The position numbers were made by a program, and so were the translations under genes. DNA of 64,000 bases. It comes from Antedon bifida. Lineage: Eukaryota; Echinodermata; Crinoidea; Comatulida; Antedonidae. Under the pieces are notes generated by a model, which saw only the letters and a list, made by a program, of their open reading frames with translations, was not told the DNA's origin and made no database searches. Location of the stretch: NCBI GenBank assembly GCA_963402885.1, contig OY727098.1:19020717-19084716 (forward strand). Direction: 5' to 3'. Shown here piece by piece: positions 1 through 64,000 of the stretch. How positions within the stretch are numbered: position 1 is the first letter of the stretch; every line of letters starts with the position of its first letter.

Positions 1-1810
1 TATCAGATAATATTCTTCCTTCCTTTTATCCCTCATTTTGACTCACCCTTCTTAGAATTCTCATGTGATCTGTAATCACGTTTCTTATAGAAACGAACAT
101 CTTCTTCTTCACGAATCGATTTACACATTACATTGGGATGTAGTTACGTAATGATTAATGTAAGGAACCGAACATTTTATAATTGTATGAACATTTAATC
201 CTAAACTTAGATCAAAACAAGAACTAATCTAGGATAGCAGGCCTAAGTATTGTAAGAAAAAACCATGCTAACAACGCCGTAAAGTCTTGCAGTAGAGGCT
301 AGAATAAGAACATTTAAAAAAAAGTTAAAGTTAACAAATGCTAGGCCGGTGCGAACAGCATCAAAATGTACCCGGGTCACGTGCTGTGATATATTTTTGG
401 GTTTTCAATGGGCTAATTAATTTACAATAAATGATAAATAATAAATTAGTAATATTATTCTTGATTTATTATTATTTATTATTTATTACTGGCATTAAAA
501 CAAATTGCTTTAGTAGGCCGACAATGAGTAGGGTGCCTCTTATTGAGTAAGGCGACGCACGGCATTTGGACTAATCGAGAAATAAATATAAATAAAACTG
601 AATTACGGGTTAATTATGCATCATTCCTGGGTTGCTGAAGCAATGTAAACAAGATACGACGGGTATTTTTATCGGCAGGTAATGGGTATTTGAGAACGTT
701 TTTGAAAGCTAACAGTCGAAACAGAAAGAAATTTGGCATTATATAAGTCATATTGAATTAGTGCGTAGACCTACATTACCCTTCTTTGGCCTCCATTATG
801 TTTTATTTTATAAACAGGTAAGGAGTTAAGGTGATCGACCGTATAAACAGTAAAAACTACCAAGAAGTTCTGGTTGTTGATCTCGACATCAAGTAGCATA
901 AATTCTAAATTTCGTCCAGAGTTTAGAAGATTATTTGCAAATGGTTTTTAATTTAATAGAAACAAGTAAACCATTGACACCGAATTATCTGCTTCATGCG
1001 TATCTGTTCGATCTATAAGTTTATCATGTGATTGGTTGGTGTATTGTTCAAGTAAGATTCTTATAATAATGAAGACAAAAAATTATCAAAATCAATGTTT
1101 ACGACATGAATATTATTCTACAACAGTATTATTGACAAAAGTAGAACCCCCATTTTAGGACACAAACGAGAGGCTATACTATTACTACTAACCCATAAAG
1201 GACAATTTTCTGTGTCAGGAGATGTTCTACTGTATTCTGAAGGATTCAGTAAAATGTATAATTTCATATTAGTGTAATGACGTATCAAAAGTCATAATCC
1301 TTAGCGCGTACTGTAATGTGCTTATAACTCAGAATTAGTTCAAGTGTAATTATAGACTGATGTATTTCAATGACATTTGTTCAGTCATTTTAATGTCAAT
1401 GGGGGTTTAAATAATATTAATACCTACTGAGGTTGCTACTGAAAAATCTCCTATAATTGTTGTTCCTAATAAATATTGTGATACGTACTGTAATGGTTTC
1501 AGTTTTCAAAACGCATAAAACAAACAAAACAAAAAGCATACACAGATGAACGCGTAAATTATAAAGTAATAAACAAAAACAGGTAAAGGAAAATTTAAAA
1601 AATAATTTAAATATAATAAAATAAATAGATTAAAATAAACAAATAAAAAATGAACCTGAGGACGATCAAAGCATATTGATCGAAACGTCGAGAAACTCAA
1701 CAGTTCTTTTCAGAACTAATAATCCATGTACCGCAAACTTGACATTTGATTTCGCCATGCAAACTTTCAAACAGTATATATAAGTATAACAATATTTATA
1801 CTATACAATT
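1..1810. other. No gene recognised
   Basis: AT-rich sequence in which I see no convincing exon on either strand. A short stretch near 49-90 on minus has a GTGAGT-type donor, but the upstream acceptor and the peptide are unconvincing. Confidence 0.5.
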
Positions 1811-2104
1811 GTCAGGTGCAAGCAAGCCTGAAATCGACTTATCAGGTTGATTTACGCAACCATAAAATAATAATAATCGTATATCTTGATATGGTGGAGG
1901 AAGGAGAAAAGGGTAAAAGAAATATATAACGGGGGACAGATGCGTTTCAAACATACAGTCAGGTGCAAGCAAGCCTGAAATCGACTTATCAGGTTGATTT
2001 ACGCAACCATAAAAATAATAATAATCGTATATCTTGATATGGTGGAGGAAGGAGAAAAGGGTAAAAGAAATATATAACGGGGGACAGATGCGTTTCAAAC
2101 ATAC
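1811..2104. repeat. Two-copy tandem repeat, 147-bp period
   Basis: The block starting GTCAGGTGCAAGCAAGCCTG at 1811 is repeated almost perfectly at 1958. The only visible difference is the length of a short A run. The near-identity points to a recent tandem duplication. A 110-codon minus-strand open frame across it is only the repeat read twice. Confidence 0.9.
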
Positions 2105-2199
2105 AATAGGCCTAAATATTACAGGCAATTGGGTTTTTTTAAACTGAGGTTACGTGGTGCAAATATAACCTGTATACATTGTTATTGTTGTAAATATTA

Positions 2200-2328
2200 A
2201 TGAGATCATCGGAACAGACATCCAGCAACGTGGAAGAAGACAATGCAGTCATCATCGGATATAGTAAGCTTCCTGGATCCATAGCACCCAAGAGTCCATT
2301 TTGTAAAGGTCATTCCTACTTAACATAA
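2200..2328 (+). CDS. Possible terminal coding exon, unknown gene
   Basis: An open frame of 42 residues ends at TAA (2326-2328) and is followed by an AATAAA polyadenylation signal at 2418-2423. The base composition is noticeably more gene-like than the flanks, and the peptide (with EEDNAVIIGYSKLPG) resembles the C-terminal tail of a longer protein. The ATG at 2200 need not be the true start, and the real exon may begin at an unseen acceptor. I recognise no family and see no convincing upstream exon in the first 2 kb, so this could be a chance frame. Confidence 0.27.
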   Translation: MRSSEQTSSNVEEDNAVIIGYSKLPGSIAPKSPFCKGHSYLT

Positions 2329-2748
2329 CCAATATGTATATAATTATATTAATTAGAGACCTGTTAATGACAAATGGTGGTTTCAATGCCTAACAATGTG
2401 AAATAGAATTTAAGCTGAATAAACCTAGGAAAATTCTGGACTCATGCATAATTCTTTGAAATTTGGGAATTCGTTGAAAGACAGAAAGCATGAAAACATT
2501 GTTGAATAATATATGACTGTATCCCCTGCATAATGGAATGATACTTTGCTTCTTTTTTTATGAGAGATTACACCTGAGTTCCATAACATACATTATTTGA
2601 TAAATACATTTTAAAGCCTAGAAGAAGTACCCGATTGTAATTTTTGTTCGAAATATATATATATTCCTCATCTTTATCGTTTCAAATTAATTAATTAAAT
2701 TTCAGTATATCACCGGGCGGTTTAGAATTAATGTTCTTTGCCTGATTT

Positions 2749-2751
<3 letters not shown>

Positions 2752-2783
<32 letters not shown>
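2752..2783. repeat. (AT)n microsatellite
   Basis: Uninterrupted alternating AT dinucleotides over about 30 bp. Confidence 0.9.
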
Positions 2784-2785
<2 letters not shown>

Positions 2786-3996
2786 TATATTAGAGAGCCT
2801 ACGTAATATATATCTAGAGCATTAGTTGAATTGACATGAAACATGTATTTTCTATGAGATCAAATCTACTTCACATCCGACGTTATGTGACGTTAAAATT
2901 AATTCAATCGATTTTACTGCAATGTTCATTTTGAGTCGTATCCTTATAGCATCAACAGGATAAATATACAAAGTATTATCAAAGTGTCGCCTAGAAAATC
3001 ATGTATGAAACACTCTATGTTACATGTTTGTGATCCTAAAAAATATACTAATATCAACAGCTGTACAAGGTGATGAAAATGAACCCTGTATAACGGAATG
3101 TCATACATTACTGAACAAATCACATAGGTGTGGACAACTTTGACTTGTATACATTTTTCTTGACGATAGACTTTTAAAATTAATTTATTAAAATTACATT
3201 AAATCGAAATTGTCAGCCTTCCTTGAAAATGTCAGGACTACTATTATCATTTTTCGTGATTGCATTTGTATCCCCAACTTTAAAACTCAAAAGAAGCTCA
3301 GATGAATTAGTCTATACAAAGATTACGTGGAACTAACTCCAGGGCATGAGTTTATAACAATGCTTTCTAAATGCTCTCTGGTATTCGTCCCTTGGGTGTC
3401 GATACCATTAAGTGATTCTAACAAATACGCCAAGTAAAAATATCTTTTATACTATATACTATGTTACATATCAAATATCACTCTAAATAAACTTGTGTAA
3501 AGTATTATTGCGCTAAAATTATAAAAGTTATTTTGCAAATATCAAATTACTACACAAAACAAACACCTAACTTACTAATAATTGTAAAAAGAACAGAAAC
3601 ACAAGGAGAAGAGTTAAGAATGCTGTTGAATAAAATATAATACGTGGAAATGTTATGTTTCGAGACCTTTTCTTATTTACTGCAAACATTAGAAATAACG
3701 TCCAAAGGTGAATGTACAGTTAATGGACATGAGTCGATAAATAGACGGAAGTTGTTCTATTGTTAGTTAGGCCTACTCACTAACTCCAAGTTGTTTTATA
3801 CTATAATGCATATGTGCATAGTTTTATAACAATTTTTTCTGTAAATAGCCAATTCTCTAGTTAAATAGCAAAACTTGTAGGACAACTAACATTTCTGCAT
3901 GCACCAGCATGTGCTTAGGATCCTTCAACTACTTATTAATTAACTACTGTACATTTAGATTTAACATCTAGATAGTTTACAAATCTAAATTGTAAA
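2784..3996. other. No gene recognised
   Basis: AT-rich sequence leading up to the first mobile-element boundary, with no recognisable exon or domain. It may belong to intron 1 of the vWA gene at 13620-13738 if that gene continues to the left. Confidence 0.5.
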
Positions 3997-5506
3997 CTAG
4001 AATTTAATTCGTCACTTTGACGAATTATAGGTGATCATTTTTATCATTTTACTGAAATTAATTTTTTTTAAACATGCACGTACGTTAACATACGATCGGA
4101 AAATGTTGATGTATGCCATCCTATTATATGCTTATAGTGCTCAGTTGTGCCTATATGCCATATACAATATGTACAGTATATACTGTATATCTATATACAG
4201 TGTAGCATAGGTGAAATTACGGGACACACATGTTCTAATTTTTTGGCATGATGACGTTATCAAACTAAACTTTAAGATGACAATTTCGAAAGATAATTAA
4301 TTGAGCAAAAAAATATAAGATTTGGAAAAAAATTTGGCACGTAGAAGCGCTGTGCGCGCTCTTTGAATTGTGTATAACTTTGACGAAAAATATGAAAAAA
4401 CTACTTTTTCACTTCAACTGGCCATATGTTAACGTCACAACATCCGATAGGCTTAATTTTTATATGAATTAATATCTACATTTCATCAGCTTTCATAATA
4501 AATTATAATCATCAAGGTAACCCTCAATTCTGAAGAGCTGTAAGATATTCAAATTTACTGCGAAGGTGAAATTACACGGCCTACGTTATTCAAGTTTTTA
4601 CGCGTGATGACGTCATTAAAATGAAGATAGTGTCAACTCATGATAAAGATAATTAATTAAGCAAGCACATACTGAAAGTTGTGCGAAATTCGAGCACACA
4701 TAACCAAGATGCGCTCTGTTGAATGTGATAATCTACACAAAAAGATAACAAATCCTAATTTTTAAATTCAAGTGGCCATTTGATGACGTCAAAACATTTT
4801 GTACGTAAAATGTGTACATGAATTCATATCTACAACTCAATGGCTTCCAGAATAAGTTAAAAAAATCGGGGGTCATCTTGCATTCTGAAGAATTATTTTC
4901 ATTTTAAAAAAGACCTGTTTTTCACCATTTTCAGAACTTTTGTAAAATTAATGTGCGCATTTTGTCATTTTTAACGTGCTCGTATAGCGTTATTTTAAGT
5001 CGGAACTGACTCAAATTTGGTGAATGTACTAAGGATGGTGAGTAGAATGAGATTTGTAAAAAAATTCATATTTTTTACGCTTTTTAAGTATCGCGCGCGC
5101 AAAAACGCATTTTTGCGCAGTAATTTTTTGAAACACGCAAATGCCCTAATTCATGCTCTAAATTGATCAAAACTTAATTTTGAGCGTTTTAAATTTTTAA
5201 CGCGCGATATCACGCGCATGAACCTACGTGCGCGTGCGTTTTTATTTGCTAATATTTTTACCCTTGATCTGAAGTTTACGTGTAGTGAATTTCATTAATA
5301 TGTGATAATGAATTATGGAGATATGATTGATAATGTGATTTCGCAAAATGGCGTATAAATGTCGTCGCGGATGAGTGATCACGCTGGAAAGCTTATTAGG
5401 ATTAAGTTATATTATTTGAAAGATATTCTGAAATTTTTGTAATCATTGACATTAAACTTTTTGAGATAATTGTTACACAAAATAGTGTACAGAAACAATA
5501 AAAAGA

Positions 5507-7062
5507 CTAGACATGTAACTCGTCACTTTGACGAGTTTGGTTTTCCGCCGCGCAAGTGGTGCAACATGAACGTGTAACGACGTACCTTACCGTACCGAAC
5601 ATTAAGGGGATAGGTTGAGGACAAAAGGAAGTGTCCACGTTGGCATTATGACCTGAACTGAAGAATATGATATGTTTTTATTGCTGAATTCTATTATTTT
5701 GATTCATATATAGTATACACAGTATAATCTGTATCTATATCACATACAGTGTAGAATAGGTGAAATTACGGGACCGGCTATTTATTGCAATTTTTAACAT
5801 GGCAACGGCATCAAAATGAAATACAAAGATAGCAATTTCGGAAGGATATTATCTCAGCAACAACATATTAACGTGCAAAAGAAATTTGAATACGTGAAAT
5901 ATTGATGCGCGCTCTTTTAAATGCAATGAATTATGACGCAAAAGATGAAAATACGACTTTTTTCATTTAACTGGCCATATGATGACGTCACAACATCCGA
6001 TTGGCAAAATTTTCACATAGTTTCGTATCTACAATCCAATAGCTTCCAGAAAACGTTGTAATCGTGATTATCAAATTTTATTCTTACGAGCTATAACAGA
6101 TTAAAATTTACTGTAAAGATGAAATTAATGCCACACGTAATTTAAATTTTTAGGAATGATGACGTCAAAAAAATTAAAATATTTATAATTCATGCGAAAG
6201 ACAGTTGATTGACCTAGACAATATCAAAATTTGGGTGAAAATGGAAAACGGATAAGTGGAGATGCGCTCTATTCAATGTGGTAAGCTATGACGAAAGATA
6301 CAAAAATCCTAAATTTTATATTAGCGTGGCCATACGATGACGTCACAATGTCCGGTTAGCCATATTAATACCTGATACGATATCTACAACTCATTAACTT
6401 CCAGAAAATGTCATCCACAAAAAGTTGACCGTCTAGTTTAGAAATTACGACTGTTTTAAAAAAGGCATATTTTAAACGAATTTTTTAACCTTTTCATAAA
6501 AAACGCGCGCAAATTGTCCAATTCGACGTGCTCGTATGACGTATCTTTAAGTCGAAATTGTTTAAAATTTGGTAAAATTACTAGAAAAGGCTGGAAAAAC
6601 ATAAATCACGCGAAAAAAATACGTTTTCAATGCTACGTGCGCACCGCACACGTAAAAATGTGCGCACGCGTGGGAATTTTTGACATGCTTAAAACGACAT
6701 GAAACGCGTAGAAAGTTGATTATAAATGAATTTTGCGCATTTTGAAATTTTAAATGCGCGTGCGCGCGTAACTTTGTGTAAAACACGCAATTTTTTTCCC
6801 ACAGAAATTTAGCGCATAATATAAATTAAACTTTTGCAAAGTTTCAAGTTGAAATGTTATTTGGTTGTCGAGCTATGTTAAATACGAGAAAATCGTTAAA
6901 TCGCGCGTACGTCACGTTGCGCAATTGTAAGCATCATGAAAAGCTTCGCTTGACGACGTTACATAAATGTCAAAATGTCAACATAGTTAAAAAAATGTTA
7001 TGTTTGCAAGTTTTAGAGAAAAGCGTTACACAAAAATCATACAGAAAGAAAGAAGATGAAAA
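5507..7062 (+). mobile_element. Tag-2 hairpin element body, closer missing
   Basis: Starts CTAGACATG, with the hairpin at 5517-5537 (arms AACTCGTCA/TGACGAGTT) and tag 2, GGTTTTCCGC (5539-5548). The element sits in the A-rich tail of the outer tag-1 element. Its own tail is interrupted at 7063 by another tag-1 element. No tag-2 closing hairpin follows it. The body is nearly identical to 10258-11812, so one of the two probably arose by duplication and the closer of this copy was lost. Confidence 0.75.
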
Positions 7063-8650
7063 CTAGAATTTAATTCGTCACTTTGACGAATTATAGGTGA
7101 TCATTTTTATCATTTTACTGAAATTAATTTTTTTTAAACATGCACGTACGTTAACATACGATCGGAAAATGTTGATGTATGCCATCCTATTATACGCTTA
7201 TAGTGCTGAGTTGTGCCTATATGCCATATACAATATGTACAGTATATACTGTATATCTATATACAGTGTAGCATAGGTGAAATTACTGGACACACATCAT
7301 GTTCTAATTTTTTCGAATGATGGCGTTATCAAACAAAACTTTAAGATGACAATTTCGAAAGATAATTAATTGAGCAAAAAAATATAAGATTTGGAAAAAA
7401 ATTTGGCACGTAGAAGCGCTGTGCGCGCTCTTTGAAATGTGTATTACTTTGACGAAAAATATGAAAAAACTACTTTTTCACATCAACTGGCCATATGTTA
7501 ACGTCACAACATCCGATAGGCTTGATTTTTATATGAATTCATATCTACATTTCATCAGCTTTCATAACAAATTATAATCATCAAGGTAACCTTCAATTCT
7601 GAAGAGCTGTAAGATATTCAAATTTACTGCGAAGGTGAAATTACACGGCCTACGTTATTCAAGTTTTTACGCATGATGACGTCATCAAAAAGAAAATAGT
7701 GTCAACTCATGATAAAGATAATTAATTAAGCAAGCACATACTGAAATTTGTGCAAAATTCGAGCACACATAAACAAGATGCGCTCTGTTGAATGTGATAT
7801 TCTACACAAAAAGATAAAAAATCCTAATTTTTAAATTCAAGTGGCCATTTGATGACGTCAAAACATTTTGTACGTAAAATGTGTACATGAATTCATATCT
7901 ACAACTTAATGGCTTCCAGAATAAGTTAAAAAAATTGGGGGTCATCTTGCATTCTAAAGAATTATTTTCATTTTAAAAATGCATTATTTTTCACCATTTT
8001 CAGCACTTTGATGCAATTAATTTGCGCATTTTGTCATTTTTATCCTGCTCGTATAGCGTTATTTTAAGTCGGAACTCACTCAAATTTGGTGAATGTACTA
8101 AGGATGGTGAGTAGAATGCGATTTGTAAAAAAAATTCGCATTTTTTACGCTTTTTAAGTATTGCACGCGCAAAATATTTTTTTTGCGCAGTAATTTTTTG
8201 AAACACGCAAATGGCCTGATTCATGCTCTAAATTAATCAAAACTTAATTTTGGGCTTTTTAAATTTTTAACGCGCGATTTCACGCGCATGGCCTTGAAAC
8301 GCGCAAGTTTTTATTTTCTAATATTTTTACCTTGACCTGAAGTTTACTTGTAGTGAATTTCATTAATAAGTGATAATGAATAGTAAAGATATGATTGATA
8401 TTGTGATTTCACAAAATGGCGTATAAATGACGTCACGGATGAGTGATCACGCTGAAAAGCTTATTATGTCTAAGTTAAAGTATTTGAAAGACATTGTGTA
8501 ATTTTTGTGATCATTGCCATTCAACTTTTTGAGATATTTGTTACACAAAAAGTGTACAGAAAGAATAAAAAAAAAAAAAATAAAAAAAAAAATAAATAAA
8601 GATTTCATACAATAACAATAGGTGATCATTTTATTCTAAATGATCACCTA
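7063..8650 (+). mobile_element. Complete tag-1 hairpin element
   Basis: Uninterrupted copy of about 1.6 kb. Opening hairpin 7072-7092, then tag TAGGTGATCATTT; closing hairpin 8619-8650 with a perfect 13-bp stem (tag, 6-nt loop, complement). Just before the close it has an A-rich tail (about 8565-8600) that matches the insertion point used in the outer tag-1 copy. The body contains several TGACGTCA octamers and CG-rich alternating purine/pyrimidine runs. No coding capacity seen. Confidence 0.8.
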
Positions 8651-8651
8651 A

Positions 8652-10249
8652 CTAGACATGAAACTCGTCACTTTGACGAGTTAGTTATCCGCACCACGAC
8701 AAACGCCACATGCACGTCATACATTGGAATATTGCACACAGATAAAGATTATGGCATTATGACAAGAACTGAAGAATATGATATGCTGTTAGTGCTGAAT
8801 TCTGTCAATTTTGTGTCATATAGTATATACATGCAAACAGTATAATCTGTATACATATTACATACAGTGTAGAATAGGTGAAATTACGGGACCCGCCATT
8901 TAGAGAAATTTTTAACATGGCGACGGTATCAAAATGAAAAACTTAGATAGCAATTTCAGAAGGAAATTATCTCAGGAACAACATATTAACGTGTAGAAGA
9001 AATTTGAATACGTAAAATATAGATGCGCACCCTTTTAAATGTGATGAACTATTACGCAAAATATGAAAATACGACTTTTTTTATTCAACTGGCCATATGA
9101 TGACGTCACAACATCCGATTGGCAAAATGTTTACATGAATTCGTATCTACAATCCAATAGCTTCCAGAAAACGTTTTAATCGTGATTATCACATTTTATT
9201 CTTACGAGCTATTACAGATTAAAATTTACTGTAAAGATGAAATTAATGACCCACGTAATTAAAATTTTTAGGCATGATGACGTCATAAAAATTAAAATAT
9301 TTTTAACTCATTCGAAAGATAGTTGATTGACCTAGATAATATAAAAATCGGGGTGAAAATGAAAAACGGGTAAGTGGAGATGCGCTCTATTAAATGTGAT
9401 GAGCTATGACGAAAGATACAAAAATCCTATATTTTATATTCGCGTGGCCATACGATGACGTCACAATGTCCGGTTAGCCATATTAATGCATGATCCGATA
9501 TTTACAACTCATCAACTTCCAGAATATGCAATAAAAAAAACTTTAACCGTTTAGTTTAGGAACTACGACTGTTTAAAAAAAGGCATAATTTTGACAAATT
9601 TTGACGATTTTTTGAACTTTTTCATCAAAAACACACGTAAATTATCCAATTCGACGTGCTCGTATGACTTTAATTTTAAGTCGAAATTGTTTAAAAGTTG
9701 GTAAAATTACTAGAAAAGGCTGGAAAAACATAAATCACACGAAAAAAATTGTTTTCAACGCTACGTGCGGACCGTGCGCGTAAAAATATGCGCGCGCGTG
9801 GGAATTTTTGACATGCTCAAAATGACATAAAACGCGTAGAAAGTTGATTAGAAATTGACTTTTCGCATTTTGAAATTTTAAACGCGCGTGCGCGCGTAAC
9901 TTCGTGTGAAACATGCCATTTTTTTTCCACAGTCAGTTAGCGCAAGATATAACTTAAACTTTTGTTAAGTTTCAAATTAAAATGTTATATGGTTTTCGAT
10001 TTATGTTAAATACGCGAAATTCATAAAAACGCGCGTAAGTCACGTTGCGCAACTCTGACGTCATTCACAATTGCGGGTGCACAACTTCACGTGAATGCCC
10101 ACATGTTGACAAAGTTATAAAATGTTATGTTTACACGTTTTTGAGTTACGCGTGACACAAAAATGACAGAAAGAAAGAAGAATACAGAAAAAAAAAAAGA
10201 TGATGAAACAGGACAGTTACAAGGAGTTATCCGCTGAATGCGGATAACT
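8652..10249 (+). mobile_element. Complete tag-3 hairpin element
   Basis: Starts CTAGACATGAAACTCGTCA; opening hairpin 8662-8682; tag AGTTATCCGC at 8683-8692; closing hairpin 10225-10249 (AGTTATCCGC, 5-nt loop, GCGGATAACT). It abuts the preceding tag-1 element with one base between. Internally it has two diverged half-repeats, each with a GGCCATA(T/C)GATGACGTCAC core followed by a CTTCCAGAA block. Non-coding. Confidence 0.8.
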
Positions 10250-10257
10250 AAAAAAGA

Positions 10258-13200
10258 CTAGACATGTAACTCGTCACTTTGACGAGTTTGGTTTTCCGCC
10301 GCGCAAGTGGTGCAACATGAACGTGTAACGACGTACCTTACCGTACCGAACATTAAGGGGATAGGTTGAGGACAAAAGGAAGTGTCCACGTTGGCATTAT
10401 GACCTGAACTGAAGAATATGATATGTTTTTATTGCTGAATTCTATTATTTTGATTCATATATAGTATACACAGTATAATCTGTATCTATATCACATACAG
10501 TGTAGAATAGGTGAAATTACGGGACCCGCTATTTATTGCAATTTTTAACATGGCGACGGCATCAAAATGAAATACAAAGATAGCAATTTCGGAAGGATAT
10601 TATCTCAGCAACAACATATTAACGTGCAAAAGAAATTTGAATACGTGAAATATTGATGCGCGCTCTTTTAAATGCAATGAATTATGACGCAAAAGATGAA
10701 AATACGACTTTTTTCATTTAACTGGCCATATGATGACGTCACAACATCCGATTGGCAAAATTTTCACATAGTTTCGTATCTACAATCCAATAGCTTCCAG
10801 AAAACGTTTTAATCGTGATTATCAAATTTTATTCTTACGAGCTATAACAGATTAAAATTTACTGTAAAGATGAAATTAATGCCACACGTAATTTAAATTT
10901 TTAGGAATGATGACGTCAAAAAAATTAAAATATTTATAATTCATGCGAAAGACAGTTGATTGACCTAGACAATATCAAAATTTGGGTGAAAATGGAAAAC
11001 GGATAAGTGGAGATGCGCTCTATTCAATGTGGTAAGCTATGACGAAAGATACAAAAATCCTAAATTTTATATTAGCGTGGCCATACGATGACGTCACAAT
11101 GTCCGGTTAGCCATATTAATACCTGATACGATATCTACAACTCATTAACTTCCAGAAAATGTCATCCACAAAAAGTTGACCGTCTAGTTTAGAAATTACG
11201 ACTGTTTAAAAAAAGGCATATTTTAAACGAATTTTTTAACCTTTTCATAAAAAACGCGCGCAAATTGTCCAATTCGACGTGCTCGTATGACGTATCTTTA
11301 AGTCGAAATTGTTTAAAATTTGGTAAAATTACTAGAAAAGGCTGGAAAAACATAAATCACGCGAAAAAAATACGTTTTCAATGCTACGTGCGCACCGCAC
11401 ACGTAAAAATGTGCGCACGCGTGGGAATTTTTGACATGCTTAAAACGACATGAAACGCGTAGAAAGTTGATTATAAATTAATTTTGCGCATTTTGAAATT
11501 TTAAATGCGCGTGCGCGCGTAACTTTGTGTGAAACACGCAATTTTTTTTCCACAGAAAGTTAGCGCATAATATAAATTAAACTTTTGCAAAGTTTCAAGT
11601 TGAAATGTTATTTGGTTGTCGAGTTATGTTAAATACGAGAAAATCGTTAAATCGCGCGTACGTCACGTTGCGCAATTGTAAGCATCATGAAAAGCTTCGC
11701 TTGACGACGTTACATAAATGTCAAAATGTCAATATAGTTAAAAAAATGTTATGTTTGCAAGTTTTAGAGAAAAGCGTTACACAAAAATCATACAGAAAGA
11801 AAGAAGATGAAACTAGACATGAAACTCGTCACTTTGACGAGTTAGTTATCCGCACGACAAACGCCACGTGCACGTCATACGTTAGAATTTTGCACCCAGA
11901 AAAAGATTATGGCATTATGACCTGATCTGAAGAATATGATATGTTGTTAGTGCTGAATTCTGTCAATTTTGTGTCATATAGTATTATACAGTATAAACAG
12001 TATAATCTGTATACATATTACATACAGTGTAGAATAGGTGAAATTACGGGACCCGCCATTTATTCCATTTTTTAACATGGCGACGGTATCAAAATGAAAC
12101 ACTAAAATACCAATTTCGGAAGGATATTATCTCAGCAACAACATATTAACATGTAGAAGAAATTTGAATACGTAAAATATAGATGCGCGCTCTTTTAAAT
12201 GTGATGAACTATGACGCAAAAGATGAAAATACAATTTTTTTTGTTCAACTGGCCATATGATGACGTCACAACGTCGGATTGGAAAAATTTTGATATGAAT
12301 TCGTATTTACAATACAATAGCTTCCAGAAAACGTTTTAATCATGATTACCGCTTTTTATTCTGACGAGCTATAACAGATTGAAAGTTACTGTAAAGATGA
12401 AAATAAGTGACCCACGTTATTTACATTTTTAGACATGATGACGTCAAAAAAATTAAAATATTTTTAACCCATGCGAAAGGTAGTTGATTGACCTAAAAAA
12501 TATCAAAATCTGGGTTAAAATGAAAAACGGATAAGCGAAGATGCGCTCTATTAAATGTGATGCTCTATGACAAAAGATACAAAAATCCTATATTTTATAT
12601 TCGCATGGCCATACGATGACGTCACAATGTCCTGTTAGCAATATTGATGCATGATACGATATCTACAACTCATCATCTTCCAGAATACGTAATAAAAATA
12701 ACTTTTACCGTTTAGTTTAGAAACTACGACTGTTTTAAAAAAGGTATAATTTTGACAAATTTTAAGGAATTTTTGAACTTTTTCATCAAAAACGTACGTA
12801 AATTATCCAATTCGACGTGCTGGTATGACGTTAATTTTAAGTCGAAATTGTTTAAAAGTTGGTAAAATTACTTGAAAAGGCTGGAAAAACATAAATCATG
12901 CGGAAAAAATTGTTTTTAACGCTACGTGCGCACAGCGCGCATAAAAATATGCGCGCGTGTGGGAATTTTTGACATGCTCAAAATGACATAAAACGCGTAG
13001 AAAGTTGATTAGAAATTGATTTTTCGCATTTTGAAATTTTAAACGCGCGTGCGCGCGTAACTTCGTGTAAAACATGCCATTTTTTCCTCACAGTCAGTTA
13101 GCGCAAGATATAACTTAAACTTTTTCTAAGTTTCAAATTAAAATGTTATATGGTTTTCGATCTATGTTAAATACGCGAAATTCATAAAAACGCGCGTAAG

Positions 13201-13484
13201 TCACGTTGCGCAACTCTGACGTCATTCACAATAGCGGGTGCACAACTTCACGTGAACGCCCACATGTTGACAAAGTTATAAAATGTTATGTTTACACGTT
13301 TTTGAGTTACGCGTGACACAAAAATGACAGAAAGAAAGAAGAATACAGAAAAAAAAAAAAAAAGATGATGAAACAGGACAGTTACAAGGAGTTATCCGCT
13401 ACTAAGCGGATAACTAAAAAAAGATGATGATGATGATTTCGTACAATCACAAGAGGTTTTCCTGCAACTTCGTTGCGGAAAACC
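10258..13484 (+). mobile_element. Tag-2 hairpin element interrupted by a tag-3 element
   Basis: Opening hairpin 10268-10288, tag GGTTTTCCGC; body to 11812 nearly identical to 5507-7062. Its tail, after GAAAGAAGATGA, is interrupted by the tag-3 element 11813-13415 and resumes as a GATGATGATG run, ending in the closing hairpin 13455-13484. That hairpin's distal arm GCGGAAAACC is the exact complement of the tag. Confidence 0.8.
11813..13415 (+). mobile_element. Complete tag-3 element nested in a tag-2 tail
   Basis: Opening hairpin 11823-11843 followed by AGTTATCCGC; closing hairpin 13390-13415 (11-bp stem, ACTA loop). Flanked on both sides by the tail of the tag-2 host element, and so the innermost and youngest layer of this stack. 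Confidence 0.8.
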
Positions 13485-13619
13485 AAAAAAAAAAAATAAA
13501 AAAAATAATAATAAAGATTTTATACAATAACAATAGGTGATCATTTTATTCTAAATGATCACCTAATTACTGATAACAAGTTTCCAAGTTCACAAGTTTA
13601 AAATTGATAATTAACTTAC

Positions 13620-13738
13620 TTGTCGAGAACAAAATAAAGATCAAAACCACCTTGGCATTTTGCTTTTTGACTTAGACATCCTGTAAATGTACTTATGACA
13701 ATACAAAACAATATTAGTATTCCTTTCCTGCAGTCCAT
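13620..13738 (-). CDS. First coding exon of an ANTXR-like vWA receptor
   Basis: Reading minus from ATG at 13738, 39 codons plus two bases end at a GTAAGT donor. The peptide starts MDCRKG, has a hydrophobic stretch (ILILFCIVISTFTGC) typical of a signal peptide, then CQGGFDLYFVLD followed by a split Lys codon. GFDLYF(V/I)LDK is the start of the vWA domain in anthrax toxin receptor family proteins (ANTXR1/2), where the DxSxS metal-binding motif follows directly. These are type I membrane proteins binding extracellular matrix. The exon carrying SGSV and the rest of the vWA domain was not found. It must lie at lower coordinates on minus or beyond the left edge. Intron 1 is packed with the 3997-13565 mobile array. 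Paralogue identity is not resolved. Confidence 0.68.
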
Positions 13739-14334
13739 ATTTGCAACAGAGTGTGGATATCCGTTAGTTTCGTCTGGGATAATACCCACTGCAACTTAAC
13801 TTGTCGTTGTTTTGTGCGATGTGATGGGAATTAAAGCGATTCTCAACAGTGCCTCTTTACACTTCACACATGCGCATTTATACCGTTTGATTCCTCACGT
13901 AGAAAAATGATAGGTGACATCTATGTTTGATTGGAGATAAGATGACGGGAAGTGTCATCATGTTGAACTTTGAACCTCAAAAGATTCACAAGTACAGTAC
14001 ACCGGAGTCCGGTTGTTAGTAATCGAACAGCAAGGTCGGAAGTTGAAGAAACCCTGGGATCCATAGGTATTTGTTAAGATCCCCTGAAAAGCTAAGAAAT
14101 ATTATTATGATTTCATCATGTTCTAAATATAGAAATACCAATCATCAAATGACGGTATAGGCTATCATGTATGAATAGATATGTATTGTTCACAATAATA
14201 GGAAATGATTTTCATTTCAGTTCAAGGTTATTATAATAACATGGTAATCTTGATCTTGTATACATTGCTATAGGCCTATCGACATTAAATACTCGGAAAC
14301 AAATGTACGGTAATACGATTATTAAATAATGCAT
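13739..14334 (-). promoter_or_regulatory. Upstream region of the ANTXR-like exon
   Basis: Immediately 5' of the vWA-gene start codon. It contains CACATGCGCA at about 13868, an NRF1-like half-palindrome. No TATA box is placed with confidence, and no other gene is seen. Confidence 0.3.
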
Positions 14335-14640
14335 TTCACTCTCTTTGAGCAACGTTTCACTCTCTACCAACGATGCACTCTCTTTGAGCAATGATGCTTT
14401 TCAGTCTCTTTTAGAAATGAATCTCTTCACTCTCTCTTTTAACTCTTTCAGCAATTATTTTAACTCTCTTTCAGCAATACTTTTAACTCTCTTTCAGCAA
14501 TTATTTTCACTCTCTTTCAGCAATTCTTTTCACTCTCTGAGCAATTATGCGTTGCACTCTCTTTGAGCAATGACGCTCTCCACTCTCTTTTGAGTGATGA
14601 TGCTCTGCACTTTCTTTCAGAAATGATGCTTTTCAATTCA
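14335..14640. repeat. Minisatellite, about 20-25-bp units
   Basis: Degenerate tandem units of the form CACTCTCTTT(C/G)AGCAAT with GATG or TATT spacers, roughly a dozen copies. The 73-codon plus-strand open frame here, rich in Ser/Leu/Phe, is a by-product of the repeat. Confidence 0.85.
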
Positions 14641-16788
14641 TTTTCTCTTCACTCCTTTTGTGAAATGATCTTTGAAATGATCACTCGCATGAAGTATGAT
14701 CCAGTCATTCTCTTTAAATGATGATGCGTTTGTGTCCTTGAGAAATCAAGGCAACATTCGAATTTCAGAGTTGCTATGTCACTTCTATGTTGGTTTGTCT
14801 AGGCCAACGATGAGTCTAAGAAAACATTGTTTATGTTTAATCAAAGTCCGGAAATGAAAGATGTTAGGACCGGTAGGGCCTATACCATCATCGGGACCAT
14901 CATGTTTTAAAAGAAAATTAACCACAACCATCGGATCAATGTGCATTTTGATTACATCGTTCCGTTCTACTTACCATAGTAAAACCATATATAGGCATAA
15001 ATAAACCAAATTACCCTTTGTCATAACCAAGTCATATGAAATTTTTAAAAAGAGCTTATGTGGTCCCTTTTTCTGTCCCACTTTTAAAAATAGAATTCCG
15101 TCTTTGTTTTTCGTTTTTGTTAAGGCTTAGAGAGCCTACGCGGGAAAGTCGCCACTAAGGTATCTAACAATAAAAACCAAATTAAAAGGAAGAGTTGTTA
15201 ATTGGCGTATTAGGCATTATAGAAATTGTTTTCTTTTCGAGAAAATAACAATTAGAAAACGTTTTTCTTTTTGACATTGAATTACTGTTGCATAAGCTTT
15301 ATTAATTGATACGGGTTCCAATTAATACAAGGCTAAAGTTAAAAATAAAATCATGGAAATATTGTTTATGATTACGTGAGACGTGATTAGAATGATAATA
15401 ATTTGTTTTCAAGGTATCATCAATCATAATGTTAAAAAATATGTGTAGTATATAGGTAAATCATACTATTTATTTCCTTATTAGTGTTTCGATTAATGAC
15501 TCATGACTTTCATTATTAGGTGGGAGGTTTAAACATTGAAACAAATAATACCTTACTTGGTCTTCTCATAATGTGTTTTTTTGTTATATCATTCTACCGT
15601 GATTCTACGCTCTGTGATCATTTCCTTGTGAAAAGCAAATGCAGTATCAAGCAGCGTATAATAATAGCGTGGGATTCTACCAGGTATTATTCAGGTGATG
15701 ATAATAACAAATAAGAAGTGTATGGAAATTGATGCTTGTAAGAACCTGAGCAGTTATTTTGTTCGTTTCGTTATTGTGATGTACATATGAAAATGAAATA
15801 AAAAAATACAACAACGTACTAAATAAAGTATCTTTCCCTTAAACTAATCCCCCATTTTGTTATAGTATAGCCAATCTGTACTAATAATTAGATATTTAAG
15901 TATTAGCCTTATCCACTAATATTATAGTTTATATCATGTTTTATAACAATTGAGTCGGCAGTTGACAAATAAAATGCTCTCTGTGAAAAAAAACCAGAAT
16001 CTGACATAAAATAACTCAGATGGCCCCATTAAAACGTCTCCCTATTCTAATGTTCATTATGTATGTTTTACAAATATTGTTATATTTCACCTACATACTT
16101 TCAACGAATTGCTCATGAACTAAGTTCATAATTCTTAATCACGATGACTTGCTAGGCCTGGCCATGGACAATAATTCGTGTATCTATGGTCTGTCAACTT
16201 TCGAAAGTGAGCATGCATTTGTAACTCTGATCATGATATAAATAAAACAGAATCATCTATAAGTGAATTGAAAATATAATTTAGTTTGAATTCAGAAAAA
16301 ATCTTACTCATGGGATGTTTAAATAAAAAGATTAGTTTATCACGTGTAAAGAGGAAAGAAAATAATTCTGGATTTAGTCAAGATTTTCTGTTGCCATTAA
16401 ATTAAATCTAGTCTAGTCTAGTTTATGTTTATCTTATGCATTCTTCTTCATCTGGAATAACTGTCTGAAGACATTCGGAAATTGACTGTTGAAAATAAAA
16501 ATGATAGGCCTACTGCTTTTTATTTACCACTGTATAGATGTTTATAATATTAACGATATACATAACTGTATGATAGCCGGATCAAATATAAACAGTACTA
16601 AAACAAAGTACAACTCATCAATGTATTGTATTACTCTTTCTCTGGAAAACGTGTATGAAAACTGAAGTGTTAAACTACAGTGAATATCTAATTCTAGTTC
16701 AACACGTTTCCTATACAGTTTGCTGAAAGAAACGGCATTGATCGGATGGGCTACTTAAAAACAAAAAGTTGAAAATCAACCAAATTAA
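14641..16788. other. No gene recognised
   Basis: AT-rich unique-looking sequence between the minisatellite and the second element array. A short plus-strand open frame (15520-15714) has no recognisable domain. Confidence 0.5.
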
Positions 16789-18312
16789 CTAGACATGAAA
16801 CTCGTCACTTTGACGAGTTAGTTATCCGCACCACGACAAACGCCACGTTCACATCATACGTTGGAATATTGCACACAGATAAAGATTATGGCATTATGAC
16901 AAGAACTGAAGAATATGATATGCTGTTAGTGCTGAATTCTGTCAATTTTGTGTCATATAGCATATACATGCAAACAGTATAATCTGTATACATATTACAT
17001 ACAGTGTAGAATAGGTGAAATTACGGGACCCGCCATTTATTCCAATTTTTAACATGGCGACGGTATCAAAATGAAACACTTGGATAGCAATTTCAGAAGG
17101 AAATTATCTCAGGAACAACATATTAACGTGTAGAAGAAATTTGAATACATAAAATATAGATGCGCACCCTTTTAAATGTGATGAACTATTACGCAAAATA
17201 TGAAAATTTGACCTTTTTAATTAAACTTGTCATATGATGACGTCACAACATCTGATTGACAAAATGTTCACATGAATTCGTATCTGCAATCCAATAGCTT
17301 CCAGAAAACGTTTTAATCGTGATTATCACATTTTATTCTTACGAGCTATAACAGATTAAAATTTACTGTAAAGATAAAATTAATGACCCACGTAATTTAA
17401 ATTTTTAGGCATGATGACGTTATAAAAATTAAAATATTTTTAACTCATGCGAAAGAAAATTGATTGACCTAGATAATATTAAAATCTCGGAGAAAATGGA
17501 AGACGGATAAGCGTGATGCGCTCCATTGAATGTGATGAGCAATAACGAAAGAGACAAAAATCCTATTTTTTACATTTGTGTGGCCATACGATGACGTCAC
17601 AACATCCGTAAGGAAAAAATTCTGCATGAATTCATATCTACAACATATCTGCTTACATATTAAGTTAAAAAACTTGGGGGTAACGGTTGATCCTGAGGAG
17701 CTATAATAGATTCAAAATAGGCATAATTTTGACAATATTTTGTAACTTTTGCAACTAAAACGCATGCAAATGGTCTAAATCAACGTGTACGTATGACGTC
17801 ATTTTAATTTGAAATGATGTCAATCTTTTTAAAAATGACTAGGAAAGGCTGGAAAATCACAATTTAATAGAAAAAAACATGATTTTCATGCTGCGTGCGC
17901 ACTGCACGCGTAAAATTGTTCGTGCGCGGGGGAAATTTTGACATGCGCAAAATGTCATGAATGGCGTAAAAAGTTGATTAGAAATTAATTTTGCGCATTT
18001 TAAAATTTTAAATGCGCGTGCGCGCGTAACTTCTTGTAAAACACGCCATTTTTAGTTAACTAAAAGTTTGCCCTTGATATGACTTAAATTTTCATAAAGG
18101 GTAAAAAAAAAATTACGCTTGGTTTTTAAGCTATAATCAATCATAAAAAATCATAAAATCGCGCGTAAGTCACGTTGCGCAACTCTGACGTCATTCAAAA
18201 TAGGAGGTGCACAACTTCACGTAAATGCCCATGTGTTGACAAAGTTATGAAATGTTATGTTTACCCATTTTAGAGAAACGCTCCTCACAAAAAGGAAGGA
18301 AAGAAAGAAGAA

Positions 18313-21300
18313 CTAGACATGAAACTCGTCACTTTGACGAGTTAGTTATCCGCACAACGACAAACGCCACGTGCACGTCATACGTTGGAATATTGCACAC
18401 AGATAAAGATTATGGCATTATGACAAGAACTGAAGAATATGATATGCTGTTAGTGCTGAATTCTGTCAATTTGTGTCATATAGTATATACATGCAAAGAG
18501 TATAATCTGTATACATATTACATACAGTGTAGAATAGGTGAAATTACGGGGCCCGCCATTTATTCCAATTTTTAACATGGCGACGGTATCAAAATGAAAC
18601 ACTTAAATAGCAATTTCTGGAGAAAATTATCTCAGGAACAACATATTAACGTGTAGAAGAAATTTGAATACGTAAAATATAGATGCGCACCCTTTTAAAT
18701 GTGATGAACTATTACGCAAAATATGAAAATACGACTTTTTTTATTCAACTGGCCATATGATGACGTCACAACATCCGATTGGCAAAATGTTTACATGAAT
18801 TCGTATCTACAATCCAATAGCTTCCAGAAAACGTTTTAATCGTGATTATCACATTTTATTCTTACGAGCTATTACAGATTAAAATTTACTGTAAAGATGA
18901 AATTAATGACCCACGTAATTAAAATTTTTAGGCATGATGACGTCATAAAAATTAAAATATTTTTATCTCATGCTAAAGAAAGTTGATTGACCTACACAAT
19001 ATATAAATGTAGGAGAAAAAGGAATACAGATAAGCGCGATGCGCTCCATTGAATGTGATGAGCAATAACGAAAGATACAAAAATCCTATATTTTACATTC
19101 GTGTGGCCATACGATGACGTCACAATGTTTTTTTAGCCTTATTGATGCATGATCCGATATCTACAACTCATCAACTTCTAGATTTTGTAATAAAAATAAA
19201 CGGTTAACGGTTTACTTTAGAAACTATGACTGTTTAAAAAAAGACATAATTTTGACGATTTTTTAAGCTTTTTCATAAAAAACGCGCACGAATTGTCTAA
19301 TTCAACGTGTTCGTATGGCGTTATTTAAACTGGAAAAGGTCTAAATTGTTTTCAAAATCACTGGGAAAGGCTTGAAAAATATAATTCAAGAGAAAAAAAT
19401 ATGTTTTTAACGCTATGTGCGCACCGCGCGCATAAAAAATTGCGCGCCCGTGGGAATTTTTGACATGCTCAAAATGACAAGAAACGCGTAAAAAGTTGAT
19501 TAGAAATTAATTTTGCGCATTTTGAAATTTTAAATGCGCGTGCGCGCGTAACTTCTTGTCAAACATGCAATTTTTAATCCGTAGAAAGTTTGCCCCTGAT
19601 ATGACTTAAATTTTGTCAAAGTGTCAATACTAAATGACTTTTGGTTTTTAATCTATGATCAATCATTGAAATTCATAAAATTGCGCATAAGTCACGTTGC
19701 GCAACTATGACGTCATTCAAAAATAGGAGGTGCACAACTTCACGTAAATGCCCATATGTTGTCAAAGTTATGAAATGTTATGTTTACACATTTTAGAGGA
19801 ACACGACTCACAAAAAGGAAGGAAGGAAAGAAGAATAATACAGAAAAACTAGATTTGAACTCGTCACTTTAACGAGTTCGGGTTATCCGCGCAAACGCAA
19901 CATGCACATACTTATAACTATATGAACCTCAAAAATTATTATGCCATCCTATGACATGAATTAAGAATGTTTACAGTGCTGAATTGTACCTATTATGTAG
20001 CATACACCATATTACAGTATTTTACAGAATAAACTGTATATGTTATATACAGTGATCATAGACAAAATTACGAGACCCATCTTTTAAATCCAATTATTAA
20101 CACGATGAAATCATCAAATTGACATATAAAGATAACAATTTTAGAAGATAATTATCGAAATAATTACATTAAAACAAATTTGAAGAATTTTGGGTACGTA
20201 AAAGTGAGATGCGCTCTTGTTTAAACGCAATGAACTTTTACGCAAGAGATGAAAATATGACTTTTTGAATTCAACTGGCCATATGATGACGTCACAACAT
20301 CTGATTGGTAAAATATTCACATCAATTCGTATCTACAATCCAATAGCTTCCAGAAAACGTTTTAATCATGATTATCACTTTTTAATCTGACGAGCTATAA
20401 CAGATTGAAATTTACTGTAAAGATGAAAACAAGTAACCCAAGTTATTTACGTTTTTAGACATGATGACGTCATAAAAATTAAAATTGTTTAATTCATGCT
20501 AAAGATAGTTGATTGACGTTGACAATATTATAATTTCGGGGGAAATGGAATATGTATAAGCGAGATGCGCTTTGTTGAATGTGATAAGCAATAATGAAAG
20601 AGTAAAAAATCCTATATTTTACATTCGTGTGGCCATACGATGACGTCATAACATCCGAGTGGTAAAGATTCTGCATGAATTCATATCTACAACATATCTG
20701 CTTACATATTAAAATTAAAAAATTGGGGGTCGTGGATGATCCTGAGGAGCTATAATAGATTAAAAATAGGCATAATTTTGACAATATGTTGTAACTTTCG
20801 CATCTAAAACGCGCGCAAATGGTCTAAATCAACGTGTTCGTATGACGTTATTTTAATTTGAAATGATTTTAATCTTTTTAAAAATGACTAGGAAAGGCTA
20901 GAAAATCACAATTCAAGAGAAAAAAACATGATTTTCGTACTCCGTGCTCACCTTACGCGTATTTTTTTTCGCGCGCGCGGGAATTTTTGACATGCTTAAA
21001 ATGTTATGATCAGCGTAGAAAGTTGATTAGAAATTAATTTTGCGCATTTTAAAACTTTAAATGCGCGTGCGCGCGTAACTTCTTGTAAAACATGCCATTT
21101 TTAATCCATAGAAAGTTGACCCATGATATGAATTATAATTTTATTAAGTTTCATGAAACAATATTTGTTGGTTCTAAAGTTATGATCAGTTATAGAATTT
21201 CATAAAATCGCGCGCAACTTACACAACGCGGATCTGACATCGTCCAAAAGCTTGGCTGCACATCTACACTTCAATGTCAATCTTTTTACCAAGTTATACA

Positions 21301-21489
21301 AAGTTATGTTCACAAGCAATAGAGATATGCTGGTCACAAAAATCCGGGAAAGAAAGAAGAATAACAAAGAAGATGAAAAAGATATTTACAATCACATGGG
21401 TTATCCTGCAACTAAGTTGCGGATAACCAAAAATATTGATCTCATACAATTACAAGGAGTTATCCGCTTGGTATACCAAGCGGATAACT
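18313..21489 (+). mobile_element. Middle tag-3 element interrupted by a tag-4 element
   Basis: Opening hairpin 18323-18343, tag AGTTATCCGC. The body ends in GAATAATACAGAAAAA (to 19848), where the tag-4 element is inserted. Host tail resumes with ATATTGATCTC after 21428 and closes with a perfect 32-bp palindrome at 21458-21489. From about 18590 to 19860 the sequence is nearly identical to 21690-22970 and to the inverted copy at 48325-49911. Confidence 0.75.
19849..21428 (+). mobile_element. Tag-4 hairpin element, innermost layer
   Basis: Starts CTAGATTTG; opening hairpin 19858-19878 carries one mismatch (CTTTAACGAG); tag GGTTATCCGC at 19881-19890; closing hairpin 21399-21428 with distal arm GCGGATAACC. 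About 1.58 kb, flanked by A runs derived from the tail of the tag-3 host. Confidence 0.78.
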
Positions 21490-21581
21490 AATAATACAGA
21501 AAAATATTGATCCAATACAATCACAAGGAGTTATCCGCTACTAAGCGGATAACTAAATATTGATCCCATACAATAACAAGG

Positions 21582-21609
21582 AGTTATCCGCTCTACCAAG
21601 CGGATAACT
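21582..21609. repeat. Orphan tag-3 closing hairpin
   Basis: AGTTATCCGCT, 5-6 nt loop, AGCGGATAACT, preceded by a copy of the element tail (TTGATCCCATACAATAACAAGG). Inside-out pairing leaves no opener for it. It directly abuts the 5'-truncated element starting near 21612, suggesting unequal recombination between copies. Confidence 0.7.
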
Positions 21610-21611
21610 AA

Positions 21612-24606
21612 TAAGCTGTATACATATTACATACAGTGTAGAATAGGTGAAATTACGGGACCCGCCATTTATTCCAATTTTTAACATGGCGACGGTATCA
21701 AAATGAAACACTTAGATAGCAATTTCAGAAGGAAATTATCTCAGGAACAACATATTAACGTGTAGAAGAAATTTGAATACGTAAAATATAGATGCGCACC
21801 CTTTTAAATGTGATGAACTATTACGCAAAATATGAAAATACGACTTTTTTTATTCAACTGGCCATATGATGACGTCACAACATCCGATTGGCAAAATGTT
21901 TACATGAATTCGTATCTACAATCCAATAGCTTCCAGAAAACGTTTTAATCGTGATTATCACATTTTATTCTTACGAGCTATTGCAGATTAAAATTTACTG
22001 TAAAGATGAAATTAATGACCCACGTAATTAAAATTTTTAGGCATGATGACGTCATAAAAATTAAAATATTTTTATCTCATGCTAAAGAAAGTTGATTGAC
22101 CTACACAATATATAAATGTAGGAGAAAAAGGAATACAGATAAGCGCGATGCGCTCCATTGAATGTGATGAGCAATAACGAAAGAGACAAAAATCCTATAT
22201 TTTACATTCGTGTGGCCATACGATGACGTCACAATGTTTTTTTAGCCTTATTGATGCATGATCCGATATCTACAACTCATCAACTTCTAGATTTTGTAAT
22301 AAAAATAAACGGTTAACGGTTTACTTTAGAAACTATGACTGTTTAAAAAAAGACATAATTTTGACGATTTTTTAAGCTTTTTCATAAAAAACGCGCACGA
22401 ATTGTCTAATTCAACGTGTTCGTATGGCGTTATTTAAACTGGAAAAGGTCTAAATTGTTTTCAAAATCACTGGGAAAGGCTTGAAAAATATAATTCAAGA
22501 GAAAAAAATATGTTTTTAACGCTATGTGCGCACCGCGCGCATAAAAAATTGCGCGCCCGTGGGAATTTTTGACATGCTCAAAATGACAAGAAACGCGTAA
22601 AAAGTTGATTAGAAATTAATTTTGCGCATTTTGAAATTTTAAATGCGCGTGCGCGCGTAACTTCTTGTCAAACATGCCATTTTTAATCCGTAGAAAGTTT
22701 GCCCCTGATATGACTTAAATTTTGTCAAAGTGTCAATACTAAATGACTTTTGGTTTTTAATCTATGATCAATCATTGAAATTCATAAAATTGCGCATAAG
22801 TCACGTTGCGCAACTATGACGTCATTCAAAAATAGGAGGTGCACAACTTCACGTAAATGCCCATATGTTGTCAAAGTTATGAAATGTTATGTTTACACAT
22901 TTTAGAGGAACACGACTCACAAAAAGGAAGGAAGGAAAGAAGAATAATACAGAAAAACTAGATTTGAACTCGTCACTTTGACGAGTTCGGGTTATCCGCG
23001 CAAACGCAACATGCACATACGTTTAAAATATATGAACGCCAACAATTATTATGCCATCCTATGACATGAATTAAATATGTTTACAGTGCTGAATTGTACC
23101 TATTTTGTAGCATACAGCATATTACAGTATTTACAGAATACATTGTATGTTATATACAGTGCAGCATAGACGAAATTACGAGACCCATCTTTTAAATCCA
23201 ATTATTAACAAGATGACGTCATCAAATTGACATATAAAGATAACAATTTTTGAAGATAATTATCTAAATAATTACATTAATACAAATTTGAAGAATTTTG
23301 AGCACGTAAAAGTGAGATGCGCTCTCGTTTAAATGCAATGAACTTTTACGCAAGAGATGAAAATATGACTTTTTGAATTCAACTGGCCATATGATGACGT
23401 CACAACATCTGATTGGCAAAATATTCACATGAATTTGTATCTACAATCCAATAGCTTCCAGAAAACGTTCTAATCATGATTATCACTTTTTATTCTGACG
23501 AGTTATAACAGATTGAAATTTACTGTAAAGATGAAAATAGTTGACCCACGTTATTTACATTTTTAGACATGATGACGTAATAAAAATTAAAATATTTTTA
23601 ACTCATGCGAAAGATAGTTGATTGACCTAGAGAGTATTAAAATATATGAGGAAATGGAATACGTATAAGCGAGATGCGCTCTATTTAATGTAATGAGCAA
23701 TAACGAAACAGTCAAAAATCCAAAATTTTACATTCGTTTGGCCATACGATGACGTCATAACATCCGAGGGGTAAAGATTCTGCATGAATTCATATCTACA
23801 ACATATCTGCTTCTATATTAAATTAAAAAAATTGGGGGTAACGGTTGATCCTGAGGAGCTATAATAGATTCAAAATAGGCATAATTTTGACAAAATTTTG
23901 TCACTTTTGCAACTAAAACGCGCGCAAATGGTCTAAATCAACGTGTTCGTATGACGTCATTTTAATTTGAAATGATGTAAATCTTTTTTAAAATGACTAA
24001 GAAAGGCTGTAAAATCATAATTCAAGAAAAAAACACATGATTTTCATGCTCCGTGCGCACCTTACGCGTAAATTTTTTCGCGCGCGTGGGAATTTTTTAC
24101 ATGCTCAAAATGTCATGATCAGCGTAGAAAGTTGATTAGAAATTAATTTTGCGCATTTTTAAATTTTAAATGCGCGTGCGCGCGTAACTTCTTGTGAAAC
24201 ATGTCATTTTTAATCCATAGAAAGTTTGCCCTTGATATGACTTAAATTTTTACCAAGTGTCAATACAAAATGACTTTTGGTTTATAATCTATGACCAATC
24301 ATTGAAATTCATAAAATTGCGCGTAACTTACGCTGCGCGACTCTAACGTCATTAAAAATATGGAGGTGCACAACTTCAGGTAAATGTCCATATAATGACA
24401 AAGTTATACAAAAGATATATTCACAAGCAATAGGGGATATGCGACGCACAAAAATCCGGGAAAGAAAGAAGAATAACAAAGAAGAAGATGAAAAAAAAGA
24501 TATTTACAATCACATGGGTTATCCGCAACTAAGTTGCGGATAACCAAAAATATTGATCTCATACAATTACAAGGAGTTATCCGCTTGGTATACCAAGCGG
24601 ATAACT
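21612..24606 (+). mobile_element. 5'-truncated tag-3 element interrupted by a tag-4 element
   Basis: Lacks the opening hairpin and tag and begins at the internal CTGTATACATATTAC block. The body to 22957 closely matches 18500-19848. After the nested tag-4 element, its tail closes with the perfect 32-bp palindrome at 24575-24606. Confidence 0.75.
22958..24545 (+). mobile_element. Complete tag-4 hairpin element
   Basis: Opening hairpin 22967-22987, tag GGTTATCCGC; closing hairpin 24517-24545 with a 14-bp stem ending GCGGATAACC. Inserted at the same AATACAGAAAAA tail position as the tag-4 element at 19849, probably because the pair was copied together. Confidence 0.78.
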
Positions 24607-25611
24607 AATAATAGAATAACATAGTTGTATATATATAATACACAGTAATTCAGAAGTTCATTTTTAAAAACTATTATAGAGGGCGTATTCATTTTGTAGT
24701 ACAAACCAGATTAACATTTACAAGATTTATATATAAAAGTATATAATAGTATATATATATATATAAAATAATTATAAACACAAGAAAAACCAGTTTATGT
24801 AATATTATTTTATTTAACCAAATTTTATTACCGGAATTAAGATGCATGGTTATTTGCGGATCAAACACATTTATTGTGAAGCTCGCAGGCTTGTGACATG
24901 GTTCTGTAATAACCATCAAATTAAATTTGTCAACTCAAATACGAATATAGTAAATAAATAATCAAAAAAGAACAACACATATTGGGCCTATTATCATATT
25001 ATACCTATAATAGTAGTTTCAAGGGGTTTGTTCATAATACAAATTGTATTCCAATTTGTAATCAAATATTTGTAGCCTATATACAAAATATATTTTGTGT
25101 TTTCATGCCTACAGAAGGAGGCAGAGAAGCGATCAAATTAAAACCTTTTAAAAAAATCAATGTCTTTGTTCTTTGTTTATTAAAATATAAATAAAACATT
25201 GATCTATCAATTGATGATCTGAAAAAAGATGTTAAAAATGTTTACAAAATATAAAGCCATTAACTATAAAAATAACACATTTATATAAAAATAATTGGAT
25301 TTTGGTGAATGCTAATGTATGAAGTTATATTTGACGTTATGAATACATTTATACTTATCATAACAAACTGAGTAAGCACCACTGTTATATTAGCAAACTA
25401 TAAATTTTGATCATTAACGGAATATAGATATTATATCTATAATATTTGTTTAATCAGAAATCTAGAGATGGAAACACAACTGAACCAATCCAGCACCACA
25501 GTCAAATTAGCACTATACTAAGGATACAGGTTATTCCGCTTAATATATACCAACCATAAATCATTTAAATCACTAATGGAAACTTTAAGTTGATTAAATT
25601 AGATAATTTAC
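24607..25611. other. No gene recognised
   Basis: Very AT-rich, with short TA runs near 24740-24760. No coding signal. Confidence 0.5.
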
Positions 25612-26009
25612 CTCCGCCAAGGAGCTATATGTAATCAATCGCGTGTGTTTGTTTGTTACTTGGCCAAATTGAAAATTGGCCAAGTATGTTGATCGGTGCG
25701 GTTTGTGTGTTTGTTTGTTCTGAACCACTTTTTAGAATTATTTTCAGACCTGCTAGTGTTAAAAGATAGGACAGAATTTTCAAAAGCCGGTGAGCAGTCT
25801 TAAATTAACAAGTGAACTAAAATTGCATTTTCTCGAGAACTACTTGCCCAAAAAACTTCATCTTTGTACAAGAGGCAAGAGTTATAATTTGTGATTTGTA
25901 ATTTTAAAACTTAATTAGATTTAATATACAGGTTTTTTGATGGGAGAAGGAGTAGGAGAATTTTACAGTCGGCGGAGGTATGCACTCTCGGAGTGGCTTT
26001 CTAGTTGTA
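25612..26009. repeat. Dispersed non-autonomous element with CCTCCGCC ends
   Basis: Begins CCTCCGCCAAGGAG and, near the other end, has GGCGGAGG followed by GCACTCTCGGAGTGGCTTTCTAG. Internal features are GTTTGTTTGTT runs and a 10-bp-stem palindrome ACTTGGCCAA/TTGGCCAAGT (25658-25685). I associate this style of repeat with interspersed elements of marine invertebrates. Class not assigned. Confidence 0.55.
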
Positions 26010-26220
26010 AATTTTACCATATTTTTTAGATTTATATTTCTATTTTTCATTTCCATTTTCCCATAAAATTATAATTCATGCTTAGTTAATAAGTACTGTA
26101 AACAACATTAAAAGGTTACTGTAACCTCTTGAGGGAGAGGAAGACCTTAAGAAGATGATGTAGAGGAAATAGAATATAACTATTAATCAACCTGACAATT
26201 TGCTGATCATTCATTGGCAT

Positions 26221-29200
26221 TCATGGTACACTGGCACTTAATTGATCATTTCTCTCACCAATTCGTTGGAGTCTATTGTGTTCCTGAAATCATAAAAAAA
26301 ACAATTATTTATTATTCATTTTTGTTTTCTTTATCCATCCACGTTTACTGGTTCGATTTGGTATAAACAAATCTAATCAGTTTATTATCGAAACATGGAT
26401 ACAAAGTTTTCTTAGTATAGCTACCTCAAAGTCAAATGTATAAATCAATTTCTCAGTAAATATCATAAAAAAACTCACCCTTGAGGTTTCACTGAGTATA
26501 TACTGGTCCTCTCTCATTTTCATTCTGTGCTGCTGTAAAGTTAGGTAACCTTCTTCTCTGTTGGCATGGGCCTAGAAAAAAAATATAAGAACATGATTTA
26601 CAATTTTGTACAATTATAACCTGAACAATAACTAACAAATTAATAATGAATGTTCATGAGTTGAATCAGGAGACTTTTGAGTTGAAAAATTGACTATTAT
26701 ATTCAATGAGTGGAATAGGATAGTCAAACTTTCGACCAATGATTATTTTTTACACCTCCTGTTAGCACACTGCTAAAGGATGATTTAAATCACGTATCTT
26801 GTCTGACCGTGCAATAGTACTCCTTGAAATGGTAAAAAATAATACATGGCACATATATAGATAGATATGAAAACAACCAATACATATTTTGCAAAGATAC
26901 ACTTAGTTGTGTTATGAACTATGGTATAATAATTACCTTATCTAATTCAGCTTGTTCTCGTAAAAGTTTTTGTTCTAATTCCTTCTCCTTTTCTAAACAT
27001 TCCAACATTTGTCGTTTAACAGTTTCTGCATTCTTTCTTCTTAGTTCAAGAAGTTTGCCTTTAAGACGTTTGCACATTTGTTCGCGTTGTTTACGTGTGT
27101 ACTCCGCATTTCGTACTTTGTTGAATAGGTCATGCTCCATCTCCTCAAGTTTGTTAACCTCTTTCTATAGAAACAAAAAACACAAAACAGTGTTTAGAAT
27201 GAAGATATTATTTATCATCAATAGAAAAGAAATGGCCAAGAATTCTCTTCTAAGGCAAACAAGATACTTTGCTTAGCCCAAATAATCAGTAAAAAATCTG
27301 AACTTCTTCTTGGGTCAAACAAATCACTATCACTGATCTACCAAATTAGTGGAGCTGTTGGGATCCCAAGCTGTTGCATGGTGTTTAACATGCTTTCCTT
27401 CAAATAACAAGGTGAAAGGTCAATCCTGACCTATGCCAGGGTTGTAACTCACTCTTTATAAGCACGATAAATTATAATTAATAGTTTATATATCCGGTAA
27501 TTGACAAGTTACTTGCTGTTGGATGCATATGAAAACAAAAACAAAAACATACCGTTATGTGTTTTAAATTGTCCTCATTTTCACGTCGCTTTGCTTCATA
27601 ACTTCGCTTTTGATACCTTTCTTCCCACTGTAACTCCTTGTTTTCAAATTGCTTTCTTTTTTGGAATGAAATGTCCCTCAACCGCGTTTGTTTTCTAGCC
27701 TCATGAGCCTATGAAGAAGAAAATAATTATTATAAATATCTGGCAGAAAAACAAGTTATTTATAATTGTTGATTAAAATGTCAGGGTTAATGATTGGGTA
27801 TAGTTTTATGTACATATTTCAAAATGTCTGATATTTATAAGTGTACTGTACTTGAGAAAGAAGATAATTTAACATAGCAGAATCATAATTGATCATGAGG
27901 AGGAGCTAGTCCACATACAGCCTCATTCATTCTAGATTATAGCCTTTAACATTTTATGTGCCTCTACTTTTTAACTGTGAAATGTTTTGTGGGAATGAAA
28001 CAGGGCCATATATAATCTTAATCTTCGATCTGCACAAGTAAATTCTCTTTTGTGGGAAATTGTAGTATAAAACATGATTAATATTAAATAACCTGAAGAC
28101 GGCTGTTCATTTTCTTGCTCTTCAGGTCTAACTTGCAATTCAAGGCAGCCTCTTGTAGTTGCCTTTGAAGAACTGAATTATCTTGAAGTCTATTGCGGGT
28201 ATCTAATAGTTGCCTTCCCTCTGCAAAATACAATAATTATCAGACTATCATAAACCCAACAGGGAAAATGTGTTTGTGTATATGTATCAGTAGACCAATG
28301 GATTTTGGTGCCATAGCTTGGTTTTGCAAGGTGTTTAATAGCAAAGAGCAATGCCTGATCATACTCTGTGCGTAATTCAAGTTGTCTTTAATTCAGAAAC
28401 CATATTCATAGAATTCCACAGATACAAAAAAAGAAAAAATTCTAACCATCTCTGGATTTCTCCTGCAAGTTTGATTTTGAGACAACCAAATCAAGACTCA
28501 GTCGCCGCCTATTGGTTTCAAACTGATCTCCCTTATTTTGTGTTTTCTTTACTTTCGTCTCGAAAGTTTCTTCTAACTCATTACCAACGTTCATCTTGTT
28601 CTTTGCTTCAGAATGATGGTCTCTGGAAGAAACATAAGTAACAAGTTCTGTTATAATGTTCGCAAAAATGAGATTGTATCAATTTAATTATTCTAATCCA
28701 ACAGAAAATTTACTCTCTAATTATAGGATGGATATACAAAATGGTTCTTATAAATTAAGTATCATTTCAGGCTACCATATAAGTGGTCTCAACAGTAAAG
28801 ATGTCAAGTCAGAGATTCTGAGTACAGATCTGAGTACAATCACAGATTTGTTTATCTTTATTATTTGAAATATAGCTGATTTATTTTATTTACACTTTAT
28901 TAACATATTTCTTTGGCATCAATATTTTTCATTTTTTCTATCTTTAAATGTAAACCTACTTGATATGCTGAAAATGTATGGCTCTTCTTTTCTGCGCTTC
29001 CATGTTTACAGCTAGGGCAATTTCCGCAAGCTCTCTGTTCAACTTAAATGTTTCCTCCTCCTTCATCTCCAACTTCTTTGTATATTCTTCATTTAAACGC
29101 ATCACTTCTGATCGTCTCACTTCAATCTCTGCTATTTTTGCTCTGTACTTTCTCTCCAAATCACCACTGTAGAAAGAATAATCAAAACGTGAAAAGGCTT

Positions 29201-31462
29201 GTTTATACTAGTCTGATCAAACTTTTATGTGACAAAACAAGGCCATATACATGGCTGTAGTCGCGTTCTCAAGTTAGTGTTTATCGACCAACCAACCGAT
29301 CGACATAGTGAGCTGTAGAGTCGCGTTGCACGTGACTAAAAATGTGATGCTCATATGAACACGATGACATCATATCACTACCATAATTGGGCATATCACT
29401 ACCATTTTTTAGGCACAGAGCTTTATAGTTGATATGATATGCTGAATATGAATGTTGATAATTATACAGAAGAGATTTATACCAATTATGTAGGCGTAGG
29501 CTTGTATAGTTTGTTTTGTTTTCTCTCAGCTTGTTAGTTGAGTTTTTATCTTGGTTGGCTTTAAAAAAAATGGTCAAAGTGGTAATAAAATAAATTATTT
29601 TTTAAATTTTCTTACACTGATACAAATATCTTTCTGTCTTCGTCCTTTTCTTGCTGTGATTTTGTGATTGTTTGTTCAATTTTATTTTTGTTCATCTGGA
29701 AAAGATAATAGATGGATGGATAATAATTAAATAATTAAAAATCATATCAATTTAAATAAAAAAACATTTTTTTTAGGTTGGATTTTTAATTGAAAAGACT
29801 CTAAACTTACTTGTTCCTTTTTATGTACATGATCTCTGGTAATGAAAAACTCTTTCTTTTGATTTTCAAGTAATTTTTTGGCTTCTGTTTGCTTCTTTCT
29901 TATAATCGCTGTTAATAAAAGAAATCATGAAAAATAAGAGTTTTTAAATTAATTTAACGGATCTAAATTTAGGGCACATAGGGTACAATGTATTTTCGCC
30001 TTAGTTAACCAAATATGGCCAAATATTCTACAACAAATATTATACATAATGGCAATAATTTGTAACAAAATAATATGATTATTATTTTACCATTTTCATA
30101 GTCTCTCATGGTCCGTCTAAGGTGCTGTTGATTTTTTATAACATCGCCCTCAAACCTCTTTAGTTCACGTTCTTCTTGTTTGTGTTGCCACATATGATCC
30201 TGCAGATTTCAGTAAAAGGTATCTCATAATAGTCATCATTGTTTATTTTCATTACATAAAAAAACAATTTTAATTGAGTTCAGACAGGAGATGAAAAACT
30301 GAATACATTTATAATAATAAAACAATTCCATTGTACAAACAGAAACATTTCACTATAATTAACCACCCCGATCCAGGCATTAACGCAAAATACAATGGCA
30401 ACAAGACGTTTAGTCAGCCTGGTTACTGTCCTCTAAATGAGTTTAATGTTTCTGAAATTACATTATGACGTGCTAGTTATAGCTGGCTGGCTTATCTTAT
30501 TTTGTGTGCACAAAGGATTGAGTTTTTCCGGCAAAAAGTAAGGGAACCCCTATCTCTACCTTCTCTTTAATTTGTAATATTTGAAGAATAATACTTCGAC
30601 ATGTCTATAAAACTTTATCTACCATACCCATAAACTAAAACCGAATGATTATAATGCAGGATATAGCATACCTCAATCACTTTCATTCGTTTGTCAAAGT
30701 CCTTTTCCTCTTTACCGATCTTAGACATAAGGTCTATGACTGTGGAAGACTTGGCTTTACTGACTGGTGTTGATGTCTTGACAGGCTGAGGATGATCTGG
30801 TCTTGACCTTCTACTTCCTTTTAAAGGACCTGTTTTTGTGTCCACTACTTTGCCTTTCAGTTCAAAGGAATGAGTGTATTTCGATGAGTCTAGGTAGCCA
30901 TCTGGTCCACATTTTCGTTCTTGTTCTCTGCAGACAGGAAAAAAATGGAAATTATAAACTAGGTGTTAATCTTGCAGTTTGATGATAAACTTGGAAATTA
31001 TAAACACTCAGATATATGAAGTAAATAACCAAAACTCGCTTAAAATAAGACTATTAAAAACAAAGTAAATTAATGTACATAGAAATAAGTAAGGTTTCTT
31101 TATTCTAATCTAAAGGAGATTAGATTACCCTAAACAATCCCAAAAGTACCTCAATCTGGAAGTTCCCAGATGATTCAAGGACTTGGAAATCTAGGATGTT
31201 GAAATCGGATGAGAAAGGGTGAAGGAGGCTATAATAATTGTAAAATGAAGTGCTGTAGTGTGGGGTGGGGCAACCATATCTTCCCCGGTCTGCTATGAAC
31301 GTATGTACAAAATACTAACCTAAGAAAGGCAGCATACTCTTTGCCATTCTTTTTATCATCATCTTCTTCATAATCATTGCCCAAGCTCAGTGCAAGTGTA
31401 TCATATCTTGATTTTACCTTTTGATTGGTATCAAATGGTAAAACAAGCTTCCCAGAACTCAT
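26221..31462 (-). CDS. Coiled-coil protein, probably ciliary (578 aa)
   Basis: Twelve phase-consistent coding exons (minus): 31462-31320, 30927-30672, 30199-30091, 29908-29811, 29695-29616, 29166-28960, 28622-28447, 28220-28093, 27708-27553, 27164-26937, 26571-26479, 26283-26221, stop TGA. ATG follows an acceptor by one base; a 5'-UTR exon ends at 31861. The N-terminus (MSSGKLVLPFDTNQKVKSRY, then an acidic EEDDDKK patch) precedes a Ser/Pro/basic linker (about 65-105). The remainder is almost entirely Lys/Glu/Arg/Gln-rich coiled coil (for example MKEEETFKLNRELAEIAL), with no TM segment or catalytic motif. I do not recognise the family. A ciliary role is inferred from composition, divergent pairing with CFAP299, and X-box-like sites in the shared promoter. 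Confidence 0.85.
29238..29342. repeat. Short dispersed repeat, copy 1
   Basis: The roughly 105-bp block starting AAGGCCATATACATGGCTG and ending GAGTCGCGTTGCACG recurs at 40697-40797. Terminal GTCGCGT and ACGCGA motifs form imperfect inverted ends, suggesting a small MITE. It lies in an intron of the coiled-coil gene. Confidence 0.8.
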
Positions 31463-31861
31463 TCTGTCAGTAAACAAATGAATAATATTTATTATACATT
31501 ACATGAATTTAATTAATAATAAAATACTGCTTCTTTAGTCTAATCTGTTAATTAGGACAGTGTCAATACTCACTAAACTGGAACCTCTTTAAAGATTTGA
31601 GTCTAGGTCGTAGGCCTACATACAACAGCATGTAGCAGAGCCAAAGCCCGAGCCAATGATGCACCGAATTCAATCCCCTGCACCGATACCACCAGCCTAG
31701 CTAGCGTACGCTAAACAGCGATCTTAAATTAGTTTAGTTTTATTAGTAGCAGACTCATTTTCTATTCCTAGAGGTAGGCTATTTTATTGATCAACTAAAA
31801 TTAACACTAGGCCTAGCTATATTTATTTATACGTTATTTAAATGTATCTTACTAACTTACA

Positions 31862-32507
31862 TGTTTTTAACACTCAAAACTTTGTTCTTGGCCAGTACGT
31901 TTTAGGAAACCGGTTGACTATCCAACAAAATAACGTAAACACAAAGTTGACCTATGACAGTTCCTATAGCAACCAACCAATCAATTAAGCACGTGCTAAC
32001 ATCATTATGCAATTTAGTAATTGTTTCAAATACACAATTCTAATCAGATTGGTTAGATTAGTTTGAAGTTATAAAATAATTAAACAAAAAACAGCATGTA
32101 AAAAAAAATAGTCATTATAATAAATATTATAAACATTTTTTTTATTCAGTGGAAAAAAATCAGATTAAAAACCAATGAGAGGGAACTTCCCTGCTTTATG
32201 TTGCTAAGCGACAAGTGATTTGTTTGCCAGTATTAATACGCAATCAGTTTTAATTTGCATCGATTTGAATTCGGAAAAAGGGTTTATTGAGGGAAAAAAA
32301 AGTTGAAATCACGATAATATTATTATAATAAACATTATCAGTTGTGAAATGATTACATAAATAGTATAATTTGCAAAAATGTATGCACTATTTGATCCAA
32401 AATGTATCCGCCCATGTGTTCTTTGGCTTTGTTTTTATGTTTTCGGTCCATTTAGGTTGTGAAGTGGAAGAGTTCTTTTCATATTTCCAACTTTATTGTC
32501 TTAAATA
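31862..32507. promoter_or_regulatory. Bidirectional promoter with two X-box matches
   Basis: About 650 bp separates the 5'-UTR donor of the minus coiled-coil gene from the CFAP299 start codon. GTTCCTATAGCAAC (31960-31973) reads GTTGCT-AT-AGGAAC on minus, and GTTGCTAAGCGAC (32200-32212) lies on plus. Both fit the RFX X-box consensus RYYNYY-N1-3-RRNRAC. One lies near each gene, the usual arrangement for ciliary gene promoters. No TATA box is needed or evident. Confidence 0.6.
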
Positions 32508-34918
32508 ATGGAAGAAGAGGTAGCTTCGGGTAGTGATAACATTGTCACAGAGTTTAGCACATATGAAGACTTTCTTGATTCTCAAATAACATCACTAGAT
32601 CTTTATTATCTTGAGGTAAGTTAGGCACACAAATCCTCTAGCCTAGCTAGGCCTAGGCCTAACCGTTTTTGGTTGTTGTTGGTACGTGGAGCAGGCCGCC
32701 TAGCCAACCATCGGCGGCCTCGTAAGTGAGGTAGACCCAAAGCGCCTAGGCCTAGGGCCTAAGTGTGATCTAGGTGTAGCCCGCTTCGGTAATAGGCATG
32801 GCAAAATAGGGCCCCGGGCCTATGCCTGTAATTATTTACGGTTTATTTTTTGTTGTCTTCTTTCAATAAATAAATGTTATTGTTAATGTTATCATCACAT
32901 TGTTTTTATTTAATTTTATAATTTGTTTTTTGTAAAAAAAGGATGAAGAATTAGCCCGGCAATTAGTTGAGCTTGGTTACAGAGGAAGCGGTGAAGTTTT
33001 AAAACGAGAAGAGTTTGAAGCTAGAAAACAAGCAGCCGAAGCAAGTCGACTTTCAAAGAGAAGTCAACAGAAGTTAGTGTGGCTTTTTATATAAACCTAC
33101 TAACTAAGGGCCTACTGTAGGCCTAGCATTTAGGCCGAGTGTTTTTATTGTTAATTGTTATTAAACGTCAATAAAAATTTCATTTAATTCAATACATTTA
33201 AACTACTTATTTGTATAGAACACTAGCAAGTTCAGGAAAGCAACTGAAAAATCCATTTCTGAAAGCACTAGCGCAGAGAGAGGAAGCAAACAGAAGCGGC
33301 AAGATGACATCTATTATATTTATACGCGACAAAAACGGCAAAGGTCAGGAAATTTCTGGATACATAGATTTTGCGCACAGATTGAAAACCGAAGATTTCG
33401 AACCCTACTTTGCTGGAAAGAAACGATTACTTCCTAGGCCATCTGATCTTAGGTAAGCATGAACAAAACGCCGCGGTAATAATTAAGTCACGTTTTTACA
33501 TTTTAACAGTAAAATAACAACATGTTCAAATCAAACTGTATTTTAATAATGAAATTGCATACACCAGGCCTTGTCTTTTGAAAATTATAGGTGTGCTACA
33601 AATTGCACTCCTCAATATATTCAGGTGTGCTGTTTGTATTTTGGTGTGTAGAAGTTTGCCAAATTTAAGGGTGTTGTAAATCGCACTCCTCAAGGACAGT
33701 TTAGGAGTGCGTTAGGTGAGTGATCGCACTCGCTCGCCTTAAAAGACAAGGCCTGATACACAATGCATTACAGAGAGTCAGATGTCAATTTGACAATTTA
33801 TAACAATATTAAAACATCACATCACACAGTTACACACGAAAATAGTTTTTTAATAAAGATAAAACACATTACACACACAAATAATTATAAATTAAAAAGA
33901 GAAAAAGCACTGTATTAAAATTTGAATATGATGTGAATTAAACTAATTATGTACATGTATCTATTAACAATAACTATAAATAAACAACTGCACTATAATA
34001 GCATTTTAATTTCTTGATTCTAGTTTTTACAATTGGGAAACGCAAACTTCAACGTCGAATCCAACACCTAACTATCAAGTTATTGCGGAGAATGCAACAG
34101 GACTTTTATTTAAAAACAAGCGTGATAGAAAAATATTAAATGTAGACCCAAAGGTATGTTTAAATGCTAATGATTGATGCTAGTGAGCTCCCGTGTCATT
34201 TTTGGATGGTAGATTGAAGACGGAAGGACGAATGTTAAATCAACCATGTCATACAGTCTTGATAATAAACAAAATGCATGCAAAGATTAGTCTTGTCAGG
34301 ATCTTAGGAAATGTGTTCTTTTGTGGGCTAATCCTAGATATCAAGAGTTTTAATTATGCTGCATTTTTTGTTTGTTTATGTATGTGTAACTCTCGTCCAA
34401 CGCCCTGAAACGAAAGCTCACAATTTGTTGTTCAATGCTTAACAGTAAACCAATATTGTATGTAGTCCTATACAGTCTATCTAATACAACTATCCTAAAA
34501 CAGCCTTTCTGTTCACAGGCCCATAGGTACATATTTATAGAATACATAAATTGTGAATACATAAAATATACAAAACAAAAGAGTTCATCCTATGAGAAAC
34601 CTCTATTTGGGAGAGACCCCTGTTCAGTAGAAACTCCTTTCTCTTAAAACAAAGGGAAAAATAACAAAAAAAGGGCAATAATATTGCCCTTCGTGCTAAC
34701 TCCTATTATTGGAACACTTTTTTATTTTTATCCCAAAGACTCCTATTTTTAAAGTAAAGAACCTCAAATTTCATTATTATATATTTCATGTGATATTTAT
34801 ATTGTATTTTTTTCAATAGGCTCCCACACCAGGTGACAACTCTACTAGAACACCTATAGACTGCCCTCAGTATATTCAAGTCGTAATCTATGATCACATC
34901 ACCAGACGAAAGACGTAA
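32508..34918 (+). CDS. CFAP299: Cilia- and flagella-associated protein 299
   Basis: Five exons with consistent phase: 32508-32615, 32942-33072, 33219-33452, 34024-34153, 34820-34918 (TAA); ATTAAA polyadenylation signal at 34973. The predicted protein is 233 aa, the length I recall for human CFAP299 (C4orf22). It matches that family throughout: [74 protein letters not shown] and the C-terminus [13 protein letters not shown]299 is a conserved protein of ciliated eukaryotes linked to cilia and sperm flagella; its exact biochemical role is unsettled. Introns carry a small hAT-like MITE (33565-33755) and a short palindrome (34671-34691). I see no breaks. Confidence 0.97.
33565..33755. mobile_element. 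hAT-like MITE with 15-bp TIRs
   Basis: Perfect terminal inverted repeats CAGGCCTTGTCTTTT / AAAAGACAAGGCCTG bound 191 bp in CFAP299 intron 3. ATACAC lies directly outside both ends and looks like the target duplication. CAG termini suit hAT-type elements, though those usually make 8-bp duplications. Internally it has alternating GGAGTGC and GCACTCC blocks. Confidence 0.85.
34671..34691. repeat. Perfect 10-bp-stem palindrome
   Basis: AAGGGCAATA, one base, TATTGCCCTT in CFAP299 intron 4. Function unknown. Confidence 0.75.
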
Positions 34919-35708
34919 ACTTGAAGAATTTAGATTAGTAGTACATATTTTACCTATTACTGTAAATGTATTATTAAAGTTTATATAAATCAAATGTTAA
35001 CAGTGTCGTGTATTAGTGGTGTCAATAAGAAGCTTTCGCCCCACTGGACTGTGGAGCTGTTGAGTAAAAAAGTCATACTGCACATGTGCAGAAATAATAA
35101 TGGGCATGTTGGAGCATGTGCAGAATGACTTTATTACTCGGCAGCTCTGTAGTCTAGTCGAAAACGGAAGTGCCCATTTCAGTACATACACATTACCAAT
35201 GTAACAGCATAATATTATGTTTGAGCAATTCAAATTTATTGATACATACTGTAATATGCCATATAGCTATTTAGCAGGCTTTGATTGGGATTACAACATG
35301 TAGGAAGTGAAAATAAACTTACTCCATTGTTACAGAAAACGAAATATGTTTGCAGAACGGATGTATTTATGGTGACAGTCTCTTCCCTATTTTCTCAAGT
35401 CATACTTTCAACCAAGACGATCAATCCTTAATTTTAACGTATACTTATTTACTTGCGATTATAATACATTTAAAAGCACATTTGATTTAATTTACAGCAA
35501 ATATGGCTTTCCGTGTGCACTACCAATTAGTTTTTAATGGGCGTTTATTCGAGCGAGGCGGTACGGTCAATGCATTATACGAACAATTTGCTGTATATAT
35601 TTTGTGTATTATTCGAGTGAGGGTGAGGGGTGTTTATTTAAAACGGGGCGTTTATTGAAATAAATATATTTTCTTACACACTTGTATCGTTGTGCATGGA
35701 ATGTATAC

Positions 35709-38700
35709 TCATGCTTTAGGTATCACGTAGATGTTATCTTGAGACGGAGAGATATCTTCGTATTCGTCATCATAAACTCCTGGAGAGCAGTCGTCTTTTT
35801 CTGACATCTTCGACACCTGATAACTGCCATCTTTTAAACGTATCAATCTATTACCTTTTGAAGCAGAGATATCTTCGTATTCGTCATCATCAACTCCTGG
35901 AGAGCAGTCGTCTTTTTCTGACATCTTCGAAACCTCATAACTGCCATCTCTTACCAATCTATTATTTTGAGAAGAAGACATATCTTCGTATTCATCATCA
36001 TATATTCCTCCTGGACAACATTCGTTTTCTTCTGGCGACTTCGACGACTTACAACTATTGTCTTCCATAGGTACCAAGTAGAGAGTATCTTGATTGTTAG
36101 GAGTTTTATCTGGATGGAGAATAGTTTCGTAGATATCTTCATCAATTCCTGCACATCCGTCATCAACATCTTGATAGACATCTTCATCTGTCTGACCAAT
36201 TATAGTACGTTTGATAAATGATGTCTCGTGACCAGTTTGAATATACGTATTACTAAGACCCTTCTCTGAAGGCATGTTCGGATTGTCTGCTAAATCACAT
36301 ACATGCTTTCTTCCTCGTTGCTTTTTGTGACGACAGATTACAGTTATAAGACATACCGTGGCTGCAAGAATAAATAGAAGCACCCCAGCGCCAACATAGA
36401 TGAAACTATAAAGTAAAAAAAACAATATGGTTTTGAAGAAAAACTTAAAATGTAATTTGATCAATCATTCGCTTTCGTCCTAGTTGGAATCAAGCTTAAG
36501 GATGGGATACATTACATGTAAAATAGCTTACTTAACATACTGAAGCCATGATTGATTTTCCATTACGTCAATATGAACCAATACAAAATCCATTTTTGTG
36601 TTTCCGATAACGTCGGTGGCACGAATCCAAATTTGGTATGTTCCAGATTCTTCTTCGTCTTTAAAGTAAATATCGACAATTTCTTTCTATAAATTGCAAG
36701 CAAATTGAATTATTAGAATGCTTTAAAATAGTTTATAAAGACCTGTTTAAACACCTTTCTTACAGAAACAAATACAATTATTAGATAAACAAAAGGTTAA
36801 TTCTTTGCTATATTTTGTTTCTGATTTATATTTAGCTTCGTTTGTTACATCTTTGCTCCAATAAACAGGCCTCTATGGTATTGTATTTTATATTGAAAGT
36901 AGGCTTACTGTGTTGTTTGAATAATTACTACAGTACTGTATAAAAATAGCAAAAATTATATGTTAAGGTAACCTACAAGTTTTGTTATATCTTTCCAATC
37001 TGGTTTCAGTAACGTTTCTCCTTCAGTGTCATCCTTTAAAAGTCCGAATTCAAATTTAATAATTCCATTTATATTATTAATAGCTGATACGGGACGCCCC
37101 GATGGATGTGCCTCTGAATCGTAATCCAATGTGACGTCATCATCGGTTTTAATTGCAAGTAAAAGACTTTCGTTCATGTGGAGTTTGTTTATGAAGTGAC
37201 CATTCCATGATAACGTTACCTAAAAAATATATATACATTACCGAACGTTAATATTATACTTGTAAACATTACGATGCATAGGAATGATAAATATATAGAT
37301 AATAATGAAACACCTTTAATCATGAAAATGTTTCCGAAAATGAAATGAATTATTATGTTGATACCGAAATAAGACTAGAAACCCTCCTTGCCACCATGTT
37401 CCAATGGTTCTTTTAAACAAATTTGACCAATATTCTGATGAAGCGCTTGCCAGAGGTAGTGATTTTTTAAACGAATGTTATAAGAAAAATATAGAGCAAG
37501 CAACTCAATATATTATTCAATGGATTATATAAATATATTGTTATCTTTGAAGAAATTGATAGTCAAACCTAAAAAAAAAAGAAAATGTTTTTTAACGAAT
37601 AATATTTCGTGTATCGCTGATTATATAATAATAAAAATTCAGAAAAATAACGTACAGCTTCGTTTTTAAAGACTGACAATGTGCTATTGTCTATAATTGA
37701 GTCTTCACCAACTGTCAGATAGATTGGATTATCGTCAATGATACTGATTTCACTTTGGTTATCATAAATAAAACAACGCCGTGCATTACGTGTGTTTCCA
37801 GCGACATCATCAACCGTCAATATGACACAGTAAACACCTGTTATATTAAAGAACAATACGTTGTTGTGTAAGGTTCGTATTGGGGTGACTTTGAAAAGGC
37901 CGACTTTGTAAAAGGGCGACTTGATCACTCCCTATCACTAGGCTTAATTCTAAGCACAATGCAAAGTTATTTATGGAAATAACAGTATTTTAAAAATATA
38001 TACAACTTCTGAATTAAATGTATTTACATCCGTTGATGACCACATGAACTTAAAAGCAAACTCACCAGTTGATGTCAGTTTAAATGTCACACGATATTCC
38101 CCACTTCTCTGTATATAATTTAGAGGACCAAAATCATCTTTGGGAATTAAAATATCATTTTTTGCTGCCATTTTGAAAACGCGGCACTTGTAAGGTTGTG
38201 CTGTCAATCTAGAAATATAGTCAGTCCATGCCGTCCAACTAATATTAACTTCAATCTAGAAGGAAACATAGCAGTGTATTTTTTCTACACATATAAATAA
38301 AATAATAAAAAGGTATTTATTGAAGTACAAAAACACCGTGTGTGTTAGTCATATTGAACACAACACATTTTAAAACACTGGTCTATAATGCAGAGTAACA
38401 ATGTATTGTTGTACCAAGTAGTATAAAGTAAAAACTAGGAAGATACCCAAATCTCGTACAATAAATATTTTATTTTGGGGCAGAAACAAGAACTTTTTCC
38501 GTTTTATTTCTATAGAAATATGGAATACTGTACATTTAAGAATACTCATCTTCAGCTACAGTTACTCTAATTATATACATTTAATACAGTCAAGCATATA
38601 ATAATAAATCATTATCCCTAGTTCTACCACAGCAAGCTGTCGTTTGACTAGAATACAATATTTGTACTCTTGTGTATATATTACCATTCTCGTATATGGA

Positions 38701-41700
38701 TCACCAATGTCTAATGCATTCCCAACGCATGGCACAACTCCTTGTACAGAGCAATGTGTCGGCGGTTCAATATCAACCATTACATTCACATACATAGTTA
38801 TACTTTGTCCTTTATAATATTCACGTTCAGTAAGATCACCAGTAAGTGAAAAGTTCTTCAGGTGAAGATATCCACCATTTGTCGAATCTGCTGTTAAGAT
38901 CAAACTAAACCCACTCAACGATATTAGTGTCGTTAATTATTTTCATTAAGAATAATTATACGTATTGGTTAATTGTATAGCTACTACGAAGTAGCTTTGT
39001 GTGGTGTAGATAAGTCAATTGATTAGATGTTTTGCCCTACTCTGACTTGCATCAGAAAACACAATTACATTAATATACTTACTTTATTTGTTTATTGAGA
39101 GGTTTAAATAATACACAATGGTCTGGCGTAAAAGATGGGTCTTAGTGCCAACCACAAATTCATAAAGTCTACTGATAAACATTGTTTTATTCAACACTTA
39201 TATTAATCTGTCATCGTAGATTCTTTTCAAACTGCTGGTCACATTTTGAACGATATCTTTACTATATTGTGTTAACTCTCCTTTGTTATTACAAATGTTT
39301 GTTTTTTTGACAAAAATAAGTAAAAATACCAAAATAACCTACAAAACTATTAATATTACCTAATATGATTGACAGTTTTGAAGTATTGCGCACATTGGTA
39401 ATCAAGGAAGCCCAATAGCTAATAATAGCTTATTTGCATAATTCAGTAGGCTCTATATCAAATCCGGAATAAATACTGTAGGCCATACCTGTCACCGTGT
39501 CGAAGTTGTTCATTCAAATGTCCAAAGGCATCACAGGAATATAGTCCTTGCTTTGGATTGTCTAGACCAATGTTACCACCGCAATTCATATTTCCACTTC
39601 CAACAGCTTTATCTTCTACAAATAAAAATAAAACGTATATAAAGCACCTATACTGATTTTTAGATTAATCTTACTATTTAATATCTTATTTAACATATTA
39701 ACGATTAATCTTATTTTATTTAAATGATCTAAAAAATGTAGGGTGGCCACTTTCAGCCGCACTGACTAAATACTATAACCAGATACTAATTTACTAGGTA
39801 AAGGAATATCTATTATATTAAATGATTATGCATCATTCTATCATTATATTATTAGATATACACATACATAAATAAAATAAATACAAGTACAAAACTCTCA
39901 AGACTCTCTTAACTACAATTATATACTGTATTATCAAAGCTGTGCAGAACCATAAGAACACTTCTCTCACCTCGAATATGTTTCCAATAAAAAGAAGAAG
40001 ACGTAATACCAACTCTGTAATCGTAGATATAATATGGAAATGGATATTCATCCGACGAAGGACCAGAAAAGCTCGTTTGCCAATTGATGGAAAATGCATT
40101 ACCGTCAACTGATGAATAGCTGTATGTGTGTGACGCAGTTGAATACACGCAAGGTATGTCAATGGAAGATATTCCATTGAGTTGTAGAGATATTGAACAG
40201 TTTGTTACTTTTGGTGGCACAGTGACTGTAAATTAGGATATCAGAAAGTAAGTATTTAAGGAATTTGTGTTTGATTCTAAAAAAACATAATTTGTTAAAT
40301 CATCCATATCATACCAGTAACAAATAATGCACAATTATATATTGGTAATGTTCGACAATTATTCACTTATATTCATTATTTTGGGGGAAATTTTGTTCCA
40401 TGTGATTTCAGGAATCCAAATAACATCATTACATACACTACAAAATGTATCTTATTAATTCCAAATTAACGTGTTACTGAAATATGAATTTTGATTTTCC
40501 ATAGAATACAATAACTTACTGTTCATGCAATTGTCTTTGTCATCGAACTCGAAATCACAGTAACATTTATACGTATCATCACCTATGAGACCACAAGTAC
40601 CCGGATAACACGACTTGCTATCACTTCTCAATGAACACGTTCCTTTAAAATAATATCGAGTAAATGACTAGTTGATCCTCAATAGATTTAGAAAAAAGCA
40701 AGGCCATATACATGGCTGCAGTCGCGTGCTCAAGTTAGTGTTTACCGACCAACCGACATAGTGAGCTGTAGAGTCGCGTTGCACGCGATTAAATACACAC
40801 AAAAACACTAAATCGTAATACTGATGCGATGATAGAAAGAATAAAGACAAATAAATGAGAAAAAGCAATATACATCAAAGTTAAACACTTACGTCCGGTA
40901 CACTCGTTGCTACCAGGAAGCGATGAATACCCACTGCAGCAATGATATGTATTTGAATAAACTGTTCTGTACCTAGTGACCGATCGATATGCTTTTCTAT
41001 AATAATTAGACAAACAAGTAGAGTATCAGGAATAAAAGTAGTTTTGTTCCACAATGAATAAGTAAAGGTTTTTGTGTATCAAATTTATACATAATTCCAA
41101 AAAAATAATACAGATGCTGGACATTATAGCCCTACTGTGTAATAATGATAATACTATGCATGGACTTATATGGCGCTTTTAACTTAAGTGAGAAAGTGCT
41201 TGGATTATGGATTAAAAAAATTAAAAGACTGTAATTACAAGAAAATACATGATGATATGATGTCTAATTTGTTAAGAACATGTCGTATATAAGTGAAAAA
41301 AAGGCAAAAATGATTAAAAACCAAGGCCACAATTACACCAAAATAAAAGAAATGACTAATAAACGACACCAACAATACAACATACAAGTATAGCGTTTTC
41401 AGATATTTCCTAAAAAGTTCAACATTTGGCAAAAGTTCGAAAAAAGAAAATGTCATTTGTTCATAAAATTGTCACCAAGATCGTTATTACTGATGAAATA
41501 AATATGCAGTATTTGTATCACCATTAAACTGTGCTATTTGAAAATATTTTCACAACTCACCGGTAACGAGTTCTCCTACAACGGTCCCAACCAAAAGCGC
41601 CACACTTAGTGTATGTCGTATAACTTGACGAATATGACTGGCTGGTGCTGTACACCTCTGATGAACTTACTAGTGTAGTACATACGTTTTTCCTTTATTT

Positions 41701-42090
41701 TGTTACAAAAGAACATGGAAATGTACGTTTATTCATTATTGCTTCTTTTCCCCTTTAATTGAAATTAATTTTTCAAATTCTGTATTTGAAAAGCAGTGTT
41801 AAAAACACAAAGGATTAATAACAATTCAAATAGAAACAGTTGCACGGCATCAGATTCTGAGATATTTAATTTTGTTTAAACACAAAGAAGGGTTTATGTA
41901 AATAGAAAAACAGATCTTCTTTCAAAGTAGTGTGATATGCAAGTATTTATTATTATAAACATAAAATAAAAAAAAATTGTCTTAAAGTTAAGCTCTTAAA
42001 CATTATTACTAACCCATTTGGATTCAAAGTATGCACGTGATTCCATAAAACTATATTGAAAACTACGAGAACCAAGTAACGGAGTGCCAT
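35709..42090 (-). CDS. Gene A: EMI-domain transmembrane receptor, 834 aa
   Basis: Twelve coding exons (minus): 42090-42014, 41692-41561, 40996-40893, 40642-40520, 40225-39971, 39615-39489, 38904-38685, 38255-38066, 37837-37656, 37219-36977, 36686-36532, 36405-35709; all phases agree. Signal peptide MALRYLVLVVFNIVLW. Exons 2-3 form an EMI domain (VCTTLV, WDRC, YR.AYR..TRYRTVY, CCSGY). Exon 4 is an EGF-like Cys module. Exons 5-11 form beta-rich extracellular modules, including a HYR/Ig-like GVYCVILTVDDVAGNTRNARR. Exon 12 holds one TM helix and an approximately 200-residue acidic tail. The tail has YQDV, YETI, YEDM and two YEDI, partly in a 37-39-residue tandem repeat. AATAAA on minus at 35656-35651. 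EMI-EGF receptors such as MEGF10/Draper act in engulfment; a similar role here is inference. Exact family unassigned. Confidence 0.85.
35751..35990 (-). repeat. In-frame tandem repeat in the gene A tail
   Basis: Units of 117 and 111 bp plus a partial third, each encoding (Y/D)DDEYED(I/M)S, an Asn-Arg-Leu stretch, DGSY(E/Q)VSKMSE and K.DCSPG. Unit lengths are multiples of three, so the frame is kept. The paralogue B tail has no such repeat. Confidence 0.9.
40697..40797. repeat. Short dispersed repeat, copy 2
   Basis: Same family as 29238-29342, with a short internal deletion. It occupies most of the intron between gene A exons 3 and 4, the position where gene B has two additional coding exons. 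Confidence 0.8.
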
Positions 42091-42404
42091 TCTGTAAAGT
42101 AGAAGTAAAATGGTTAAAGCCAGTGTCACGCAAAATTAGGTTCTATTGTAAAATTAAGTTCCCAACTTAATTTTCCATCCAAGGCGCTAAATTAGAAAAC
42201 TACACGTAAGTTCAGTGTTACATCATATTCAAAATATTATTAGACAGAAAAACTAGTTTATTTTACAAAAATTCAATCTCGTTACAACGAGACACACTTA
42301 TATGTTGATTATTATCTTTATTTTGGGGGGTTTTCAAAATAGAGAAAGTGTGTCAAAAACATTGTGACCAAATTACATCATGTGACCATTGTTTCGATAC
42401 TTCA

Positions 42405-43264
42405 TTTCCTCGTCGGAAAGAGTTTAGTTTCTATAGCTTAAAAGCAGTTTGTTTGCTACTCATATAATATTACAGAAACAATTAGGCCTAATCTGAATGT
42501 TCAAGCCTCTTAGAAGACATAAGTATACAATAAAACAATATTATAAAACGTACTATATTGGCACCGTACGGATTTTGTACAATATAAATATAAGTCGTCT
42601 TTATACGAGGGCTCTTTGTAACTTGAGAATCAGGTAATAATACGGCTCAGTCAAATTTAACCATTTTAGTTTATACATAGTTGAACTTACCAAAATCAGA
42701 TCGGCTAATTTTCAGCTTAGAAACTTGAGTAAAAGAAACTGAAGTAGAACATTGATACCACTGGATGTAGACACTACATTTTACGACGAGGGAATGAAGC
42801 ATCAATCAATACATAAAATGCTAATAATGTTAATAATTTGTGTTTATATAAACAATAGGCCTACATTATTGTCAACAAATGATATCATTAGGTTAATGTT
42901 TCGAAACCTTACTTCCTCGTCGAAAAGAATTAGTTTAAATAGCATAAGGATTTATCAAATAAATAATATGAGTAAACGTACATTACATAAATTTGTCTAT
43001 TAAGTCTAGTCTATCAAGAAATTCATGTAGTAACATAGCTCATTAAACGTCATTCTAAACTAGTTGATAAACCAATTCTGATCAGAGAATTAAATGGCTA
43101 ATATTGTTGGTTAAACAGTTTACTACTCACCATATGAGATTAGGTAATTTCCAGCTTAGTTTGAAACCTGCAGACCTGACAAATGTATGTAATCCACTGA
43201 AACACGGTATGTAAAATCGAAACCACCGGATGTACAAACGAATGGTTTTTCCAACGAGGAAATT
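42405..43264 (-). promoter_or_regulatory. Gene A reiterated 5' exons and promoter motif
   Basis: Two related non-coding exons end at strong donors, 43131 (GTGAGT) and 42691 (GTAAGT), and share an AGCTTAG / AGCTGGAAATTAC-like core. A motif close to TTTCC-GACGA-GGAAA occurs at 43246-43264, 42913-42926, 42779-42793 and 42405-42419, two of these about 90-115 bp upstream of the donors. TATATAAAC-like sequence is at 42843-42852. The arrangement suggests tandemly duplicated promoter/first-exon modules. Transcript data are absent, so exon starts are unknown. Confidence 0.45.
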
Positions 43265-44439
43265 ATTATATGCTGCTTCAACAGTCATATGTAACATTAC
43301 CTGATTGGAAGTTTCTAAAAAGAACCCCTAATGGGGACACTTCGGGACCCATAATTTGGATGTCCCGTGATTGGCCGCAGGTGTTATACTAATAATAATA
43401 ATTATAGTATATTTCCCCTTGTATATTTCACGAGAAAGTTTCCCCTTAAAAGAAATGTCAAAGGAGGCGTTCTACGTAATTAAGAACAAATAGAATATTT
43501 AAATTGAAATGAATAAAGGTGGTAGTTAACCACAAAAGATAAAAAAAAAACAAAAAACAAATAGAATATTTTATTATTAAATGATTTCAAGGCTACATAA
43601 TGTGTTATAATATATTTCCCCTTGTGTATTTCCCCTTAACAGAAATGTCCCATGAGTAGAGATGTCTCAAATGATTATTGAATGGTTTCAAGGCTACATA
43701 ATGAAAAAGACAACGATGCAGAGTAGGCTACATTGTCAACTTCATATCCATAAAATGTCCTTAATTGCTCCTTCCATTTGTTTTTACATTATTAATAGGT
43801 CTATCTGTTCAATATTCAAAGCTTAGTTTCTATAAAAATCACTACTCTGTATGTACTCTGTATGGCCGACAGCTATCTCCGACTTTATTGTATCAATATG
43901 GTACTACAGTACGCATGCGCATTGTCACCAAAACAACAACAACGTCCCGTTCTTAGACGTCCAGTTAAAAATACTTCTGGTTTTGTGAAAGCAGAAAGGG
44001 CAAAATGCATTAAAACATAAGCCTACCTAGCTTGTGGTCCGGACACTATGGTACCGTTGGATGCATTCTCACAGTACAACCCACTTTTCTTAACTTACAT
44101 ACATTGCTTTTCATTCTGATGTCTTTGAATTCCTGTAGACTTTTGTCGTAGAGACAACAATTTACGGAATTTATTTAGAAGTTGGTCGCTGCCATCATCG
44201 CGAAATTTGTGGACGAAAAAACAGACGAGGAGACTCCCACCGCGACTGAAAGTCAGTGTTTGATCCTAGTAGTTACGATTTAACAAAAATGTGATATTGA
44301 TTCATTTACTATTTTAATACAACTTGTAATTCGTTTATATACAGGAGTTTAACTTACTTTCAAGTTAGGAATCATATATTACGTTTTTTGATGAAATAAA
44401 CACAATGTCTATGACATTGTAGTACACTGGTGTTAATAT
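43265..44439. other. Intergenic spacer between genes A and B
   Basis: Contains repeated TTTCCCCTTGT.TATTTC phrases (43415-43630) and an NRF1-like TACGCATGCGCA at 43910-43921. No exon recognised. Confidence 0.5.
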
Positions 44440-44554
44440 CTGCCTACACTATCAAACTAGTTTTACAAAAAAAAGTGTGATGTGCCCAAATATGGTAGTA
44501 ATATGACATGGGCACATCACATTTTTGTCACATAAAGTTTGATAGTGTAGACAG
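44440..44554. mobile_element. Palindromic MITE
   Basis: Outer inverted repeats CTACACTATCAAACT / AGTTTGATAGTGTAG and inner GTGATGTGCCCA / TGGGCACATCAC make nearly the whole 115 bp fold on itself. No clear target duplication seen. It sits just downstream of the gene B stop codon. Confidence 0.85.
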
Positions 44555-44629
44555 AGCTTAAGAGATTTGATTTTCAACTATTTGGTATGGTATGTAGACT
44601 CAGCTTTAAATCCGAAACATTCGTATTCG

Positions 44630-47600
44630 TCACCATCTTTTTAGGCCTTTCGTAAACCTGATGTATAGTATAGATTTCCCTTTCTTCCTAATAGAAGGTT
44701 GACCAGGATTAGCGACTTCGTAGATATCATCATCTGCTGTACATTTTTCGGCAATATCTTCGTAACAGCTGTCATTTGCTTCACCAACCGTACGTTTGAA
44801 AAAAGATGTCTCGTGACTTTGGTTTGTGTTACTGATGTCATGTTGGTATAAATCCTCATTTTTTTCTACTAAATCGCTTTCAGCTTTGCGTTTATTTCGG
44901 CGTCGCTTCTTTTTATAACGACAGATCAAAACGAGAAGACACACTGCTGCCAGATTAAATATTATCCCACCAGCACCAGCATATATTACACTTTGACTAT
45001 AACATATAAAAAAACAAAAGAAACGCATGTTTTAATATTCTTCTGTACTTTACATATTCAGAGCCTATACGACTTCAGATAATGGCGCTAAATACAGTGG
45101 ATATGCAACTGACTTACAGCGACGATTTCTTTTCTACACCGATTAAATTAACTGACATAAAATCCGTTCTGGTGTTTCCGATGACGTCAGTGGCTCGAAT
45201 CCAAAATTGGTAACTTCCAGATTCTACTTCATCACTGAAGTTAACATCGACAATTGCCTCCTAAAATGCAACGTAATATAATAATAGGCCTACTTTGTTA
45301 ATAATATACAGCAATCAAATATATCTGTTATCTAAGAGTTGCTAATGAACAGAAACATAAGTCATGGTAAGTTAACCTACAAGATCTGGTAAAGTTTTCC
45401 AATCTGGTGTCAATGACGTTTTTCCTTCAATAGCCATTTCTTCCTTTAAAAGTCCAAATTCAAACTTTATAATTCCATTTGCATTTTCAATGGCAGACAA
45501 GGGGCGTCCTGCTGGATGTGCCTCTGAATCGTAAGCTTCCTGGAATGTGACGCCATCATTCGATATAATTGCAAGTAAAATACTTTCGTTCACATGTAGC
45601 TGATTTATGAAGTGACCATTCCATGATAACGTTACCTATTGACATTTTTAAAAGAATTATAGTTACAATTTTATAATAGGCCTATTCAACATTGACAGAA
45701 TATAACGTTATCTACGCTTGTTAGGGCCAATAATTACTCAAATGTAAAATTAATACTATTGTCAAATAAAGATATATCAGTTAGATGAAGAAAAAAAACA
45801 ATAATTGATCCGCCAAAAAATGAAATAACTTACATTTTCAACAACGTTTATGGACACATCAGAGTTATTATTGAATGTCTCTCCATCAATTGTTAAATAG
45901 ATAGAATTATCATCAACGATACTGATTTCACTTTGGTTGTCATAAATAAAACAACGCCGTGCATTACGTGTGTTTCCAGCGACATCATCAACAGTCAATA
46001 TGACACAGTAAACACCTGTATGAAAAGACATATTTAAAAAACAGGACGTTGTTTTGTGAGACTTCTATTCTATATCATTATACTTATTACTAAGATAGGT
46101 GGACACAATGTAAAGTAAACTTTTAGGAAGCTACCGTCTTGGATACAGTACTGTATCCTATTGTAGCTACTCCAGATGTTTCGCGAAACCTATATTTTAC
46201 AATATTATAAATAGTCGAACCATACGGTAAATTTGATGATACAGATGATTGATAACATGTTTTTTTTTGTTCACGGTAGATCTTCTGTTATAGTCAGTCA
46301 GAAAAACACGAGTATTTCGGTACAGTAACACCAACATTCAACTTACCAGGCGATGGAAGCGGCCTAAACGTTACATTATATCCATCGCCACTCTGTGTGT
46401 AATCTAAAAGACCGAAGTCATAATCAGGAATTAAGTTATCGTGTCTGGTTGCCATTTTTAAAACGCGACACTCGTAAGATGGCCGAGCTGTCAATCCAGA
46501 AACATAGTCAACCCATGACGTCCAACGAATATCAACTTCACTCTAGAAGAAATCATAACTTTATCGTAAGTAGGCCCTAAGATTACTATTATTAATATAC
46601 TTTTCCACATTATGACAATTTTACACCCTACTTCATCATGTTTTCAACCGTAAACATTTGAAATTGTTTTTTCTTTATATGATGGAAGATAGTTCTTACA
46701 GATCTTGTATATGGATCTCCAATGTCTAATGCATTCCCCACGCAGGGTACATCTTGTAAAGAACAATGTGTCGGCGGTTCAGTATCGACCTTTACATTCA
46801 CATACATAGTTACAGTTTGTCCAACATAGTATTCACGCTCGTTTCTTTTATTCCCAGAAATTGAATAGTCATAGTTTTTCCGTTCAATATATCCACCATT
46901 TGTTGCATATGCTGAAAATAACAAACTAACAAAGAATAATGTTGTTAGAATTTTGAACTGGAATAAAAATAAAGTAATCTTCGTCTGTAATTACAATGAA
47001 TTAAATGACATCTTACCTGTCTTTGTGTTTAAGTTGTTCACTTAACCTTGCAAACTTTCTACAGTAATGCAACCCTTGCTTTGGATTATCAGGACCAATG
47101 TTAAAATCACAATTAATGTTTCCATTTTCAATAATATTTTCTCCTAACAAACAATTTGGATAGTTAGTGCTTAACAAACAACTGAAATAATGAAATTTCT
47201 AGCAAACACGAAAATATGATCTAGATGCTAGGACTAGGGCCTACTTTTAGTGTACATACACAGTACATTTACTGTACAACACTCACCTCTGGTGTGTTCC
47301 CAATGAAACGAAGATGACGTAATACCAACTCTGTAATCGTAGATATAATATGGAAATGGATATTCATCCAATGAAGGACCAGAGAAACTTGTTTGCCATT
47401 TGATGGAAAATGCTTTACCATTAACTGAGCTGTACATGGGTGACGCAGTTGACAACAGGCAAGGCATGTCACTGGAAGATATTCCTTTTAGTCGCAGAGA
47501 TATTGAGCAACTTGTTACTTTTGGTAGTACACTAACTGTAATTCACAATACAAATACTGTATCAATACTATTGACTAATTAAGCAATTGTAATTAATAAA

Positions 47601-50600
47601 TAGAATAAAACATTTTTAATATAGGCCTAGATAAAAATATTAATTTTCAACATACAAATTACAGTGAACACCAAACAAAATATCTTATTTGATCATAATC
47701 TCCATTCTTGTTTTTCTTTCAAACTTAAAATATAAAAATAATATAACATTTAACATAGCTTACTGATCATGCAATTGTCACCTTCATCAAACTGGATGTC
47801 GCACGAACATGAATCTGATGTGATTCCACAAGTACCCGGATAACATGATCTGCTATTCCTTCTCCATGAACATATTTCTGTAGAGAACATGAACTATATA
47901 TAAGTAATGTTAATGACCTCAGCATTTTAGCTGCTAAAATAGTTTTATATAGGTATGTATATTATATATCTATGTATCTATTAAGATACTCCGAATTAAG
48001 TTCGTTATTATTAAGTTATCATTCATTGGACATTCGTTGTTTCTCCACATACGACAATTTGCCTAGTATCTTGGGAACATTCGTTAAACACAGCATCTCA
48101 TGTGTATCACATGCGGTGTCTCTATCCTGTAAGGTTAGGCCAGGGAAGAGTTAAATTACTGTATTATTGTAATTTAACTCTTCCCTGGTTAGGCTATCTG
48201 TTACCAGGTGATACGTGGGAAACACATGCTGTATTGCGGAATTTTCCTATGATACTAAAGAAATTTAGATGAAGTATGGAGAATCGAAAAGAATACTGAG
48301 GGGTACAGTATATGATTTATAATTAGTTATCCGCTTGGTATACCAAGCGGATAACTCCTTGTAATTGTATGAGATCAATATTTTTTTTCTGTATTATTCT
48401 TCTTTCCTTCCTTCCTTTTTGTGAGTCGTGTTCCTCTAAAATGTGTAAACATAACATTTCATAACTTTGACAACATATGGGCATTTACGTGAAGTTGTGC
48501 ACCTCCTATTTTTGAATGACGTCATAGTTGCGCAACGTGACTTATGCGCAATTTTATGAATTTCAATGATTGATCATAGATTAAAAACCAAAAGTCATTT
48601 AGTATTGACACTTTGACAAAATTTAAGTCATATCAGGGGCAAACTTTCTACGGATTAAAAATGGCATGTTTGACAAGAAGTTACGCGCGCACGCGCATTT
48701 AAAATTTCAAAATGCGCAAAATTAATTTCTAATCAACTTTTTACGCGTTTCTTGTCATTTTGAGCATGTCAAAAATTCCCACGTGCGCGCAATTTTTTAT
48801 GCGCGCGGTGCGCACATAGCGTTAAAAACATATTTTTTTCTCTTGAATTATATTTTTCAAGCCTTTCCCAGTGATTTTGAAAACAATTTAGACCTTTTCC
48901 AGTTTAAATAACGCCATACGAACACGTTGAATTAGACAATTCGTGCGCGTTTTTTATGAAAAAGCTTAAAAAATCGTCAAAATTATGTCTTTTTTTAAAC
49001 AGTCATAGTTTCTAAAGTAAACCGTTAACCGTTTATTTTTATTACAAAATCTAGAAGTTGATGAGTTGTAGATATCGGATCATGCATCAATAAGGCTAAA
49101 AAAACATTGTGACGTCATCGTATGGCCACACGAATGTAAAATATAGGATTTTTGTCTCTTTCGTTATTGCTCATCACATTCAATGGAGCGCATCGCGCTT
49201 ATCTGTATTCCTTTTTCTCCTACATTTATATATTGTGTAGGTCAATCAACTTTCTTTAGCATGAGATAAAAATATTTTAATTTTTATGACGTCATCATGC
49301 CTAAAAATTTTAATTACGTGGGTCATTAATTTCATCTTTACAGTAAATTTTAATCTGTAATAGCTCGTAAGAATAAAATGTGATAATCACGATTAAAACG
49401 TTTTCTGGAAGCTATTGGATTGTAGATACGAATTCATGTAAACATTTTGCCAATCGGATGTTGTGACGTCATCATATGGCCAGTTGAATAAAAAAAGTCG
49501 TATTTTCATATTTTGCGTAATAGTTCATCACATTTAAAAGGGTGCGCATCTATATTTTACGTATTCAAATTTCTTCTACACGTTAATATGTTGTTCCTGA
49601 GATAATTTCCTTCTGAAATTGCTATCTAAGTGTTTCATTTTGATACCGTCGCCATGTTAAAAATTTGAATAAATGGCGGGTCCCGTAATTTCACCTATTC
49701 TACACTGTATGTAATATGTATACAGCTTATACTGTTTGCATGTATATACTATATGACACAAAATTCAGCACTAACAGCATATCATATTCTTCAGTTCTTG
49801 TCATAATGCCATAATCTTTATCTGTGTGCAATATTCCAACGTATGACGTGCACGTGGCGTTTGTCGTGGTGCGGATAACTAACTCGTCAAAGTGACGAGT
49901 TTCATGTCTAGTTTATTCTTTAAAACATCAATAGCACCTTTGTTTATCTTTCAAAGAGGAAGACAATTTATGAAAATTAGGACGCAATAGAAACCTTTCG
50001 ATTTAATGTGTGGAGTGGAGTTGTGGCTTGGTGGTTATGATGCTTGGCTACCACTCCAAGGGTCCTGGGTTCAAGTCCCGTCATATGTCAGGATTTTTTT
50101 AAGGACAAAATTACAACTCCACTCCCAACAAAGACTTGTAATAAGACTTTGTTTATGTAGAGCATCTTGTGTATATGTTTGTCTTGTGAACCTCTGAGGG
50201 TCCCTAATGATCAGCAATTGCTGGATGGATCACCCTCTTTAAATATGGTAAAAAAAAAAATAAAAAAAATGTAATTTTCAACAACGAATCATTCGTTTCA
50301 CTTCAACTGAAACTAAAACGTTTATAATTCACTACATTTATTTAGTTTATTTATTATTTTATTTTATTCAGTTGACAACCAACAGCGATGAAACCGCCTC
50401 TAACAGGTTGAATCTAAACATAATAAACATATCGAACAACAATGGAATCGCAACTCAAAAAGTGATATATAGATATATAGAGAAGGAACTCCGAATATAC
50501 TGTAATAAACTCCTTGTTTGGAACACCATAGACACATCAAACCATGTAGTACGAATTAATTAAACTTACTATTACATTGCCCATTAATTAGTTGATAAGC

Positions 50601-52191
50601 TTTAATGTCGTCATTAATGTGATACATACATCTTGTGCAGAATGAATTTGAACGTGTGGAACAATCTACAACTTGGCAATTATCAATATCTGTTGTACAA
50701 GCTGGAGAAAAAAATAAACTATTTGTAGATAATCGTATATAACACAACATAACAGTATGTTTAAAATATTAAAAACATGTGAATAACTTTACTGTATTGA
50801 CATGTTGGTCCATGGTATCCCCGTTCGCATTCACAGTGATTAGGCTCGTCACACACTCCATTGATGCAATCAAACTCACATATAGCTAAAATAGAAATTT
50901 AACGTAAAATCTTGTTTATTATATTATTCATTTGTTCATCTGTTTTTAAACCTTCATTCGCGATTGAACTTATATTCTTTAGAAACCTCTGAGTTTGCTT
51001 CTTCTGTAGATTCTATGCATATATAAAGGTACCTGCTTATACTCATCCTGGATGAAAATATCCTATTCCACACTACATGGTACAAACTTAATTCATGCTA
51101 AATCAGTTAATAACTTACGTTTGGTACACTCATTACTACCAGGATATGATGTATACCCACTGCAACATTTATATGTTTTGGTATAAACTGTTCTATACCT
51201 AGTGACCGATCGATATGATGTTCTGTAATTTAAGAAAGAAGTCGACTTTCAGTGGTGAAATAATTTTCTTTTTTTTATTTTAAATTACTATATCAGGCAT
51301 ATTTAAAAATAGGGATTGATTGACTGACATTAAGAATGGGGTGTCATACGCAGCAAAAGTGTACACAGATGCATTGTATATTTCACTTTTACTTGGTACG
51401 GCGCCAAATACAGTTGGTCAACCAATTTCTTTACCGGTGGTACTTCCTACCGCCACGGCTTATTTTAAAGGTCATTGTTCTATCTTTAATATAACACGGG
51501 AGAACCGTCATTGTCAAAAGTATAAAATCTTTTTTTTTATACTGTGATATTAAGGAGTGATCTTCAATAACATTTGAAAGTATAACTTACAGAAAATGGG
51601 TTCTACCACAACGGTCCCACAACAAAAAGCCACAGGTAGTGTATGTTCTATAACTTGTAGAATATGACTGACTGATGCTGTACATTTGTGACATACTTGT
51701 TGAAGTAGTACATACGTTTTGTCTTCGTTTTGTTACAAACACATAAAAAAGTATGTTTATTCATTAGCGTCTTTTCAACGTTAAAAAATGTCAAGAATTT
51801 CCAAAAATAATAACAAAATAAGAAATGTAGGCCTACATTGAAATGCATACAGGATAGGCTAGTTTCTTAGAACGGGATGATTTTATACTAATAGAGTAGA
51901 ATATTTTATTTTAAAAGAAGATTATCAAACGGATTGCTCACTTGCAATACAAAAAAGGAATGTACTCAAAAGATGTTTTAAGTACAAAATAAATTGCTGA
52001 CCACATTGATGCCTGTTTTGTACTCTAGCATGTTATACAGAACATTAAGACATATTGTGTACTTTATTTATTAACACATTAAGCTAAATACTTAAAATTA
52101 TTATTACTAACCCATATGTGTTCAAAGTATGCACATAGTTCCATAAGAATACATTGATAACAACTACAAAAACCAAGTAACGGGGAGCCAT
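44630..52191 (-). CDS. Gene B: EMI-domain transmembrane receptor, 799 aa
   Basis: Fourteen coding exons (minus): 52191-52112, 51722-51591, 51222-51119, 50885-50793, 50701-50570, 47877-47764, 47535-47287, 47143-47017, 46925-46700, 46542-46347, 46015-45834, 45635-45381, 45260-45118, 44996-44630; phases all agree. Same architecture and splice phases as gene A: signal peptide MAPRYLVFVVVINVFLW, EMI domain over exons 2-3, beta-rich modules, TM helix. It carries two extra symmetrical phase-1 exons after the EMI domain. One is an EGF (ICEFDCINGVCDEPNHCECE), the other a Cys-rich module. The tail is short (about 100 aa), with YEDI and YEVA but no tandem repeat. The large intron 47878-50569 holds an inverted tag-3 element and a SINE. 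An engulfment or recognition role is inferred only. Confidence 0.85.
48140..48188. repeat. Perfect 20-bp-stem hairpin in a gene B intron
   Basis: CCAGGGAAGAGTTAAATTAC, 9-nt loop, then its exact complement. Flanking GTTAGGC occurs on both sides in the same orientation. Could be a mini-MITE or a palindromic insertion. Confidence 0.85.
48325..49911 (-). mobile_element. Inverted, uninterrupted tag-3 element
   Basis: Opening hairpin 49881-49901 with CTAGACATG at its minus-strand start. Closing end is the perfect 32-bp palindrome at 48325-48356. It is the single complete copy with no nested insertion whose tail (eight T on plus at 48381-48388, flanked by AATA and CTGTATTATTC) matches the interrupted tails at 19848/21429 and 22957/24546. 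It lies in a gene B intron, antisense to the array copies. Confidence 0.85.
50009..50270 (+). mobile_element. tRNA-derived SINE
   Basis: The head carries Pol III boxes: A-box-like TGGCTTGGTGG (50024-50034) and B box GGGTTCAAGTCCC (50067-50079). A non-tRNA body follows, then a 3' part GATCAGCAATTGCTGGATGG and an A-rich tail. The cloverleaf is not intact, so this is not a tRNA gene. Lies in the large gene B intron. Confidence 0.8.
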
Positions 52192-52487
52192 ACTGTGAAG
52201 TAAGTAAAACGGTTAGGTTAGTTGCAAAATTACTTTCCGAAATGTTATTTCCATCTAAGCTAAATTAGGTAAGATTGCAAAACTAAGTTGTGTTTTGTTT
52301 TAAGTTCAGTGTTAAGTATTATTAATATACTTAATGACATCATTTTTAAAATACTATAAGATAGAAGATAGATAGTATAAGTCTTTCCTGATAGTAATGT
52401 TTCAATCTTACATACAATATTGTTATATTAATAATATGGTTTTTCATAGTGTGGATCTACTGACTCTTGTGATCGATACTTTACTTC

Positions 52488-53274
52488 CTTTCAGAAAGGA
52501 ATAGTTTATTGAAGATGTCCGATACTCTAAGTGTTAATTCGAGTGTTTTAGTTATCAACTGAATTTTATGGTATAGTAATCTAAGTAAACAGAACCGCAG
52601 TATTTTTAGGATTCTAAAATCGGCCATTTGATCCGAAGTTGTTTTGTTTTGATATCAATTCTGTTCTTCAGAAATTAGACACCATTACAGGATTTTCCAT
52701 TTTGAATATAACATATGAATAAATATAATAACTAACGCCCTAAAAAGTGCAGTACTTGACTAAGAAATTCATTTACTTACTCAGTTTATATTTATAATGC
52801 TAACTGACCGATGATTTCCAGAGCAATACCACCACATGCTATAATTTGTATGCAGTCCCTGCAATAAAATACATTTTATTTTGTGAATAGGCTTCGTATA
52901 CTATTACAGAAATAAACGCACAGAATGTTTAAAAATTCAAATTTGAAAACAAAAACAGCATACCAGACTACAAAATGTGACGTAATTTTCGTTATCCGGT
53001 ATAGATTCAAAATATTATCAAGCTATATTTAAATTATAAATAATAGAGAATCTTCTTTGTTAAGAAAGGCACTTTTAAATGAAAAATCATCATTATCAAA
53101 AATATAAACGATTTTAATCAAACAAGACAATACACATACATTCTATCTTGAAATTAACTTACCAAATGAATCTTACTTTAAAAGGAACTGACCAAGCAAA
53201 TACTCGTATTCAGCTGAAAGACAATATGCTAAATAAATATCCTCGGATTTAGAAACTCCTTTCAATGAGGAAAT
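52488..53274 (-). promoter_or_regulatory. Gene B 5' exons and promoter motif
   Basis: Candidate non-coding exon donors on minus at 53163 (ATTTG|GTAAG) and 52781 (CTGA|GTAAGT) echo the two-donor arrangement of gene A. Copies of the TTTCC-N5-GGAAA-like motif lie at about 53260-53274 and, diverged, near 52488. Exon starts are not determinable from sequence alone. Confidence 0.4.
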
Positions 53275-53434
53275 AAAGTCCTTCAATATTGGTAACAAGT
53301 TAATGACAATTTAACTACTTATGTGTCAGGAAGAAGTAAGTACCGTAACATTATTCTGTTTTTATTTCTTATTTACAAGCAACTCAAGTCACAAAAAAAA
53401 CCAAAAAAAATGCATTAGGGTTTGTGAACTTCAG

Positions 53435-54093
53435 TGAGTCCAAAATGCGCAAAATTATTTTTCCTAAATACGTTAACTTGAGGGCGCTAAACTAATAAAT
53501 AAATGCGCGATTCTTTCCAAAATACATCAACTTGAAGAAGCTATTAATTTTCCACAAACATACGTCAATCTGACGGCGCTTTTATTTTTTTTTCCAAAAT
53601 ACGAGAATTGTCCATGACACGTCAATGCAATTTATGATTATATTATGTTTTAGTTCAGTAAGAAAATGGATTACAATTATTACTAAGTCTATGCTTCATT
53701 TATTTTTAATTACGAATGTATTTCGTTTGAAACTATAATGTACTTATTTTACGTGAAGAAACGTCGTGTTATATTAGGATACTATTTGATATACACGATA
53801 TACATATGATACACGTTGAGTTCTGACGATAAAGGCAACATTTGGAAAGGCTCCCTAGAAAATTGTTGACACCCAAACGTTGACGTAATTTGTAAAATTA
53901 ATAACGACCCTACGTTGACTTTTTTTATTTAAAGATCGCGTGTTTTGGAAAAATTTTCGAATTTTTGAAAATTGTTTGCGCCTTCAAGGTAAAGTATTTT
54001 GGTAAATTAATAGCGCTTTCTAGATGAGGTGTTTTGGATTAGTTTAGCGCCCTCAAGTTGACGTATTTTAAGAATTCTGCGTATTTTGGACTG
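53435..54093. mobile_element. Foldback (long-TIR) element
   Basis: The left arm AGTCCAAAATGCGC...GAGGGCGCTAAACTAAT (53435-53495) is matched by an inverted right arm ATTAGTTTAGCGCCCTCAAG...TATTTTGGACT (54037-54093), with some divergence. More loosely matching CAACTTGA/GCGC phrases continue inward from both arms. Non-coding. Confidence 0.75.
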
Positions 54094-54309
54094 ACGCGAG
54101 TATTACGTGTAGTCATGAAGAAATAACAGTAATACAGTAAGTTAACTAAATTATTTCTCCATGGTGTAGTAGACGAACGACGTTATATCATACGTTATAT
54201 TATAGCACTGCACAAGTTTACCAAAATCACTGCGACTGCAGATGATCTCGTGATGAAAATGTAGTAAATAGCATTTCAGTTGTAAAATTATATAGTACAA
54301 ACTGGGAAT

Positions 54310-54720
54310 TATTGTACGATACGATACAATACGATAAAACTTTATTGTCACAACGGCAAAAATTACAGCTATGAGATATGGGTCTATAAGTACACTCGAG
54401 TAAAATAAATATAACATAAATTAAAGACTAAATCAATAATAAACAAGGAAATATAACAGAAACATGATTAATTATCGGACTAGCGTTTGAAATCTCTATT
54501 ATACAACCTGATAGCTGATGGAATATATGTGTTTATAAATCTATTTGTTTTGACTTTGGGGTGGAGTAAGGGTATCAAAGACAGGGTGAGTGACATCAGA
54601 CATAATACAATTAAGTTTTTCATTACATAAGTGTTCTAACAATTTAACATCGGTGCCTATAATCTTACCCGCTTGCTTAATATTCGAATTTAATTTTTCC
54701 TACTATTTAAGTTCAGTTCA
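54310..54720 (-). repeat. Possible LINE 3' end
   Basis: On minus the segment ends TGTGACAATAAAGTTTTATCG followed by short (GTATC)n units, like the 3' ends of L2/CR1-type LINEs. The preceding 400 bp include CTATCAGGTTGTATAATAG-like text I associate with such repeats. No RT domain here. Confidence 0.35.
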
Positions 54721-55364
54721 TTTAACCATATAATGATACAAAGTGAAAGAGCAGATTGTACAACAGAAACGTAAAACTAATGTAAAATATTGGACTTAAC
54801 ATTACATTTTCTCATTCTACGTAGAAAGTACATTCTTTTATTTGACATTTAATATAAACTATTAGTCCTACAGAAGTAATGCCTAGATATTCTATTAAAA
54901 AATAATGTTGTTATAATAAACTTGTATCCAAATTGAAATCTGATTTAATATGTACTGTCGAATAGTTTCGGTAAATTTGAATAAATGATTAATTAGAAAC
55001 ACTCGTGAGTTTCGATATAAAAAAAATTACAATTATTGGTTATTAAGTCGAAAGAGGTTCAGAAAGTAACAACTAATGAGAAAGTTTAATGAGAATATGG
55101 AGCTTTCGATTTGCGACGAATTGATATGCCGTCGGTCGTCGCCTGTACATAAACCTCCAAAACTGTGTCAAGGTATTAGAGCGAGGAAGCTTCCCCGCAT
55201 GCGCACAATGAATTAATAGGTCGAGATCGTCGCAAATAGTAGCTGCCCTTAAATGGTTAAACTAATGTAATAGGTATTAGTCTTATCTATCGGGGTCATG
55301 ATGGTATCGATAATTGTAAGCCTACAACTGGTATTTTGGTATTCAATTAAGTGAAGAAAACATA
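54721..55364 (+). promoter_or_regulatory. Upstream region of the lectin receptor
   Basis: No coding exon seen. CCGCATGCGCAC at 55195-55206, about 160 bp before the start codon, is a good NRF1-type palindrome. Confidence 0.35.
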
Positions 55365-57993
55365 ATGTTCCTTACAACAAATAGTTATGTAATGTTAATT
55401 GCTGTGCTGCTGCTGAACACTAATCAATCAAGGTAACAGAAGCATTATTGTTTGTTTGTTTGTTTGTTGTTATTTTGGTAATACACATCAAATATAGCAA
55501 ACTAAATCCGTATACTTGTTTTCGGTGTGGTCCTTCTGGTGGTGAATTGGGCAGTACACCTGGAGACAATCCCCATCTTTTTTCGAAGAGTATACTGCGT
55601 TCTGCGTTCATGTTGCACATGTGACCAACGGCCCCGGCTTAACGTCTCATCCGAAAGACGGTGCGCTATCTACATGTAGACCTATTCTAACTCGCAAGTT
55701 GGCACAAACGGAGAGCGGCAGTGGGATTTGAACCGTGGACCAAAGGAAACCTATGGCATGTCACGGTTCAGTGACTATCACCAGTTGCTAAATTTAAACA
55801 ATAAATTAAATAATGTTAATTTTTCATCTATTTTAATTACAGTGGATTTTCCTGTATGACAGCAGACAACTGTTACCTCATCCTACATCAGGATGGAAAA
55901 TACGTTTATAAAGAGTTTACTGAATCTGACGATGATTGTTCAGGTAATTTACCGTACTAATCTTCCCCACCCACCATTGTCACAATCATAATCGCCATCA
56001 TCATAAATTATCACCATCAACCACCAATTTATCTTTATATCATCTCCTCATCATCATCAATCATCATTGTCGTGATCATTCTAAATATTATTTCATTCTC
56101 TCTTCCCACCAAATCACCATCAATTAATATCAGCCACAGCATCAACATCTTCTTCTTTACTCATTCAAAATCATAATTATCATGTTATCAATCATACGCC
56201 TATACCTCACTTTAATATTAATCAGTATCATCAAAAATTAGTTAATTTCTAGTATATCACCATAGTTTCCTAATGCCTGTAAATTCAATATTATAGGCTT
56301 ACATTTATCAACATTTCCTTTCACATTTAGGCGCATGCTATTTATTTTCTTTAAAAACCGAAAAAGAAGAATCGTGTCTTCAGACTGATAAAGAATGCGC
56401 CCTCCGAGGAGGGAAGATCGCTTCTATAGACGGTGACAATTACAATGGAATAAAGAACATGGTGTTAACCATATTAATATTTCAATCAACGAGCACGTTT
56501 AATGCTATTATGGGCGGACAGGAAGAGGAGCAGTGCATTAATGTATCAATACAAGATGGCTATATATGGAATGAAGCTACTGTAACGAAAATTGGTGAGC
56601 ATGATGAATACTCTGTTAATTCCTTCCTGTGTGAACAAGGTGAGAATTAAATAGCATTAGTTTAAGATGTTTAGGATCGGTGATGAATTAAATAGTACTA
56701 AGAAAGTTTAGTAAACTTAATTCAGTATAGTGGTAGAATAAATACTCCACTGAATTAAACATTGACAATATTATTTTTTTTAATTAAGACTTCCATTGAT
56801 TTGATGAAAAAAAAAGTATTGTTATCAAAGACGGCATAAATGGTTATCCTATAGTTCTAGAATAAAATCATGTTGCAGTTTAATCTTCAATATTGAGAAC
56901 TGTATGTTATAGAGGCCTATTGTAATAATGTTTTCTATTCAATATATATTAAACAAAACGACAGGTGACATGAGAAAGAAAACCGCACCAAAAAGGCCTT
57001 TGTGAACTTACAGTAGGCCTAAAGTATAAATATAAATGCGCCAGGAGATAATGTTTTGCCCTCTCTGACTCTGATCTGAATCTGATGGATTCATTCATTA
57101 ATTCATGCTCTGACGTATTGCTCTCAATTATGCAGGCCTATTATTAACAAATTGTGTCAGCATAGGGTAAAGGTATCACCAATATTGGTTTATATTAATA
57201 TAAGTGCTGTTTCTTTAGTTATCGACGGACCACCTACAACAGCGCTGCCATCATCAACAACTTTAGAGAAAAACCAAGAGGACAGTGAAGTGGAGAAGAT
57301 AAGCACTTCAACAGTTATCATTATCGTCGTAGCAGTAATCATTATTTTAGCATTGACCATCATGTTTGCTGCCTTTTTATTTAAAAACAAAAATAAGCAG
57401 ACAAAAAGGTAATGCAGTATATTTAAACCTAAAAAACATAGAGCTAACTTATTGATCTGTGATTTGATAAGTACTGTACTGTATAATCGTGAATGATGAT
57501 ATACACGCTCGACGTTTCACTGGTTAAATTATCCATTTCTTTTTCTTTTTTGTTGGTAAAGGGCACGAGCACAGATAGCGACCGTTAGAACCAGCTGTAA
57601 GTAAAATGTTTTTCTACACGTTTTATTTTGTATTTGCCCCAAGTCTCGCATCACATGCAAAATACATCCTCATAGCCTATAAATATCATATTAAATCAAG
57701 AACTGCTGCACTACATTTTTGTTACCAGCAAGTGGGTTTGACTGAAAATTAAAATCGATGTCGCCTCGTAGTTTTTAATTGTGTTAATCTCTATAGGTCA
57801 TTTGACTCCCAATGTTTTTAACGAACCAAGCAAATCAAACGATGACTATTACAGCACAATAAATGTCGCCTATAGTAAAACGATAGAACCTGAATGTGTG
57901 ACGTCACATGATAATCATAGCAGAAGGCATGTCGAGCTAAATGTTGAAGTTATGGGTGATCAGACATATGACCGTCGTATTATTAATGGATAA
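55365..57993 (+). CDS. C-type-lectin-like type I membrane receptor, about 230 aa
   Basis: Six exons: 55365-55432, 55843-55943, 56331-56639, 57219-57408, 57562-57596, 57797-57993; all phases agree, TAA stop, AATAAA at 58387. Signal peptide MFLTTNSYVMLIAVLLLNTN. Two cysteines in exon 2 precede a CTLD in exon 3. The CTLD has a CYLFS start, CALRGGKIASI in the GG.LASI position, IMGG, W, and the terminal NSFLCE. The WND and EPN/QPD calcium-sugar motifs are not evident, so sugar binding is doubtful. A Thr/Ser/Pro stalk leads to one TM helix (STVIIIVVAVIIILALTIMF). A basic stop-transfer and a short tail with YYSTI and other tyrosines follow. It lies antisense between EMI genes B and C. Confidence 0.85.
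55490..55755. repeat. Dispersed repeat with a tRNA-like B box
   Basis: Within lectin intron 1. Contains GTCTCATCCGAAAGACG and, on minus, GGTCCACGGTTCAAATCC, a good Pol III B-box match (55721-55745). Resembles interspersed repeats of marine invertebrates. No A box positioned with confidence. Confidence 0.45.
55970..56160. repeat. ATC/CAT-rich simple sequence
   Basis: Low-complexity ATCATCACCATC-type sequence in lectin intron 2. Confidence 0.7.
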
Positions 57994-58399
57994 TCAACAT
58001 ACTCATAAAATACCTATTTTGTCTTCTTTATACCGGTGTGTAAAATTGTAAAATCAAGGTACATGCATGGTAAACTTACAGACTCGTATCAGATGACTGT
58101 CAATAGTCAGTTATGATCTACAATGAGACATCTGCATAATCTGGAAAGTTCATAATGATATACAAATAGTTTCTTTTTACTGCCAAGAATCTTGATAGCC
58201 TATCTCCTCCTGTAAAAATAGATTGTATAGGAGAAATGTGTAGCTGAGTTAATTCAGAATAGACAACTTTTGATTATTAAGAAGCAGCTGCAGACATATT
58301 TTTAGCTTACTTGATAAACTTGCCCCATTAGTTTCATATTTCTTGTTTCAATGTATGTAGATTTAACGAAAGATTAAGAATAATGAAATAAAAGATTCG

Positions 58400-58712
58400 C
58401 CTATAATGTGTTTTGATGTTCTTTTGTCTATTTATAAATACTTGAAAATACTTGTTTTAACCAATTTGTCGGTAAGACTCTCTACTATTCTATTTTTTTT
58501 AGATAGACCTATACGGATATTTTTGTAAACATAAACAACTTTATCATTTTGTCTTAGGCCAAATGTGTTTTTTGAAGTTATTTTGACTATTTATAAATAC
58601 TTAAAAGTATTTGCTTTAATCAATTTGATGGTAGGCCTAGATACTACTTTTTTTAAAGTAGCCCTATACGGACATTTTGTTAACATAAAAAAATCTGTAT
58701 CATTTTGTCCGT
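58400..58712. repeat. Diverged two-copy tandem repeat, about 157-bp period
   Basis: TGTTTTTTGAAGTTATTTTGACTATTTATAAATACTT-like text at 58407 recurs at 58565, each copy running on to CCTATACGGA(T/C)ATTTT and TATCATTTTGTC. Downstream of the lectin gene. Confidence 0.8.
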
Positions 58713-59271
58713 ATTTGAACTTGATCAAAACGAAAAAGAAAACAAAACTAATAAAAGTAATACAATTAGAAAGAGAAAGTTTCAAGTGAAAATTGACCTA
58801 TTATGTATTGGCATTTCTGATGAAAACCATCATTAATCACCAAGTAACGTCATCTTTTCAAATCCCGTATACTAATAAAACAAAACGAAAAACGTTTTTT
58901 TTAGGAGGCCTACAGAATAAACAATGGCAGGTAGACTGGACAGTTTTTGGACACATTACACGTCTTTCTTGTTATTAACTAATATGCAAACAATATGATA
59001 TAACACGCGATAACCGTCATTGTCAAAAGTAAAAAAAATTTTTTTTTAAATTCAAGTGTGATATGAAGTGATCTTCAATAACATTTGAAAGTATAACTTA
59101 ACGATAGTAGGTTTTACCACAACGGTCCCAAAAAAAGTAGGTAGTGTATGTACTATAACTTGTAGCATATGACTGGCTGATGCTGTACCTTTGTGTATAC
59201 TTGTTGAAGTAGTACATACGTTTTGTCTTCGTTTTGTTACAAACACATACAAAAGTATGTTTATTTATTAG

Positions 59272-59740
59272 CAAATATCCCATTAACAAACATTGTAAAT
59301 GCTTCCTTTAGGCAATCTTGTTTACCTCGGCAATGTAAAGACGCCATAGTGTGTCATATTCCAAAAGAGCCGATTAAGCACGATAAACTAAGACCAGTTT
59401 CTTTGACTTCACAATTTGCCAAATTAGCTGAAGGAATTGTATACAACCTCTTGTTAAACGATGTTGGACCGAATATGGACACTAGCCAGTATGGGTGTAT
59501 GAAAGGATGCTCTACATCCCATTACCTGATTGACATGCTCAACCTTCTTTATAAAGGAACTGACAAACCGCGCAAAACAGGACGCTCGGTTATAACAGAT
59601 TTCGCTAAAGCATTTGATGGCGTTGACCATACAGTTGCAGCAAGTAATCTCATTGCACTAGGTGCCAAATCCTGGATTGTTGATTGAATATGTAACTTTT
59701 TCTCTGGAAGGCGCCAAAGAGTCAAGTACCAATCGTTGAA
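59272..59740 (+). pseudogene. Non-LTR retrotransposon RT fragment
   Basis: An open frame encodes reverse-transcriptase motifs: KLRPVSLTSQFAKLAEGIV, a QYG..KG.ST..L segment, and motif A as DFAKAFDGVDH. The frame ends at TGA (59685-59687), where related RTs have Trp. Beyond it the same frame continues ICNFFSGRRQRVKYQS before homology fades. Palm motif YADD and the endonuclease are absent. A dead LINE fragment lying inside the EMI relic. Confidence 0.88.
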
Positions 59741-59945
59741 TTATGAGATATGTTTTGATCGAAAACTTTGACTGGAAGTCAAAGTTATTTTTTGAACAAA
59801 AAAACGTCTGTATTTCAGTTAAATGATTTGTTTTTCGACTAATTTTTGATGAAAGTTAATAACTATTATGATACTCCAAAATGACCCACTTTTTTTGAAA
59901 TCTTTTTTTTTTAATGTGTCAAAGGGACAATACATCTTTAACCTA
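59741..59945. repeat. Partial MITE related to 60577-60866
   Basis: Ends GGGACAATACATCTTTAACCTATG, the inverted counterpart of the left flank and end of the element at 60577. The left terminus is not recognisable. Confidence 0.5.
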
Positions 59946-60576
59946 TGTATTAATTTTTAACTTATTTGTATAAGCATCCGGAAAAAATGTAGAATATTTT
60001 TTCAACAGTGACAATAAAAATACATTTTATCTTGTAAATAGGCTTCGTATACTATTACAGAAATAAACGCACAGAAAGTTCAAAAATTCAAATTTGAAAA
60101 CAAAATAGCATAATACCAGACTACAAAATATGACGTAATTTTCGGTATCCGGTATAGATTCAAAATATTATCAAGCTATATTTAAATTATTAATAATAGA
60201 GAATATTCTTTGTACAAGAAAGGAACTTTTAAATGAAAAATCATCATTATCAAAAATATACGTGTTTGGTCAAAGGCCAAAATGCCAAGGGGAAGGGGCG
60301 CTCACAATTAATAATAATAATAATTCAACATTTATTAGTTTTAATTACAACATTCGACATAGTAAATTTAATTTGTTGTAATATTAATTAATACAAACCG
60401 TTAAAAACAATTTGTCAGTAGTAACGTTTATTTGTATTTGTGTTTATTTATATAACAGTGTGCCCACACTCACAGTAAGACGTTTGCTCTTAAAATGGCC
60501 ACCGAAAATGTAGGATCGCTATAACTTAGTAATTGCAATCCTTTTCATATCTACTATAGACCTAGGTGTTAAAGAT

Positions 60577-60866
60577 GTATTGTCCCCCTTAAAAAATAAC
60601 TTTTACTTCAAATTTTTAATATGCTATTTTATTGTAACATAATAGTTATCTACTTTTACCAAAAATTGGATTTAAAAACATGTATTTACCTTAAAAAACT
60701 ATAATTTAAAGAAAAAATGGTCTAATTGTCTGCCAGCCAATGGTTTTTGGTTGAATTTAACCAGGCATTTATTTTAGCAATTTATACTTGAAAACATTTT
60801 TTTCTACGAAAGTGATTAAAATAACATATTTAAATCTTCATTTTTCATGTTTTTGGGGGACAATAC
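60577..60866. mobile_element. MITE with 12-bp GTATTGTCCCCC TIRs
   Basis: Perfect terminal inverted repeats GTATTGTCCCCC / GGGGGACAATAC enclose 290 AT-rich base pairs with no ORF. Confidence 0.75.
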
Positions 60867-61879
60867 AGTTTTACCAAGGTATGGTGACTGAATTTGCTAT
60901 GATGTCATCTACAACTATTTAAGCAAATGTATTACAAAAGGGAATAAACTTGGAAGAAAGATTGGAATGTTCCATTCAACGTCAAATAACCCGTTTTAAT
61001 AAACGTCTATTCTACTTTTGTTTGTCGTTCCACATCATATAAAAACAATTATTGTAGAAGGAGATAGGTAAATACGAAGCATCCTCGTATTATTTATGTG
61101 AGGGTATGTTTTTAGCATTAGCAACCATTAGACAGTATGAAACACCTTATTTTGAGCAAATCGTTTAACCTAAATTCTTTTAAAACTTTAATAACTAATT
61201 ATCTAACCAGGCCTATACCTAAATAGTAAACTAAACAGGGTTACAATTACGTAGTTAAAATCAGTATCGAAAGTATGTACCAACTTTATATACCATCGAA
61301 TAAAGATTCTAGAAGTGATTTACCGAATGTTGTCCTCTGTAAATGTATATATAGATAATTATTCTGGATTCCAGTCGGAGTTTTTTTTTAATATTAGTAA
61401 AAAGATAAATATTTTGGCACATTTGATGTTTCATACGTATACTACTTGAGCTTAGACAAAAATCGAAATAAAAACAAATAAATACAAAAAAGACAATGAA
61501 TACAGACTTTGGGCAAGTCTAGTAGATAATGTGTGATAAATGATAATAATAACTGTTCAATTACTATCCTTATTTTGAAAAATGCAGTTGACATATTCAT
61601 AAAAACTAAATAGCACTGATATTATATTTTTATAATTAACATTATTAAATGAATGTGTGCGTATTATCTAAACCTGTGTTATTGTAATTATTATTCACAA
61701 ACAATGCATTCAGTGCAATTTCTACAAGATACAAGAAAATTTATTCGTCTTCGTAAAAAAAATTTCGGTTGTCAGCAAATCCGATTAAAAAGATACATTA
61801 TACATAAACGGACTAAAAATATCGAAAAAGTGTAAAAGTATAAACAGTAACATTCAAAATCTTGTTATCAGGTTGCTCT
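60867..61879. other. No gene recognised; 3' side of gene C
   Basis: AT-rich. TTTATT at about 61740 could be the minus-strand AATAAA of the EMI-EGF gene. Confidence 0.4.
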
Positions 61880-63078
61880 TCATTTTTTTGGTTTTTCATC
61901 ATCCGGGTCTGAAATATACAAAAAATATATATAATACAGATTATTCTAGAGTAGAGGGTGTTGGGAGTACTGCAGTAGACCCAGGACGTGATCCAAGAGG
62001 TATTTCGGTAAAACTCTAAATCTAAAGTACAGTACACGGGTAATAACAAAGAACAAGGATGTGAGGCAAGTAATGCACGAAGAAAAGGTATCCGTGGCAT
62101 CACCTTATAATTCCTAAAGGTAAAACTTAAAAAATTCAACGAAAGTAAAAATTATCAAATTAACGTCTTAAATAATTATACGTGACACTTTATTTTGAAT
62201 GTTAAATTTTCTTTTTTGTAAACATCATTATCAGCATTGTCATTTGAAATACTAGATTCACCCACACTATAGTTTTGATTTCGAGTGTATACGTGTAACA
62301 TTGGGTTGCAAATTGGATCACGTACACACACTATCATTAACAATAAAACTTAACGCGTCGTAAAGATTGAGAATACCTTACCCCAATAAAAAAAGGAAGA
62401 ATTTGTGGCCTTGTTTGGACGGCCTTGCCCCCCACCCCCCTTTCCAATTCGCTATAGACAAATGTTTGGATCCGCCCTAGGAGTGAATCATGAGTGGGGA
62501 AGTGAGTCATCGTGAGTGAGTATGAGAGTAAATTTATCAGAGAGTCAGTCAGTATTGAAATAAAAATATATTTACCATAATTTTGACATGTATTGCCATA
62601 GTATTCCGGATCACATCTGCAAGTGTTGCGATCTACACAGTATCCATGTATGCTGCACGGTGGCACACAAATTGCTGAAACAGAAAACAAATTGAAGAGT
62701 ATTTAATATACATAATGTTATGTTCAAGCTATTTCCCAATTTAACCTTACACTTACTGGATTGCACCGACTGCACTTTAATATAAATAAAATAATATTGT
62801 ATGTTTTAATGCTTTTACATGCCAACAAGCTAAGATAATTTACACTTACGTATGGTACACTCGTCGCTACCAGACGTTGATGTATACCCATCGCAACATT
62901 CATACGTAGATCCAGTTGTGTAGACTATTCTATACTTAGTAATCGGTGTGTTCACTAATCTAATTGATATAAAAAGGTTTCATTGCCAAGAAGTAGTCAT
63001 TTCAGGTATGGGAATTTTACAAATTAAAAAGTTTTACCTTTCGTCCACATCGTCATTCTGATATTGTTTATTGTTCAT
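61880..63078 (-). CDS. Gene C: compact EMI-EGF gene or remnant
   Basis: Phase-consistent minus exons: 63078-63038 (tentative, MNNKQYQNDDVDE), 62959-62850 (EMI C-half: TKYRIVYTTGSTYECCDGY, SGSDEC), 62674-62576 (EGF: CVPPCSIHGYCVDRNTCRCD) and 61908-61880 (DPDDEKPKK, TGA). The EMI and EGF exons are homologous to gene B exons 3 and 4, with the same phases. The predicted product is only about 93 aa and lacks the EMI N-half, signal peptide and TM helix. Either upstream exons were missed, perhaps beyond the right edge, or this is a decaying copy. The middle two exons are solid; the ends are weak. Confidence 0.5.
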
Positions 63079-64000
63079 ATTAAACAAATTTGGAAGTACA
63101 ATTTAAAGAATAAAAAAACATGATAGGAATAGTTACATAGAATAAAGATGATTCAAAACTTAATTGTTCATTTCTCTGTTTCTTCTTATATTATTTTTTT
63201 GTATCTTTTATATTTTGAAATTTGTTAATTAAACTAAACTGATTTTACGACCTGGCCATAACTAAGAGTATTCTTTTAATCAGCAATTAAACAGACCAAA
63301 TAATAGTAAAAACTGATTATTTAAAGTTATTGAACGGTACTAGGAAGTGCCCCACACTGAGAGTTAGCGAATATATAAAGCTTCGACGTACTAACGGTGT
63401 TATGAAATCAGATGAAGTCATCTATTACGTCACTTCATGGATTAAGGAATAGAAGGATATGCATAATTTTTCAAAGCTTTCATGACTCTAACCGACAGAG
63501 CGCGGACGGCCCACAACAACGAAACGGTAGCGTGCTAATATATTGTTTACTGCACATGCGCAACAACCTTTAACCTTGTTTGTTACGCTTTCGGGCGATC
63601 TTGGTGGCATAATTAAACTTTCATATTGTTAGCGCTAGCTACGAACAAAACTTTATGAGACGAATTTAATTATAACTTTTCTAAATTCGAATTAAATGAT
63701 CTCCCAGAAATATTACACGATTATTAATAAATGTAATTACAAGATTAAATACAAATTGTAAACTGTAGTACCCTTTGGGTTTAGAACATTCATTCATATT
63801 TTGCCAAAATGTTTGAAATCCGGCGCGATTGATCTATCTAGGCTTACGCGAATGTTTATGACCTTAAAGTACCATTTTCCTGTAGTAGCTCTACAACTTA
63901 CAGGTTATTATTGTGATTTAAATCAAAGAACTTAAAACACAAGAATCTCCTGTTCGTCCGAAGCGCGTAACAATTTCGAAAGGCATTGTGGGATAGAATA
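63079..64000. other. No gene recognised
   Basis: Contains CACATGCGCA (NRF1-like, about 63553) and a TATATAAAG at about 63372 on plus. Possibly a promoter for a gene beyond the edge. Confidence 0.35.

Follow-up and report, generated by a model that had tools for sequence, protein, structure and literature searches.

The hairpin-bounded repeats of the window (the whole 64-kb stretch of Antedon bifida DNA that was analysed) are very probably HINEs, the non-autonomous Helentrons of the DINE-1 type, which build nests by repeated insertion into oligo-T. This class is already known, and its members are abundant in this one genome; the last-in-first-out stacking of the elements and the Helentron reading frames of the same genome go beyond the first-pass annotation, which had named Helentron-type Helitrons with subterminal inverted repeats as the nearest known design. 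The class stands, and the anatomy now argues for membership of it. The direction given to the elements was reversed: what had been called the 'opening' hairpin corresponds to the 3′ palindrome of a HINE, and its 'closing' counterpart comprises the 5′ subTIR together with the inverted repeat beside it. Opener and closer are kept here as names for the two hairpins, and the − strand given for the arrays below is the canonical 5′ to 3′ direction of the HINE.

Anatomy and classification

Read in the earlier direction, 11 openers are present in the window, 10 on the + strand and one on the − strand at 49901–49881. Ten are perfect hairpins and the opener at 19858 has a single mismatch; shuffled sequences gave an expectation of 0.01 against 21 matches listed, which count most hairpins twice (both strands). 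The tag lies 0–2 nt from the hairpin, within the 0–3 nt first reported. There are 12 closers: family A at 8620 and 13535; family B at 13455; family C at 10225, 13390, 21458, 21529, 21582, 24575 and 48356–48325 (−), and family D at 21399 and 24517.

In the canonical direction, an element starts with 5′-TT, the subTIR, a loop and the inverted repeat, followed by an oligo-T tract. The remainder consists of a non-coding body of approximately 1.5 kb, the 3′ subTIR, the 3′ palindrome AAYTCGTCAAAGTGACGARTT and the end CTAGT(T) within 12 nt; in both B copies the 3′ end reads CTAGTC. The hairpins had been taken as the element ends, but beyond the opener come 12 conserved nucleotides that include ACTAGA (GACTAGA in B), and the end is 12 nt past the hairpin. 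In all 11 cases, one of them with the mismatch, some 12 nt separate the 21-nt palindrome from the end.

Several traits of HINEs recur in these elements. The subTIRs, about 11–15 bp long in HINEs, are identical within the element in nine of nine array pairs and in the solo element, over 10 nt in C and D. TT directly precedes the 5′ subTIR and its adjoining inverted repeat, 1–4 nt from the end, in all 12 closers, and a stem-loop stands between the 3′ subTIR and the 3′ end (11 of 11). Insertion at TT without target duplication is seen at internal (nested) empty sites. The elements lack coding capacity: none of the nine frames of at least 120 codons in the window falls inside them. As for central repeats or microsatellites, the oligo-T tract is present, and the body holds two diverged units of about 355 bp, a weak repeat at about 69–75% identity. 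HINE families are defined by their subTIRs, with an 11-bp rule, in the relevant parts of the published descriptions (PMC4067079; PMC2374699); family B, with 11 nt, just reaches this length, and C and D, with 10 nt, fall one short of it. The 3′ end CTAG is equally like canonical Helitrons (CTRR) and Helentrons. A canonical Helitron (5′ TC, 3′ CTRR, A–T insertion) was rejected, since the elements have 5′ TT and insert within A/T runs, and CTAG alone fits.

Matched subTIRs

The first-pass annotation had every element carry matching tags at its two ends. The match is real: a tag and its complement stand at opposite ends in all 10 complete elements of the window, exactly over 10–13 nt (nine array pairs from the tag–closer matrix and the solo element from its own listing). 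The exceptions to pairing are incomplete copies, namely the B element at 5517 without its own closer, the closer at 21582 without an opener, and a C body at 21610 that has lost its opener. The distal arm of the closer is the complement of the tag, as described. The inner arm uses the tag as well, and at 13455 and 21399 it contains a bulge of one base. Four tag families had been proposed. In the matrix A and B are clearly apart, whereas C openers and D closers have a 10-nt run in common; a single base distinguishes the C tag from the D tag, and only one or two bases separate any two of B, C and D.

The exact opener hairpin occurs in 4176 copies in the same genome against none for a reversed-pattern control, and a search of viral contigs gave no matches. 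One host gene tail, compared with the protein collection, had no match at E ≤ 0.01. The first 20 openers on contig C1 outside the window, each read with 9.4 kb of flank, were examined for copies whose tag and closer disagree: none was mismatched, 16 complete copies had a matching closer (16 of 16) and four were truncated without a closer. C pairing outside the window is likewise based on these 20 loci. A further degenerate opener outside these 20, at locus L045, has no closer in the sequence examined. In a fifth subfamily, 32 of 49 openers have their closer, correctly placed and on the expected strand, no more than 10 kb away, and 17 have none in that distance; the wrong-way controls gave 3, 3 and 2 of 49, and a lineage sharing the tag but with another closer gave 1 of 30. 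These 79 openers (49 + 30) are among 100 listed of 542 places, 21 rows with other spellings having been dropped.

Family-specific matched subTIRs are already published, so no new code is needed, and a new end-code unrelated to Helentrons was rejected. Three co-resident DINE-1 types, each with matched subTIRs, are described for D. willistoni in the passages concerned (PMC4067079; PMC2374699).

It is doubtful, on balance, that the tag is a pairing address, such that one enzyme reads the palindrome common to the families while base pairing between the tags at the 5′ and 3′ ends selects the partner ends and so would keep co-resident families and nested copies distinct. The palindrome is indeed common while the tags vary, and some tags have changed in concert. 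At locus L050, where the body is 92.9% like B over 1346 nt, an identical T-to-A change is present at both ends and three tag copies are altered together. The C element at 16799 is a mosaic: its middle is D-like (the AU test rejects C) and its opener side is C (AU 0.0005 rejects D), yet C tags are kept at both ends and the type has been amplified (L040, 95% identical). On its closer side, over 180 columns, the AU test favours D (0.945) over a single C group (0.055), whereas FastTree groups it with the C element at 18323 (support 0.76), so this crossover is not firmly placed; the AU tests used 5000 replicates, below the program's advice, and 11–12 sequences. This counts against an address, and so does common descent, from which matched ends follow without a pairing step; tags that differ by one base (C and D) or by one or two (B) would be a weak address; and a Calliphora element without a 3′ subTIR is present in 40 copies according to the cited paper. 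Copies of the same family are not independent of one another as evidence; what counts independently is a small number of concerted tag changes and the single mosaic lineage, which kept matched tags.

Nested arrays and empty sites

The region 3997–24606, first treated as one stretch, comprises two nested arrays, at about 3995–13566 and 16787–24608 (both −), with 3.2 kb of other DNA between them. With openers in capitals and closers in lower case, array 1 reads A B A a C c B C c b a, in which an outer HINE of family A encloses B, A, C, B and C elements. Array 2 reads C C D d c c c, then a truncated C body, then D d c. A solo C element lies apart at 48323–49913 (+), with its canonical 5′ end at 48323, its closer at 48325–48356 and its 3′ palindrome at 49881–49901 (+).

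In array 1 (all features −), the 3′ palindrome of the outer A element is at 4006–4026 (arms AATTCGTCA, the opening hairpin of the first-pass annotation) and its 5′ subTIR hairpin at 13535–13564. The closer-less B element has its palindrome at 5517–5537. The other pairs, palindrome first, are A7072 (7072–7092 with subTIR and inverted repeat at 8620–8649), C8662 (8662–8682 with 10225–10249), B10268 (10268–10288 with 13455–13484, bulged) and C11823 (11823–11843 with 13390–13415). In array 2 (also −), the mosaic C16799 (16799–16819) pairs with 21529–21554, C18323 (18323–18343) with 21458–21489, D19858 (19858–19878, with the mismatch) with the bulged hairpin at 21399–21428, and D22967 (22967–22987) with 24517–24545. 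The stack of three C hairpins beginning at 21458, 21529 and 21582 spans 21458–21609, its last member being the one without an opener; next to it lies the C body without a 3′ end (21610–22953). The 5′ hairpins of D22967 and of this body (24575–24606) occupy 24517–24606. Six of the 10 complete elements are uninterrupted: A7072, C8662, C11823, the two D elements and the solo C.

Nested copies share one orientation. They follow a last-in-first-out order because new copies enter older ones in the oligo-T tract, or next to it, some tens of nucleotides inside the 5′ end. The solo C serves as the empty-site reference for nested C copies: C18323 without D19858 reads as this uninterrupted element does, with 8 A against 4 + 5 A at the site. 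The outer A element without its inserts resembles A7072. Insertion is within A/T runs and target duplication is absent, as judged at nested empty sites only, the number of T at the ends being ambiguous. The solo C is 99.1% identical to C18323 and 99.8% to the truncated C body; copy identity of up to 99.8% suggests recent activity only.

Same-strand neighbours at 1.4–1.9 kb were found for 39 of 100 listed openers and opposite-strand neighbours for none, against a random mean of 0.4 and maximum of 5. On 14 Mb of C1, with 42 A openers and 39 A closers, last-in-first-out pairing produced 35 pairs and left seven openers and four closers over. Twenty-seven pairs span 1513–1570 bp, two about 1 kb and six 3.1–19.1 kb, and all six long pairs enclose other openers or closers. 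An A closer follows, at 1.4–1.8 kb, on 27 of 42 A-arm openers as against 3 of 58 others. In the pairing count family identity was itself used for pairing, with a 25-kb limit, on 100 listed of the 4176 openers. A second closer in L040 was rejected as an anomaly, since by coordinates it fits an outer element opening at C1:2445309.

Regular 1.5-kb spacing and common orientation would also be expected if the arrays were head-to-tail products of terminator read-through or unequal crossing-over, and parts of the published accounts describe tandem Helitrons formed by terminator bypass (PMC4067079; PMC2374699). The elements B5517 and B10268, 99.4% identical, with an identical left junction and one closer between them, are what such a process would leave, and at least one duplication or exchange was probably involved in array 1. 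As an account of the arrays as a whole, however, this origin is unlikely. Adjoining elements alternate between families that are only about 60–85% identical, the closers are stacked on one side in the reverse of opener order, and removal of an inner element makes the outer tail intact again. The two D copies, 89.6% identical, also entered two C copies (99.3% identical) at one and the same position. Pure tandem amplification was rejected on the family alternation, the reversed closer order and the empty sites. A cut-and-paste origin, as MITEs or a similar family with inverted repeats, is extremely improbable: the elements recall such families in being short, non-coding and numerous and in having an inverted repeat at either end, but the repeats are subterminal and asymmetric, nested empty sites lack a target duplication, and the 3′ palindrome, the CTAG end and the Helentron proteins in the genome speak against them.

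Helentron reading frames in the same genome

A search for an autonomous relative, as had been proposed, yielded Helentron reading frames. Of 39 Rep-domain matches in the genome, 20 are in frames of more than 2200 codons, stop-free in the match, and 11 in frames of more than 3000. By domain matches the C8 frame has a Helitron-type Rep domain, a Pif1-like helicase end and an AP endonuclease. Piecewise it matches Helentrons with a tegument-like protease, sometimes OTU, helicase/Rep and a C-terminal AP endonuclease, as the relevant sections on VTD/OTU-carrying Helentrons describe them (PMC9741609), a likeness drawn from sequence matches.

The C8 frame runs into a HINE-like flank, and related flanks are present on C11 and C14, in the same direction only. 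One of the subTIR tags described here closes the C14 flank copy, which is without a Rep match; the reading of this flank leaves a 249-bp gap between L055 and L058. For the intact C10 frame, we infer the corresponding flank from coordinates alone. The 1 kb that precedes the C8 frame contains no opener, and the stretch examined for closers of the C8 Helentron is another D-like body. The C8 frame is read away from the palindrome end and towards the subTIR end. Most Helentrons have the opposite direction, with precedents for this one in parts of the published descriptions (PMC4067079; PMC2374699; PMC5148889). The degenerate opener hairpin at 1348 of L051 was rejected as the autonomous end, since the element that it opens is HINE-like and has the same direction. 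L043, considered as an autonomous relative, has no frame longer than 106 codons in 9.9 kb.

Transposition and related systems

From the Helitron and Helentron literature, a Helentron Rep/helicase would nick at the 5′ subTIR hairpin and peel off one strand, stopping at the 3′ palindrome; a circle would form and be inserted at TT. Matched subTIRs may identify the displaced 3′ end as belonging to the 5′ end, through strand pairing or the same bound protein. That subTIR pairing in the displaced strand decides which palindrome stops the process, one transposase serving several co-resident families, is a tentative proposal that we consider improbable. Each element would carry a preferred oligo-T target some tens of nucleotides inside its 5′ end, so that repeated landing there gives last-in-first-out arrays resembling paired brackets.

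The passages on HINE/DINE-1-like elements (Thomas 2014, PMC4067079; Yang & Barbash 2008, PMC2374699) agree in family-specific subTIRs matched within the element, a 5′ inverted repeat, a 3′ stem-loop, TT insertion into a T-rich target, the lack of coding capacity and, with only weak repeats here, central repeats. Compared with them, the present elements combine several subTIR families with nearly one 3′ palindrome, have a full 5′ hairpin and nest regularly in their own oligo-T tract. The oyster Cg_HINE, as far as described in the relevant sections of PMC7492417, has an 11–12-bp subTIR with a 7–12-bp complementary repeat 1–12 bp away, a 3′ palindrome, oligo-T insertion and modular interiors, all as here; its central arrays are satellite-like, in contrast to our two diverged repeats. 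FoHeli/Helitron2 of Fusarium (parts of PMC5148889) is alike in hairpins at both ends (two subgroups), a hairpin-forming inverted repeat, self-insertion and multiple 5′ termini; it differs in being fungal, in its target site and in the single nested example reported.

These results assign very regular repeats of this animal genome to a known superfamily, point to a candidate enzyme, and correct the orientation and ends of the repeats. If the tag were an address, an outer element could bypass inner palindromes and move as a composite, which would amount to a physical bracket-matching rule in the genome. The passages on subTIRs in published accounts of Helentrons describe their presence without a tested function; related elements with varied matched subTIRs, mosaics and deep nests provide material on the role of subTIRs in Helentron transposition.

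Matched ends of the elements

The window has 11 copies of the 21-nt hairpin AAYTCGTCACTTTGACGARTT, 10 of them perfect, against a mean of 0.01 matches in shuffled sequence. Together with a tag, one of four (families A to D), that starts 0–2 nt behind it, the hairpin forms the opener of an element. The distal arm of the closing hairpin is, as the first-pass annotation had it, the exact complement of the element's own tag in 10 of 10 complete pairs in the window. These pairs (family with opener position/closer position) are A4006/13535 and A7072/8620; B10268/13455; C8662/10225, C11823/13390, C16799/21529, C18323/21458 and a solo C at 49901/48356; and D19858/21399 and D22967/24517. Random dealing of the closers (2 A, 1 B, 5 C, 2 D) matches all ten pairs 1 time in 7,560, a figure that treats family copies as independent, which they are not, and C and D tags differ by one base. 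The claim that every element opens and closes in this way holds for the ten pairs but fails for opener B5517, which has no closer, and for closer c21582 and a C body (21610–22953, its closer kept at 24575), which have no opener. The arms of the hairpin co-vary too, reading AATTCGTCA/TGACGAATT in family A and AACTCGTCA/TGACGAGTT in the remaining families.

The assembly containing the window (315.6 Mb) carries 4,176 exact copies of the hairpin. Among the first 100 listed, 39 openers have a same-strand neighbour at 1.4–1.9 kb and none an opposite-strand one, versus 0.4 on average and at most 5 under random placement; the longest array among the openers listed contains 12. Copies whose tag and closing arm disagree were looked for beyond the window by reading 9.9 kb at each of the first 20 openers: all 16 complete elements match, none is mismatched, and four openers without any closer belong to truncated elements, similar to those of the window over 61 to about 1,137 nt.

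Two larger tests are based on coordinates alone. Paired last-in-first-out, 35 of 42 family A openers (among the 100 listed of 4,176) find a partner among 39 closers, with 27 of the 35 pairs spaced at 1,513–1,570 bp and seven openers and four closers left single. For a fifth subfamily (tag GGTTATCCGC, closer GGTTATCCGCCAAGTGCGGATAACC), 32 of 49 openers among the matches listed are followed by the closer on their own strand, at most 10 kb downstream; wrong-way controls give 3, 3 and 2 of 49, and a lineage with the GGTTATCCGC tag but a different closer has the fifth-subfamily closer in 1 of 30 (again among the matches listed). By their coordinates, two fifth-subfamily elements surround an element whose palindrome arms are of the C type; what looks like a double closer at one locus (L040) is therefore correct nesting again.

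Orientation and anatomy

Read on the reverse strand, the elements consist of TT, the tag as a subterminal inverted repeat (subTIR), a short loop, an inverted repeat, a conserved TGTNAYTGT, oligo-T, the body, a second subTIR, a palindrome and 12 terminal nt closing with CTAGT(T), or CTAGTC in both B copies. The same order of parts is described for non-autonomous Helentrons (HINEs) and DINE-1, which have a 5' subTIR at or 1–4 nt from the terminus with a complementary repeat adjoining, a 3' subTIR and palindrome, and a T-rich TT target without duplication (accessible parts of PMC4067079, PMC2374699 and PMC7492417). The hairpin that had been taken for the element start thus turns out to be the 3' palindrome, with 12 nt between it and the end of the element.

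Nested insertions

The order of ends (capitals, openers; lower case, closers) is A B A a C c B C c b a in array 1 (about 3995–13566) and C C D d c c c, the C body, then D d c in array 2 (about 16787–24608). On the plus strand, each element that was entered has an oligo-A tract ahead of its closing hairpin, and the inserts lie at that tract or immediately in front of it. C18323 without D19858 has the tail of the uninterrupted solo C (9 versus 8 A), and A4006 without everything between has that of A7072. Identity among C18323, the C that lacks its opener and the solo C is 99.1–99.8%. Two of these C copies carry D copies at the same site, the latter only 89.6% identical: D entered one hotspot twice, unless the C copies were homogenised later. 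Array 1 was probably also shaped by exchange or duplication inside the nest, because B5517 and B10268 (5504–7060 and 10255–11812) are 99.4% identical, with the same left junction and a single, shared B closer between them.

On contig C1 of the same genome (G000), six successive family A closers spaced by about 55–75 bp (19291233–19291571) represent either a six-deep nest or one element with multiple 5' ends. The accessible parts of PMC4067079, PMC2374699, PMC7492417 and PMC5148889 already describe subTIRs that match within an element and differ by family, a stem-loop at the 3' end, oligo-T targeting, and self-insertion together with multiple 5' ends. A literature search covering mostly titles and the beginnings of abstracts, with few subscription journals, yielded no description of elements that nest regularly, last in, first out, in their own oligo-T tract.

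Tag co-variation and descent

Few independent events of tag co-variation are visible. Family A differs from all others throughout. The body at locus L050 is 92.9% like B over 1,346 nt, and all three of its tag copies (the two ends and the inner arm) read GGTTATCCGC in place of B's GGTTTTCCGC; at each of these places, the C and D tags differ in their first base. The mosaic element C16799 has C tags at both ends. By AU test, D is rejected for its 360 opener-side columns (0.0005), which group with C, and C for its middle 460 (about 0), which group with D. The closer-side 180 columns give mixed results: AU values are 0.945 for grouping with D versus 0.055 for a single C group, and FastTree puts them beside C18323 with a support of 0.76. 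Over the final 150-column window, similarity is 93% to C18323 and 76% to D22967. A 95% relative, L040, shows that the mosaic type has spread. A mosaic with matched C tags agrees with a need for matched ends, short of proving pairing.

A Helentron enzyme and its flank

The domain PF14214 (Helitron_like_N) has 39 matches in this genome and none in 14 control genomes; 20 lie, uninterrupted by stops, in frames of more than 2,200 codons, and 11 in frames of more than 3,000. A frame of 3,152 codons on contig C8, matched in pieces, contains a tegument-like protease match, a weak OTU match, a Rep domain, a Pif1-like helicase end and an AP-type endonuclease, which is a Helentron hallmark. The herpesvirus-tegument-like protease and weak OTU matches lie at C8:19812400–19814400 (L052); the frame, known here from sequence matches, resembles the VTD/OTU Helentrons in the accessible part of PMC9741609. 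Rep domains spaced by about 33–37 kb on one strand (C10:7512334, 7545862 and 7583191; C11:11231037 and 11264147) are possibly a tandem array of large Helentrons or a segmental duplication.

The stop of the C8 frame is followed by non-coding repeats and then by HINE-like sequence in the opener-to-closer direction, from about position 734 of locus L051 (64–71% identity in pieces). In the C11 copy, HINE-like sequence follows the same junction, most clearly from L054rc:370 onwards and at up to 88%; in the C14 copy it starts close by, with 81.5% over 599 nt. These three flanks gave no HINE match in the opposite direction. A DNA search located related flanks at further Helentron frames. Past an interval of 249 bases between the stretches read, the C14 flank continues with a HINE-like tail, oligo-A, a fifth-subfamily closer, a D closer and a D opener, from which we infer that this copy sits in the tail of a D element, at the same hotspot. 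Within the 1 kb preceding the C8 frame, no opener end was seen. A partnership of these frames with the HINEs is likely, short of proof; if true, the frame runs against the polarity of the ends, an arrangement reported for some Helentrons (accessible parts of PMC4067079 and PMC5148889).

This genome holds both the enzyme and the elements, with their structure, paired ends and nesting. The HINEs would be moved through rolling-circle transposition by the Helentron Rep/helicase, and the palindrome may act as a stop signal by analogy with Helraiser, for which the accessible part of the report describes more non-canonical events after hairpin deletion and about 90% of activity retained after a stem swap. 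Pairing of the subTIRs might, at a guess, serve end recognition; that it provides a specific address is doubtful.

Other features of the window

Host-gene-like exons with EGF-like modules, a membrane span and repeated DDEYEDIS-type tail motifs occupy the minus strand at about 35700–51000 and at 62337–62702, the solo HINE lying between such exons; a search for relatives of one of these tails found none. A reverse transcriptase fragment, slightly below the Pfam cut-off, is found on the plus strand at 59208–59687.

The 19.0 kb of HINE sequence (3992–13566, 16785–24607 and 48324–49914) contains 42 perfect sites of TGACGTCA, the cAMP-response element; elsewhere the window has 3, and letter shuffles give 0.1. 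When the bodies are aligned, one site keeps its column in all 12 and another does so in 10 of the 12, although identity between A and C is 62%. Thousands of HINE copies would spread such sites genome-wide.
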